Shown here piece after piece: positions 1-64,000 of a stretch of DNA of 64,000 bases. A model generated the notes under the pieces. It saw only the letters and a program-made list of their open reading frames with translations. It did not search any database and was not told the origin of the DNA. Source of the stretch: Lentinus brumalis (lineage: Eukaryota > Basidiomycota > Agaricomycetes > Polyporales > Polyporaceae); contig MARA01000031.1 in assembly GCA_001792895.1 (NCBI GenBank), forward strand, positions 456,073-520,072, read 5' to 3'. The translations under genes were made by a program, and so were the position numbers. Numbering within the stretch: the stretch's first letter is position 1; each line of letters opens with the position of its first letter.

Positions 1-1535
1 CAGCATCGCACAGTCCCCGGCGCTGTTCCTGGGTACGCATTACGCGCACATTGTCATCGTGATAATGTGCTGGGGAGCTGCATCCCGCAGTCCTCGTCAG
101 GGCCGTCCCGATCAAGCGTGAGCAGATGGTGATGAGCATTGGTTCTCCGAACCGAAGTCCGTGACTTGCTTGGGCAGCGCAAGGCTTCCGCCGCATCCAG
201 CAGCCCGTGCACATTCTCGTTTGGACCGTGACAGGTGATTGGGATATGGTGTGTGCACCCGTGTGAGCCGCATCCCGAAGCGATAGTTGTACTCGACCGG
301 GCGAAGGGACGTATCTGAACGACTAGCATTGCCCGCATCCTAGTGCATTGCTCCGTCTCTGTCTCTCACATCGCATCGCGATCTTCCTCGCCCTTTCCTA
401 GTATTTGTCGTCGCGTCGACTGTGCAGCCATGAGTTAGGCATCGCTGACCCCCTCCCTTCCACCAGACGTGTAAGCAATGTCATTAACGGCGAGGTCACC
501 TTCGGACTCGTCCCGCGCGAGCACTGGTACCAGCCGGACTGGATCAACGAGACGCTCGCGACCGCGGGCCGCGAGAAGATGGTCGCGGACAACATCATCT
601 ACGGCGGGAGCGTGAGCTACCGCAATATGTGCCGGTTCAACTCCGGGGTGCGTCTTCGTCCCTGTCTAGTCTCTCTCCTTCTCTGGCGCTGTTTGCGAAA
701 CCGAGGAGGGGCAAGACGGTAGATGGGCTGATACTGACTCTGGTGTACGCACGCAGTTCTTCTACAGGCATCCGCTGCTGCAGCAGTACAAGTGGTACTG
801 GCGCGTCGAGCCGGACGTGCACTTCCACTGCGACATCGACTTTGACCCGTTCCTGTTCATGGAGGACCACAACAAGACGTACGGTGCGTCCCTTCCCCTC
901 TGCGTGCACGGGAGTTCTGCGCTGACACGCACACGGACAGCGTTCACGATCACGATGTACGAGTTCGGGGCGACGATCCCGACGCTGTGGGACAGCGTGA
1001 AGGAGTTCGTGAAGGAGCACCCGCAGTACGTCGCGCCGAACAACGCGGTAGGGTACATGTCCGAGGACGGCGGGAACACGTACAACAACTGCCACTGTGC
1101 GTCTTCCCTCCTTGTTCCTTGATGCGACGAGCTGACGGTGCCGGCACGCAGTCTGGAGCAACTTCGAGATCGCGGACATGGACTTCTGGCGGAGCGAGGC
1201 GTACACGAAGTTCTTCGAGCACCTGGACAAGAAGGGCGGGTTCTACTACGAGGTGCGTCCGTCCGTCCCCGTTGGTTTCCCCAACACTATCACTTCTATC
1301 TATCCATCACCCCCACCTCATCACCGAATATTGTGCTAACTCCTCCCTTGGCAGCGCTGGGGCGATGCGCCGGTCCACAGCATCGCGGCCGCGCTGTTCC
1401 AAAACAAAGAGAAGATCCACTTCTTCGACGAGATCGGGTACGAGCACAACCCGTACACGCACTGCCCCAAGGGCGAGGGCGCGTGGGCGCGGGGCAAGTG
1501 CGGGTGCGACCCGAAGCGCAGTTTCGGTGCGTCTC
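1..1535 (+). repeat. Near-identical duplicate of 11625-13159
   Basis: Positions 1-1535 match 11625-13159 at a constant offset of 11624, including a partial intron, five exons and four introns. I see one mismatch (C at 1510, T at 13134). Identity stops abruptly inside the last intron. The left limit of the duplication is not visible because the window starts within it. Confidence 0.92.
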
Positions 1536-1628
1536 CCCCCGGTCCGCTGCCATGCCAGAGTGCTGACTCCAGGAGCAGACTACGACGGGTACTCGTGCAT
1601 GCGGCAGTGGGACCGCATCTGGCAGTGA
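467..1628 (+). CDS. Alpha-1,2-mannosyltransferase, KRE2/MNT1/KTR family (GT15), copy 1, 5' end off the window
   Basis: This is the 3' two-thirds of a Golgi glycosyltransferase gene that adds alpha-1,2-mannose from GDP-mannose to protein-linked glycans. Exons I can join are 467-647, 757-883, 941-1096, 1152-1252, 1355-1526 and 1579-1628, ending in TGA. GT15 hallmarks are visible: VTFGLVPREHW, the metal/donor-site region YWRVEPDVHFHCDIDFDP, FTITMYEFGATIPTLW, and the closing cysteine-rich block YTHCPKGEGAW with DYDGYSCMRQW. The two 5' exons are not in the window; by comparison with copy 2 they would lie beyond a long intron that fills 1-466. The sequence is identical to copy 2 apart from one base (1510) up to 1535. 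The last intron and the 3' flank differ, while the last exon is conserved. It may be functional or an incomplete duplicate; the window edge prevents a decision. Confidence 0.88.
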
Positions 1629-2365
1629 GCTTGCAGACGCCGGCGGTGAGTAGCCTCGTGGCGCGTGGCGGGTATCTGCGCGGCGGGCGAAATCTCTCCG
1701 ATGGACCGTCTGACTCTGTACGCCCTCCGTGACTGCATCCTTCCTATGCTCTTCGTGACTACATCCTTCCTACGCCCGCTGTGGCTCATGTCCTCCCGTG
1801 GACAGTCACGGACAGTCCTTCCTTGCTCGCTGTATCTCCCAGTGCTGTATCTCTCATTGATGTATCTATTTCTTGTATGTCTCTCGCTGAGTGCCGGCAC
1901 GCTCGTCTCGCCCTCGTACATGTAGTAGACAGCCAATATATTTCGTTCGCTACAAGGGACACGCAGATACAACCACCCCCGCAAACCACTCAGAACGCGT
2001 CGCTCGCACGGGCGCCTATTTGCACAGCACTTGGCCGCCGCGGCGTGCGTCGCCTGCTTGTCTCCTACCACCACCATCTCGCTGCCTCCCTGCCTTCGGA
2101 CTCACCGGCTCGTACTCTTGGATACTGGCGACTTCAAGCGCGACGTCTGCGAGTACTGGCGCGGTGGGGACACTGGATTCCAGGACATACATAGGTTGCA
2201 AGCTTGCGGTCGCACTGCCTGCTGCCAGAACTCGATCAGTATGCGCCGCGATATCTAAGCGGTGAGATAGGTACGTACTGATGCTCCCAGGACTTAAAGG
2301 TGCGGACTTGCCGGGCGAGTGCGCGGGCTGACGCTACCACACTGGGAACAGAGAGTGAGCCATAG
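1629..2365. other. 3' flank of mannosyltransferase copy 1, no gene recognised
   Basis: No reading frame here shows a recognisable family or consistent exon structure. This presumably holds the 3' untranslated region and intergenic DNA. Confidence 0.5.
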
Positions 2366-2369
2366 GCAT

Positions 2370-3520
2370 GTGTGACGTGCCAGGAGAAGACCTCGCTCAC
2401 CTGGTCGTCTGTTCTGCCGTCTCAGCATTCGGGAGCAAGACGCGCGAGGCCGGACTGCACAGGTTCTGACGTGCCGGGAGAAGACTCGACACGCAGTCGA
2501 CCTCGAGCCGCAAGGTATGGCAGGACGACTAGAGCAGCAGGTGCGTTAGGACGCGTACCAGCTCCGTGCATGGATCACGCCGTGCTTGGCGGGAAGCTGC
2601 ACTTGTCGCGGCGCCGGCCGCGGACATCGCGGTGAACGCGCCCGATCCAAAACGGCTCGTCTCCTCGACAGCGACGCCAGCTTCCGTTAGAGACTCCCAG
2701 CCTGGACGGACAAGCAAAGGTCAGTTGACGTTCTGTTATGACGAGCCCAGGAGGAGAGTTTACTCACCTGGATAGAGAGACGACCCGGAAGACTCGCCGC
2801 CGCTCCCGAGACCGTGCAAGTAAACGGTGCTTCTGGCGACGCCCTGAACCGATGAGGAGGTGAGCTGATGACATACCGGGAGAAGACTTCACTCACCTCG
2901 CTCTCTTCAGCGCACAGTCGACTTCAAGTCGCAGGGTAGGGCAGTTAGGTCGCGTACCAGCGCCGTGCTTGGGTCACGCCGCGCACGACGAGAAGCTGGA
3001 CGCATCGCAGCGCCGGCCGCTTACATCGCGGTGAGCACGTCCGAGCACGACCAGCTCGCTGTTCTCGGCAGCGACGCGAGCTCCTTGACCAGGACTTCCG
3101 CCCTGGATGGAGAAGGAAAGGTGAGTTTACATGCTGGTCCGACGCTCCCGGAGGAGTGATTACTCACCTAGATAGAGATCGATCCGCGAACACTCGCCGC
3201 CGCTGACGGCACCGTGCGCGCAAACACCGCTTCTGGTGGCAAGATGGCACCAGACACTGCCTGTACAGATGAAAGGTGAGCTAATGTTCATGATGTCGTG
3301 CCAGGAGAAGACTTACTTACGTCGCCACGGTCGACTCCAACTGGAATCGAAATCATGACGACCAGGCGGGGTCGTCGTTCCGAACGGCTTCTAGAACTCC
3401 GTAGCGATCCGGGAGAGCTTCCGGGCAAGGGCCGCGACCTGTACACAAGCAAGAGGTGAGTCGCTGCTGATCCTGACGCGTCGGCAGCGCAGTAGAAGGG
3501 TACTCACTCAGGTAGACTAA
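2370..3520 (-). repeat. Diverged roughly 410-bp tandem repeats with decayed exon-like segments
   Basis: Three imperfect copies begin with a GCCGGGAGAAGAC-like segment near 2470, 2872 and 3297, spaced about 400-425 bp. Each carries a segment that on the minus strand reads like FTAMSAAGAA (copy near 2640) and LTAM-stop-AAGAA (copy near 3030), followed by a conserved ARRDP block. Sequences resembling splice donors (GTGAGT) and acceptors recur on the minus strand. The most economical reading is a duplicated multi-exon gene on the minus strand that has decayed; no family is recognised. Confidence 0.45.
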
Positions 3521-4076
3521 GACAGAAAGGCGCAGAGGGGGCAGGCTGACGATGTCGTCGACGTGAACGCTGCAAGTGTCCTCTGTGACGGCGATCGGGA
3601 GCACGCCAGCAGTGCATCACGTCCCGGTATCCGTGCCATCCCGGGCGGCACGTTCGCGACGTGCGACGGGCATGTCGGGCGCGTCGTAGGTGAATCAAAG
3701 CTGGACGACTCCATGTAGCGACGTCGGTCTCGAGAAGCACGACCTGTGATATGGGAGGTCCAGGTGAGCAACGGCGGTGCCGGCTCGTGCAGCTTACTCA
3801 CCTCGGCGGCCACACGGGAAGACAACCGCACAACTTACAAGGTGCGTGCCGGCCGACACGGGAGTGCGGTCAGAGAGTAGAAGGTGCGTGATACAGGAGA
3901 ATCGAAGACGCGAGAGCTGAGCAGTGTTGTAGCCTCCCCACGCGGCGAGACTCTTCGCATGGCGAGGGGGGATATGTGATCAGGAGCAAGGGCAGCGCAC
4001 CGGCGGACATTGTTCCAGTCATTCGCTCTCCGTCCTGAAGAATGACAAGGTGAGCTTGAAGCAGGTACAGCAGTAG
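3521..4076. other. Intergenic, no gene recognised
   Basis: This segment continues the splice-site-like pattern of the preceding repeats but shows no supportable exon. It ends just downstream of the gene relic that terminates at 4077. Confidence 0.4.
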
Positions 4077-4815
4077 CTACAAGTGGACATGGGGCTCGAT
4101 CTCTGCCGCCGTCGCAACTCTCCACACACCCTCAGACCATGCCAGCCACGTCCTGTCCTTGTACATCATCGGCAACGGACCTCGTGGGACTGCTTCTTCA
4201 GAGTTCTCCGCCTCCTCCTCCTCGTCAACCGCCTTCGCGCTCTTCGGACCATTCCGCTCATATCGCCGCGGCTGGAGGTTGCCCTCCGTGTCCGTGCGGG
4301 GCCGCTGTGTGCCGATATCGCGCCGCCCATAGTCCGGCAACGGTGCCGGAAAGAGGACACCGGGACAGGCATGCGCAATGTCCTGCTTCGCAGCAGCAAG
4401 CTCGTCATCTGAGGCAGGCGTGAAGTGAAGCTGCCCGGACTCGCAGAGGTCGATGAGGAGCCGGATCTCCTCCGTGGACATGTACTTCGGGTTGCGGAAG
4501 ACGACCTCCGGCGGCCACCCGACGGCCTTCATGTCAAAGCGGAGGAAGACGCGCTGCTGGAAACTGACGGCGGTCCAGGCCATCTTGGCGTCAAGGAACC
4601 CGTCTCGTAAGCTGTGCCTGCCGTCAGTACATTGAAGCCTGACAAGCACACGTAACCACAGGGATGGACTGACCGAGCATGCCGTCGAAAAGAGCGCGGA
4701 GATAGCCCTTCTCCTTGCCCCATGCTGTGGCATACGAGGACTTGGGGAGCTGGACCTTGTATGGGCAAACGAGCGCAGGATGCATAGAGCAGCGTGAGAG
4801 GGGGTTCGTAGCCGC
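4077..4815 (-). pseudogene. Conserved uncharacterised basidiomycete protein, tandem copy 1, frameshifted
   Basis: On the minus strand an upstream block reads SYATAWGKEKGYLRALFDGM (about 4745-4680), then an intron. A second block reads KMAWTAVSFQQRVFLRFDMK, then FRNPKYMSTEEI, and continues to a C-terminus rich in glutamate that stops at 4077. I recognise this as a recurrent uncharacterised family in Agaricomycetes but know no function for it. Compared with the neighbouring copy, this one lacks one base after the intron (a run of three rather than four C near 4600), which shifts the frame between AYETG and the expected FLDAKMAW. The 5' end is cut off by the tandem duplication. I infer a non-functional relic. 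Confidence 0.55.
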
Positions 4816-5420
4816 ACGCGCGCTCTTCGGACCATTCCGCTCATATCGCCGCGGCTGGAGGTTGCCCTCCGTGTCCGTGCGGGGCCGCTGTGTGCCGATA
4901 TCGCGCCGCCCATAGTCCGGCAACGGTGCCGGAAAGAGGACACCGGGACAGGCATGCGCAATGTCCTGCTTCGCAGCAGCAAGCTCGTCATCTGAGGCAG
5001 GCGTGAAGTGAAGCTGCCCGGACTCGCAGAGGTCGATGAGGAGCCGGATCTCCTCCGTGGACATGTACTTCGGGTTGCGGAAGACGACCTCCGGCGGCCA
5101 CCCGAAGACGCGCTGCTGGAAACTGACGGCGGTCCAGGCCATCTTGGCGTCAAGGAACCCCGTCTCGTAAGCTGTGCCTGCCGTCAGTACATTGAAGCCT
5201 GACAAGCACACGTAACCACAGGGATGGACTGACCGAGCATGCCGTCGAAAAGAGCGCGAGATAGCCCTTCTCCTTGCCCCATGCTGTGGCATACGAGGAC
5301 TTGGGGAGCTGGACCTTGTATGGGCAAACGAGCGCAGGATGCATAGAGCAGCGTGAGAGGGGTTCGTAGCCGCACGAGTGCCGGCATGTGGGCGGAGATG
5401 CATATTGGGTGACATGGACC
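4816..5420 (-). pseudogene. Conserved uncharacterised basidiomycete protein, tandem copy 2, frameshifted and deleted
   Basis: This is a direct duplicate of about 4225-4815, offset by roughly 595 bp. It keeps the frame AYETGFLDAKMAW that copy 1 lost. It carries a different one-base deletion inside the upstream block (frame broken after KEKGYL near 5260) and an in-frame 24-bp deletion that removes LRFDMKAV. It also lacks the C-terminal acidic segment, which is present only once, at the left end of copy 1. Each copy is damaged at a different place, so neither encodes the full protein. A third, very diverged vestige of the same block may lie just upstream near 5460. Confidence 0.55.
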
Positions 5421-8400
5421 TGCTGACGAGGTTCTTGAGATCATCTTATATATGTGTTGTCCCATGCTATGGCAATAAGTTATCCATTCGAGCACTTAGA
5501 ACTCTACAACTTGCTGCCGCTGCAGAGACACTCAGAGTGGTCCTCGAATTTTGAGTGTGACGACAAGCACGAAGTCCGTTCACCCGCTGCCGCCGCAGCG
5601 ATCATGTCCGCAAATGGTACATGTGCCGAAAGTCTATCAGTCGCTTGACTGCGCTCAGGAGGGACACCAAATGTGGTCCGCTGCCGCGTTCCCACCAGCC
5701 CGGATCCGTGCACAACTGACATCTCGGCACCAACATGGTACGATGCTTCCATTCGAGTTGAATTTGTCTCCGAGGTAAGCATGAGTCATTCATCCAGATT
5801 CGTTGCCGCCATCCACACGGTTGTTGAACAGCGGTACATGATATCCATTGTCGTTGTTCAACTTGTACCTACAAACTACAGGGGGACCAGGGCACATGAA
5901 AGGACAGAAACATGCTCAGCAGGAGAGGCCAGAGTACGTTTCCCAGACACGGCGCACGGGCGGAGAAGCGATGTATCTTCATTAACACATAGCCGGAATA
6001 GAAGGGACCCTGGGCGCGGACTCGCCAAGTTCACCTTCGCCTCGCTCGATCATGTCCCGACTCCCGAACCCCGACTTCGAGGTCTGAGTCCGCGGCCCTG
6101 GGACGCGTCGACGCGATTACGCTGCCACTTCAGCCCCCGCCGTTGTGCCAACTGCGACCGTCGTCCGAAAGGCCACAGACCCACGCATGTTCAGTGTTCA
6201 CGCAAGACATGACGATGTATCGCGAACACCTGTTCGACGAGGACGTCCGACAGACAATACGGCCGCGCTCCCAGCATGTCCCCAGTCACATCGAGATCAT
6301 CAACGCGGCGTTTGCGGCGCGCGAATAACCGCAAGAAGCCAAAGTATGTACGTACTACGGCAGCAGCACCCGGCGCCGTAAGTTCGGAGACGGGTGAGCT
6401 GACAACCTGCGACACAGAACGTAGAAGAATGCCGAGTTGTCAGCGTGATTGCAGCTCATGATGAGTGAAACACGGAGCGGGATGTACCTGGGTCCTGAAC
6501 TGCTTCCGCGGGCTCGTTCTCGGCGCTGCGGTGATATCCCCGGCATGTTCGCGGTGACCGATCGTTCGCCTGACAGAGAGGTCATGGTGGTCCGACGTCG
6601 GGGCGTTGCTCGGCGGGGAGGGAGGGCGGCGGGGCGTGTGCAGTGTGCACGACTGCACGGCGGAGGACCGAAGCGACGGGGACGACGAGTATTGGCATAC
6701 GGTGCCGGCGTGCATCCTGCGCTGGCGACTCGGAAGCACTCAGCAGCTGAAGGCGGCCGCTGTCGTACCCCCAGCGCACGCGCGACACGGGGCTGACTCC
6801 TCTGTCCAGCTGCCAGCCGTGAGCACCGCGAAGGCAAACCCATGCATGTACATGGTCAGGACAGAGGTCAGAGCTCACAACGGCTCCGAGCTCGGGCTGG
6901 ACGAGGACACTACAGGCGAACTTCTCGACCCCTCGTTCGACGTTCAGGTACTTACTTCGCCCCGCGCTGCGCACGACGCAGATACAAGACTACGGCCGTT
7001 CGAGTGTGTGTGCGGTAGCACAGCGAGAGCGGGCACCGTGGCGGCGCAGACGCAGAGCTGCTTGCATGGATCGAGGGAGGGCCGTCAAGACGTGCGAAGT
7101 CCGCTGCTAGCAGCCCATGAGTCGTGTGTGAGCTCGGGCGAGCACTGGCAGGCAAGCGTAACAACGTACCTCGACGGACTGTGTTCGTGACTCCCCGGGT
7201 TCCGCACTTCGGAGGGCGGCGCAGGAGCTCGCATTGGTTTCCGAGTCGTCGAGCTGCAGATGGCGGCGGGACGGTGCACTCGGGGCCCGGGCAAGGCTGG
7301 CGATGGTATTCGAGTGTATAGTACTACCAGTACATGTTCGCGGTACGCCTCCGCGACGATCTGCTCTGGCTGGACGTCGTGCTCGCGCTGTGAGCCGTCG
7401 ACGCGGACTTCATGTACGCGGCGGTGACCCCGGGCAGATTGCCAGTGAGTCTGTTCCCTCGAAGCCTGTCCGTCGCGGTCTGTCGTCCGTTCTGCGTTCA
7501 AGTTCTCCGCTCCCCGCTCCGGGTACCGTGTATGGCGCATCGTAGCGTACTGCGACTGCTCTAGCCTCTAGCCTCTACCCCGAGCCCGAGCGGCGTGGCC
7601 GCACCTCTAAATAGTACTTAGGACGAGACTCAAGACTCGAGAGCGGGCTCGGCGGGAAACCTCCTCTCCAACGACGGCCCCAGCGAGCGTCCTCGCCGTC
7701 GAGCATTGACAGAGGCTGCACTGTCCATTGGCACAAGGACGCCAGTGCTCGTCGCTCGACGCCGCCAACGTGCCTCTTGAACGCGGTGCATCGTGAACGC
7801 GGTGCAGCGAGCCTCCAGGGCTCGGACTGCCGGCCGCAGACGAAGTGCGACGTACGGCGTATGACTGCAACGTCCCGGGTCCCCAAGACTCGCGTTCACG
7901 ACCGTCGGCGGGGCTCGCCGCCTGACGCTGCGACGAGTCGACTCCGAGTCCCCGTGTCACGGTCATTGTGCGTGCTTACGCCGCTGCCGTCGCCCGCCCT
8001 GCCCCGCCCCGCCCTCCTCCTCCGCGTACCTCAAGTCCCCGGCCTCCCTGTGCCTGTGTCGTGGTGCATCGTACGACTCTTGCCGATAAACAGTAGCCAG
8101 TAGCCAGTAGGCGGTGGCCAGTAACCAGTGGCCACCGCGTACCGAGTCCCGACCGCGGCGTACTTCGTGCAGCGTGCTTCGTGCTTCGTGCAGCATGCTT
8201 CGCCCGATCGTCATCTCCGCCGCCCGCCGCCCGCCGTCCACCGTGTGCAATGTCGCGCACCAACTAGTCTCACTGCACTGTCAGGTCTGGGACCAAGCTC
8301 CGGCCAAGCGTGTGCGTGTGTGTGAGACTCTGTGGACGTCTTGAGGCGGACAGGGACTCTCTGCGGCTGTAGACTGAGGGCCGCGGCGTGGACGAGCCGC

Positions 8401-8900
8401 CGCCGTTGCCGTTGCCGTTAACGTTGCCTGCACTCTGCCAGTGAGCGACCGACTGACTGCGTGTGCTCGCTGCTGCGTGTCCGACCCGGCCAGCCACGCT
8501 CGACGGTGCGCATGCGGGCAGCGGGCAGCGGGCAGTATGAGTGCCAGTGCCAGTGCCGGTGGGGCGCATCGTCGTCGTCGTCGTCGCCGGGGCTCGGAGT
8601 CGGACTCGGCGGGGTTCTGCTGCGGTGCAGGGTCCAGTCACCAGTCGCCAGTGCGACGGGCGGCGGGAACGCGGGGCGGCGTTCGAGTTGTATAGTTGCA
8701 TGGATCCGCGGATTTGCATTGAGTACTCCAGGCTCCCGGGGCGGCGGGGATAGCGTGAGGCTGCCGTCTGGGACGTAATGTGATTTGTGACGGGCGGCGG
8801 GGCAGGCAAGCGAGGCGAGATGCCGTGCGTGCGCGTGCGCGTGCGGACGGTGTTTACGGTGTTTGTGCGTGGCAGACTGAGTCTGGGACGGTCCGTGCGC
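5421..8900. other. Long GC-rich region without a supportable gene
   Basis: Frames here are short, overlap on both strands, and are arginine- or serine-rich as expected of random GC-rich DNA. I see runs of simple sequence (for example CAGTAGC-type repeats near 8095-8130 and a GTCGTC run near 8572-8590). Scattered splice-site-like sequences hint at decayed multi-exon genes on the minus strand. I could not assemble a gene. Confidence 0.5.
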
Positions 8901-8913
8901 GGGGAGGGGTGCA

Positions 8914-8919
8914 TATAAG
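8914..8919 (+). promoter_or_regulatory. TATA-like box upstream of a possible spliced transcript
   Basis: TATAAG lies in GCATATAAGC, followed by sequence with several consistent splice sites on the plus strand (donors near 9060, 9160 and 9260, acceptors near 9112 and 9222). This could start a non-coding or 5'-leader transcript leading toward the mannosyltransferase gene at 10041. It is a weak prediction. Confidence 0.25.
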
Positions 8920-10040
8920 CTGTGGGGGGAGAGGGTGAGCGGGCATGCTCTCTACCTCGCAGTCTGTCCGTTCCTCCCCGCTGCTTACGTGCCGTCGCAC
9001 GCCGTCTGTTCTTGTCTTTGCTCGTCGCGTCCGAGCCCGAGTGGGGCGTGTCGAGGATGGTGAGTCGTCTTCGTGCTCGTGTTTGGGTTAGGGCTCACTG
9101 TTGTGCTGTGCAGCTGCGTGGAATGTGAGCTGTAGGAGCGCGAGACGGGAGCAGAAACCTACGGTACGCTCCCTTCTCGTGCGCGTGTTGTGATTGTACT
9201 GACCACTGTGCTCGACAGTGACGGGCGACCGACCTCGTTGGCAGGCGGCATTGCTGCGGTGAGTATATGCTGCATCCTGGTCAGTGATGCTGTTGTTTAC
9301 GCTGTTTGTTAGCTCGCCGGAGTGCGTATCGCAAGAAGCACGAACCTTCGGACGCGCGGATGCCGTTCAGCACGGCGGGACGTGCAGTTCCGGGGGCTCA
9401 CAAGCGTGGAGAGCGGTGCAGAGTGACCGCCAGTGGTGCGTCTCCCGCTACGCGTGTGGACGGATGTGTGCTGACTCGGGGCGCTACGTACAGAATGCCA
9501 GCATGCGACGACGGGACGGCGGTGTCGGGCAGGCACGCAATGCATGGAGCAGGAACGCAGCACGTCACAGGGGCGTCCGGGGCAGCAGCGAGTAGGGAGA
9601 GGACAGCGGTAGGACGGTAGACGTACGCTGTATGCACTGGCGGAGGAATGCGACCGACGGTCCCCGCGCGGCCGTCTGCGAGTGGAAGCGCGTCTCCGGA
9701 GCACTGGCCGGTGAATGCAGGCACAGACGAGGCAAGACACACAGAGACCAGCAGAGAGCGCGAGCAGAGAGCGACGTGCAGCCAGCCTGAGTGAGCCATG
9801 ACGCAGGACGAGCGTCGGGCGATCGGCGTCGTGACTGCCATATTGGGCAGTGTCGGGATACTGCGCCCTCGATCGCTGCGGAGAAGTTGATGGCGATTGC
9901 ATACTCCATGGGCGTCGACGAGCGTCCAACGAGTGCACAGGTACCCCGACGTCTCTCCATCTCCTGCCACTCTCTGCTGCTGGCTGCTGCCTGCTGCCCG
10001 ACCTCCCGCCACCCGCGACGACACCGGCCCGAACGTGGCG
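8920..10040. other. Upstream region of mannosyltransferase copy 2, no coding gene recognised
   Basis: Short frames only. Possible small exons bounded by GTGAGT and CAG sequences occur between 9060 and 9260, but the predicted peptides are short and have no recognisable features. Confidence 0.4.
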
Positions 10041-13000
10041 ATGGCGATCAAGCTGACGACCACAAGCCGCTACGGGCTCCTGGTCGTCGTCATCATCGTC
10101 AGTCGCTCTCCCTTGGCATCCGCGCAGCCCCTCACCCGCACCCGCAGATCGGCCTCCACTCCATCCTCAGCTTCACTCACGAAGACTACGGCCGCGCGAC
10201 CTCTTTCAAGAACATCGCCTCCCAGCTCACCTGGAGCTCCGCCTCTGGCGAAGCAGTCCCCGACGAGTACTATGTCCTCGACTCAGACGCCACACACCCC
10301 GACTCCCTCCTCAGCCGACGCGCGAATGCCACCATCCTCATGCTCGCACGCAACTCCGACGTCGACAACGCAGTACGGAGCGCGCGCAGGCTGGAGGACA
10401 GGTTCAACAAGAAGTTTGGCTACCCGTGGCTGTTCTTGAACGAGGAGCCGTTCTCGGAGGAATTCAAGACGTGAGTCTTTCCCTCCGTTCGTGTTTCCCT
10501 TCATTCGTGTTTCTCTCCGTTCGTGCCTTTCCCACTCCTCTCTCCGTCTCTTCTTTCGCGGAGCCGTCGCGTTCTTCCCCCGGTCATTGTTCAAGAGAGG
10601 ACTCTATGCGCACGTATTGCACCCGCAACCCTATGGAGGCATCCCGGTGTTTTGGAAGGGACAAAAGGCATGCCAGTGAGCGAAATGAGACGAAGGGTTC
10701 CGCGGTGCAAATCGCTCGCCTTTTCGCCCGTCCGATACGCGGGTCTGCCTGCGCACGCCCTGGAAACGATTCTGTAATCCAGATCTCGTGTGTATGCGCG
10801 TGGGATCCTTGTGAAGTGCGCTATGCCGTCACCTTGCAGCACGCAAGTACACTCTGCTTTTCCCACTCCTCCCTCCGTCTCTTCCTTCGCGGAGCCGTCG
10901 CGTTCTGCCCTCGTTCATAGCTCGAGAGGCACCCGCACCCGCGTCCCATCTACACGTCCGTCGCTGCGTCCTGACTCGGGAGCAGTCGTCGACGGCATGT
11001 CGATGCGTAGCCATGCCATCCTCTCGTCCCTGGCGTGCTGCCCGCGCATTTGTAGATGATTCTGCGCAGCTGTGATGCACTCTCGGCACTGCAGCATCGC
11101 ACAGTCCAGGGCGCTGTTCCTGAGCACGTACAACGCGCAGACTCTGTTCGGGATCTGGTCCGTGCGAGCCGCATCCGGGAGTCTTCCCCGAGCAGTCGTA
11201 CTCGATAGGCGGAGGAGTGACGAGCATTGCGCCTCGTCTCTGTCTCTCACCAAGGCGTGGTGTCTCCGCGAGGCGTCACGGCTTGTCAGGAGGGTCGGTC
11301 TGAGCGTCCATGTAAGGCGTGGGCGGCGGGGTGGCAGCGTTATTGCAGTCGCCGACGCGCGACGTAGGGCAGGTATCAGGAAATGCAGCGGCATGATCGA
11401 CACTCGCTGTGTCTCTCCCACTCCGTCGCTCGGTCTCTTCCTTCGCGGGGCCGTCGCGTTCTGCCCTCGTTTGTTGTGCAAGAGAGGCTTCTTCTTTCCA
11501 CACCTGCTGCATCCGTGTCCCGTCTACACGTCCTCCGCTGCGCCCACAGTTGGCTCTGCAGATATCCCCCTTCGTCCCTGATGCACAGCTCGCCTGCAAC
11601 TGTGAAGCACTGTTGTAGGCACTGCAGCATCGCACAGTCCCCGGCGCTGTTCCTGGGTACGCATTACGCGCACATTGTCATCGTGATAATGTGCTGGGGA
11701 GCTGCATCCCGCAGTCCTCGTCAGGGCCGTCCCGATCAAGCGTGAGCAGATGGTGATGAGCATTGGTTCTCCGAACCGAAGTCCGTGACTTGCTTGGGCA
11801 GCGCAAGGCTTCCGCCGCATCCAGCAGCCCGTGCACATTCTCGTTTGGACCGTGACAGGTGATTGGGATATGGTGTGTGCACCCGTGTGAGCCGCATCCC
11901 GAAGCGATAGTTGTACTCGACCGGGCGAAGGGACGTATCTGAACGACTAGCATTGCCCGCATCCTAGTGCATTGCTCCGTCTCTGTCTCTCACATCGCAT
12001 CGCGATCTTCCTCGCCCTTTCCTAGTATTTGTCGTCGCGTCGACTGTGCAGCCATGAGTTAGGCATCGCTGACCCCCTCCCTTCCACCAGACGTGTAAGC
12101 AATGTCATTAACGGCGAGGTCACCTTCGGACTCGTCCCGCGCGAGCACTGGTACCAGCCGGACTGGATCAACGAGACGCTCGCGACCGCGGGCCGCGAGA
12201 AGATGGTCGCGGACAACATCATCTACGGCGGGAGCGTGAGCTACCGCAATATGTGCCGGTTCAACTCCGGGGTGCGTCTTCGTCCCTGTCTAGTCTCTCT
12301 CCTTCTCTGGCGCTGTTTGCGAAACCGAGGAGGGGCAAGACGGTAGATGGGCTGATACTGACTCTGGTGTACGCACGCAGTTCTTCTACAGGCATCCGCT
12401 GCTGCAGCAGTACAAGTGGTACTGGCGCGTCGAGCCGGACGTGCACTTCCACTGCGACATCGACTTTGACCCGTTCCTGTTCATGGAGGACCACAACAAG
12501 ACGTACGGTGCGTCCCTTCCCCTCTGCGTGCACGGGAGTTCTGCGCTGACACGCACACGGACAGCGTTCACGATCACGATGTACGAGTTCGGGGCGACGA
12601 TCCCGACGCTGTGGGACAGCGTGAAGGAGTTCGTGAAGGAGCACCCGCAGTACGTCGCGCCGAACAACGCGGTAGGGTACATGTCCGAGGACGGCGGGAA
12701 CACGTACAACAACTGCCACTGTGCGTCTTCCCTCCTTGTTCCTTGATGCGACGAGCTGACGGTGCCGGCACGCAGTCTGGAGCAACTTCGAGATCGCGGA
12801 CATGGACTTCTGGCGGAGCGAGGCGTACACGAAGTTCTTCGAGCACCTGGACAAGAAGGGCGGGTTCTACTACGAGGTGCGTCCGTCCGTCCCCGTTGGT
12901 TTCCCCAACACTATCACTTCTATCTATCCATCACCCCCACCTCATCACCGAATATTGTGCTAACTCCTCCCTTGGCAGCGCTGGGGCGATGCGCCGGTCC

Positions 13001-13253
13001 ACAGCATCGCGGCCGCGCTGTTCCAAAACAAAGAGAAGATCCACTTCTTCGACGAGATCGGGTACGAGCACAACCCGTACACGCACTGCCCCAAGGGCGA
13101 GGGCGCGTGGGCGCGGGGCAAGTGCGGGTGCGATCCGAAGCGCAGTTTCGGTGCGTCTCTCCGTTCCTCCGGGATCGTGGCGTATGTGCTGACCGCTATG
13201 AAGACTACGACGGGTACTCGTGCATGCGGCAGTGGGACCGCATCTGGCAATAA
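10041..13253 (+). CDS. Alpha-1,2-mannosyltransferase, KRE2/MNT1/KTR family (GT15), complete copy 2
   Basis: This is a type II Golgi membrane enzyme expected to transfer alpha-1,2-mannose to O- and N-linked glycans of cell-wall proteins. I join eight exons: 10041-10097, 10148-10470, 12091-12271, 12381-12507, 12565-12720, 12776-12876, 12979-13150 and 13204-13253, giving 388 residues. The start is chosen because MAIKLTTTSRYGLL leads directly into a single hydrophobic signal anchor (residues about 12-27). Then follow the stem, a nucleotide-sugar-fold region (NATILMLARNSDV, YPWLFLNEEPFSEEF) and the catalytic region with EPDVHFHCDIDFDP. The end is a cysteine-rich C-terminus. Length fits the family (about 380-440). 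All splice sites are GT..AG. The third exon is separated by an exceptionally long intron of 1620 bp. The gene looks intact. It shares about 1.5 kb of near-perfect identity with copy 1. Confidence 0.9.
10471..12090 (+). repeat. Expanded 1.6-kb intron built of imperfect tandem repeats
   Basis: The intron begins GTGAGTC after EEFK and ends CTTCCACCAG. A segment TCTCTTCCTTCGCGG followed by GCCGTCGCGTTCT occurs near 10545, 10880 and 11430. A second segment GCACTGCAGCATCGCACAGT occurs near 11087 and 11619. The spacing of about 530-550 bp shows that the intron grew by tandem duplication. Frames inside are short and not coding-like. Confidence 0.75.
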
Positions 13254-13765
13254 GTTGCCCTTGTCGGGACCGTCGTCGGGGCGCTGCTGCCCCCTTCACC
13301 TCCGCTACTACGCATACGCCTCCGGCTTCAGCATCGAGCGGGAAAACGCGCGCACGGACGCTGTAACACCTACCACGCTCTCTCCCGCCCCACCACCCCA
13401 GAGCTCATCTGTACACCTACCCATACCCGTTACCGACGCCGCGGCCGGTCCGACTCTGCGGTCCCAAATTGACTGACATCGCCTTGTGATTCTCCGCATC
13501 ACCATGATGATTATGTAGCAGTGCTCTCCGTCCACGCCCATCGCTCTGGCTAGTCTGGCCACTTGTTCGTCATCTATTCATCAATATCTAATTACTCACT
13601 ACCTTGCATAGACAGTCGTTGTTTCCCTTTGCTTAATTTATCCTCTTTTGCTGCTCTTCGTGTCGATCTTGTTGGAGCAGGTGAACCATGGCGGACAAGG
13701 TGCCGAAACGTGCAGGAAGGAAGAGGTTGCGCTGCTGTCTCGTCTCGTCTCGTTTCGGAGGGGCA
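13254..13765. other. 3' flank of mannosyltransferase copy 2
   Basis: AT content rises after 13500, as in untranslated and intergenic DNA. No gene recognised. This flank does not match the flank of copy 1. Confidence 0.5.
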
Positions 13766-13771
13766 AACAGA

Positions 13772-14878
13772 ATTTGACGCGACCTGCCGCGACCTGCCGC
13801 GACGTGACGCGACGCGTCAGTCCGCGTCACGTCGCGTCAACGTCGCGTCTCGACCTTTCTTGTCTTCCTCCAATCGTCTCCGCACAGGTGTATCCTGAGC
13901 TCAGGAGCGAATCACTCACTCATGAAGACTATATAGCTGCAAATCTACCACTACAAGCCTCCTGTGCCCTCACCAATGACCGTTCCCTGTGGCCCCGCTA
14001 AGCGCTGGTCAGACGCGTACATCAAGACAATGCTCTCCAACTCGTCCGTTAGGCTATGCACAGCAAGCAGAACACCTCTGGGAGTCTGCGCAGGTGTATA
14101 GTATCCATATAGTCCTTACAAAGGTAGCTTTCAACCGTTGCTGGACAATGAGATGACTCTAAGTTCGACCAGCCGCGTCTCGGTCGCGTCACACTCGCGG
14201 CACAGTGCGCGTCATGTCGCGGCACACTCCGCGTCACGTCGCGTCTCGGTCGCGGCACCGGCGCTTATGGCGCGTCAAGGTCGCGTCAAGGTCGCGGCAC
14301 GGTGCGTCTCAGTCGCGGTCGTCGCGTCAGACGTCGCGTTACAACTTCGCGGTCCTGGGCCCAACACGGATTCGGGCTATCACAGTACGGCTCTTTTGTT
14401 AAACCTACGGTCTCCTCAAACTGATCAAATTAATGCTCCTTAAGTCGTAGCCTCCAGGGTGTTTGATGCACATAGCACATCATAAGTATCGGTAAGTGCT
14501 CGAAGTAATCGACTAGTTCCCAGTCTCCCTGACCCTCGGGCTCACTCAAGATGCTTTAGCTGGGACTTTTTAGATTGCTTTTGGGAGCACTCATCAAGTA
14601 CACCATCTGGACGTCCCACGCTTGTGAGTCTACGGGAGACTGTCCACTCATCGAGCTCAAATCTCAGGCTCCAAGTCACTCCACGTCTCCACAGCCCGCA
14701 CTTCGCCACTCAGATATACAGTAAACCCCCGTCGTATATAGACTCTAGCTGCGCTAACTATGCCGAGTCGCGTCCATGTCGCGTCAAGGTCGCGTCTCAC
14801 ACCGCGGCACGCGTGGGCGTCTGTCGCGGCAGGTCGCGTCAAGGCGCGTCACGTCGCGTCAAGTCGCGTCAAATTACT
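13772..14878. mobile_element. Possible non-autonomous element with CGCGTCA-rich inverted ends
   Basis: The left end AATTTGACGCGAC (13772) is the perfect reverse complement of the right end GTCGCGTCAAATT (about 14866-14878). Both arms and a central block (14165-14340) are dense with GTCGCGTCA-type repeats. A 13-bp sequence CGTTTCGGAGGGG occurs just outside both ends (near 13752 and 14886) and could be part of a target duplication or coincidence. No transposase is encoded. Confidence 0.45.
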
Positions 14879-14889
14879 TGTGCCCGTTT

Positions 14890-15270
14890 CGGAGGGGTCC
14901 TCTTTGGGTGCATGACCTATGTTGTAAGGAGCTGTGGGCTCTATGGTTACAGCTGGACGCGCGAATGGCGGCTGGTTCGCGGTAGGTATGTTCGCGCACT
15001 TCCTCAGAACTTCCTCCAACAAGCGTCAACAGCGCCTGTAAGGACTGCAGCCAAATCGGCACTCTCGGACTTCACCTGAGCCATCCTCGCGCATCTTCCC
15101 GGTATTGCACGGTGTTGGAGCGAGCGAGCAAGAGCAGAGATTTTGTTACAAAAGTCAACGTAAGTGCAGGTTGCTTAAATTTTTTGACTATGTCACAATC
15201 CGTAAGTTTTCGCGCATGACGGTATTGCTCTCAACCATGACTTGATCACTACACTTGCGACCACAGCCAA
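14890..15270. other. Intergenic, no gene recognised
   Basis: Relatively AT-rich sequence, including a run of T near 15179, upstream of the gene starting near 15275. Nothing else is supportable. Confidence 0.4.
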
Positions 15271-15274
15271 TTCG

Positions 15275-16607
15275 ATGAACCGTCGCCCATCTACACCCCC
15301 CGTCCGCGCGTTCCAGAGTCGACAGGCTGTCGCTACTTCGGAGGCGGAGATCTCAGATCCCCGCTACTCCGGAGCGGCCGCGAAAGCTGTCTGCGTCGCT
15401 CTCGACGATTCAGCGTAAGAATGACGACTATGAGGTCCAGCAACTCGAGCCGACCGCAGCTCGTCCATATTATGTCGTGACCCGAGCCTCCGCAGACATG
15501 TGTTCTGGCCGCTGCTACATCGGACTCTCTCAGTCGTAAGAATTGATTTTATATCGTTATCGTCTAGCTCACAACGTTCTGTGGCAGAAGTTGGACCGAC
15601 TGGAATGGGCGTGGGATATGCCGTATCGCACGCTCAACGTCCAGATGCGAAAGAACATGCATGCTCGTGAGTGCGGTACCTCTTTATATGCTCCAAGTTC
15701 AACTGCCTCACGTTATGAATATTTGATATAGTAACGCATCGGTACTTTGACTGCACCGACGACAAGAAACATAACGGGTGGTTCTGGTTTCCCGCCAGTG
15801 ATCAACAGATCCAAAACACCATCCGTGCGATGCACGAGTTCTATACGGGTAGATTGGGTAGCGGGACCATTGGTGCAACACCGTCTTCGTATCCCAATCG
15901 GCGACCCAAGCCCGATGAGGTGTGTGTTGTACACCTTGTTATGGTCATTACGATCATGAACCCAGTTTTACGACGAAGCAAAATCGTTCAAGTATCGACT
16001 TGTCCCATTCCCCGCCATGAAGGTAATTTGGTCGGTTCGGCAGCCCGCTCACTTCGTCTCAGAGTTTGATCCGCAGACGCAAGTCCAGTACCCTTTCAAG
16101 GATCTACCGGCTATCTCTCTTTATGTCCCATGTCACTTCGTCATCTGCGACACCGGTAAAAAGCTAATGAGCTTCTTCGGGGGTACTCGTCCGACGGCTG
16201 AACAACTTGAGCTCGATTTCCCTTCCACCTTCACCCCAATCGATCGCTTCGTTATGTCAGTTGTTCGGGACCTCTACGAAGCGTGGATGTGTGTCCGGCC
16301 TGATGCCGAGTGGAAGAACATTGTAGGCCAGCTCACTAACAGTCATTCTGATGGCGGTGGCCACGACGGTCCCTGTGGCCCTTCAAGCCATGGCGGGAAT
16401 GAAGGCGGCGGCGGCCAGGGTCTTCTCAACGAGAACGACGGCCCTCCGCAGGGAGCGCCCGGTGGTGCAGATGCTGTAGATCACCCCTTCGGTCGGCCAC
16501 TGCCAACGTCATCGCTGGCACCGGAGGACTCTGCCTCGTGCCGCGACGTGGCTGGAGGCGAGGAGGCACCGGCAGACGAGGACGAGGAGTGGGAGGATCT
16601 CGAGTAG
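15275..16607 (+). CDS. Conserved uncharacterised Agaricomycete protein, 5' end uncertain
   Basis: Exons that join well read YEVQQLEPTAARPYYVV (about 15428-15538), then HNVLWQKLDRLEWAWDMPY (from about 15569), then THRYFDCTDD with NGWFWFP (15732-15918). The final exon (15967-16607) has KSFKYRLVPFPAM, RQPAHFVSEFDPQTQVQYPF and a low-complexity glycine-rich and acidic tail ending WEDLE. I recognise this architecture as a widespread hypothetical protein of mushroom-forming fungi with no known function. The first ATG (15275) opens a frame of 47 codons that stops at 15416. The conserved block continues in another frame, so either a first intron is missed or the 5' end is frameshifted. Confidence 0.6.
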
Positions 16608-17027
16608 TTTGCGTGGCTGGAGGCATGGGTGGAGGACGTCCGGAAGGCAATGCAGGAGGACGCGTCGCCCCCTTCGCGCGCACAGAAGGCGCCATCTCCC
16701 TCGCCTTCGGGGTAATATTGGGACGACTCGACCTCTGAGCGTTACGCCTGCATTGCCCAGACCTCCTGCGAGGATCGAATGAGGTATGTACATATATCGT
16801 TGTCTTGTCAGCCATCAGCGCAGGGGATTAGCGTTTGCTCATCGAACATCGTCAGATGAGAGTCTCCCGTGGTATGACGGCGCACCAGTGCGCGCTCCGA
16901 TCGTCCAGAGGAGTCAGAACTGGTCGACCCCGGCGGGCCGGGGCGGAGCAGAGCATGAGTCATTCAAGATCTCCAGCTTCAGCGACTTCGACGGGACTCC
17001 TGCCACAACATCTCCCCCACAACAATC
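16608..17027. other. Intergenic between the 15.3-16.6 kb gene and the GNAT gene
   Basis: No gene is recognised. This segment presumably holds the 3' end of the left gene and the promoter of the acetyltransferase, which starts at 17028. Confidence 0.45.
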
Positions 17028-17822
17028 ATGCTGTGGGTGAATAACTACCTCTCCCAGCCCACTACAGCTCCTCAATTTGGAGACGTCCTCCCCGAGGCTG
17101 AGCGCTATGGCCCGACTCCATACGACATCAACTTCGCCTATCCTCTCCATGAGGAGACACTCCAGAGCGACCGTATCAAGCTGGTGCCCTTCATCCCCTC
17201 CGTACACGCCGAGACGTACTGGCGTCACGTCGGCGATCGCAGAACGGAGATCTTCCACTACTATCCCGCCATCTTCACGCTCGAAGAGACCCTCTCCTTC
17301 TTCGAGCTGTTCCTTCGGCGGAACCCGCACACCGTCCTCTTCGCCGTGATCGACAAGACGCGGCCAGACGCAGAGCACCCTGAGTGGGGTGGGAGCCTGG
17401 CGGGCATCCTCGGGCTCTTCGACACGTCCCCGGCGAACCTCACGACGGAGATCGGATACGTGGTCGTGTTCCCGGAGTTCCGCGGCACGCACGTCGCGAA
17501 GCATATGGTTGGCGTACTCCTGCGCTACCTGCTGCAGCTGCCGAGCCAGTCGCCGCCCGGGCTCGGGTTCCGGCGCGTGCAGTGGTTGGCACATCCGGAC
17601 AACGCGGCGTCGGTTGGGTTGGCGCAGCGGATGGGATTCAAGGTTGAGGGAAGGAAGAGGTGGATGTGGGTGCTCCCGGACAATCTCACTGATATGGGGC
17701 CAGCTGGTAGAGAGGGAGATCCTGCGGGTGGGCGGTCTGGGAGGGATTCGACGGTTCTATCTTTGTGCTGGGATGACTGGGAGGGTGGTGCAAGAGAGAG
17801 GGTGGAAGATGTGTTGCACTAA
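17028..17822 (+). CDS. GNAT-family N-acetyltransferase (RimJ/RimL-like)
   Basis: A single uninterrupted exon of 264 codons, predicted to transfer an acetyl group from acetyl-CoA to an amine. The order of GNAT motifs is visible: the N-terminal beta strand DRIKLVPFIPS (about residue 47), then LAGILGLFDTSP and EIGYVVVFPEFRGTHVAKHM (about 125-165). The latter contains the R-G-x-x-V/A acetyl-CoA loop as FRGTHVAKH. Then VQWLAHPDNAASVGLAQRMG (about 190) is the typical N-x-x-S-x-x-L/A-x-x-x-x-G-F motif, and FKVEGRKRW completes the fold. This subgroup is common in ascomycetes and basidiomycetes. The substrate is not predictable; small molecules or peptide N-termini are both possible. The gene looks intact and is cytosolic (no signal peptide). 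Confidence 0.9.
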   Translation: MLWVNNYLSQPTTAPQFGDVLPEAERYGPTPYDINFAYPLHEETLQSDRIKLVPFIPSVHAETYWRHVGDRRTEIFHYYPAIFTLEETLSFFELFLRRNPHTVLFAVIDKTRPDAEHPEWGGSLAGILGLFDTSPANLTTEIGYVVVFPEFRGTHVAKHMVGVLLRYLLQLPSQSPPGLGFRRVQWLAHPDNAASVGLAQRMGFKVEGRKRWMWVLPDNLTDMGPAGREGDPAGGRSGRDSTVLSLCWDDWEGGARERVEDVLH

Positions 17823-18246
17823 CCGCTATGGAGCAGTACATATTACTGGTGTACGCGCGACGAGTCAATCCCTATCACGTTTGTGTAAGGCAATTCTGCA
17901 CATATGGCACCTTTTATCAGGGGGTCTGAAGATGTCTGAAGCCCGTCGAGAGCAAAGTAAGTATCTTCGGTGTCTGCCGCGGGCCGGCGTGCCAGGAGGC
18001 GCCAACGCAACGGTGGCGCGTCGATGTCCAAGTTGAACGTTGAACTTGCACCGTCAGCTTCTGGCTTCATCTAGTCCGCACATCACACTCTACATCTAGG
18101 AGGTCTCGTTGGAGTACGCTTATTTTTTTGGCTTGTAGGTCTTCGGGCGAGTTGGAGTTCTCACGACGCGAACCGAACACCCGGTGACGCGCTCCCGCGT
18201 TGAACTTGAATGGCTCTGAGTCGGACTCGAGAGAAACCTTGAAAAC
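17823..18246. other. Intergenic between the GNAT and F-box genes
   Basis: No gene recognised; contains a run of T near 18122 and no clear core promoter. Confidence 0.4.
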
Positions 18247-19692
18247 ATGATGGGGCGGAGACATGTTACAATTTTATCTGCAGGTGAGTTGGACTTTTTT
18301 TTGCATTACTCCCAAGCTAACAATGCATTAGCGACGCAGAAGTTCCCAAAGCGACTGAACCTTCCGTCAGAGCTCTGGGATCTCATTATTGACCATCTTT
18401 GCGCGAACATCCGCTCGTTGAAGATGTGCTCATTGGTCTGCAAGGCGTGGAGTCGGAGGACTGAGCCCTATCTTTTCAACACACTATCATACTCCTACTC
18501 CAACTACAATGCCCCTGATCCCGAAGATCTCGCTGCTTTCTTGTCCGCGTCGCCGCGCATCGCACAGCACGTCCATACTCTTCGATACTCTCGATGGATC
18601 AACTTCCCGTGGTCTACGCTCGTGCGCATCCTGCTCTTCCTGCGCAATATCCGCAACTTGGAGCTTGACCGAGTGCGGATAGTCGATGAACCCGATGTAC
18701 ATGAACATCATTTGTGTTCGCCTCATCCGCCTCTGGGGCATCTCGACACATTCTCTCTGCTGTGCTGTAAACCCACCGACAGCATCGCGATCTTTCGTCT
18801 CCTAGATATGTTTACGTCCATCGCTCGCCTCACGCTGCATGGCTCTACGGTATCAATGAATCGCACCGCGATGCTGATCGAACTGTCGGAGGTGTATCCC
18901 ACGAGACTGGCCGTGGACACTCTGTCCACGGAGAACTTGTCGTGGCAGTTCTTATCCTCCATGGTACACCGTCAGTCGACGATGGCGAGAAGCGTCACCT
19001 CGCTGCGCCTACGGCTACCGTCGAACGTCTACGGGTACTACCCGCCGCCAGCCATTGGGACGGTGCTGGACATACTGCAGTCACTGCGGCACTTCCAGTT
19101 CGGGCCGTTAACGGACACTGGCATACAAACGATGATAGCCCAGGGACACGGTAAGCATATTCGACGCTTCAGCTCTTAGATCCTCGCGTTGATTGAGTCA
19201 CCAGCTCTGGGGCAGATGAATCTCCATCGATGCAAGAGGCTGCAAATCGTGGAGTTCACGCTCCCTACGCTGCTACGTGCAACTGGCTTGCGTGAACTGA
19301 TTCACGTACTAATCACGACTTTGTCTCTGCCAGCCTCAGTTCGGGAGTTGCGATTCTCTTTCGTCGGACATGTTCCTCGGTGTTGCGCACCGCCGAAACG
19401 CCAGGCTCTGCTTGAACACTTCTTGTGGGCGGAGCTAGACAACAGGATGTTGGCGATGCCACCGCGCGTTCACTTCCGATTCGCTTTTGCGGAGGTCCGT
19501 GGTGCCCAGAAACGGTATCGAGAACGAGAATATGTCGATTCGTTCAGGGCGTTCTGCACTACCACTCTCCCAGGCGCCACGGAATCACAAAGGCTCTCGG
19601 TCTTGGCCGAGGTACCTGTCTCTGCCAATGCAATTCCAGGTTGTCCATGTCCGGGATGCTGCCGCGGTTTCATATTGGAGGAGTGTGATTGA
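18247..19692 (+). pseudogene. F-box protein gene with an in-frame stop
   Basis: F-box proteins recruit substrates to SCF ubiquitin ligases. Exon 1 starts at ATG 18247 and an intron (about 18283-18331, GTGAGT..TTAG) precedes the F-box: LNLPSELWDLIIDHL then CSLVCKAWSRRTEPYLF. A leucine-rich C-terminal region follows (LVRILLFLRNIRNLELDRV, IARLTLHGSTVSM). The frame runs to TAG at 19177-19179 (RRFSS-stop). The same frame then continues without further stops to 19692, with protein-like sequence ending CPGCCRGFILEECD. A GTAAGC..TTAG pair spans the stop, but it would make an intron of only about 29 bp, shorter than is usual. I favour a recent nonsense mutation or an unusual mini-intron. Upstream stretches are fully open, so decay is slight. 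Confidence 0.65.
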
Positions 19693-20224
19693 ATGAATAC
19701 TCTGTGGTCTGTCATAGGGTTTTTGATCGCCGGTATGTGCTTCGTTCTTTCCCACATTTCCTTGATTTCCCGCTGACTGTTGACCGTTTCTCCAAATCTC
19801 CAATTACGCAGCTACAACTCGCCCAAATCCTGGTACGCGAAGGCATGCACCGAAGGAGTGTGGTACAATAACTTGAATTTCTTGAACTTATGCTCCATCT
19901 CTCTTGGGGCCGCTCTTCCAGAGCGGCATGTATCTCGATTGCTTTCCGAGTCGGCTACATAGTGACAATTCAATTGACATGACCCAGTGCTGGTTCTGAC
20001 ATACTTACACTCGACAGTTCTGCGAGAAGGACCATGGACTTACCAGCAAACGTATATCGGCGTCATAGAATGGATATGTGGACTGCCGGGTTCCGGGAGC
20101 GTGTCATGGTGTTCTGTCGCGAATATCGGCCTGAAGGTCACATTTGTGTCCAAATTCGCGTCTCCCCGGACGCGTCCTGACGCGTGACATAACGCGTCAA
20201 TCACATCACACATAGGGCGTCACT

Positions 20225-20290
20225 CCGAACTTCTTCTTCTCCTCCTTCCTCCTCCTCCTTCCTCCTCCTCCTCCTCCTCCTCCTCTTCGT
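20225..20290 (+). repeat. CTC/CTT pyrimidine microsatellite
   Basis: An uninterrupted pyrimidine run of CTTCTT and CTCCTC triplets lies just upstream of the F-box relic starting at 20301, as in many fungal 5' untranslated regions. Confidence 0.8.
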
Positions 20291-20300
20291 CTAGATCTGT

Positions 20301-22117
20301 ATGGGATGTCTCTGCTCCCAAATACAGCACACAAGAAGCTGCTCTCTGGCCGCGTCCCCAGCCAGCTGGAACGGAAGAACCTTGGTTGCTAGCGAGGGAA
20401 TTGCGACGCGGAGAGCAGACAAAGGAGGCGAAGGGCTGCTCTCGCGATTGCCTGTCTCAGAGAGGAAGGTACGCAGTGCTGCGGCTTCTGATCTACTATG
20501 TCGGTGCTCACGGTCCTCCCAGATACCGCCGCGTCTACCCTGCGAGCTCTGGGACACGATCGTCGACTTCTTACACGACGACAAGTCTGCATTGCAACAC
20601 TGCGCTCTCGTACATCAGTAATTCCAGATTTATCTGATGGCGTCTGAAACGTCTGATACAGACGTTTCAGACGCTGTCAGACATGTTTTCAGACGTCACA
20701 GACAACTCAGACATCTCCAGACGTTCAGACGGTCTGGAGACGTCTGAGCATACCTTGTATCGTCCCGCGGCCACACTTCGACAACTTCGTGAGCTCCCTC
20801 GGCCTCCGTAACACGTCCCTCGGTGGTTGCTTTCCGGAGTTTCGGAGTGGCCTTGCCAGATTGGGCTCGGGGATGTCCGGCACTCTTGGCTGTACCGGGG
20901 CTTCCCAGTAGAGAGGTTGTGACGACGGATGTTGGCAAGGGGTCGGGGCAGGCCTCAAGGTATGTTCTGTCGAGTTTTGAGACGCTAAAGCGAGATGGGA
21001 CAGTGATATGCTCGAAGTCGAGGTCGAAGTCGTTAGGCGCCCGCGCGCCAGACTTTCAGACAAATCGGGAATTACTGATGTATGCCATTTGTGGCTGCCC
21101 TCCAGCCGACTGCATCTCTTTCAAAACTTCCATCTCGAGGGTGCCGCACGTACGCTCGCAAAATTTCGCTTACTCCTCGCGTGCTTTGGCCATTCCGCTT
21201 CGGCCATACGCTTTCTCGGCATACATCGTCAAGACTCAGTGACTATTCACGATCTCCGCTCTGTGCTGTCTTTGCTCCCGGCATCGGTTATGCTCGATCT
21301 GTCCCACTGCACGATAGCCTCGTACAGTACGAACCGACGTCGACCCCTTGCCTGCATTCCCGCCTTCCTGGTCTCAGCCTGCGATATTGCAATCTTAAAC
21401 GCACGACCCGGACCCACTCCTGTACATAACTACCCTCTTCTCGCGCATCGATGTTTCATGTCGAAGAACGAGGACTCCCAGCTCTTGACGAACCCGCGTG
21501 AAGTCGGGTGCGGTCCGTCATTGACATCCCTCCACATCGTCCAAGCAAGCCACTTCCCGCTCTCCTTCCTCGCCCCTCTGATGGTCGAGTCAAAGGATCC
21601 CGCCGAGATCAGGCTCATCGGCCTGGAGTACTGTCTGGTGCCCTCCGACGCCGACGCCGCCGACGTCGCCCGGCCTCTGCTGCTGCTCGATACCACCGGA
21701 CCGACTCTGGAAAGCTACGCGATTGCGCCCATGTGCTACCGGCCAAGCTGTACGTGTTCGAGCATGTCCCGCGCCACGTGAGGGCTGATGCTCAAGCCTC
21801 TGACGCGGTACAGTCATGGCACGGTACAGCTGCAGCCCAGAAGCGCCGGCGGTGTCGCAGTGCACGCACCTCCGAAGCCTCGACGTCTCGCTTTTCCACG
21901 TCTCGTCTGCGCACCAGCTCCTCGTACACCTGCAGAACTTCCAGCAAGACTTCGTTACCTGCAGGCCGCATCTGGGCTCCACACGGTCCGGTTTGCCTTG
22001 CACGACGTCCTCAGTCTTGCCCCGCCTTCCGCAGTTGCCGCCGAATACTATGAAGAGGAGGTGATCGTCTCGTGGGAGCTCGTCTCCGGGATCTTTGAGC
22101 GTTTCTATACGCCATGA
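20301..22117 (+). pseudogene. F-box/leucine-rich protein gene split by a MITE
   Basis: The F-box reads PPRLPCELWDTIVDFLHDDK and breaks off after QHCALV at 20610. It resumes at 21083 as CHLWLPSSRLHLFQNF, exactly the position where the related gene at 23132 reads CSLVCKAWLSSSRLHLF. Removing 20613-21080 and one TA rejoins the frame. Downstream the protein continues with IHDLRSVLSLLPASVMLDLS and ESYAIAPMCYRPS, then an intron near 21778-21813. Leucine-rich sequence LRSLDVSLFHVSSAHQLLV follows, then a probable one-base frameshift near 21940 before LPARLRYLQAASG. The last frame stops at 22117. The MITE and the frameshift indicate a pseudogene. The intended product would be an SCF substrate receptor. 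Confidence 0.72.
20613..21080. mobile_element. 468-bp TA-flanked MITE inserted in an F-box gene
   Basis: The ends are perfect 13-bp inverted repeats (CATCAGTAATTCC on the left, its complement on the right), with weaker inverted similarity continuing inward (GATTT, TCTGA). Both sides are flanked by TA (20611-20612 and 21081-21082), the target duplication expected of Tc1/mariner-like elements. The left half is rich in AGACG/CGTCTGA repeats. No transposase is encoded, so it must have been moved by an element elsewhere. Confidence 0.85.
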
Positions 22118-22728
22118 AGTTCGAGTAAGTGATGGCATTCTATGCGAGCGAGTTTCTCGAGGGGAGATGGCCGATATGATAGGTTTCCTTGACAAGCATC
22201 TCGCGGCCATGGTGGGGCGCGGCCAAGTGGCGCTGTTTCCGGAGCGCCTGGTGAGCACTGAGCACAGGTGGTCCGGACTCTTTAAGCGATGCTCATTCGA
22301 GAGCGTTGATATGATAGAGTTCCTTGACAAGCATCTGGAGGCGATGCTGGGGTGCGGTCCGCTGGTGCTGCTTCGGGATGTCCCTGGTGCGCATGAATGG
22401 TCCTGACTCTTTGAGCTATGCTCGTACGTCTGTGTTCCTTTAGCGTAACCGGCGCGGACATTGATTGGATTGATATACATGGTGCTATTGCTCACCTCGC
22501 TCGGGTTGGTATGACAACCTCGAGCTTATGATCGCGTAGTTTCGCAGTGACTTATCTTTTTCAAGACATACTATTGCCTTGCTCAGTTCTTGCCATGCCA
22601 TGTCCTGGCCTTTCATTATAATCGCAAATTGCTTATAGAGCCGCGTAGCGTCATTGCATGCGCTGCACCTGAAGTTCTCATTGCGTACGACATCTACTCT
22701 CTGTGCCTTCGAGGTCGCGCCCGCGGCT
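22118..22728. other. Intergenic between F-box relics
   Basis: Contains two imperfect direct repeats near 22160-22260 and 22300-22400 (TTCCTTGACAAGCATCT in each) with no convincing reading frame; possibly remnants of another gene. Confidence 0.4.
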
Positions 22729-22750
22729 TGACGCGTGACGTCACGCGTCA
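22729..22750. promoter_or_regulatory. Perfect 22-bp palindrome with a CRE-like core and two ACGCGT boxes
   Basis: The palindrome has TGACGTCA at its centre (the ATF/CREB bZIP consensus) and ACGCGT, the MluI cell-cycle box sequence, on either side. It lies about 190 bp upstream of the TATA box of the next F-box gene. It may be a regulatory site or a fragment of a CGCGTCA-rich repeat like that at 13.8-14.9 kb. Confidence 0.4.
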
Positions 22751-22920
22751 GGCCGCGACGCGCACTACTTCCGCGTCTTGAACAACTTGCCGACTCGTTC
22801 TACCTACGCTTGTAATTGCGCGGATTGAAGCACATCTCTATGTGCGCTACTAATTGAGAGTTGTAGATGGGTAGAGAGATACCGTTCTAGTTTCGTGTCC
22901 TCGGATCAGTCCGAGCTCGA

Positions 22921-22928
22921 TATATAAG
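22921..22928 (+). promoter_or_regulatory. TATA box of the F-box gene at 23132
   Basis: TATATAAG is followed by a long pyrimidine-rich leader (22950-23090) typical of basidiomycete 5' untranslated regions, and by the ATG at 23132. Confidence 0.6.
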
Positions 22929-23131
22929 TATAGAGACTGCTTGTTGGTCGTCCTTCTCTCTTCTTCTTCTGCTCCATCATCATCCCCGTCTTAATCGTCA
23001 GTTTACTTTATCTCTACTGCTACTGTAGTCCTCATCTCAATCTTGATCTTGTCCTACAGTCTCGTCGTCCTTCCCCTTCTACCCATTCACTGCTCAAGTA
23101 CCAGCAACGACCGGCTCTTCCAAGCTCCGCG

Positions 23132-23583
23132 ATGAGCGTCGCAGGCGGGCTAGCACCCGCAAGGAACGGAAGGTATGGAGGCGATGATGGATCTATGTCC
23201 GTGGCGTCCACAGGAAAGGTACGTCTCGGGGTTAGTTCTGCAGGCTTTTTGTTGAGTACAACCGCGCTGCGTACGTTCTCCAGGTCTCAGTCATCCTTCC
23301 CGGAGAGCTTTCGGATACGGTCATCGATTTTCTACATGACGACAAGGACTCCTTGCAACAATGCTCGCTCGTCTGTAAAGCCTGGCTTTCCTCCAGCCGC
23401 CTCCATCTGTTCCACTCCATAACCGTTCGGGATGCCGAACGCACCTTCAAGAGGTGCTTCAGTACAACGGATGCACCTTACATGGTGCCGGACCGTGCTG
23501 AGGATGCATCCCAGGAAGATGCATCCCGGGGCCAAATGAAGGAAATATGTCGCACAGTGGATTGTAAGGAGCGTACAGATTAG
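23132..23583 (+). pseudogene. F-box protein gene, truncated
   Basis: Exon 1 encodes MSVAGGLAPARNGRYGG and ends at a GTACGT donor near 23219. After an intron ending CTCCAG near 23283 the F-box reads ILPGELSDTVIDFLHDDKDS and CSLVCKAWLSSSRLHLF, then DAERTFKRCF. Beyond that the sequence turns into a short hydrophilic tail (SQEDASRG) that stops at 23581-23583, without the leucine-rich region present in its relatives. The body of the protein is therefore missing and the tail is probably foreign. It is a sister of the gene split at 20.6 kb. Confidence 0.6.
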
Positions 23584-23696
23584 TAAGTGCATCAACAGAG
23601 CATAATTCGTGGTCAAAGAAGCCGATAAGCATGTCAACAAATGGATAAGTGCGCAAAGTACGCGTAAAGACAAGAATATCAATGAATGAGTAAGTA

Positions 23697-23964
23697 CTGT
23701 ACCATTTCAAACTGTTCGGCACGTCACGCGTCACAGAGGCCCGAAATTGACGAAATTTCGGCCTCTGTCACATGTCACCGGCAGGATTGTCGAAATTGTT
23801 CTGCGGGCGCTTACCGGTCCGCGGGAGCCGCGCGCTGTCGCGCGCCCAAATTGTGCCGAATTTCAGGCCTCTGTCACGGGCAGGCGCCCGTAGTGCCGAA
23901 TTGTCGAAATGGTTTGACCCTGTCACAGGTCACAGCCAGTGCCGGACTGTTTGAAATGGTACAG
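23697..23964. mobile_element. 268-bp TA-flanked MITE
   Basis: The ends match as imperfect inverted repeats of about 26 bp beginning CTGTACCATTTCAAAC, with two or three mismatches, and both sides carry TA. The interior folds into a second hairpin: CAGAGGCCCGAAATT near 23732 is followed by its near-complement. It encodes nothing. Its ends differ from those of the MITE at 20.6 kb, so it belongs to another family. Confidence 0.75.
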
Positions 23965-23966
23965 TA

Positions 23967-24897
23967 GACCGTGGTACGCATACAAGGACATTATAAGGGA
24001 GCAGGTCAAAACGTTGCATTGAGATCATATAACAGAGAGCGCGCGGAAAGGACGAAGGGGGATAATTTGATTAGCGTCGAAGCTAGAAGGCAATAAAATG
24101 TCACTTACATTCTCGGTTGATGCAGGGGTCTTTCTCCGGCTACACGAGGAATGGTGTTTTCGATATTGCGAAGCCTGAATGTCAGTACGGGCGGCGATCC
24201 GTCCCTTGTCGGGGAGACTCGGATGTACGGCTTATAAGCAAAGTACTAGTACTGTCAGAGGAAGCCACAACGTCGCAATTGAAACAAATGAAGTCATCAT
24301 TGCACGACCTAGCTTATGTGAGATGCCAAGGTCACGTAAACAGCTAACGAGTCGTCCAGCGATAGCGAACTATGTAGAGGGACATCGCAAGAGAAGACAC
24401 AGCCTGCATCAACATCATAACGTAGGGAAGCGAGCAACGACCATATGAACACGGACGACGACCAGGCGCCCTGCGGTGTACAAGACACAATGGAAAAACG
24501 CGCACGAAGGGGCAACAGTAGGGAAGGCCAGCACGGAAAAGGATACAATCGAGGCCGGCAAGATTGCACAGCGGTGAGGGACGACGACTAAGCGTCTCGA
24601 AGGTGAAGAACAAGAGGGGGGGGAGCTTGACGAAATGACGAAGATAATCGCACAACAAGGCAAACAGAATAGCAGAATGGGTGAAGATGAACGCGAAAAC
24701 GGGTTGAGGAGAGGGAGGGTGCATGATGGTGTGACGAACGGCAACGAAACTTATAAAGAATGACATACTCTTCGGGTGGATGCTTCCGATACAGAGGCAT
24801 CGAGGTCTGTTCTGATGTGCTGCGCACTCGCTGTCGTTTCGTCAGTCAGTTGCTCGATGCAGAACAGAGAGGACAGACGCACCAAGGACCTCTTTTT
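23967..24897. other. Intergenic, no gene recognised
   Basis: Purine-rich sequence on the plus strand around 24440-24770 with no supportable frame. Confidence 0.4.
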
Positions 24898-27800
24898 TTA
24901 CACGCTACGCTTCTCCTTCTCCTTCCCCCTCTCCTTCCCGGTTCCCTTCTCCCTGCCCTCGCGGTGGCCTCCCTGACGCTCCTTCGAAGAGGCCCGGCTG
25001 GAGGAACACGGTGTCCAGGCCGTACCATGTTGCTGAGACGAAAGCAGGGCCGTCGCGAAGTTGGGGCAACGTCGAACATTGGGGAGACGGACTAGGAGGG
25101 TGTGTCGGGTGTGCTTGCAGACGAAGATAGAGTTGCAGATGGGTTGCGTGCGCCAAGTCGTACTCGAGGGATCCCACAGCTCGATCTCGCGGACGTGCAA
25201 GTTGCGAAGAAGTACCGCCAGTCGGGTACCGTCGGTCAGATAGACCGCCGCCTGCGAAGTCGGCACGCCGATCTTGTGAACCTTCGGCGAGGCTCCATCC
25301 TGGCGATATGTCATCAGTACGAGAGCACAACCGTGGAAGTGTCGTGAAGGACTAACCATCGTCCATAGGTAGATCTTGAGCATCCACGCAGTAACACTGT
25401 CGAAGTCGTGAGTCCACGCCGGTGCCGTAGACTTCAAGGGAGGCTCCACAACATACGGGGCGTGGATGTAGGCGATATGCTCTTCTATGTCGTCGTCGCC
25501 ATCGTCGTCGTCGCTAGCCGCGTCGCTGCCGCTGTCGGTACTATTGCGCTCGATGTCTTGGGAAGTGCTGTGGCCAACCTCCCTGGCAACGGAAGGAGAT
25601 TCCAAATCGCCAGCAGGCTTGCACGGAGACTGAGAGAGGCGACTGGAGTCGCTCTGGATGGGCGATGATGGAGGTAATGGGGACAGAGGCAAGGCTGCCA
25701 GAGGACGACGAATAGCGCGTGGGCCGGCCGGTTCACCGTGGGAAGACGTTGGTGCGACTTCGGCTTGTGAGACTTCACCGGCACCGGCAGCCTCCGCCGG
25801 ACGAACCGAGGAAGTCGTCACAGGCATAGGTGGTTTGTCTGCGTTCGGCGCATTCTCTTCTTCGGAGTTAGAATCCGTGTCCCATGGTGCACGCTCGTCC
25901 TTCCAGCGACAGCTTGCATCGTACGACAACGGAAGTCCTCGCCCCTTCCTGATGCGGTCGTATGCGGTCGCGAGGTCCCGATCAAGGATGTGGAAACGGG
26001 GTCCGGATGTCAGGACTGGAGGTTCAGCACCGGGCTTCCCGAACGCCTTACTAACTGGCCCCGGCTTCGAGGCAGCAGTGCGTGGACGAGATGAGGCGGT
26101 GGTGGTGGTGGAAGGTGGATGAGGGGCGGGAGCAGAGTTCGCAGGACGAGAGATGGCCGTAGAGTTACGAGGGGCGGTAGCGGAGTTCGCAGGACGAGAG
26201 ATGGCGGTAGAGTTTGTCGTTTGAGCGGCAAGGAAGGCCAGGCGACGCGTGTTGGGGCAGGACAAGCACGAACAGTTGTCGTCGCCATCGTCGTCGTCGT
26301 CTGAGTCAGACATTTCCGCTAGTTCAGGCATGTCCGGATCGTCGGGCATGTCGGTGATGGCTTCTTCGTCCACGCCATTTTTCTCCTCGTCGATGGGCCG
26401 GTCTCCTGCATCCTTGGTGGTTGGCGTCCTCTGAGCACTCTCCACAGCATTGTCTCTGCTATCAGACCAGTAGCGATCTTCCAGCCGCTCACCCGGGGTG
26501 AAGTCGCTGTCGTCCTTCTCACCCTCTGCAAAGAGATCAACGGACGGAGAACGACCATCGAAGCCCTTGTTCTCCTTGTTGCTGGACTGCAAGGACGACT
26601 CGACGCTGCCATCGCGGGCGCGATCGCTTCTAGCCTGGGTCCCGGGAAGCGGTGAAGGGACGAGGAGGGAGTGGTTGGCATTTCCGCGAGGCGAAGGCAC
26701 GACTGGAGACTGTTGGGCGCGTGCCGAAGGCGATCGGGCAGGAGGAGACCGGGGAGGACACTGTGCATTGGGTTCGACATCACGGAGGACGAGAGGACCC
26801 TCTTCCTCCGGTTCTGTCTTCACACGGACTGCGGGGCGACGGGAGCTTCTGATCCGTGGTTCGTCCTCTGTCGAGCTGATGGAGATGACGCTGGTGTCGG
26901 ACAGCGAGCCAGCGCGCTTCTGTGGCACAGCATCGTGCTGCGGGAGATAAGCCATAGAAGCATATTGTGTAGCCACGGATACGTACTTTGGGCTTCGCAG
27001 ATGTTGAGTCTGGCTGCGCTTTGCGGGCTGGTGGCAGCGCTGGTGTGGTAGCGGCGTCCGAATTTGAACGAGCGCGCTTCTGCGGGACGGCTTGTATGAG
27101 CATGAGAATCACCCGGGGTAACCACAGATACGTACTTTGAGGTTTGCAGAGGCTGTGTCCACCGGCGTCTTGCGGGTTGGAGGTTGCGCTGGTGTCGTAG
27201 CCGTCTGACGTCTCAGTGGCCGCGGCTTGACCTTCCATGTACTGCCGGTGATCAAAGGCGGCAGAGCGGTTCCCGCTGTGCCGTTGACCATGGTGGTGGG
27301 CGCAACAGTCGGGGGAGCTCGCGACTGGACATGTGCCACTGATGCACGGCCGAGATCCATTGGGAACGGCTTGACCTTGTGTACACGCGCGGCAGGAGTC
27401 GGTGTATCCACCGATGATGGGGACGACGTCGCGGTGATCTCCTCCCGTGAGATCTCACGCTGCGCGCGATTGCGGATCTAAAGAGTGCTCAGTATGCTAA
27501 CCACTCCCGAGGAACATGAGGAAGACTTACAGCGGCAGGGGTCTCGCGGTGGGGGGGTGTCGTTACACTGTCGCTGTGCTCGGCCTGCTTGTCACAGTCA
27601 GCCGCTGATGCAGGGTTGATTTGGGCAGCGTGTACGTACCGCTTCTCGTTGCAGCATAGCTGCACGACGAATACGATTGTTGGCCTGAAGCAAAGGCGGT
27701 TAGGGACAGACAATACCATGCCCTACGGATTGGGTACTCACATCGCTCTCGGAGCGCGGTTGAGATGATGACTGACTTTGCGAGCCGCCATCGGGAGCAG

Positions 27801-28886
27801 GGACGGTTCCGGATGACGCCTGGTTTTGGGGGCGAGAGTCCGTGTGGCGTGTTGGGGTGTCCTCGTCGTCGTCGGCCAACTCCACGTCGGAGTGGTTGAT
27901 AGCCTCTTGCAACTGTAGAGCGACCGCGTAGTCGTGGTCCAACTGCGCCTGAGAGGTAGTAGTCCGGATGGATGTCGCGCTACTTGAAGGGCCGTCCTGA
28001 GCGAGATGTCGTCTTAGCTCATGGGACTCATAGAGGTTATCATCACCACTGAAAGACTTACGGTGTATGCGGTTGCATGCGGAGGAGTCGAGGTCGAGCC
28101 GGAGGGCAGAGCCGGAAGAGGTTCACCCTGCAAAATTGCGTGTCAGCGAGTGATGTTTGCGGGTTTAGAGAATACTCACATGGTGCATATGGGCGACGAG
28201 GGCGTTCACGTACGCGGCGGTTGACTGCGACTCAGGACTGGACTCGGACTGGCCAGCGCGGCTAGTGGAAGGCGTGTTCTGCGAGTAATATGTATATCAA
28301 TGCATAGGGCTCGATGGAAGGGAATCGTACCGAAGAAGCGGGCGTTGGCGCGGTCTGTTGTCAAAGTTAGAATGCGACTTCTAGTACGATGAAAGAGTCA
28401 GGCTAGGGTGCTCACTGTGACATTGTTGCCATCCCTGGCTTCCGATACACTAGACTCCAATATCTCGTCAAGCTTACGCTGATTCTCAATCTCGTCGATC
28501 TGTTCTAGCGGCAGCGGCTCCTGTTGAGGCATGTTCCAGAACGTGCACCTGACTGGACGCCCGTTTTCGTCGAACGCATTGGGATTGGTGCACTGAGGAA
28601 CATACGCAGCGTATACATCAGACATTTGCACGACAAGGAGAAGGAGGATACGAACATGGTGGTACCAGTGACCCGCGATGTACCTCGCATAAGCCAACCG
28701 GGTCTGTATGGTATTGCGGCCGCAATGGGGGCACCTGTGAAGAGGCACAGGCTTGCGCGCAAGAGCACCTCGATGACATAGAGCCTTGAGAGCGTCCGAG
28801 TACTTCGAGCGGCTGCGGGTAGACCTCTTGCTCTTCTTCTTGGACGGCGAGCGGGACCGGCGTGGTTTGCGCGCCTTCTTAGCCAT
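24898..28886 (-). CDS. Large uncharacterised nuclear-type protein with an N-terminal zinc-cluster-like region
   Basis: I join many exons on the minus strand into one gene; the exact exon set is uncertain. The start MAKKARKPRRSRSP is very basic (likely nuclear). It is followed by HRCPHCGRNT, AGHWYHHVR and, after an intron, RCTFWNMP. That spacing recalls a GRF-like zinc finger (C-x2-C, aromatic core, C-x-F-x-W). The middle is long, acidic and serine-rich (EDEPRIRSS, MSDSDDDDDGDD), with a duplicated exon whose copies contain ATTPAQPPTRK and ATTPALPPARK. The C-terminal part has a more ordered block, EPPLKSTAPAWTHDFDSVTAWM and, after an intron, YLTDGTRLAVLLRNLHVREIELW, then a lysine-rich tail. I know no function for it. 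It could be two genes joined by mistake. Confidence 0.5.
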
Positions 28887-28975
28887 CGAGGAGAGCGAGG
28901 TGAAGGACGATGAGACGAGGGAGGGCGAGCCGAGGGCGAGACGACGAAGGGGGTGCCGAGGGCGAGACACTGAAG

Positions 28976-29085
28976 GGTGAGACGAAGGACGGTGAGAGGA
29001 GGGAGGGTGAGACGAAGGACGGTGAGAGGAGGGAGGGTGAGACGAAGGACGGTGAGAGGAGGGAGGGTGAGACGAAGGACGGTGG
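28976..29085 (+). repeat. 30-bp minisatellite upstream of the 24.9-28.9 kb gene
   Basis: About 3.7 copies of a 30-bp unit beginning GGTGAGACGAAGGACGGTGA, identical in the full copies, lie within 100 bp of the predicted start codon on the minus strand. Confidence 0.9.
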
Positions 29086-29466
29086 GATGAGCGCGAGAAG
29101 GAGAGCTCTGCGGCGAAGAAAGAAAGTCGAAGTCTGGGGGAGTTGAGGGCTCGGACGGGTTTTAAGGCTGGAAAAATTGTGGCTGGGTCGACGGAACCGG
29201 GCGATCGTGTTCATATCCAACGAATTTTTCTTGGGCTCCTCGGGGTCTCCGCCGAAAGTTCAACCTCTCTTTCCGGAGCGAAGGAAATCGCGGATGTCGT
29301 CCCAGGTCCGGGACGGGGCGCGATCTGCAACGCAACATGTCCGCTTTAGCATCCGGGACTTCAATCATCTCCTACACCTCCAATACATTTCTCAAATGTT
29401 TGAGCTAGGCGGTCAATCATCTACTAAGACTTCGACGATTCCACGAGGCACAGACTACGCTAACCC
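29086..29466. other. Intergenic
   Basis: Promoter-side sequence of the gene starting at 28886 and 3' flank of the gene ending at 29467; no frame of its own. Confidence 0.4.
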
Positions 29467-31964
29467 TTATCGCTTCTTCTTCTGAGGCGCACCCTCGTTC
29501 GCGCTGTTCTCATCGTCCCTCGCCCGTTTGCTGGGGTGGGATGTCACCTTGCCCTGGGCATATTTGGCCGCAGACATGTCGCTGTTCAAGCACATGAGCG
29601 CAGTCATATTGACACCTGGAAGGATACGCACGGACTGTTGCCCAGTCGTCGGGCTGTACGCTTTGAGATACGGCCAGTTCGAGTCTCGACCACCTAGCAC
29701 CATGACCGGTCAGTGTCCAGCACGCACGCGTAAGGAGATTGAACAACCTGTGCGATCACATCTGCGTTCGGGGCTCGTTTGGCTGCCTCGGACTTCTTGA
29801 TGGCGGCGGCCGCCTTCTTCGCATGGGCCTTGTCGGCGTGCTGCACAACGGATTCGCGATGAGTGACAAACATGAAGGCACGACAAGGACACGCACATAC
29901 CTTGCAAGGGTTCTCTTTCGTCGTAACATGCGTGGTACCGGTCGCCGGTGCATCTTCAACCGCTGCTGATCGGCTGCCCTTGGACTTGGGCAGACTATCG
30001 TCCTCTACGCCCGAGGCCCCAACCCCAGCCTGCGACTTCTTCGCGTTCTTGTCGGCCTTCTTCCGGGCCGTTTTGATTACTCCACTCCTACAAAATCTTG
30101 CGTCTAGGTTGCATCGGCAGAAGCTACGGAAAGAACTCACGAGGCAGCTTCGTTGATCTGCTTCGAATTCTTGAGTGGCGCAGATCTCTTCGGCTTTTTT
30201 GGTGTCCGCTTCTGGGGCGAGGTGCGGTCCCTATGATGTAGAGCATGAGCGGGTAAGCAAGGGGGAAGGGGAAGCATGAGACGCACATCGTCAACTGCGG
30301 TACCAACATTTTCTTGGGCGCGGGGACGAGCTTGCTGAGAGCGGTGAAGTCACCGAATTCGTCGTCTGACGAATCCGACAGGTCTCCCAGTGAACGCTGG
30401 CGCTCAATGGTCTGCGCCTGGTTCTTCTGTGCGACAACCGGAGCCTCCTCTATCGGGATGGTACCTGTCGTCGTGTTGCGCGGTGGCGAAGGCATGCACC
30501 CGGAGTTACGCGCTGGAAAGTCGGTGCTGTTGGCGAGTGTGACACCGGCATCGGGCGCGTGCTGAGCCGCAGGACCCTCAGCTGCTTGCGTGGCTTGCGC
30601 AGAGATGGGAGATTCAAGCCTCGACACAGGCAATTGCGAGGAGGGATGCTGCGGAACCGCGCCAGGCGTGGGCACGTGCGGGGGACCTAAACATGTCGCA
30701 ACTTTAGACAGAGTGATACTCTGGCGAGGACGAGGATTCGACGTACCGATGGCCGGAGTAGGCAAGTCTTGCGTGGCAAGAGGACCTGCGTGCCAGCAGC
30801 GGCGTTACAGCAACAACTGACAGGTGTGACGAACACAGTACGTACCGGCGGATACAATGTCTCCGGCCACTGTTCCCCCAAGGGGGACTGGGGCTAGCCG
30901 CCTATGAGCGTGCGAGGGCTTCTATGATGTTGCCGACTCACCATCAAAAATCTCACACAGCCATTTCATGAACACCACTTCGATGTATTGAGCGGTGCAG
31001 CGGAACTCTTCGGCAAGGCGTTCGACGAAAGTTCGCCCCTGTGCGTCGCGCCCGGTGGGTCGGCTAGGAAGGTGGGTTCAAGACGTATACTGGCACGTTC
31101 GAACGGCAACAGATACGTACTGAATGGCGGCAATCTCCCCGTGCTGGTCGATCCCGCCTGTCAAGATCATCCCAACCCAACCACCCTCCTTCTGCCAAGT
31201 GTTCGCTGTACGCTTCGTGACCGCTGGCAGGTCCTGCACATATCTAGCAGAATAGGTTAGAACACGGAAGAGAACAAAGCAAACACGCGTACTTTGCTCG
31301 GCGAACCTCCTTTGAGAGATCGCCCTCATCCGCCGCCTTCTTCGCCTGCGCTTGTGCCTGCAATGCTTCAACCTCTTCTCTGGACAACGAATCGAACACC
31401 GCTTTGAAGTTCTTGTTCCAATCCCGCATAGCGTCGGCCTTCGGAGTGTCTGGACCACGGTTCATTCTGGGCTTCGATGGATGTTGACTAGATTGGAACT
31501 CGCGGTACGCGTTGGGCTTCCCACCGGTTGCGGGAGGAGAAACATCGTCGTCGTCGGTGTTATCGTGTCCCTGTGCACGCTTGCGCCGGCTGAAATTGTC
31601 GCTACCGCGCTTGAGGACACCTAGGATACGCTGATGAAGACTTGAGACCCCACGGACACTTCCAGCGAGAAATGACCGCCTCAATGCTCACCGATGATGC
31701 CATCTTCAACCGTTGCTGTTGCTCGCTCTCCGTCTCAGCCGTAAGACGGACAGCTTTGCGGTTGTGCTTGCGTCGGGCTTGGAATTCTTCTTCGCTTTCT
31801 CCGCCAAGGAGTCCACCGAACCGAGCCCGATAAAGCTGCTCGATACGCAAGGCAGCGGCCTTCTGTGCGCCATGGGGACCGCGTAAGATACGGCGTACCT
31901 CCTCTGTCTGTTGCATTTGCTGGATGAAGTCGAATTCATCATCGCGGAGCTGTCGACGACCCAT
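29467..31964 (-). CDS. KDZ-companion-like protein, uncharacterised
   Basis: About nine exons on the minus strand. The start MGRRQLRDDEFDFIQQM (31964; an upstream in-frame ATG exists at 32066) leads to a basic helical region. Then come RRKRAQGHDN, and REEVEALQAQAQAKKAAD followed by KRTANTWQKEGGWVGMILTG. After short introns come GRTFVERLAEEFRC and QYIEVVFMKWLCEIFD. The block resembles NLEQQLGWKVSVSAGG and the following HSGHTANLGLTL in the gene at 43906 inside element A, so the two appear to be distant members of one family. The C-terminal half is low-complexity, with NSDMSAAKYAQGK near the end and a nuclear-localisation-like QKKKR terminus. It lies outside element A, so it may be a remnant of an older KDZ transposon or a host relative. 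Function unknown. Confidence 0.5.
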
Positions 31965-32311
31965 AGTGGGCAGAGGGTGGGGAGAGAAGGCAGAGGACAA
32001 GCTGCAAACCCGAAGTCCGTGCGGAAGGGGGGATGCAAACCGTGGCCGTGCGCTCTTGGGCGGCAAAAGTGTTTTGCGCGATTGAGATCTAGCCCAGCCC
32101 TGTGCAAGTAAGCGTGCGGGTCTATCGTACAGCAGATGACACCTCGTCGACAGCGAAGATGGCTACATTGCATATCACAGCATAGAAAATACAGCACATG
32201 GGTTTGTCCGAGCAGAGGCAAATTGGATATAGGAATAGCCGTCGGAAACTGTGAACAGAGGGTTCAACGGTGTTAGTACCGAAATAGACGGGATGCAGAG
32301 TTGTGCATACC
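31965..32311. other. Intergenic
   Basis: Holds the upstream region of the gene starting at 31964 and the 3' flank of the gene ending at 32312; no independent gene seen. Confidence 0.4.
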
Positions 32312-32824
32312 TTAAACAGCACGCAAAGTTGACCCCTCAACCTCGACGGCGGGAAGCTCGCTCACCGGTCGCTCTCGGACAGGTGGAGTAGGGAGGCGAT
32401 GGAAGCGGGCCACGAAAGTACGAACATGAAACTCCACCGCCATTCCCTCGATATGCAACATTCGAGCCCCGTCCATCGACGAGACGGTCGTCCCGACATG
32501 GCGCAATTCCTCCGGGCACCCTGGCCAACGAACGAGGAGGTCGACGAATGCTTGAAGGTACGCCCGGGTCTCCTCCCAGCCTGGGTCCGGGGGTCTCGTC
32601 CAGCAGAATGGTGTAGCCGCCTCGGGGTCAGGGCACAGCGCTAGCCCCGATCGTGACGGGCCCCACACCTCCGAAATGTGTGCCTCGCGCGTCCACCGCT
32701 CCAACTCGGGCCAGGATGACAATTCCACCATGACGGCGTCGAGAGCCAAGAGCTCGCAGCGCCAGTTTGTCTCGTGAGCTTCCCACACGAGATGACAACG
32801 GAGATGTTCTTCATGAGCGGCCAT
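32312..32824 (-). CDS. KDZ-neighbourhood conserved protein, probably a fragment
   Basis: An uninterrupted frame reads MAAHEEHLRCHL, then NWRCELLALDAVMVELSSW, AHISEVWGPSRSG, PFCWTRPPDPGWEETRAYLQ and DLLVRWPGCPEELR, ending VEGSTLRAV. I recognise the pattern (ISEIWG, FCW-x-x-PP-x-GWE, RWPGCP, then a tyrosine/phenylalanine-rich FV-x-x-x-x-RLP) from uncharacterised proteins adjacent to KDZ transposases in mushrooms. Its ATG is only 35 bp from the outer end of element A, and the frame continues open upstream into the terminal repeat. The true 5' part may thus have been cut off or displaced by the insertion. Function unknown. Confidence 0.5.
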   Translation of the reverse strand: MAAHEEHLRCHLVWEAHETNWRCELLALDAVMVELSSWPELERWTREAHISEVWGPSRSGLALCPDPEAATPFCWTRPPDPGWEETRAYLQAFVDLLVRWPGCPEELRHVGTTVSSMDGARMLHIEGMAVEFHVRTFVARFHRLPTPPVRERPVSELPAVEVEGSTLRAV

Positions 32825-32858
32825 GGACTGAGTAACCTCGGTGTCGCCATAGACAGGA

Positions 32859-34884
32859 CACCAGTGGTATCCAGACTTGTAGTACAAACCCCACAGGTAT
32901 GGTACAATGGTTGTGCTGTACGTGGGGGATATTCTGTACAAGACCCTTGTACAAGAGCCATAGGATTGTACAACCAACCACTTGTAGTACAAGTAAGGCT
33001 TGTATTACAAGTGGTCTACTGCAAAGGGCAGCTAAATGCGGACTTGTACAAAGGATTGTAACCCGCATAGAGCAGCCTATACAGAGCTTGTACAAGGCTT
33101 GTAATAGATGTGATCAGCAGATATAGATCTGATAGATCTGGTGATGGGAAATCTAAGTACCAAGATCCTGGCTCTTGTAACCAATTGTAACATGGTCTGG
33201 GGGCTATATGGAGGCAGGCTCTGTAAAAGTGATTGTAACCATCCGTGGGTGTCTATATTCGGACAGAGAAAGCTGGAGCTTGTACATGGGGTCCAGACCT
33301 TGTAATGCAGATTGTAACTGGCCGTAGTGATCCCGATTCGGACAGGAAAAGCTGGAGCTTGTACATGGGGTCCAGACCTTGTAATGCAGATTGTAACTGG
33401 CCGTAGCGATCCCGATTCGGACAGAGAAAGCTGGAGCTTGTACATGGGGTCCAGACCTTGTAATGCAGATTGTAACTGGCCGTAGCGATCCTGATTCGGA
33501 CAGGAAAAGCTGGAGCTTGTACATGGGGTCCAGACCTTGTAATGCAGATTGTAACTGGCCGTAGCGATCCCGATTCGGACAGGAAAAGCTGGAGCTTGTA
33601 CATGGGGTCCAGACCTTGTAATGCAGATTGTAACTGGCCGTAGCGATCCTGATTCGGACAGGAAAAGCTGGAGCTTGTACATGGGGTCCAGACCTTGTAA
33701 TGCAGATTGTAACTGGCCGTAGCGATCCCGATTCGGACAGGAAAAGCTGGAGCTTGTACATGGGGTCCAGACCTTGTAATGCAGATTGTAACTGGCCGTA
33801 GCGATCCCGATTCGGACAGGAAAAGCTGGAGCTTGTACATGGGGTCCAGACCTTGTAATGCAGATTGTAACTGGCCGTAGCGATCCTGATTCGGACAGGA
33901 AAAGCTGGAGCTTGTACATGGGGTCCAGACCTTGTAATGCAGATTGTAACTGGCCGTAGCGATCCCGATTCGGACAGGAAAAGCTGGAGCTTGTACATGG
34001 GGTCCAGACCTTGTAATGCAGATTGTAACTGGCCGTAGTGATCCCGATTCGGACAGAGAAAGCTGGAGCTTGTACATGGGGTCCAGACCTTGTAATGCAG
34101 ATTGTAACTGGCCGTAGTGATCCCGATTCGGACAGGAAAAGCTGGAGCTTGTACATGGGGTCCAGACCTTGTAATGCAGATTGTAACTGGCCGTAGCGAT
34201 CCCGATTCGGACAGAGAAAGCTGGAGCTTGTACATGGGGTCCAGACCTTGTAATGCAGATTGTAACTGGCCGTAGCGATCCCGATTCGGACAGGAAAAGC
34301 TGGAGCTTGTACATGGGGTCCAGACCTTGTAATGCAGATTGTAACCGGCCGTAGCGATCCCGATTCAGACAGGAAAAGCTGGAGCTTGTCATAGCGATCC
34401 CGATTCGGACAGGAAACGCTATCTCAATTATACCATCATCATTGTCAGTATTCCAGAACATCTGCACAGGCTGGGTGCAAAATACAGCCAGAGGTACTGA
34501 GGTTTGGAGAGCCATCACAACTTCCAGCTGCAAAGATCTAATTGTGTGCCAGTTTCTAGGACACTAGTAGCCGCCTCGTTGCTGCGAGCACCATCCTGAT
34601 ATGTTAGGCTATCCGCAAAAATAGTGTTTGAGCCCATAGTGATAGCCCAAGACATGTCATTGATCGTCACTTACTGACTGCTTCAGTTTGCCGCCCATGA
34701 TGCCCTTGGGAGATTACTACTTAGCTTCGCTTTCGGACTCTACAATTGGTTTTTTGCTCAGGCTGAGTCTTAGCAGTTGTGCAACACTGTTGATAGCCGC
34801 ACTTAGGGAATAAGTAATTTGAACAAGTCGGCGCTTTTGGACGACTTATGGACATGCCTTACTGAGCTTACTTATCTGACTGTT
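32859..34884 (+). repeat. Left terminal inverted repeat of element A
   Basis: About 2026 bp, reverse complement of 46847-49584. It consists of an outer 390-bp part dense in TTGTAC/GTACAA, a 79-bp array, and an inner 490-bp unique part ending CTTATCTGACTGTT. Inner mismatches are rare (for example CAAGTC against CAATTC near 34823), so the ends are being kept alike or are young. Confidence 0.9.
33256..34390 (-). repeat. Tandem array of a 79-bp unit, about 14 copies
   Basis: Each unit contains TTGTA three times: TTGTACATGG, 20 bp on TTGTAATGCA, and 12 bp on TTGTAACTGG. Units differ at a few two-state positions (GGAAAAG or GAGAAAG, CCCGAT or CCTGAT, GTAGCG or GTAGTG, AACTGG or AACCGG). Because 79 is not a multiple of three and the unit lacks stops on one strand, long repetitive frames appear; I do not regard them as genes. 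Confidence 0.93.
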
Positions 34885-34941
34885 GCACATTACAGATGAG
34901 AGTCAAGATCATGACGATACACATGTGATCCTATATACAGC

Positions 34942-37900
34942 CTATTCATCCCTATCTGAGCCAGCCTCAGAGTCTGAGGAGTCTGAGGCTTCGACGCCAA
35001 AGGCCACATTCAACTCCTCGCCATCCAACACAGCCATGCCATTGCGACTGCGTGGCCGCACCTTACGAGCGTACTTCTCGTACGGGCGGATCCAAGGTGG
35101 TAGAGGCCCTATGCTGGCAAGCTCGTGCACCCAAAACGATGCGGTGCGGATTGCGAGCTTGTCAAACACAGCTGCCTGCTTCCGGGCATAGATCCGAAGG
35201 CCCCGTTTAAGACGTGCAGGCACGTCTGCCCGACGCCCGGCCTGATTTCGCCACCATCGAGACTTCCACTGGAAGTACTCGATAATACGTCGCATCTCTT
35301 CCAATAGGAGAGCTTGTTCCTCATCCCACCGGTCGGCCCGCGCCTTACACCGCGCCCATTCTGCGCGCATAGTCTGCAGGAACTCCTCATTGTCCGCAGG
35401 ATTCATGCTGTTAGCAGCAGATTCCCGTGCGGACAACGATGTGAGCCAAATCCAGCTTGGCGTGTAGCGACCCTCGCTTGCGATGACTTCATCGTCCTCT
35501 CTCCGAGGCCCGCGGAGATCTGCGTCAAGGAGCGGCCGGTAAGTCGTAGTCCAGGAACCGTCCGGATCGAGAGCCACCATCGCAGTGCGCGCCGCTCGGT
35601 ACCTCTCCACCGCACGTTGCTGCTTGTCTTTGAAGCGCGTATACAAGCCTTGTTGCCTGGTCATGGAGCGCTGGCCAAGGCCGAGGACGTTCATCCTTGA
35701 GAACTCGGATACCGCAGCCAGAACACGACGGATACGCCGAATCTCCGCGAGCGCATCGGATAACTGGGCCAGACGTAGTCGCTGTTCCTTCTTCCGCAAG
35801 CCCGAGAGAGTCTCGTTGGATGCCAAAGTTGCCGGAAGGGCGGATGGGAGCCACAGGCGGACATCTTCAGCTTTGATTGCAGGACGCGGACCCTCTTGAT
35901 CGGAACGGGTGCGACCGGCGGCCGCACGTAGTTCTGCAACCATAGGCATGTGGATGTCCTGGAGCTCGCGCCAGAGATCAATCCGGCGCGTCAAGACGTT
36001 GCGCTTTTCTTGCTGCGCCGCGAGCTCTGACAGACTGCGCCCCGTGCTCGCTCGAAGGCGGAGGGCACGCCTGCCAACCCGTGCCAGTATGAGTCAGCTG
36101 TAGAGTGAGATAAGAGGAAACGCGTACTGCTTCTCTTCGAGCTCCAGTCCAACCTGCAGGAACACTCCTGGAGTTGTGTCGTGGGGAGGCAGCGTCCCGG
36201 CCGCGGCTTCCGCTGCTTCTTCCTGGTTGAGCTGGAGCTTGACCGCGACGAATGTGATGGCTGTAAAGCGAGGTCAACGCAAGCTCGTGGAAGTCCACAG
36301 TCGCTCTCAGCTTACACGAGGTGGGTTCGTCATACGGGTCCGGTTTGGTGGGGTCTGCATTCCATGCGCTGAGCATTTCCTCCCATCCCTTGACAGTATC
36401 CTCTGGGATGTTTGCAGCGAACTCTTCATAGACCTTTCGCTGTTTTACGCGCATCTCTTTGGCTTCCTGCAGCGCACGTAAGAGAACTAAGCCTGATGAT
36501 AGTGTCAATCATGATGTACGCAGGTCAACGCAGATAAGACTTACCGAACGAGATCGTCTTCTGCCAATTCCAGGCGCCCCAGTGGTCGTTGTAGACCTCA
36601 TGCCGCATGCCGAGGCCCATCTCCCGCGTACTGAGTGCCAGAGGGTTCATGTGTGACCAATGAGCTTCAATCCATTCGCCGTAAGTGCGTCCGACGTGCT
36701 TGAGAAAGTTGAGAGACCACCGCGAGTGCGGCTCCCCTCCGTGAACACGGTAGTGCTTCTTCGGAATGGCAAAGCGGATGTCTTCGACCTTTGTTCTATC
36801 TATCCTCATCTCGGGAGGAAAGTTCTCGTCCATCCGCTTGAAGAACTTCTTGCACCATTGGCAGGCGATGTCGTAGGAGAAGAGCAGTGCCGCCAGGACG
36901 AGGCCCAAGACCGTCGAAAAAACGAGGTAGTCCATATTGGCATACCTGAAGATGTTGTATCCTTGGTCAGCCCGAACACTAGGAAGCATAGAAAGCTCAC
37001 ATACCCTTCGCCGAGCTGGAGATCTCCCGCTCCGTTCTTCCGGACAAGGGCATGGCGAGCGCACAAGACAGCGCCGATACCCGAAGCAATGTACCCCTCG
37101 CGCCGAAGATTGGCCTTCAAGATAGCGTTGTGCTCTGCAGAGCAGGTGTTTTCCTACGACGATCAACGTCAGCTGACATCAGACGGGCTTTGCGTGCGTT
37201 GTCATACCTCCTTTTGGCCTTTGCAGGCGGCAACATGCGCTTGATACGCTTTCTCTTCGACGTAATAGGCCCACCCCGGGGCGAGCTCGATGTCCTCGAT
37301 CCCTCGGTCCTTGCACCGAGCGCGGAAGTTGGCATCTATCATGAGATACAGCGTGTACAACCACCTGGTATTCGAATCATGCGTGAGATCGACGCGCTGA
37401 TAGAAAGCAAGAAATCTGAACTCACTTCGACTCTGCCGGCGCATTCTCCCATCCCTCTGGTAGATTTTTGCCAGGGTGCGGGCAGGCTGGACACTCAACA
37501 ACGAGTTCGCCAGGTCCGGTTGCCTGCGCGCCAGCTGGATCGTGCGCTCGCGCGGATCTCTTCAGCATCTGGAGATGACGCCAGATACGAACGGCATGAG
37601 AGAGTTGCTTGTATCGATTCTAGAAAGTATCATTAGGGAACTCCGTGAGGACGACGGATGATCTTTGAAAATGAAGCTCACCGGGACATCGGCACCTCCT
37701 GAGTTGTCGGTGATCCGCTCCAGGGTCTTCCAGTAGTCGTGCAGGTTGGTCTTGGCCTGGAAATTGAGCTCCTGGAACGTCTTGAGGAGCCGAAATGTGA
37801 AGACCGTTTCCGGGCGGTCCATGCTGGCCGGAAACCAGCCCATGCGCATGAGCTGACGCCAATCTGGCGTGAGTTCACCCGAAGCAGGGTCTATGCACTT

Positions 37901-38765
37901 GCAGAACTTGACCCGGTGCGTATAGATTCCCGTAGAGTCGCAGATGACGATCCGGCGGCCGACCAGAGAAGGGTGAGGGCATGTTCCACGGTCATGGCCA
38001 ACTTGCACTTTCAAGCCGAGCTTTTCGAGCGAGCTGTTGCAGAATTTATCTCCATCCCACTCCTGCTCCGTCGCTTGTGAGTTTCCAGAAGCTGAATGAA
38101 TCGGGATTTACTCACTTCGACCCGGTGCAACAGGTTCTCGGCATGCTTCTCAAGTATGCACGACTTGCAGCGGAGAGGGCGTCGGAAGCAGTCGCGACAT
38201 CGTATAGTTGCAGGGCGGACTCCGCATAGATCGCAGAGAACGAAGCCCTCTTCAATAGGCTCCTCGCAGCCTTCAAAGGCGAGCAGTTCATCGAGGAAGT
38301 CTTGCCTGGCGGGGAGCCACTTCCGAAGACGATTCTAAAGAAGACTTCAGTACTCGGATGAGAAAATGTAGAAGAACGGTCACGCACTACTGCACGTAAA
38401 TCAGAACGCGGTCTCTTGGCCTGAGTGGTGGGACTGGTGTCGCCAGTCGATCCCTCGAGGTCTTCAGCTTCCGCGACAGGCAATACAGCCAAGATCGAAT
38501 TCACTGTGTTGTCCGACGAGGCATCTCCTGCATAGGCGGGTGCTTGCTCGCGCGGGTCTGGAATGACCTGCATACGCTCGGTTTTCTGTCGTCTGCGCCC
38601 GGAAGAGCTTTCTGAGAAGTCGACATGTCGCACTGTTATAGGTTGACTCGAGCCAGCCTCGGTGCTACTTCCACTGGGCCCGTCGAAGACTGTATCTATC
38701 ACATCAAACTTGGCCTTCTTGCCTTTGCGTGGACCCGATGTCGCTTTGCGTTTTTCCGACCTCAT
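34942..38765 (-). CDS. KDZ transposase with cysteine-cluster domain (element A)
   Basis: Predicted to cut and rejoin element ends with an RNase-H-fold DDE active site. The N-terminus MRSEKRKATSGPRKGKKAKF is basic. After an intron comes the KDZ-associated cysteine cluster (CxC2-type): CDLCGVRPATIRCRDC then LRCKSCILEKHAEN. Then follow KLGLKVQVGHDRGTCPHP, RIVICDSTGIYTHRVKFCKC and VVECPACPHPGKNLPEGW. The catalytic region follows: LYLMIDANFRARCKDRG (first D), CARHALVRKNGAGDL, MDYLVFSTVLGLV, FSYDIACQWCKKFF (second D) and YGEWIEAHWSHMNPLAL (E). The C-terminal half is a long helical region with many arginines, ending DSSDSEAGSDRDE. I count about nine introns, all GT..AG, and about 1100 residues. No disruption was found, so the element may be autonomous. 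It is transcribed away from the element centre, towards the left repeat, and ends 58 bp from it. Confidence 0.9.
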
Positions 38766-38810
38766 GCTCGATGTAGTTGGGCCGACCGACGACGCAGCCG
38801 GTAGACGTCC

Positions 38811-39683
38811 GTGGCGGCCAGGGAAAGACTAATGATGGCAATAAGCGCGGATCCAACTGCGTACGAGTTTGCGCATCCGTACTGTAATGCATGCTATATC
38901 TCACTCAAATCAGCCTTATATGTTTCACAGCCTGACTACGAGGACGCACATCTTGAAGACTACCATGAGCCTCAGCCTGTCTCAGATCCTGACCCGGTGT
39001 TGTTCATCCTGCATCCTCCAAATGCCGACCTCGCAGCCCGTCCACGACACACGGTGCACTACCCCGTACGGCCCCGACGATGGCGCCTGCACATCGCTCT
39101 GCACGCCTACAAGATGCCGTGCATGAGCTCCCCAAAGACAATTTGCATGGCCAAATCCTGCGAAAACCGCGGTACCAGCCCGCACGCGTCGCCCAGGCCG
39201 ACTGCTCCGCCCGTAACGGTACGCACACGAGTTCAACCTGCCGTAACTGACTTCCATGCTACAGGCGAGCCAGACGATGTTCGTCTCGAGAGAAATGACG
39301 CGGTTTCCGGTGAGTTATGCTCCCTTGTCCATTCGGATTTCAAGCAGTCTGATGTCGAGGCCGAAGAAGGCTCGGAAGTCTTCGTGCCCCCATCTCCGTC
39401 GACGGCGCCCCTCTCCTCTCTCGCCTCGCGCTGTAGCGAGTTCACTGCGTGCGAGGGCCGACCTCGAGCACGATGGCATCCAGCCAGTTCACTGTCCCCC
39501 GAAGCCGGGACGAGCATCGAGTATCAGTTCTGGATTGGACTATTCACCCCAAGTAGTTTCGCATTGCATGTATCAGATCCGACCACAATTTATCTGTCTG
39601 GCATTCATCTTATACATGTCCGCTCTACAATACTTGTGCATCGTGCGCAGCTAGCTGTAGGTGGACTTTGGTGGCAGCGATGA
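38811..39683 (+). CDS. Doubtful open reading frame between two minus-strand genes
   Basis: A 290-codon frame (MAARERLMMAISADP to GGLWWQR) starts 46 bp upstream of the transposase start, on the opposite strand, and overlaps the last codons of the gene at 39625-40427. It has no recognisable domain. It might be a divergently transcribed cargo gene, but the composition is compatible with a chance frame in GC-rich DNA. Confidence 0.25.
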   Translation: MAARERLMMAISADPTAYEFAHPYCNACYISLKSALYVSQPDYEDAHLEDYHEPQPVSDPDPVLFILHPPNADLAARPRHTVHYPVRPRRWRLHIALHAYKMPCMSSPKTICMAKSCENRGTSPHASPRPTAPPVTVRTRVQPAVTDFHATGEPDDVRLERNDAVSGELCSLVHSDFKQSDVEAEEGSEVFVPPSPSTAPLSSLASRCSEFTACEGRPRARWHPASSLSPEAGTSIEYQFWIGLFTPSSFALHVSDPTTIYLSGIHLIHVRSTILVHRAQLAVGGLWWQR

Positions 39684-40427
39684 CATACTGAACGTTAGAG
39701 CTTGCAGTAGTGATACCCCTCCACACCTCATGCAAGGCGTCCGAGGAGAGACCTCGAGCAGGCATGCTCACCAGAACATCCTGTATCCACTCCAACAACT
39801 CCTCACCCCTGTCGACCTGCTCCTCAGCCTCAGACACCCAGGATTCCATCTCTTCCCCCAGTAACGCACGCTCGTATCGAACACAGAGCTGTTTCCAGAA
39901 CGCGTTGAGATTCTCGCGATATCCCCAGTAGTTCAGTGCCTCGTTGAGCCTGTCGAGGACTCGAATGAGTTCATATTCGGCGGTCGCAGGGATAGGAATA
40001 GGCCAAGCTAGGGCATTCGTCCTGTCGCACCTCAACCAATTGCATCATGACTGACTGCACTTTGACTCACCGGAACGAAGGGTCTATACCATCGCCCTCG
40101 AATCCAACATGCTCCTGCGCGGCGGGCGCGGTTGCGTCTGAGCCAGAATCCTCGTGGGTCTCGGACGGCCCCGCTTGAAGTAGTTGCTTGTGCTTTTGTC
40201 CAACCGGCCTGCTTCCCTTGCCCGCCCTACTCAATTTGCGCAGGGCCTTCACCGAGATCCCGAGCCTTTCTGCTCTGGCGGGAGGTTAGTGTTAGACACA
40301 AGTGCAGCTTGGGAGCAAGGACTTACTCCGACTTCTTCTTCAGGTAGTGCCGGTGATTCCTCTCCTGCTTCAGAAGCTTGCTCCGCAGAGTCTCCTCGTC
40401 GGTTATGTCTTGGACAGCCCGAGGCAT
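39625..40427 (-). CDS. Small uncharacterised cargo protein of element A
   Basis: Three exons join in frame. Exon 1 is MPRAVQDITDEETLRSKLL to LKKKSE. Exon 2 is ERLGISVKALRKLSRAGKG to GIDPSFR. Exon 3 is TNALAWPIPIPATAEYELI, then LNEALNYWGYRENLNAFWK, EEMESWVSEAEEQVDRGEEL and HLQLAAHDAQVL. The product is about 210 residues, with a basic helical N-terminus and an acidic helical C-terminus, and could be a coiled-coil or DNA-associated accessory protein. I recognise no family. It lies between the transposase and the dioxygenase on the same strand as both. The three genes may form a co-oriented module, but each has its own intergenic region. Confidence 0.6.
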
Positions 40428-41010
40428 GATATGTAGACAAGGGATGCACAAGTAGGAGTGACTGCACGTTGGGCTGAGTAGAGGATCAAGGTGAGCATGG
40501 AGGCGCTAGTAGTCCGCGGCAATTGAAGAGGGTTGGCCGCGTCGCTCCGCAGGACTCTATTATGCAACATACCTCATGCGTACATCGTCAGTAACACAGG
40601 AGATCCTCTGAAATGTGTATAGCCAAATTTCAGACGACCTTACATCCCATGTTGACTACATGTTCTAATACACAACATGACTCTACGATACTGTGTCTTA
40701 CTTTCAGCGACAGCGTCTTAACCTTCGAGTAAGACGCCGTCGCATGTCCTCGCATGGATTATGCCATCGTCACCGGCTCACATGTCTATGAAACCTCTCG
40801 GCGATATATGTTCGTACGACCAACTCGACTACAACAGTAAACTGGTAAGACGCATATCAGTCTATAAGACACCGTAGCCATGTTACTCACCGAATCTTAC
40901 TTTTGGCGACAGCGTCTTACCCTCCCAGTAAGACACATGTTTGCATGCCATCAAAGTCTTGTCCGACGACGAACTCAATTACGAAAGTAGGTAGTACGAC
41001 GGTACACATA
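40428..41010. other. Intergenic with two diverged direct repeats rich in TAAGAC/GTCTTA
   Basis: TCTTACTTT followed by GCGACAGCGTCTTA occurs near 40696 and 40895, and CATATCAGTCTA follows each copy (near 40853 and 41008). GTAAGAC/GTCTTAC recurs at least six times in 300 bp. This lies between the promoter of the small gene and the end of the dioxygenase gene. Confidence 0.55.
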
Positions 41011-43227
41011 TCAGTCTACAAATTCGTCCCATTTGCTAAGTAAAGACATGCCCAACCTCCATCGCTCCTGGCCGGTAATGTCGAACTTGTTACCCGCAGC
41101 CTCGAAGTTCTTCTGACTTTGAAAGCCGCACGCCGCCCAGCGAAGGAGTCCACCTGCGGTATACTGCGTGATTGACAGGCGAGTTTCGCCTGCTTGTGTC
41201 AGGATAGTATTTGAATGGGGAACGGTCGCGGAGGGTAGAAAGATCGTGGCGCCGGGTGGGAACTCGATCACCTTACGCAAAGACCACAGGACCAGATGTC
41301 CGCTCTGCTTAGGGTTGTACCTCCCAAGCGCAGTGACCGCGCACAACCCCCATGGAACGTTCTGCTGGTCAACATGGCGATGAGTGACGGTGCTCGGGCC
41401 AAGGTTGAACGTTGCTGCGGCAAAGACATTGCCCTTGAAGGGCGGCTTGAGCTCAGGATCGCGCTCGCACAATTCGCTGAGCACGTCGCCGTAGGAATCG
41501 TAGAGCCTGGGTGCCCAGACCTGGAGCGCGCCTTCGAGCTTGTAAATGACCCGTCCATTGCAACAAACTCGCCACTCACCACTGGCAAAGTTCGCGATGC
41601 GGCGAATGGCCGTGTTGTCCAGAGCGTCTTGGATCACAAGGCGGTTGTGCGCGGAATGGGCGAAGTTCGACGGAGACTTCGGGCCGGTGAGCATGCGAAA
41701 GGTAGGCCACGAGCACGCGCACTCACCGGCTGTCCGCCTCCATAGGTGATTCCAGTAGTGACCGACCAGTAATCGCCGCGGCGGTGGGAGAAGTCGCAGT
41801 GTGCAGAGTGGTAGTTCCGCCGCATGTCCTCAAGCGCCCCGGTCGCTTCCTCAGTCACCGTGCTCCAAGACGCGTCGTTGGGTTGACCGGCAAGCACGAC
41901 GATGATTGTGCCATCAGGAGCGAGGAGGACACGACATATCCTTTGGATCAAGAGGTTGGGCGACGCATTCGACGACTCGAGTATGTACGAAACACTCACT
42001 TCCCATCCCACTCCTCATAGTCGAAACCCAGAAGATCCACCAGTTGTTGCGCCGTCCACGGCGTCCGATCGTCTTCGGTCAACGAGAGCACCGGTCCTGT
42101 GAAGCCTTGCCCGACCACAGGTACATAGTCGAGGCCAACTGCCGGTGCTGCGATGTTCTGCACGGACTCGGTGCGTGATGCTTGAGCCCCTTGACGATGC
42201 TTTGCCGCGGAGGATTTAAGAGGTCGCCTCGTGAGGGGCGTGCGGATGCTCAGATCTGGGGGCACTGCGGAAGCACCACTGTCCACAGATGCGGCAGGCT
42301 GGGCGACGCGCTTCCGCTGGCGGCGGGCCTTGTTGCGCCCTCGCTGATGAAACTGCTCCTTGGTAGCGCCGTCGTCCTGAGTACCGGACGAGCGCAAGGG
42401 TGGTTGGGGATAGGGTGCCAGTGCATTGCGCGATGCAGCAGCGGACGTGCTAGCCTTGGCTCCACGCTGCCTCGGCTTGGAGCGCGTCTCTGTGGCGAGC
42501 GCGTGCGAAGGCTGCGGGTCCGCGGAGCTCAGTGAGCCTGACAGGCATGGCGCAGAAGCAGTAACCGCTGGAAGGGGGTCGGGGTGCACTGCGGGTTGTG
42601 CCTGAGCGGTGGCAGGCATCTCTAACAACGCCCGGCTTGAAGGCGATGGTGGTTGCGCCACAGGCGGTGGGCCCGACCCATGGGGGTCGTCTTGTGCGAA
42701 TATTGCAGCGAGGAGATCACGTCCAAAGTCGAACGTAGCAGGGGCGTGCAGGGGAGGGCCGAGTAGGGCTCCCCATGGGGAGAAGATGCTCTTCTGGCGT
42801 GTCTGAAATCGAGAGGCGGCGACAGTTATCAGGTACTTGTTGCGCGGAGCCTGTGAATAAGTACTCACAACGCGAAAGGAGTCCAGATATTCGGGCCCTA
42901 AAGCGCAATAAAGCATGATCAGTACACAGTGCTGAGCTATGCCAAGCACCCAGTCGACCACCTATTGCGCGCAACGTCTGGGATCCAACAGTCGAGTCCA
43001 CGCTCGGCGCACGCAGAGAGGTCGAAGGGGATGTAATAGAGAGCACTCACCAGACATACAGGCGTAAAGTGAGTTGAACCGGGTGGCGGACGTGGTGGTG
43101 GTTGTATACTAGTACACGGCGCGACAGGCGCGTTTTGAGATATGAACGTCCGGTCACGGGCACGGGATCTGTGACCACACAGACGCCGTACACCGGTAGG
43201 CTGCCGCATATTGCTCTGAAGCAGCAA
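41011..43227 (-). CDS. TET/JBP-type 2-oxoglutarate Fe(II) dioxygenase (element A)
   Basis: Fungal TET/JBP enzymes oxidise 5-methylcytosine or thymine in DNA with 2-oxoglutarate and oxygen. The start MLLQSNMRQPTGVRR (43227; an alternative ATG is at 43209) leads to STHFTPVCL. After a 170-bp intron come GPEYLDSFRV and SIFSPWGALLG, then a long proline- and serine-rich linker. The catalytic part begins LDYVPVVGQGF and TAQQLVDLLGFDYEEWDGK. It continues with CRVLLAPDGTIIVVLAGQP and TGITYGGGQP, then STVTHRHVDQQNVPWG, whose H-V-D gives two iron ligands. IFLPSATVPHSN supplies the distal histidine and ETRLSITQYTAGGLLRW the 2-oxoglutarate-binding arginine. All active-site residues are present. About 620 residues, four or five introns, no frameshift seen. 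Whether it modifies element or host DNA is inference. Confidence 0.85.
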
Positions 43228-43905
43228 GGTCCAGATCTAGACACGCGAAGTGTGCTTGAAGGAGTAGAGTAGAGAAGAGTGAATTGGGCGCCAGGTACAG
43301 ATACATACAGGCACTATTAGCTACTCTTATCGAGCCCATACATCCGTGACGCAGGAGACCGGGAACTCATGGTTAGATGTCTTGTGTATCCGAGTACAAG
43401 CCAACCCGGGAGCGGTCGTAGCGGTGGTCGCGGTGGGGATGGGAGCGACATCCGTGCTTTGAGAACTGGCTCAGCACGTCGCGCGGGAGCTAGAGAGGAG
43501 CCGGAGAATAGGAGGCAGTCCCGTCCGATCAATAGCGATGCAAGATCGGTCCTCCTTAGGCACGTGTGAACGGGCACTGTCCGGAGGCTGGCGATTAAGT
43601 AGCTGGACGCAAGGCTGAAGCAAGAACGACATGTTAGAGGAACGAATGCCAGAGGAAGAGCGATAATAGTTACCAGACCCGAGAACGTGGAAGGACAGTT
43701 GCAGCAGGAAGGCTGCACAGCGGGAGAGGTGGTGGTGCCCGATCATCCTCTCGGACTGGCTCGGTGCAGATCGGGTGCGCCGCCGCTGGGTATTGTAACA
43801 CAATGCGCCCACGATTTTTTGCAGCCTCTGGCATCCGACATCTGTCCTCACCTGCATCGTTTCAGTCTCCCCTCTGTACACGGTCACCAAACTCGTACCT
43901 TCGCT
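43228..43905. promoter_or_regulatory. Shared upstream region of the dioxygenase (-) and companion (+) genes
   Basis: The two genes diverge from this 678-bp region, so it must hold both promoters. I see no clear TATA box for either gene and no coding frame. Confidence 0.45.
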
Positions 43906-46724
43906 ATGGGCCGCCCTTGGACAGCTGAACTCGAACTCGCAATGCTTGAAGAGCGGTGGCCAGGGTTCACTGCGGCGCGTACCCAGGACCTCACGACGAC
44001 GTTCTTGACGAGCGTGTATCAAGACTACTTCTCCGCGCTATACCCCGAAGTCGTAGTACCAGAGGGTGCAGACGAGAAGTCGATCTTCTTCACCACTCTG
44101 AAGCCGGGGCCCGATGGCGAGGAGCAGCAGATCTCTGTACATGGGCGCAAAAAGGTCAGTCTCGCTGTGGTTCGTAGAGCATTCGCCTGACTCACCTGGT
44201 TCGAATACTTAGCAAATCTATTGGTGGTTCTGGAATCGCGCGAACAGTCTTGACCTGAAGACGCGAAACAAGAGCAAGAAAAAGGACAGCGGCCTCGACT
44301 TCAACGCAGACCCGCAGAAGGCTGTCAAGAGACAAGCCTATCAGGCTTACGTCGACATCTACGGCGAGCGCGTCCTACCAATCATCAAGCCAGAGTTCGA
44401 CGAGTACTTGAAGAAGTTCGTTGCAGCGGAGGAGGGCGAGAAGCCGAAGGGATGGTTGGCATTCATGGGGGAGCGGGCAAAAGTGATGTTGGAGAATGAG
44501 AGCGAGGAGGTGAAGGCGGAGGTCGAAGCGGCGCGCATCAAAGGTCCCAAGGACGACGGCTTAGACATGTTCACCGACCCCGCGCCTGGCGTAACGGTGC
44601 AGGATCAACAGAAGCGGGCAAGGATCATCCAGGAGTGAGTTCAACGATCATGCAGACTCGAATTCCCTCTTACCTGTCTCTAGCCGCATCGATGCGTTAC
44701 CCGAGAAGTTCGCAAAGCTCGCGAAGAACCTTGAGCAACAGCTCGGCTGGAAGGTGTCGGTCAGTGCTGGAGGGCCACGTCCAGACACCGGCGAGTTCGT
44801 GTCTTACTCGTGAGCACAACAGTCTCTGCGCCTGAAATGTCTTGACGGCTGACAATACGTGTTAGCTATCATTCAGGACATACAGCGAATCTGGGGCTCA
44901 CGTTGACGGATGTGTGTACCAAATGGCCAGCTTTCAAAGCAGACTTCAACAACTTCGTGGTCAATTGCTATCGTGAGTAATATGATACAGCTGTTCGAGC
45001 TAGTGGGCGATGACGCTAATCCGAAACTGTTACATGCAGCACCGGACGCAGCAAAGAAATTGCATGCCGCTTACCTGGGTGGCGAAGCCGATCCTGACTC
45101 GAGCACCACCCCATCCGAGTCGTCACGGTCCACACCCGCTCCTCCACCTCTTCCCAATCCCCAGCCAACGTTCTCCGTCCAACTTCCCCCTACGACGCCC
45201 TCAGATCCCCCTTCTTCTGCGTCGAGACAGTCGACTGAGTCTGCCGCAGGTCCGTCGAAGAATACCGCAGCCACCGCGCCGGAATCAAGCCCTACCAGCG
45301 AGTCGGAGGGTGGTGCGCCCAATACAACCACGTCGTCGAGCACGTCGTCCCGCAGTATATCAGGAGCGATGGATTGGGAGAAGCAGAGGTTGGCTACGAT
45401 GAAGAGGAACCACGAGAGGATGGTGGCGGAGGGGTTGATCTCGGCCGCGCAGGCTCTGCAAAAGCCAGCGAAGAAACCTCGCGCGCCCCGTGCACCGAAG
45501 ACTACGGCTTCTATTCCTCCCACGTCTGTCACGACACGCACACGCTCTGCCGCCGCCGCCGCCGCCGCCGCCTCTGCTGCCACACCCACTCAGACCGAGG
45601 CTGTCACCCAAGCCTTCGTGCCAGAAGACTCATCTGCTACGCCTGGCGAGTTGAGCAATGCGGCGGCCTCAGGACTCGCAAGTTCCGTACACAGCATACA
45701 TCCCACGCACGGCACTTCATCTGGTGCTGAGCAGCCTCCCACATCTGTGTCGCCGACTTCGACAGCGACAACCTCTCCCCTGCCAAGCGCAACTCCTTCG
45801 GCGGCTTCAGGTGCAGCTTTGCCCGCCCCGGCGGATGCTCAGGACGTTCAAGAAGTCGAGACGCAATCCACCGCAGCCTCCTCCGCCTCCGGTCAGGTCC
45901 ATGTACAAGACCCCCTTGCAGGCTCTTCCGCTTCGCTCCAGCCTGCGTCCATCTCAGACACCATCGTCCTCCCCGGTATAGCGACCTCATCCTCTGTCGT
46001 CACCCCTCTGGACGGCTCTGCTCTCCTTCCATCGACAGACACCGAGAACGTGTTGATTGTGCTTGATCAGGAGGCCCCGGACTGGGTCTTCAGCGCGGTC
46101 GAGTTCTTCGAGTACCATCTCGAGGCTGGAGGGAAGGGCTGGCACCGTCTGGTGCATAGTTGGCAGAAGTTTGAGATGCATATGGGGTACCCGGAGTCTC
46201 GGGTGAGTACTATCGATCTTTCATGCTCTGTAGCGGCCATGGTCATGACTCAAGCAATTCTACAGAAGAAGCAGTTTCACCTCCCGACCGCTCTCCGTCC
46301 AGATGAGATTGCTCAATGGATGAAGGAGGGTCGCGATTACGAGAAGCTCCCAGAGCTCGTCGACCATGTTGCCTTTTCTGCGCAATGGAAGACATGGTGG
46401 GCCTCCCTGCAACCGGCTACCCGACGCGTCGATGGCTCCCCAACTTTGCTCAACCGCATCGCGCCTACAGATAAGAGCGAGTGGGAGATTATCTGGCGCG
46501 GAGGGCCATGTGGGCTCTTCCTCGTCATCATGGGGCTTGCATGGTGGCTCTACGCTGCTTCTGAGAGTGATAGCAGCCTCCAAGAGGTTCAGGATGCTAT
46601 AGATGACGTGCACTGGGCCCTCTGTACCGCTATGGAGGCTCACGGGCTGAATGCGAAGCGTGCTGCCTCGGAGAACTCGGACGTCGAGAGTTGCACTTCC
46701 GTGAAGCGCGCTCGCATTGATTGA
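43906..46724 (+). CDS. Large KDZ-companion protein (element A)
   Basis: Six exons join in frame from ATG 43906. The order is MGRPWTAELELAMLEER, then HGRKKQIYWWFWNRANSLD (a W-x-x-NR motif shared with the element B companion, which has THWFSNNAP), then a helical region (GERAKVMLENESEE). Then come RIDALPEKFAKLAKNLEQQ, LGWKVSVSAGGPRPDTGEF, SGHTANLGLTLTD and NCYPPDAAKKLHAAYLGG. A 300-residue serine/threonine/alanine/proline-rich linker follows. The C-terminal block is PDWVFSAVEFFEYHLEAGGK, FSAQWKTWWASLQPATR and EWEIIWRGGPCGLFLVIMG. I recognise the W-x-x-WW-x-x-LQP and RGG-x-x-GLFLV signature from conserved uncharacterised proteins in KDZ neighbourhoods of mushrooms. About 840 residues, nuclear-type C-terminus (VKRARID). 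A role in element-end binding or target choice is possible but unproven. Confidence 0.8.
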
Positions 46725-46846
46725 GTTCTCCTTCGCTGTCACGGTCATTTTCCTGTACAGTACAATGATGCCTGTACTTATGTCGAACTATCAATACTCA
46801 GTACTTGTGTCTGAGTCTCCGACAACGGTTCATCATAATTCTCATG

Positions 46847-49584
46847 AACAGTCAGATAAGTAAGCTCAGTAAGGCATGTCCATAAGTCGTCCAAAAGCGC
46901 CGAATTGTTCAAATTACTTATTCCCTAAGTGCGGCTATCAACAGTGTTGTACAACTGCTAAGACTCAGCCTGAGCAAAAAACCAATTGTAGAGTCCGAAA
47001 GCGAAGCTAAGTAGTAATCTCCCAAGGGCATCATGGGCGGCAAACTGAAGCAGTCAGTAAGTGACGATCAATGACATGTCTTGGGCTATCACTATGGGCT
47101 CAAACACTATTTTTGCGGATAGCCTAACATATCAGGATGGTGCTCGCAGCAACGAGGCGGCTACTAGTGTCCTAGAAACTGGCACACAATTAGATCTTTG
47201 CAGCTGGAAGTTGTGATGGCTCTCCAAACCTCAGTACCTCTGGCTGTATTTTGCACCCAGCCTGTGCAGATGTTCTGGAATACTGACAATGATGATGGTA
47301 TAATTGAGATAGCGTTTCCTGTCCGAATCGGGATCGCTATGACAAGCTCCAGCTTTTCCTGTCTGAATCGGGATCGCTACGGCCGGTTACAATCTGCATT
47401 ACAAGGTCTGGACCCCATGTACAAGCTCCAGCTTTTCCTGTCCGAATCAGGATCGCTACGGCCAGTTACAATCTGCATTACAAGGTCTGGACCCCATGTA
47501 CAAGCTCCAGCTTTTCCTGTCCGAATCGGGATCGCTACGGCCGGTTACAATCTGCATTACAAGGTCTGGACCCCATGTACAAGCTCCAGCTTTTCCTGTC
47601 CGAATCGGGATCGCTACGGCCGGTTACAATCTGCATTACAAGGTCTGGACCCCATGTACAAGCTCCAGCTTTCTCTGTCCGAATTGGGATCGCTACGGCC
47701 GGTTACAATCTGCATTACAAGGTCTGGACCCCATGTACAAGCTCCAGCTTTCTCTGTCCGAATCGGGATCACTACGGCCGGTTACAATCTGCATTACAAG
47801 GTCTGGACCCCATGTACAAGCTCCAGCTTTCTCTGTCCGAATCGGGATCGCTACGGCCAGTTACAATCTGCATTACAAGGTCTGGACCCCATGTACAAGC
47901 TCCAGCTTTTCCTGTCCGAATCAGGATCGCTACGGCCAGTTACAATCTGCATTACAAGGTCTGGACCCCATGTACAAGCTCCAGCTTTTCCTGTCCGAAT
48001 CGGGATCGCTACGGCCAGTTACAATCTGCATTACAAGGTCTGGACCCCATGTACAAGCTCCAGCTTTCTCTGTCCGAATTGGTATCGCTACGGCCGGTTA
48101 CAATCTGCATTACAAGGTCTGGACCCCATGTACAAGCTCCAGCTTTCTCTGTCCGAATCGGGATCACTACGGCCGGTTACAATCTGCATTACAAGGTCTG
48201 GACCCCATGTACAAGCTCCAGCTTTCTCTGTCCGAATCGGGATCGCTACGGCCAGTTACAATCTGCATTACAAGGTCTGGACCCCATGTACAAGCTCCAG
48301 CTTTCTCTGTCCGAATCGGGATCGCTACGGCCGGTTACAATCTGCATTACAAGGTCTGGACCCCATGTACAAGCTCCAGCTTTCTCTGTCCGAATCGGGA
48401 TCACTACGGCCAGTTACAATCTGCATTACAAGGTCTGGACCCCATGTACAAGCTCCAGCTTTTCCTGTCCGAATCGGGATCGCTACGGCCAGTTACAATC
48501 TGCATTACAAGGTCTGGACCCCATGTACAAGCTCCAGCTTTTCCTGTCCGAATCAGGATCGCTACGGCCAGTTACAATCTGCATTACAAGGTCTGGACCC
48601 CATGTACAAGCTCCAGCTTTTCCTGTCCGAATCGGGATCGCTACGGCCAGTTACAATCTGCATTACAAGGTCTGGACCCCATGTACAAGCTCCAGCTTTT
48701 CCTGTCCGAATCGGGATCACTACGGCCAGTTACAATCTGCATTACAAGGTCTGGACCCCATGTACAAGCTCCAGCTTTTCCTGTCCGAATCAGGATCGCT
48801 ACGGCCAGTTACAATCTGCATTACAAGGTCTGGACCCCATGTACAAGCTCCAGCTTTTCCTGTCCGAATCGGGATCGCTACGGCCAGTTACAATCTGCAT
48901 TACAAGGTCTGGACCCCATGTACAAGCTCCAGCTTTTCCTGTCCGAATCAGGATCGCTACGGCCAGTTACAATCTGCATTACAAGGTCTGGACCCCATGT
49001 ACAAGCTCCAGCTTTCTCTGTCCGAATCGGGATCGCTACGGCCAGTTACAATCTGCATTACAAGGTCTGGACCCCATGTACAAGCTCCAGCTTTTCCTGT
49101 CCGAATCGGGATCACTACGGCCAGTTACAATCTGCATTACAAGGTCTGGACCCCATGTACAAGCTCCAGCTTTCTCTGTCCGAATATAGACACCCACGGA
49201 TGGTTACAATCACTTTTACAGAGCCTGCCTCCATATAGCCCCCAGACCATGTTACAATTGGTTACAAGAGCCAGGATCTTGGTACTTAGATTTCCCATCA
49301 CCAGATCTATCAGATCTATATCTGCTGATCACATCTATTACAAGCCTTGTACAAGCTCTGTATAGGCTGCTCTATGCGGGTTACAATCCTTTGTACAAGT
49401 CCGCATTTAGCTGCCCTTTGCAGTAGACCACTTGTAATACAAGCCTTACTTGTACTACAAGTGGTTGGTTGTACAATCCTATGGCTCTTGTACAAGGGTC
49501 TTGTACAGAATATCCCCCACGTACAGCACAACCATTGTACCATACCTGTGGGGGTTTGTACTACAAGTCTGGATACCACTGGTG
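46847..49584 (-). repeat. Right terminal inverted repeat of element A
   Basis: About 2738 bp, the inverted counterpart of 32859-34884. The 712-bp excess equals nine 79-bp units. Confidence 0.9.
47342..49188 (+). repeat. Tandem array of the 79-bp unit, about 23 copies
   Basis: Same unit as at 33256-34390, inverted. It has more AACCGG-type variant units (read GGCCGGTTACAA on this strand) than the left array. The order of variant units differs from the left, so the two arrays have expanded or contracted independently. Three overlapping repetitive frames of about 580-660 codons run through it and are a by-product of the stop-free 79-bp unit. Confidence 0.93.
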
Positions 49585-49601
49585 CCACGTCGAGGCAGGT
49601 G

Positions 49602-49745
49602 AGGTCGGTGTCGAGGAAGGCGAGGTCCATGTCAAGGAAGGCGAGGTTCACATCAAAGAAGGTGAAGTTCACATTGAGGAAGCCGAGGTCGACATCGAGG
49701 ATGGTGAGTTGCAGGAGTCGTCAATGGGCGAGGTCGACGAAGGCG
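49602..49745 (+). repeat. 21-bp repeats encoding a heptad (V-x-V/I-x-E-x-E)
   Basis: About six imperfect copies of a unit like GTCCATGTCAAGGAAGGCGAG follow the right end of element A by 18 bp. On the plus strand they read EGEVHVK EGEVHIK EGEVHIE. They may be the relic of a coding minisatellite; no complete gene can be drawn. Confidence 0.6.
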
Positions 49746-50190
49746 AGGCGCAAGGATTGTGATTGCGAACGGCAGCTATAGCGGAGGTCACGGACATGGA
49801 CCCCAAGCATATTGAAAATTTCCTCTCATCCATCTTGCTTGTACCAATGTATATCACAGCCGTATTTGAAGTTCACATGCGTCCATAGCCTTGCCCACTG
49901 TGCCCGCTGTGCTGCCCGCCGTGCCCATATGGAACTTTGCGTCTAATGCCCCATCCAGCTGACTGGCTGAAACCATTTGCGATATGGTAAGTTATGATAC
50001 TATGACACCCTTGAGTGTCGTATCTATCATAGCTGTGGTACTGGCACGTTGAGATTTGGCAAAGCCAGGCATGCAAATAATGCCCGTGCTGCCCGGGGTG
50101 CCCGTCTGCGACATTTGTGCCAAAGGTTTGCATACTGTTATTGAAACAATACATGACAGAAATAACCGAAAAGAGTACCCGTCCCTCTCC
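49746..50190. other. Junction between element A and element B
   Basis: Contains the first GTGCCC-type motifs of element B (49890-49935 and 50080-50110) and an inverted pair of TATGATACTATGACACCC and TGTCGTATCTATCATA near 49995-50035. The left end of element B must lie here, but I could not place it to the base. Confidence 0.4.
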
Positions 50191-53149
50191 TCACACCTTG
50201 CGTTTACCAGCAGTGGTGCGGTTCGTTCGGCGGAGCTTTGCAGGTGGCAGTGACTCGGGGTCCTGGTCGGCGCTATGTTCCCCCTTGCGCTTGCGCAACT
50301 CCCGCGGTTCCGGCTGTGTGCCTCGCGAGCGAGTCTGTCGAGCCACAGCGCCAGGTAGATTCTCCGCATTGGCCCACTGTTGCCGGCCTCCGCGTGTGTT
50401 CGCCTCCACCACCTGCCCTGCAAGCCCCTCCAAGATTGACTGTGGCTCAGGGTCGATAGAGCTAACAGCCATCTCCCGTTCCACCTGAGCAGCCGAGGAT
50501 GTGGAGGACGAGGCTGTGGGGATGCTTTGGCTTGGAGTGACGGCTGGGCCGTCGTCCTTGCCCTTGCCCTTGCCCGTGCCCGTGCCCGTGCCCGTGCCCG
50601 TGCCCGTGCCCGATGCTATGCCCATGCCCGATGCTGTGCCCATGGCCAATGCGGTCCCTGCGGTCGTGCCCGTGGTGCCCGGGTGAACGGACTTGATGCA
50701 GGCAGGCAGAAGTGTCTCCACAATGTGCGAGAACCTTGCCTCACTGTTGGCCAGGTAGTCAGGGCCACCATATGGCACGGACTCACCCTCCTCACATGAG
50801 TTAGCAATGTGGGCGTCGCGAAGAGCTAGACCCATGGCTAGTGCCCATTGCTGAACTTCACTCATGGAGGACGACCCGCACAGCGTGTGAGTGCTGAGCC
50901 ATGTCATGACAGCGTGCCACTTCTCGCTGTCTGAATGTATTGCAGGTGGCATGCCGAAGTCCGACGAGTCCCAGGATGCCCAACTACCTGGCCCAACATC
51001 CTTGAACGTTGACCGGTGGCGGAACTGCAGGTGGCATGGTCAGATTTGCATTGAAGGCAGCAGCGGCAAACTCACCATGTGGACCCACGATCTCAGCACA
51101 GCCTGATAGTCAGGCTCGGTGCTCAATGCCCATAGGAACGGGAAAAGCCGTTCAGGCTTCTGCCCGACCCAGGTGGGGGGCTTGGCCTGCGCCTTTACAA
51201 CCAAACGGGGATCTGGGAGGGTGGCACCAGCTCCGCGTGTCTTGCCGGCTGACCTGGACCCATGATTGGGCGCCGGAACAGGAGGTGCACCATCCTCCTC
51301 ACCAGAGACATTGATGTCGATCTCCTCTTCCCCAGGGGAGTCTTCATCCGACCCAAGATCAGGCGACGATTCGCCCGGAGACTCATCGCTAGAGGTCGCA
51401 TCCGGCTCCTTCTCCAACTCCGAGCGGGATGCCCGCCGTGCCCGCTCTGCCCGCTTGCGCTGCCCGGTGCCCTTGCCCTTGCCCTTGCCCGTGCCCTTGC
51501 CCTTGCCCTCCTCGCTCTTCTTGGCATTCGCAGCCATATTCTTCTGAGGACGAGGAGCAGGCTGACCGGACTTCTTCTGAGGTCGAGGAGCGGGCCGACC
51601 AGACTTCTTCTTCGGGGCAGGACGGGCAGCAGGTTCTTCATCAGAGTCAGACGAGGCTGCACTGCCCGCAGAGCCCTTGGGAGCAAGGTCCAGGACGGCC
51701 TGAAGGTCCCAAGCACCTTTGGGCGGAGCTACAACACAGCGTACACGTTTCTCATGCTGCTCCTTCTCCGCGTTCTTGGCCACTGTGCCGTTGTACTTCG
51801 CCGTATGACGAGAGCTGCCGTCCCACCAGTGAGTGAAGCGGAAACGAAGAGTGGGGTCATCTTCTTCCTGTAGCTCGAGAACCCTCTCCCACCACTGGCA
51901 CATGGGCACGACATTCATGCGAGTGGGCTCCTTGACCGTGATGCCGCCTGAGAAGAGCCCTTCACGGAAGTAGAGCTCTGGGTGAGCTGCAATCGTCGCC
52001 CAAGCAACACTTGCGTTCTTGAAGCCACAGGCAAGAGCTAATAAGTCCGAGTGAGTGACCGGGCAAGTGCGAAGACGAAGAGGCACCTACACCAGTGAAG
52101 CGAAACAAATGCACGCATGATGCTCTCCTTCTCAACCTGGCGACGGAACTCATCCATGGACGGCAGGATGGGGGTGCCGTCGGGGAAGAGTTTGAACTCA
52201 TATTTTGGCTTGAGCTCCGTCAGGTTCAGGCCGGGCTCCTTGCGGAGGTCATGACGTTCCGGGAACAAAGAGAGCTCAGCAAACCGGGCGAAGAGGTTGT
52301 AGTAGTCCGTCTTCCAGTTGGGAAATGCTGTTGTGAACTTTGGACACTCCGGCTTCACTGAGTTCCACTGCATGCTGATGTCGTATCTAGTGCCTGCCCG
52401 GTCAGTGCCCGTCGTGCCCGTAAGGGTGCCCGTAGCACTCACCGGCCCCAGTTCAGCTTTGATAGCTTGTCACGGTAGTAGAATGTGAGCTCGCTAACTG
52501 CACCAGCTTGGGTGTATAGTAGGACAATGAAGGACTCGACCCAATCAGCAAGTCGTCGCTCGGCAATGCTGTATAGGTGCAAGGTGTCAGTGCAGGCAAA
52601 ATTCTCGCAGGAATAAACACGCACAGCGATTGCAACTCTGGGTCAGCACCATCCTCAGTCCATTCATCTGCCTGCCTCTCAAAACCAGACTTTTCCTCCG
52701 GCGCCAGCTCTCCCCACATCTGTGACCGGGCAGTGTTGAGTGCGGCAATGAAGACCTTGCCCTGCTCTTCGATGATATCGGCCACCCGCTCCATGATGTC
52801 CTTCTCACGCACAATGTAGAACACTTCACGTGCGGTCCAGACCGTGCGAAGTGAGCGAGGGAGCCGGGAGTCCTTGGTGGGGGCGTTGTTGGAGAACCAG
52901 TGTGTAACCTTCTGTGGGCAGATAAGCATGTACACATGGAACAGGTGGTTTCATAAAATGTACCGTGCGAATGAACTTGTATGCATACGGGTTGTTGTCG
53001 TCGATGCCACGCCCGCGGACAATAGTAAGCACCAAGGCCGCTTTGGCCTCCTGCTTCTCGAGGCGAGACTTTGTCGCCCAGTCTTCAAGGGCAGCTCGGA
53101 GGAGCTCAATTTCATCATGAGTTAGGGAGATGTCGGTGGGCGCGGGCAT
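50191..53149 (-). CDS. Large KDZ-companion protein (element B)
   Basis: I join six exons from ATG 53149. They read MPAPTDISLTHDEIELLRA, then KVTHWFSNNAPTKDSRLP (the W-F-x-N motif shared with the element A companion), EEQGKVFIAALNTARSQMW and RLADWVESFIVLLYTQAGA. Then come LFARFAELSLFPERHDLRKE, KESIMRAFVSLHW, ALACGFKNASVAWATIAAHP and MCQWWERVLELQEEDDPTLR. Long basic and acidic low-complexity linkers follow, including AAARPAPKKKSG-like repeats. A C-terminal conserved part has SDSEKWHAVMTWLSTHTLCG. A run of Gly-Thr and then Gly-Lys dipeptides is encoded by the CCCGTG/CCCTTG hexamer at 50553-50620. The intron at 52396-52442 consists largely of the same hexamer. The product is about 880 residues with a nuclear-type tail (NRTTAGKRKV). 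It is a distant relative of the gene at 43906. Function unknown. Confidence 0.75.
50553..50640 (+). repeat. CCCGTG hexamer run inside a coding exon
   Basis: Seven or so tandem copies of TGCCCG and variants (TGCCCT, TGCCCA) lie in the companion gene, in frame, encoding Gly-Thr and Gly-Lys repeats on the minus strand. A second run lies at 51455-51515 in the same gene. Confidence 0.9.
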
Positions 53150-53606
53150 ACTGAGTCGACAGCAGTCAATGGACGATAGCAGGCAGTGGACAATGACAGT
53201 CAGTTGGCACCGAGCTGAGGGGTGGGCACAGTCAGACCGGGCCAGCACGGTAGTCCAGGACATCATGTGAGCGCGACTTGGCATGATAAAATCACCTAAT
53301 CGATCATCATGTTGGGTCTCGGCCTGGGTGATCTTTGTGCAGGACATGATTGCACTAACATCTAAAGAGGAACAAGTCATATCTGTAGGCCCCAAAACGG
53401 CTCCCTTTGAATGCGCACAAAGTATGCCACGTACTTAGAGCACTATTCGGTCTTTCTGCGGAGGCAATGCCTATTGTTATAGGCTGAAAGAGTGACAGTG
53501 TGCGATATCGAACTACGCTCTTTGTGCGGCGCGGTAAAGCACAGCCACACATGCCGGGGCAACGTTTAAAAAGAGTGGTTGCAATATCTTTCCCCCCAAA
53601 AAAACT
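53150..53606. promoter_or_regulatory. Shared upstream region of the companion (-) and dioxygenase (+) genes of element B
   Basis: The two genes diverge from this 457-bp region, the same arrangement as the dioxygenase-companion pair in element A. AT-rich sequence with a run of A (near 53596) lies just before the ATG at 53607; no clear TATA box. Confidence 0.45.
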
Positions 53607-54921
53607 ATGGGCGACGAGGAGTTAGCTGACGTGCTAGCGCAGATCCGGTTCACTGACCGGGTCTCGCATTATCTCGTTGAGCTATTCAAGTCTGTGCTCG
53701 CCGGGCAGAAGGTTTGGCGCGCAGCAGAGCGTCTCTCAGCCTTGCACGACCCGACTTGGCCCCATGAGTTCCATGAAGATCTGCAGCGTGCAGCCAAGGT
53801 GCTTGCATCGGCGTGGTGTTATCAAGGTCAGTCCTGCTATAGTGGCGTCATGTTCCCGGTAATGACCGCATGTTGTCAGTCCCGGTGCCCTGGAATGCAG
53901 AAGACCTCCGGGCATCACTCTCCAAGCAGCCTCGCGGTCTGAACATGGAACACGAGAATGAGCTGTTGCAGCGATTTCCACCAATTTCATCGATTGAGCA
54001 TGTCAAACGTGGTCATTATGCCCTACTCCAGCGGCCGGGCATATTTGTGGACACGTCCGGGCATGTCCTCGCGTGGATGTTACCCCAGATTCTGACACCA
54101 GCACGACAGGTATGCTCCTCTCCCCTGCGCCATATCAAAACACATATTCATCTCCGTCACAAGTCCAAGATCCTGCGTGCTACAAAGCATCTGCAGGAGC
54201 AGTTGAAAACCACGGGCAAAACGGGCACGGGCAAGAAGTTGATGATACAATGGCGCACCGCCCCGACATTCTACCAACCCGGGCAGGAATGGCCTGCGGG
54301 AAGCTGGCTGGGCACTCCGGGTGGATATGCCGTTGGACACAAGGTGCGCATACATTTCTCCAGGCCGGTGCTATCCTTGAGCTAACCTAACCCGGGCAGA
54401 CGGCGGCATACACTCCCCGTCCGAGTGTTTCACTGAATGCAGCTGGCAGCCTCGAGTGGTGCAAGGACATGAAGGAATCGGGTGCACTTCTGAGTGCCAT
54501 ACTTCGGGTTTGCCATGCCAAACAGTATGAAGCCGGACGGACGTCCCTGCTGCGCATGGCTACCCTCCCTCGGGTCGCTGAGGTATTGCCCGTATGGCCC
54601 AGTATCTTCAACACGGTGCAGATTATATCCAACCGGGCTAGTCCGTTCCATCGCGATACAGCAGGCCAGCCCTCGTGGTATGACTTGCTTGTTGCGTTAG
54701 GAACTTACCCGCGGGCGGAGCTTGTGTTGCGGAATCTCGGTGTCCAGCTGGGGTACAAGCCGGGCACAATCGCTTTGTTCTGCGCCATGATCATTCATCA
54801 CGGCGTCGGAGCCGTTCCGCCGGACCGTCTCTGTTTTTCCTGGTTTATGTCATCAGCTGTGCATACCAATTTGGGGGTCCCGGCAGTGCCCTGGATGTCT
54901 TTGCACTCGTACCCTCTGTAG
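53607..54921 (+). CDS. TET/JBP-type 2-oxoglutarate Fe(II) dioxygenase (element B)
   Basis: Start MGDEELADVLAQIRF. A first intron (about 53827-53879) leads to VPVPWNAEDLRASL and HYALLQRPGIFVDTSGH, then MIQWRTAPTFYQPGQEWP and PGGYAVGHK. After another intron come TAAYTPRPSVSLNAAG and MKESGALLSAILRVCHAKQY. The catalytic core follows: SNRASPFHRDTAGQPSWYD (H-R-D at 54649-54657, two iron ligands), VLRNLGVQLGYKPGTIALFC, IIHHGV (distal histidine) and DRLCFSWFMSSAVH (2-oxoglutarate arginine). The arrangement matches the fungal TET/JBP family better than AlkB-type enzymes. About 380 residues, shorter than the element A enzyme and lacking its long N-terminal linker. It is only distantly related to that enzyme. 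It lies 50 bp upstream of the transposase gene on the same strand, so the two could be transcribed together. Confidence 0.8.
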
Positions 54922-54971
54922 CTTCTCTTTCCCTTGCTCTATTTGCCGTTCCTTGACTTCGCTACCCTCCC

Positions 54972-57900
54972 TTGCATGTTCCAGTCATGGCTCGTGTACG
55001 CATTGAAGAGTATTCGTCAACTACCGAACGTGAGATTGTGCCCAAGAAGAATTCGCGCGGGGTCCGCTATGTTCTGCGGCAAGCGAAGAACCAACCAGGG
55101 ATGGCAACAGATCAGGGTCCGGTGCCTCCCAGCCCCCCTCCCACATATCTCCGAGTAGCGCCACATCCCGCAGTGTATCCACTGGGCCAGGCGTTCTCGA
55201 CAATGCCAACGAGGTTCAATTCACAGTCTACAGTGATCCACGCTCGTATACAAACACTCGCATGGTAAGTTTAGACTGCGATGTTTGACCAGAATGCTCA
55301 ATTTTAGCATCATCAGAAACCACATGACTACCAGCGGATGTGGGCTGAAAGGCTACGTGAGCCGTACCTACAAGCCCTGTACGACTCTGAAGCCGGCGGT
55401 GATACAGCCCTGTGTCGCTGCGGATGTCCTGCATTGTGGCGTTGTCTCGACTGCACTGGTGTACCGAAGATGTGCCGCACATGCATGTGCGATGGGCATA
55501 TGCTGAATGCCTTTCATCGCATCGAGTTCTGGTCCATCGATCACTATACGGCAGCCTCCCTGCGAACTCTTGGCATCCGCATTTGCCTCGGCCATGACGG
55601 CGCAATGTGTCCACAGCACCGTGACAGTTCCACACCCCGTACGCCTGCAGCATTTTCCACTGATAGCCGACCACCATCACAACCCAGTTCTTATCCTCCC
55701 GAACCACGACAGACGACAGACGACAGTGCACCATCTTCGGGTTGGGAACCATCGGATACTCCGGACTCCGTTCGCAACACGCAACCATTGTCCTCTACGT
55801 GTGATCAGGAAAGCCAGAGTGGAGATTTGCCACGGGTTGTGCTTCCAAATCCTCGGACCCCCCCAGTGCGCGAGCTCGTGCCGCTGCAAAGAAGGTCACG
55901 AGCAATGCAGACAGGTGAGTACCATCATGCTGCAAGGCAAGAGGCCTTATGAGGTGCTGACAATGAACAAAAGCTCAACTGTGCGCAGCTCACTCCCTCC
56001 TCCTGCTCCATGGAGCGTCGCTCGCCATCACAAATCTGGTAGCAGCTCAGCGGTGAGCCCCGAATCACTTGCGGTAGTCACTGCGGGCACCGCGGGCACG
56101 CCGGGCACTCGCGCGGGCAGTCCTAATCCCCACACAATGCGCGTTGACGACCCAGCCATGTCCCCACGTACCGTCCTGTCAGCCTCCCACATGTCTTCAG
56201 ATGCACTTCGGTTACACGAAACACCCAGCCCAGGCCCCCCTCACCGTAGCAAGCGCACTGTCAACGACGCCGAGCTTGCGGAGCTCAGTCCAGAGGATGA
56301 TGACCTCGACCTGTCGTATCCCGAGGAAGAGAACGAGGTACTCCCTGAAGAGCTCGCAGATGAGGATGAGTTTGACAATGATGATCCGTCATCGGATCCA
56401 ATCGTGCGCGATGAGCTGCTCGAGGACATGCCTCGTGTAGGCGAGCCAGTTCTTCGGCCATTTGGGACCCACCACAGACGACGGCGGCCACGCTTTGGTA
56501 CAGCGCGGACCATGGTCATTGTTGATATTACGGGTGTACATGAGGTCCCTGTGCTGTTCTGCTCATGCCAAGGGTCCGAGGCACCCGACATGCAACTCCT
56601 CCGCATGGGGCTCTATCCAGCTACATCGACCCGGCCCTCGACGGCATTTACATTCCGGGTTCTGGACGACTTCCTCCTAACCAACAAAACATGCAAAACA
56701 CCGGCGCTGTCATACTACACCCGCCTGCGGCGTCTCACAAATGACGCATTTCCACACATGGTCCCGGTGAGCCTCCCAAGTCCCCAATATGTGTTCTTCA
56801 TACCTCAGCACATTGACATCACGACCATCTGCAGGATCGATATCGAGACCTCCTCCGCGTATCTAGACAGTGGAGAAACCTCAAAGCGCGGAAGGCTACT
56901 GGTGTAGGCTACGAGGATTTGCCTGAGCCCGGGCGCGGAACCTTTGCGATCCGCTGCCCGGCATGCCCGCGGCCAGGTGTCAACATGCCCCATGATTGGC
57001 AAAACGATGCCAAAGCGTGAGTGATGCAGTTCATTCTGGACAGGGTCAGGCTAACAAAGCGTGCAGATTCATTCACGCAGCATCTGCCATTATGGATGGT
57101 AACTTCGGGGCACAACATCAAGCAATGAAACACCCCGAGAACGATGTCCGCTTTGCAGATGGACACTGCTTCATGGTGACGAGTGGCCCATACAAGGAGC
57201 ATTTAAAAACTGCTGTGACCTTCCGACAGGTTCGTTCACTATTATCTGCCTACATGCTCTTCCTGACCACTACTTTGTAGACGCTAGATTGTAACGAGCA
57301 CCGGGCAGTCCTTGCGGCATCGGCAGAGCGTGCAGCAATGGAGTCTACTGGTATTGGTGCAGCTGCGTGCAGCAGGCATGGGTTCTTCTTCCCGCATTGT
57401 GTTGTTGACTTTCAGAGAGGGGAAGGGTACGCATCTATATTGCATGCTCAAGCACTCCTTGATGTGCTCATGGTGCTTGTTCTAGCCAGCGGAACATGGA
57501 CTACTGCTTCTTCTGGGTGATGCAGTACCTCACCGGTATCCAACTTCTCATCATGCTCTACGACATCTGGTGTCACTACTGGATCCATATGGTGCATCGC
57601 TTCACTGAGAGCCCAGCCCTCTCTCTGCCAGATGGCATGAAGATCACTGGAGGCATCGGGCAGTTCCACGTACATGCCCACCGCCGCGAGTGCTATGCTC
57701 GCTTCTCTCCCAACTTCATCCCTGCTGCCGGCGTGACCCTCAACGAAATCATCGAGTCACTCTGGCCAGAGACCAATGACATTGCAGGCAGCACACGGGG
57801 CATGGCTACAGGGCACCGCCAGGAGAGTATTGACGACCACATGAACGACTCCAACCACATGAAGCTCATCCGCTTACGTGCGTGCTAGATCTACAGCATA

Positions 57901-59431
57901 TGTTGCTGGTTATACTAACCCCCACACACACAGCCGCAGCGCTGGCGCGGAAGTGGCGCACTGCATGCACTGAGCTAGGGCCTGCCCGGGAGGCGCTGGA
58001 GTCCCTTGCTGCCCAGTTCCCACCATCCAAGGTAAAGGAATGGGAGAAGGATGCCAAAAGGGCAGCTAAAAAACGACACCGAAAGCCAGAGGTGATGGAC
58101 ATCTACGAGGTGCAGGATGCCAAGCGTGAGTGATACGAAGTGCTCTTGCCCATTAGATCTGACACAAATGTGCCCGTATTGCCCGCAGTGCCCACTCGTG
58201 CCCAGATTCAGCTTGAGTTGGCCAAGAAGGAGAATGCTCGTACAGGTGGATCAAAGGGTGCTGCCGCATGGATTGTGGTGGGTCTGAAAATTGAGGAGGA
58301 TCGGTGGGTGTCCTGGGTATTTACTTCTAAGTATTCCTGCTAACCTCATTATTCAGCCTTGCAATCGCCAATAAGGCGCGCCAGATCCGCCCTACAAGCT
58401 CTACCGAGGAGAAGATCGCACTTGAACGTTCACGTGCTGCCCTCCTGAAGAGCATTGAAAAGTTCCACAAAGATGCCAAGAACTTCCTGCCTGTCCGCGC
58501 ACTCGTGGATTTTCTGGCAATGCCTACAGTGTCGTCCTCTCTTGGAGCAGAATGGGATAGCATTGAAGAAGCCGCAGGCATCGCACAGGCCCCTACCAGT
58601 GATGACGAACCAGCCTCTACAATCACCCCTGAACGGATTGCCATCGCCTTGCCATCAACCCTCGGTGCTTCATTGTGTCGCTCTCACGGACTGACAAACC
58701 TCCTCACCAGTGAACGCGAGCTGCGCATTGGTCAGATGAACGACTGCCTCCACAGTGTTCGCGTAGGAATTGGGTACAAGTCCTTCCTTTACCGCACAGA
58801 GGTCCGCACAGCCACCTCTACACGGCAGAAGCTGCGAAGCTTCGACGACGTCCATCTGGCTGACGCTGGCATCCTCTCAAATGCTCGGCTATACCAAGCC
58901 TCACGGTCTGCAATAGGGAACCTGTACGATGCACAAGTTCCCTCCGATGCTGAGGAGCTTGCTGCCGTGCATGCACGCTACCGTGTCCTGGAGAAGAAGG
59001 ATATGAAAGCCAACACAGCACTTGTTGAGCATGCTGTGCGAGGGGTCTCTCTGTTGCATCTTCCCTGGTTCTGGAATATGGCATCTGGAGAAGCGGAGGA
59101 AGGATCATGGATGGAGGAGAGTACGTGCACCATGTCCCCTCTCATCGAACCAATTCTGATCTATCATACAGTGTACCGTGTTGTATATCTGCGAGCCCAT
59201 GCCCGTCTTGCCCGTTGGGATGAGGAGATTGCCATCGTACCGGCAGAGATGGACAGGACACTTCGAAGCTACCAGATCAGTGAGGACGAGTGGCTCCGAC
59301 GTGGTAGAACCACACAGAAGGGCCTAGGACATCAGGCATGGGCTGCCCGGCAGGCTGCAGTCTGGCATGCCCTGCACGCACATTCAGATACACTGTTCAC
59401 TGTTGCCCGTGCAAACTTCCAACCTACTTAG
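54972..59431 (+). CDS. KDZ transposase with CxC2 cysteine-cluster domain (element B)
   Basis: About eleven introns. The first exon (MHVPVMARVRIEEYSS) and the block EVQFTVYSDPRSYTNTRM are in different frames, so one early intron or a frameshift near 55050-55200 is unresolved. From there the gene is clean: HHQKPHDYQRMWAERLREP, then the CxC2 cluster CRCGCPALWRCLDCTG, MCRTCMCDGHMLNAFHRIEF. Then come LGIRICLGHDGAMCP, a long acidic linker, IVDITGVHEVPVLFCSCQG and FAIRCPACPRPGVNMPHDW. The catalytic motifs are SAIMDGNFGAQH (D), CSRHGFFFPHCVVDFQRGE, MDYCFFWVMQYLTG, IMLYDIWCHYW (D) and LNEIIESLWPETND (E). A helical C-terminus ends TVARANFQPT. About 1250 residues. Sequence identity to the element A transposase is low, so the two are from different KDZ branches. 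Apart from the 5' question it appears intact. Confidence 0.87.
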
Positions 59432-59559
59432 ACCATGTAACTGCACAGATTCCTATACAAGATTGCAGAATGTTCACCAAAATATCCAGCTCACCACCAT
59501 GTAGACCTGTAGCATACAGTGCCCACATGGGCAGGCCGGAAATCAGTGCCCAAAGCGGC

Positions 59560-59835
59560 TGCGGGCACGGGCACGGGCACACAGTAGTGACCGAGGTGGG
59601 CACAGGCACGGGCACGGGCACGGCACGGGCACGGAGGGCATAAACATGAACATGGAGGGCACGGACATGGGCACAGGGGGCACAAACACGGGCACGGGGG
59701 GCACAGACACGGGCACGGGGGGCACAGACACGGGCACGGACAGAGACATGCCCACGCACATGGACACGGACACGGGCACGGACACGGGCATGGACACGGG
59801 CACGGACACGGACCCGGACGCGGTCACGCACACGG
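59560..59835 (+). repeat. GGGCACG / GACACG repeat cluster downstream of the transposase
   Basis: Dozens of copies of GGCACG and GACACG hexamers occupy the 3' side of the transposase gene, between it and the convergent gene ending at 59908. This is the densest stretch of the motif in the window. Confidence 0.9.
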
Positions 59836-59907
59836 ATACAGGGAGGAGGAATATTGAGCGAGCAGCGAGGAGAAGTCCTCAAAGATACAATATATAGAGA
59901 TATACTA

Positions 59908-61036
59908 CTACTGACCAGGAAGTTCATGTTGGAATATAGGTGTACCCGTCTGTCCCATAGTCTCCTTGTACAAGTAGTACTCCTGGGCTTCCTCAAGCGT
60001 ATGGAACCGCCTGATCTTCCGCCCAGGATGGTTCCCTGCCATCGTGTAAGCGGTGATTCTGCGTAACAGTCAAAACAAGTTACAAGATAACGGTGTCGAT
60101 ACTCACTTGTCCATAAAGATGCCTGTCGTGTCGCCAAGCACAACAACATATGCAGGGCCCTCCGGGACAATGATGCTGGACGTATTTGTTGTTGCAATTG
60201 AGCTCACCGTGGTGGAAGGGGTATTGAGAGCAGAGGTAGATGGGAGAGCAGGATGCAAGCCATGGAAAGACGGCTTGGCTGTAGATGGCATTGCGGGGGT
60301 GGGAAGAGATGGGGCAGGATGCAAGCGTTGAAAAAACGGCTGGGTTGTAGATGGAAATAGTGAGCGCGGGAAGAGATGGGGCACGGTGGGTGCTCACCTG
60401 CCTGTCGGGTGGCCTCACTTCCGCCTCATGTGCCACGGACTCCATGACGGTCGCCTTGTTGGCCGACTGCGCGTTGGCTGGTTTCTGTTGAGGCTTCCAG
60501 TGGCGTGCTCTCCCCGCAGACTCGATGAGGAGCGTCGTGTGGGGATCAGATGCGCGAGCACTGAGATATGTGGCCGATGTAGAACTAGTACCCGTGGGGG
60601 CAGCAGCAGAAATTGTGCTCCGAGGGGTGCTCATGGCTGATGCAACGGGGCGGCGATTGGTGTGGATGACGAGGTCAGTAAGGATGGGTGCTCGTGCTCG
60701 GGGGGCCATCCAGTGCGGATCTCGTGAAGGGCCATTGACCCAGGCGCGTCTGGCAGCATCGACATTCTTGAACTTCTTGTAGAGCGCACCAGGAAAGCCA
60801 ATGACCATGGGGCCGGCAAGTCCCCTGCACGGAGTATGTAGGATATTCGAACGGTTGAGAGAAAACACTCACCAGCCCATATAAACCCCAACACAGCGAC
60901 CTTTCCAAATCGTATAACCCTTTCCATCATCGATATCACCAAATACCATGATCAATCCATCCTCCTCGTAGACCGGCGTGGGTCCCACGCTGAGCGCAGC
61001 GCGATCAAAGTCTTCACGTTGCTCCTTTGTCAGCAT
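59908..61036 (-). CDS. Protein with two RNase H1 N-terminal (viroplasmin-like, Cauli_VI) domains
   Basis: Four exons join in frame. Exon 1 is MLTKEQREDFDRAALSVG, LIMVFGDIDDGKGYTIWKG and RCVGVYMGW. Exon 2 is GLAGPMVIGFPGALYKKF and NVDAARRAWVNG, then a serine/alanine-rich linker. Exon 3 is EGPAYVVVLGDTTGIFMDK. Exon 4 is ITAYTMAGNHPGRKIRRF, HTLEEAQEYYLYKE and IFQHELPGQ. Both halves show the pattern of the small RNase H1 N-terminal domain: Y-V-V-x-G-x-x-x-G-I/V-Y/F, W, then G-F-P-G-A-x-Y-K-x-F and a helix with A. That domain binds RNA/DNA hybrids or double-stranded RNA in eukaryotic RNase H1. No RNase H catalytic domain follows. About 310 residues. I infer a nucleic-acid-binding accessory of the transposon; I know of no description of this as KDZ cargo. 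Confidence 0.65.
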
Positions 61037-61400
61037 TTGACACAAGCTTGTGGCAGTTGCAAGAATGCCGTTGGTATTGCACAGATTGCACGATAGGGAG
61101 GGAGGCGTGGAGACGGTGTGAGATGGGAGCTAGATGCATGCAAGAAATGTAGACGCCGGAAGAGCCACGGTGGCCTGCCTGGAAGGGACGCCCTTCTGTC
61201 GAGTTCAGCAACCCGCAGGGATGCAGCAAAAGACATGTATGTGATTTTGCTTGGCCGTCTGTGCCAATTGCAGCAATGGGCATGCAATACTCAGTGGGAT
61301 TCAGTACAACTGGGGCATGGGCAGGCAGCCTCCGGGCAGCGAGGGCAGCACGGGCAACATGGGCAGTCCCGGGCATGGCCAAGTCAGCAGGTGTTATTAA

Positions 61401-62543
61401 TTGCCTTTAAAGGGATGCAACCAAAAATATATGGGCGGTTATCGATCTCAACTGCGACCAACCATCTCCCGTCACTTCAGCATGAGAGCCGCCTATGCCG
61501 AACTACAGTACATTGCATGGAGAATCGTGGAGGCTCTGAAGGCCTACCCTCTGGACCCGAGCCATACCACGCAGCGCCGCTTTGCTACAGGGTTTGCCCG
61601 TGAACTGGTGTGTATCTACATATGTTCATGTGCAGTCGGTCACTCACAAATCACAATTTAGTGGCAAGCAACTTCAGCCATAGGTTTAGCAGGCGCTGCT
61701 TCTGTGTCCAGGGGTGGTGCGGCAACCTGTGAAATTGTGCCAGCTGTGATTCGCATCATGCTGGAGTGCGCCACATTCCAAGGCACAGGACTTCTCGTCA
61801 ACATGGCAAAGGTTGACAGGCAGAAGGTTATCGAGGCTTACGACAGCAAGTATACGTTCCCAGAGGGCATGACCGACTTCGCCCGATGGTGGGAGTTCAA
61901 TGAGCCCCAAGCTGGGGATAGCAAGCCTCGTGCACTGTGGTGGGAGATTCCCAGTACGGTAATGGTGAGCACGGTTCTGACCATGTGTGTGGATTGATCA
62001 TTTTAACCTTCGACATGATGGCAGGCAAGACCGATGCTCATGTGGCAGGAGGATGCTGTGGATGCCGTGCAACTGGCAAGTGAGATGAACTCCACCATTG
62101 CCTCCCGGTACCAGCAAACCGAGCAGGAGATCAGTGCTGAGAAGAAACGGGGCCATGCAGCGAAATCCTGCTATGTCCGTACGCGGAGCTGGCCAATCGA
62201 GTGGAAGCGCCGTGAAGAAAGTACCACGCGGTCCCATGGTTCCAGTGGCCCAGAGGCAGGCCCCTCATGCATACAGCAGGATAGGACAGGGATGCCGACC
62301 AATGGGGTGACGGGCACAACAGCGGGCAATGGGGGCACTACGGGCAGCCGTCCGATGGCGGACCAATCGGGTTCCGCGGGCAGCACGGGCAGCACGGGCA
62401 TCCTCGCGGTGGATGTACAAGCCACAGTGGATATAGCGGCAGCGGCTGTGCAGGGGCAGTCAGCTGACTTGGATGTGTTGGGGCGTACTGAACAACTGGT
62501 GCCTGGGCATGCAATGGATGTAGATGTAGACCGTGCTATGTGA
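61401..62543 (+). CDS. Uncharacterised cargo protein of element B
   Basis: Three exons. Exon 1 starts at 61401 (MPLKGCNQKYMGGYRSQLRP; an alternative start is the ATG at 61431), then AAYAELQYIAWRIVEALKA and RRFATGFARE. Exon 2 starts near 61662: WQATSAIGLAGAASVSRGG, VPAVIRIMLECATFQGTG, MAKVDRQKVIEAYDSKYTFP and FARWWEFNEPQ. Exon 3 starts near 62026: ARPMLMWQEDAVDAVQLASE, RSWPIEWKRREE, then a glycine/threonine/serine-rich tail containing GTTAGNGGTTGS and STGSTG, encoded by GGGCAC motifs, ending MDVDVDRAM. I recognise no domain. Length is about 330 residues. Its position between the RNase-H1-like gene and the repeat-rich tail suggests it is the last gene of element B. Confidence 0.6.
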
Positions 62544-62958
62544 GCTTTGTAACGGACATGATATGAAATATACTGAGCAGCTGCGACTCCGGCCCTAGAC
62601 CATAACTCACAGAAGACAATCAAACCCCCTGTATATAGTCCCTGCAGTGCACACAGGAATATATAATCAATATAATGATAGCTAACACTGGAGCCAATGA
62701 GGGGTGAGGTGTCCCCTGATGCGCCGTCCAGTCACCTGCGCACAGACCTACTCGCTTGCCTGATGCTTGTCTGCTTGCTCTGCTGGTCTATATGCCTGGA
62801 GACTTGAAAGCCCCAGTCTCTAGTGTCCTTCCTCGGCAGTGTGCTGGTCAGCATTTAATTTGGGACAAAGATACTACATGTCTAGCTAGTCGGGATAGGG
62901 TGATAGTATAGTCCCCGTTACATGGCAGTCAATAGCCCTATGCATAGCCTTTCGAGCG
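62544..62958. other. Non-coding DNA after the last gene of element B
   Basis: AT-rich, with ATATATAATCAATATAATGAT near 62660 and no supportable frame. Confidence 0.4.
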
Positions 62959-63970
62959 TGCTTGTGATGGGCAGTATGAGCTTGCAGCGGGTAGTACGAG
63001 CAGGCTTGGGACGGCCAGAGTGAGGTAGCAGCGGGCAGATTAAATAAGTCTGAATGACCGGAGGGCATAGCAAACGAGCGGCGGGCAGGGTGAACGAGCA
63101 GCAGGCGGAGGGAACAAACCACAGGATGAACAAGCAAGAGGCGGAATTAAGAAATGGCTGAAAGTACAGGGAAGCAACAAGAGTCATGAGGGGGTGATAG
63201 GTACAAGGAGGTGGCTGGAGATACAAGCAAGCAGCGGGCAGGCGGTGAGCAGGATGGGCAGGCGACGGGCACGGCGGGCACGGCGGGCAGGTGACCGTCA
63301 GCAATAAAGGACTTGGACAGGTCATGCAGCTAACACAGAAAAGAGCGACTAGGCAGGAGTTCATTGAAATCGCAAGCCGGGTAATGACAGTATAAATCTG
63401 AGCGGGCGAGAGGTAAGACAACTAGTTATAAGCATAGTTGTCAATATTCTGGGGACCTTGGGCATAGAGAACAAGAACAACGGACAGCACAAGAGAGGAA
63501 GAGCGGCAATTATGAAGAATGCCAGATGGGCAAAGCAAGCTTGTGATGAGCAGGACGGGCTTGTGGCAGGTAGTATGAGCCTGCAGTGGGTAGTACAAGC
63601 GTGCAGCGGGTAGTACCAGAGGGCTTGGGACGGCTAGAGTGAGGTAGCAGTGGGCAGATTAAACAAGTCTGAATCACCGGAGGGCATAGCAAATGAGCGG
63701 CGGGCAGGGTGAACCAGCGGCAGGCAGAGGGAACAAACCACGGGATGAACAAGCAAGAGGCGGGATTAAGGAATGGCTGAAAGTACAGGGAAGCAACAAG
63801 AGTCATGAGGGGGTGGTTGGAGATACAAGCAAGCAGCGGGCAGGCGGTAAGCAGGATGGGCAGGCGGCGGGCACAGCGGCACAGCGGGCACGGAGGGCAG
63901 GCGGCGGGCAAGCAGCGGGCACGGTGGGCAGGTGCCAGGCAGTGCATGGGGGCAGCAAGTAGAGTACAAG
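62959..63970 (+). repeat. Two diverged direct repeats of about 350 bp rich in GGGCA, probable subterminal region of element B
   Basis: The segment from about 62967 to 63290 recurs at about 63562 to 63890, offset near 597 bp and about 90% alike by eye. Examples are GGGAAGCAACAAGAGTCATG and AAGTCTGAATGACCGGAGG against AAGTCTGAATCACCGGAGG. Both copies end in GGGCAC/GGGCAGGCGG runs. Confidence 0.8.
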
Positions 63971-64000
63971 GATGCGGGCATGAGAAAAAGCAGCGGCAGG

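Follow-up and report, generated by a model that had tools for sequence, protein, structure and literature searches.

The window is a stretch of 64,000 nucleotides from Lentinus brumalis (positions 456073-520072 of contig C62), and the searched genome comprised 53.4 Mb in 136 contigs. An element of 16.7 kb lies in the window, with exact ends at 32859 and 49584 and the termini CACCAG...CTGGTG (Table 1). The outermost common sequence, CACCAGTGGTATCCAGACTT, starts at 32859 and again at 49584 when the opposite strand is read. Positions 32886-34389 pair with 48053-49556 as inverted arms (1504 nt, 99%), and 33215-34884 pair with 46847-48516 (1670 nt, 97%). The original prediction had described a 16.7-kb unit with inverted repeats of 2026 and 2738 bp, and both lengths were recovered by arm pairing.

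Table 1. Features of the element and its surroundings (window positions)
Feature	Position	Strand	Details
End of open frame broken by insertion 1	32312..32858	-	Continues on C125
7-bp target duplication, insertion 1, left side	32852..32858	.	GACAGGA; partner beside C125 copy B
Left inverted repeat	32859..34884	+	2026 bp; arm pairing
79-bp tandem array, left	33257..34389	+	14 units (14.3 copies, 97% matches, TRF)
KDZ transposase	34942..38765	-	Script model of 8 exons; 1138 aa with a CxC2 cluster and the full KDZ domain
Possible small gene	39625..40427	-	233 aa; exons assembled manually; no Pfam hit above cut-off
TET/JBP-like 2OG-Fe(II) dioxygenase	41011..42916	-	Script model, 598 aa; exons 42000-42916, 41727-41940, 41011-41676
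Gene 3	43906..46724	+	5-exon script model, 856 aa
Right inverted repeat	46847..49584	-	2738 bp; arm pairing
79-bp tandem array, right	47342..49185	-	23 units (23.3 copies, 97% matches, TRF)
7-bp target duplication, insertion 2, right side	49585..49591	.	CCACGTC; partner beside C125 copy A
Repeated KDZ+TET block entered by insertion 2	49585..64000	+	Up to or past window end

Gene models were built with a simple script. The spliced transposase model spans the whole KDZ domain (PF18758, positions 1-217 of 217, E 1.9e-56, 191.6 bits against a cut-off of 26.6) and the whole CxC2 cluster (positions 1-107 of 107, E 2.7e-33, 114.8 bits against a cut-off of 27), which bears out the intact KDZ motifs predicted for it. 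CxC1 was also over its cut-off in the same protein (31.4 bits against 26.9), CxC2 being the best match. The cysteine cluster precedes the catalytic domain, as in the KDZ superfamily. KDZ elements are abundant in the L. brumalis genome: 159 matches were counted exon by exon, and these fell into at least 92 places when collapsed by hand among the matches listed, near-identical copies not being independent in this or the following place counts.

Gene 3 likely has one more intron near its 3' part, and no Pfam match was found for it. Its C-terminal region recurs elsewhere in the genome (29 matches, collapsed by hand to 20 places), and 14 of the 20 places have a TET-like match no more than 12 kb away.

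The dioxygenase gene lay within the element and was absent from the original prediction. Its model likely lacks one short intron. The TET-like exon had 54 matches genome-wide, counted exon by exon, in 43 places (collapsed by hand), and Tet_JBP was placed 29 times (collapsed by hand from the printed lists). Alignment A1 contained 15 of the 30 loci L022-L051, trimmed to stop-free stretches; L022-L027, L030-L032, L036, L040, L044-L046 and L050 were left out due to stops or repetition of other rows or of the window family. A further 24 TET-like exon matches carry no locus. Alignment A3 contained eight of nine stretches, L068 being excluded for a stop.

The HxD...H motif and the arginine (H101, D103, H154 and R166) were invariant in 16 of 16 aligned members, and these residues are common to other 2OG-Fe(II) enzymes. 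The Tet_JBP profile reached 18.9 bits on the window dioxygenase, below the cut-off of 34.9. At E 0.01 it matched two of the 16 members, the window's included, and the general 2OG-FeII_Oxy_3 profile also matched two of 16. The best fold matches of the low-confidence structure model (pLDDT 58) were NgTET (PDB 4lt5) and CcTET of Coprinopsis cinerea (PDB 7vpn). The Foldseek TM-scores were low, 0.20-0.40 in the first 17 rows (query-normalised 0.28-0.40), and sequence identity was 11-19% in the top six VIA rows. Searches of PDB sequences with the cargo exon, or with the alignment built from it, found no TET chain at E values up to 10. A diverged TET/JBP-like fold is possible for the modelled enzyme.

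Three TET types, AG, PE and PU, are distinguished in the account of Kojima (2025, PMC12730594), where the AG type is given Gly or Ser three residues after the aspartate of HxD and Asp nine residues after it. The L. brumalis enzyme differs from it, with Asn106 and Cys112 at these positions, invariant in 16 of 16 aligned members. Nor does it carry the HxE of the PE type; HVD was found instead.

The 79-bp arrays at both ends, together with the full KDZ domain, agree with the prediction of a KDZ transposon whose inverted ends are long and carry arrays. The number of units varies from copy to copy, from 5 to 17 on the left and from 11 to 23 on the right. In the outermost 398 bp of the left repeat, 21 TTGTA were counted (shuffle mean 1.6, maximum 6, 200 shuffles), and the 12.3-kb interior contains 20 (shuffle mean 10.5, maximum 19), a slight excess. 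CTTGTA was found 100 times in the inverted repeats versus 6 times in the interior. The arrays multiply the TTGTA motif that is concentrated in the element ends.

A search for the 32859-34884 repeat returned near-identical copies on other contigs, with sequence matching the left repeat and interior on C125 (two copies, A and B), C77, C118 and C59. Contig ends cut both C125 copies, and the C77 and C118 copies are cut at the contig end and contig start, respectively. Six readable ends outside the window start with CACCAGTGGTATCCAGACTT (two each on C125 and C59, one each on C118 and C77). The termini were thereby fixed, as all copies with readable ends stop at the same bases as the window element, and none was found with its ends elsewhere. 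An inverted repeat made by the assembly was rejected as well, since C77, C118 and C125 have this very end too, and the C59 copy has it on either side.

Over the 12.3-kb interior, the C77 copy differed from the window by 20 mismatches and 23 gap openings, and the C118 copy by 24 and 17. Copy A on C125 showed six mismatches in 8.0 kb of the interior and copy B none in 8.9 kb; near the contig end, the KDZ domain match of copy B is in more pieces than the window's. The dioxygenase matches were broken into pieces on C118, C125 A and C59, and those of gene 3 on C77, C118 and C59, through sequencing error or decay. Therefore, the window copy may be the sole one with all frames open.

The seven bases outside the ends were GACAGGA on the left and CCACGTC on the right of the window element. 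CCACGTC also flanks the left end of C125 A, and GACAGGA the right end of C125 B. GTGGGTC stands outside the left end on C77 and the right end on C118, and ATATGCT on both sides of the C59 copy. Four 7-bp duplication pairs mean that four insertions were found in the genome. We take the C77 and C118 copies to be the two halves of a single insertion; in the 14.6 kb where they overlap, they differ by 14 mismatches and 33 gap openings, which are perhaps sequencing errors. The search for empty sites, also part of the original prediction, yielded two for insertion 2: C115 (99.8%) and C16 (99.4%) each have a single CCACGTC. Defined ends, four 7-bp pairs and two empty copies of one site characterise the element as a DNA transposon.

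The C59 copy (210483-225569) is a mosaic. Its identity to the window element in 500-bp bins, gaps uncounted, was 98.0-100% from ~2 to 9.5 kb, 81-93% from there up to 12 kb, and 55-73% in the remaining bins up to 14.5 kb, on the gene-3 side. This pattern suggests recombination between subfamilies. On another contig (C79:1-33300), matches to a diverged relative (about 65-78%) are mirrored around position 16611; hence, the beginning of this contig resembles a palindrome of 33 kb, either real or an assembly fold-back.

The flanks of the window element are unequal, and both partners lie on C125. We therefore read the window element as two same-orientation insertions, 18.4 kb apart, that were collapsed into one. 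The order that fits these flanks would be the window left flank, insertion 1, the 18.4 kb now on C125, insertion 2 and the window right flank. The left array has 14 units in the window versus 17 in C125 A, and the right array has 23 in both the window and C125 B; the interior is therefore probably mostly or wholly that of insertion 1. Elsewhere in the genome, no right half of insertion 2 was seen. The predicted complete element thus holds as to its exact termini and open coding models, and fails as one clean insertion, since the flanks do not match.

Insertion 1 interrupts an open frame: the window left flank joined to the C125 flank gives 710 aa, which is weak evidence alone, as 400 random points gave a median of 202, a 90th percentile of 368 and a 95th of 736. 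The joined flanks match C2 across the junction (75%, query 4-212 of 276), and this relative lies ~5 kb from a KDZ match. At insertion 2, the right border of the element lies within a second KDZ+TET block. This block comprises a TET gene (54394-54918, CcTET E 1.6e-15), a CxC2 cluster (55507-56904) and a KDZ core (57463-57885), and its TET is of the AG type, with Gly and Asp at Kojima's positions. The right part of the block recurs at 99-100% on C59, C65, C64 and C115. Its ends were looked for and not found. Counting window 49585-64000 and C125:10321-16900, the block extends over about 21 kb or more, and tandem repeats of ~98 bp stand where its homology on C125 breaks off. The 18.4-kb segment also contains a retroelement-like insertion (C125:18794-25028) with 368-bp direct terminal repeats that are 99.7% identical; one of its ends matches many places in the genome.

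Assembler collapse is common at long near-identical repeats, and it is the more likely origin of the join; recombination in some nuclei is less likely. The junction would then be real: homologous recombination between the same-orientation copies would have deleted 18.4 kb and one element in some nuclei, and C125 would represent the undeleted arrangement or an excised circle. We consider this unlikely, at perhaps one chance in a few, even though the expected product is exactly the arrangement in the window, C125 starts and stops within the element and the window is identical to C125 B over the 11261 bp compared. Collapse by an assembler yields the same contigs. Moreover, the overlap of copies A and B contains seven mismatches and nine gap openings, which disfavours a simple circle unless these are errors; C125 as a simple circle was rejected because the two copies differ. 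A single insertion whose target duplication decayed or never formed would account for the unmatched flanks of the window. With an exact 7-bp partner for each flank on C125, and with one of these sites found empty twice, it is so improbable that we rejected it.

The transposase would bind the TTGTA-rich ends, cut at CACCAG/CTGGTG and insert with a 7-bp stagger. The 79-bp arrays may provide additional sites for binding or regulation, and unequal exchange would lengthen and shorten them. It is quite conceivable, if somewhat short of an even chance, that the long ends are instead an inactive by-product of repeat expansion, and that the terminal few hundred bases suffice. The terminal 398 bp already hold their 21 TTGTA, and the varying unit number points the same way. 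So does a sister KDZ family on C1, which has inverted ends of ~316 bp (94%), CA...TG termini and a 7-bp duplication (TTCTGCG); no tandem array was found in the end stretches read (284 bp left, 780 bp right). Against arrays without a role, every end of the window-element family that was read bears an array with the same TTGTA motif. The TET-like enzyme, in turn, would oxidise methylated bases on the element and so resist silencing.

Like the TET-positive Kyakuja of Agaricomycetes as described, the element combines a KDZ transposase, a 7-bp duplication, CA...TG termini and an internal TET/JBP-like gene. Laccaria Kyakuja is reported with 7-bp duplications and CA...TG and no inverted repeats (PMC12730594). 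The duplication length and termini are found in the window element and in the C1 sister family; the lack of inverted repeats, given for two Laccaria families, is not shared by the window element with its 2.0 and 2.7 kb of array-bearing repeats. We call it Kyakuja-like, judged by duplication length and termini. Zisupton, in the same account, also belongs to the KDZ superfamily and has terminal inverted repeats, but its duplications are 8 bp and not the 7 bp of the four L. brumalis sites. KDZ1, KDZ2 and KDZ3 of Cryptococcus neoformans (~11, 9.2 and 10 kb), whose mobility was shown, resemble it in the transposase, in having a cysteine cluster and in their terminal inverted repeats, which measure 241, 139 and 169 bp; according to that description they differ by 8-bp (4-8 bp) duplications and a CxC1 cluster (PMC12810828), CxC2 being best here. 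The published KDZ inverted repeats that were found in these two sources are thus 139-241 bp long or absent. The Marasmius oreades genome paper lists KDZ and Plavaka groups, with inverted-repeat motifs in its supplement (PMC8290104), and the largest element given for the M. oreades TE library is ~42 kb (PMC9674265). Next to ~9-11 kb for the Cryptococcus elements and ~42 kb at most in the M. oreades library, the 16.7-kb element is large, and the predicted label 'giant' is overstated.

By its sequence, the element is a genuine, recently amplified KDZ transposon, and it was probably active recently. KDZ transposons are common in mushrooms and little studied. We are rather confident that this one is a Kyakuja-like cut-and-paste transposon of the KDZ superfamily, present at four sites, with ends that would bind the transposase, arrays that may be regulatory and a TET-like enzyme that would counter silencing, and that the left flank in the window belongs to insertion 1 and the right flank to insertion 2. 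Its array-bearing, kilobase-long ends and its unusual dioxygenase set it apart from the published KDZ elements compared. More tentatively, and with odds against it, the family might represent an array-bearing KDZ lineage with expandable blocks of a transposase-binding motif at both ends and a class of TET/JBP-like DNA dioxygenases carried by transposons that would be the fourth and as yet undescribed. This class, with the signature HxD-x2-N-x5-C, would number dozens of genes or fragments in the L. brumalis genome, of which about half lie next to a KDZ transposase.

A 'complete element' from one contig can join the flanks of two insertions, and this calls for caution. With its exact ends, its target duplications and the empty site known for one insertion, the window-element family lends itself to direct tests of transposition. 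KDZ ends can reach kilobases through a motif-bearing array, and the cargo dioxygenase may be an addition to the enzymes that transposons use against DNA methylation.
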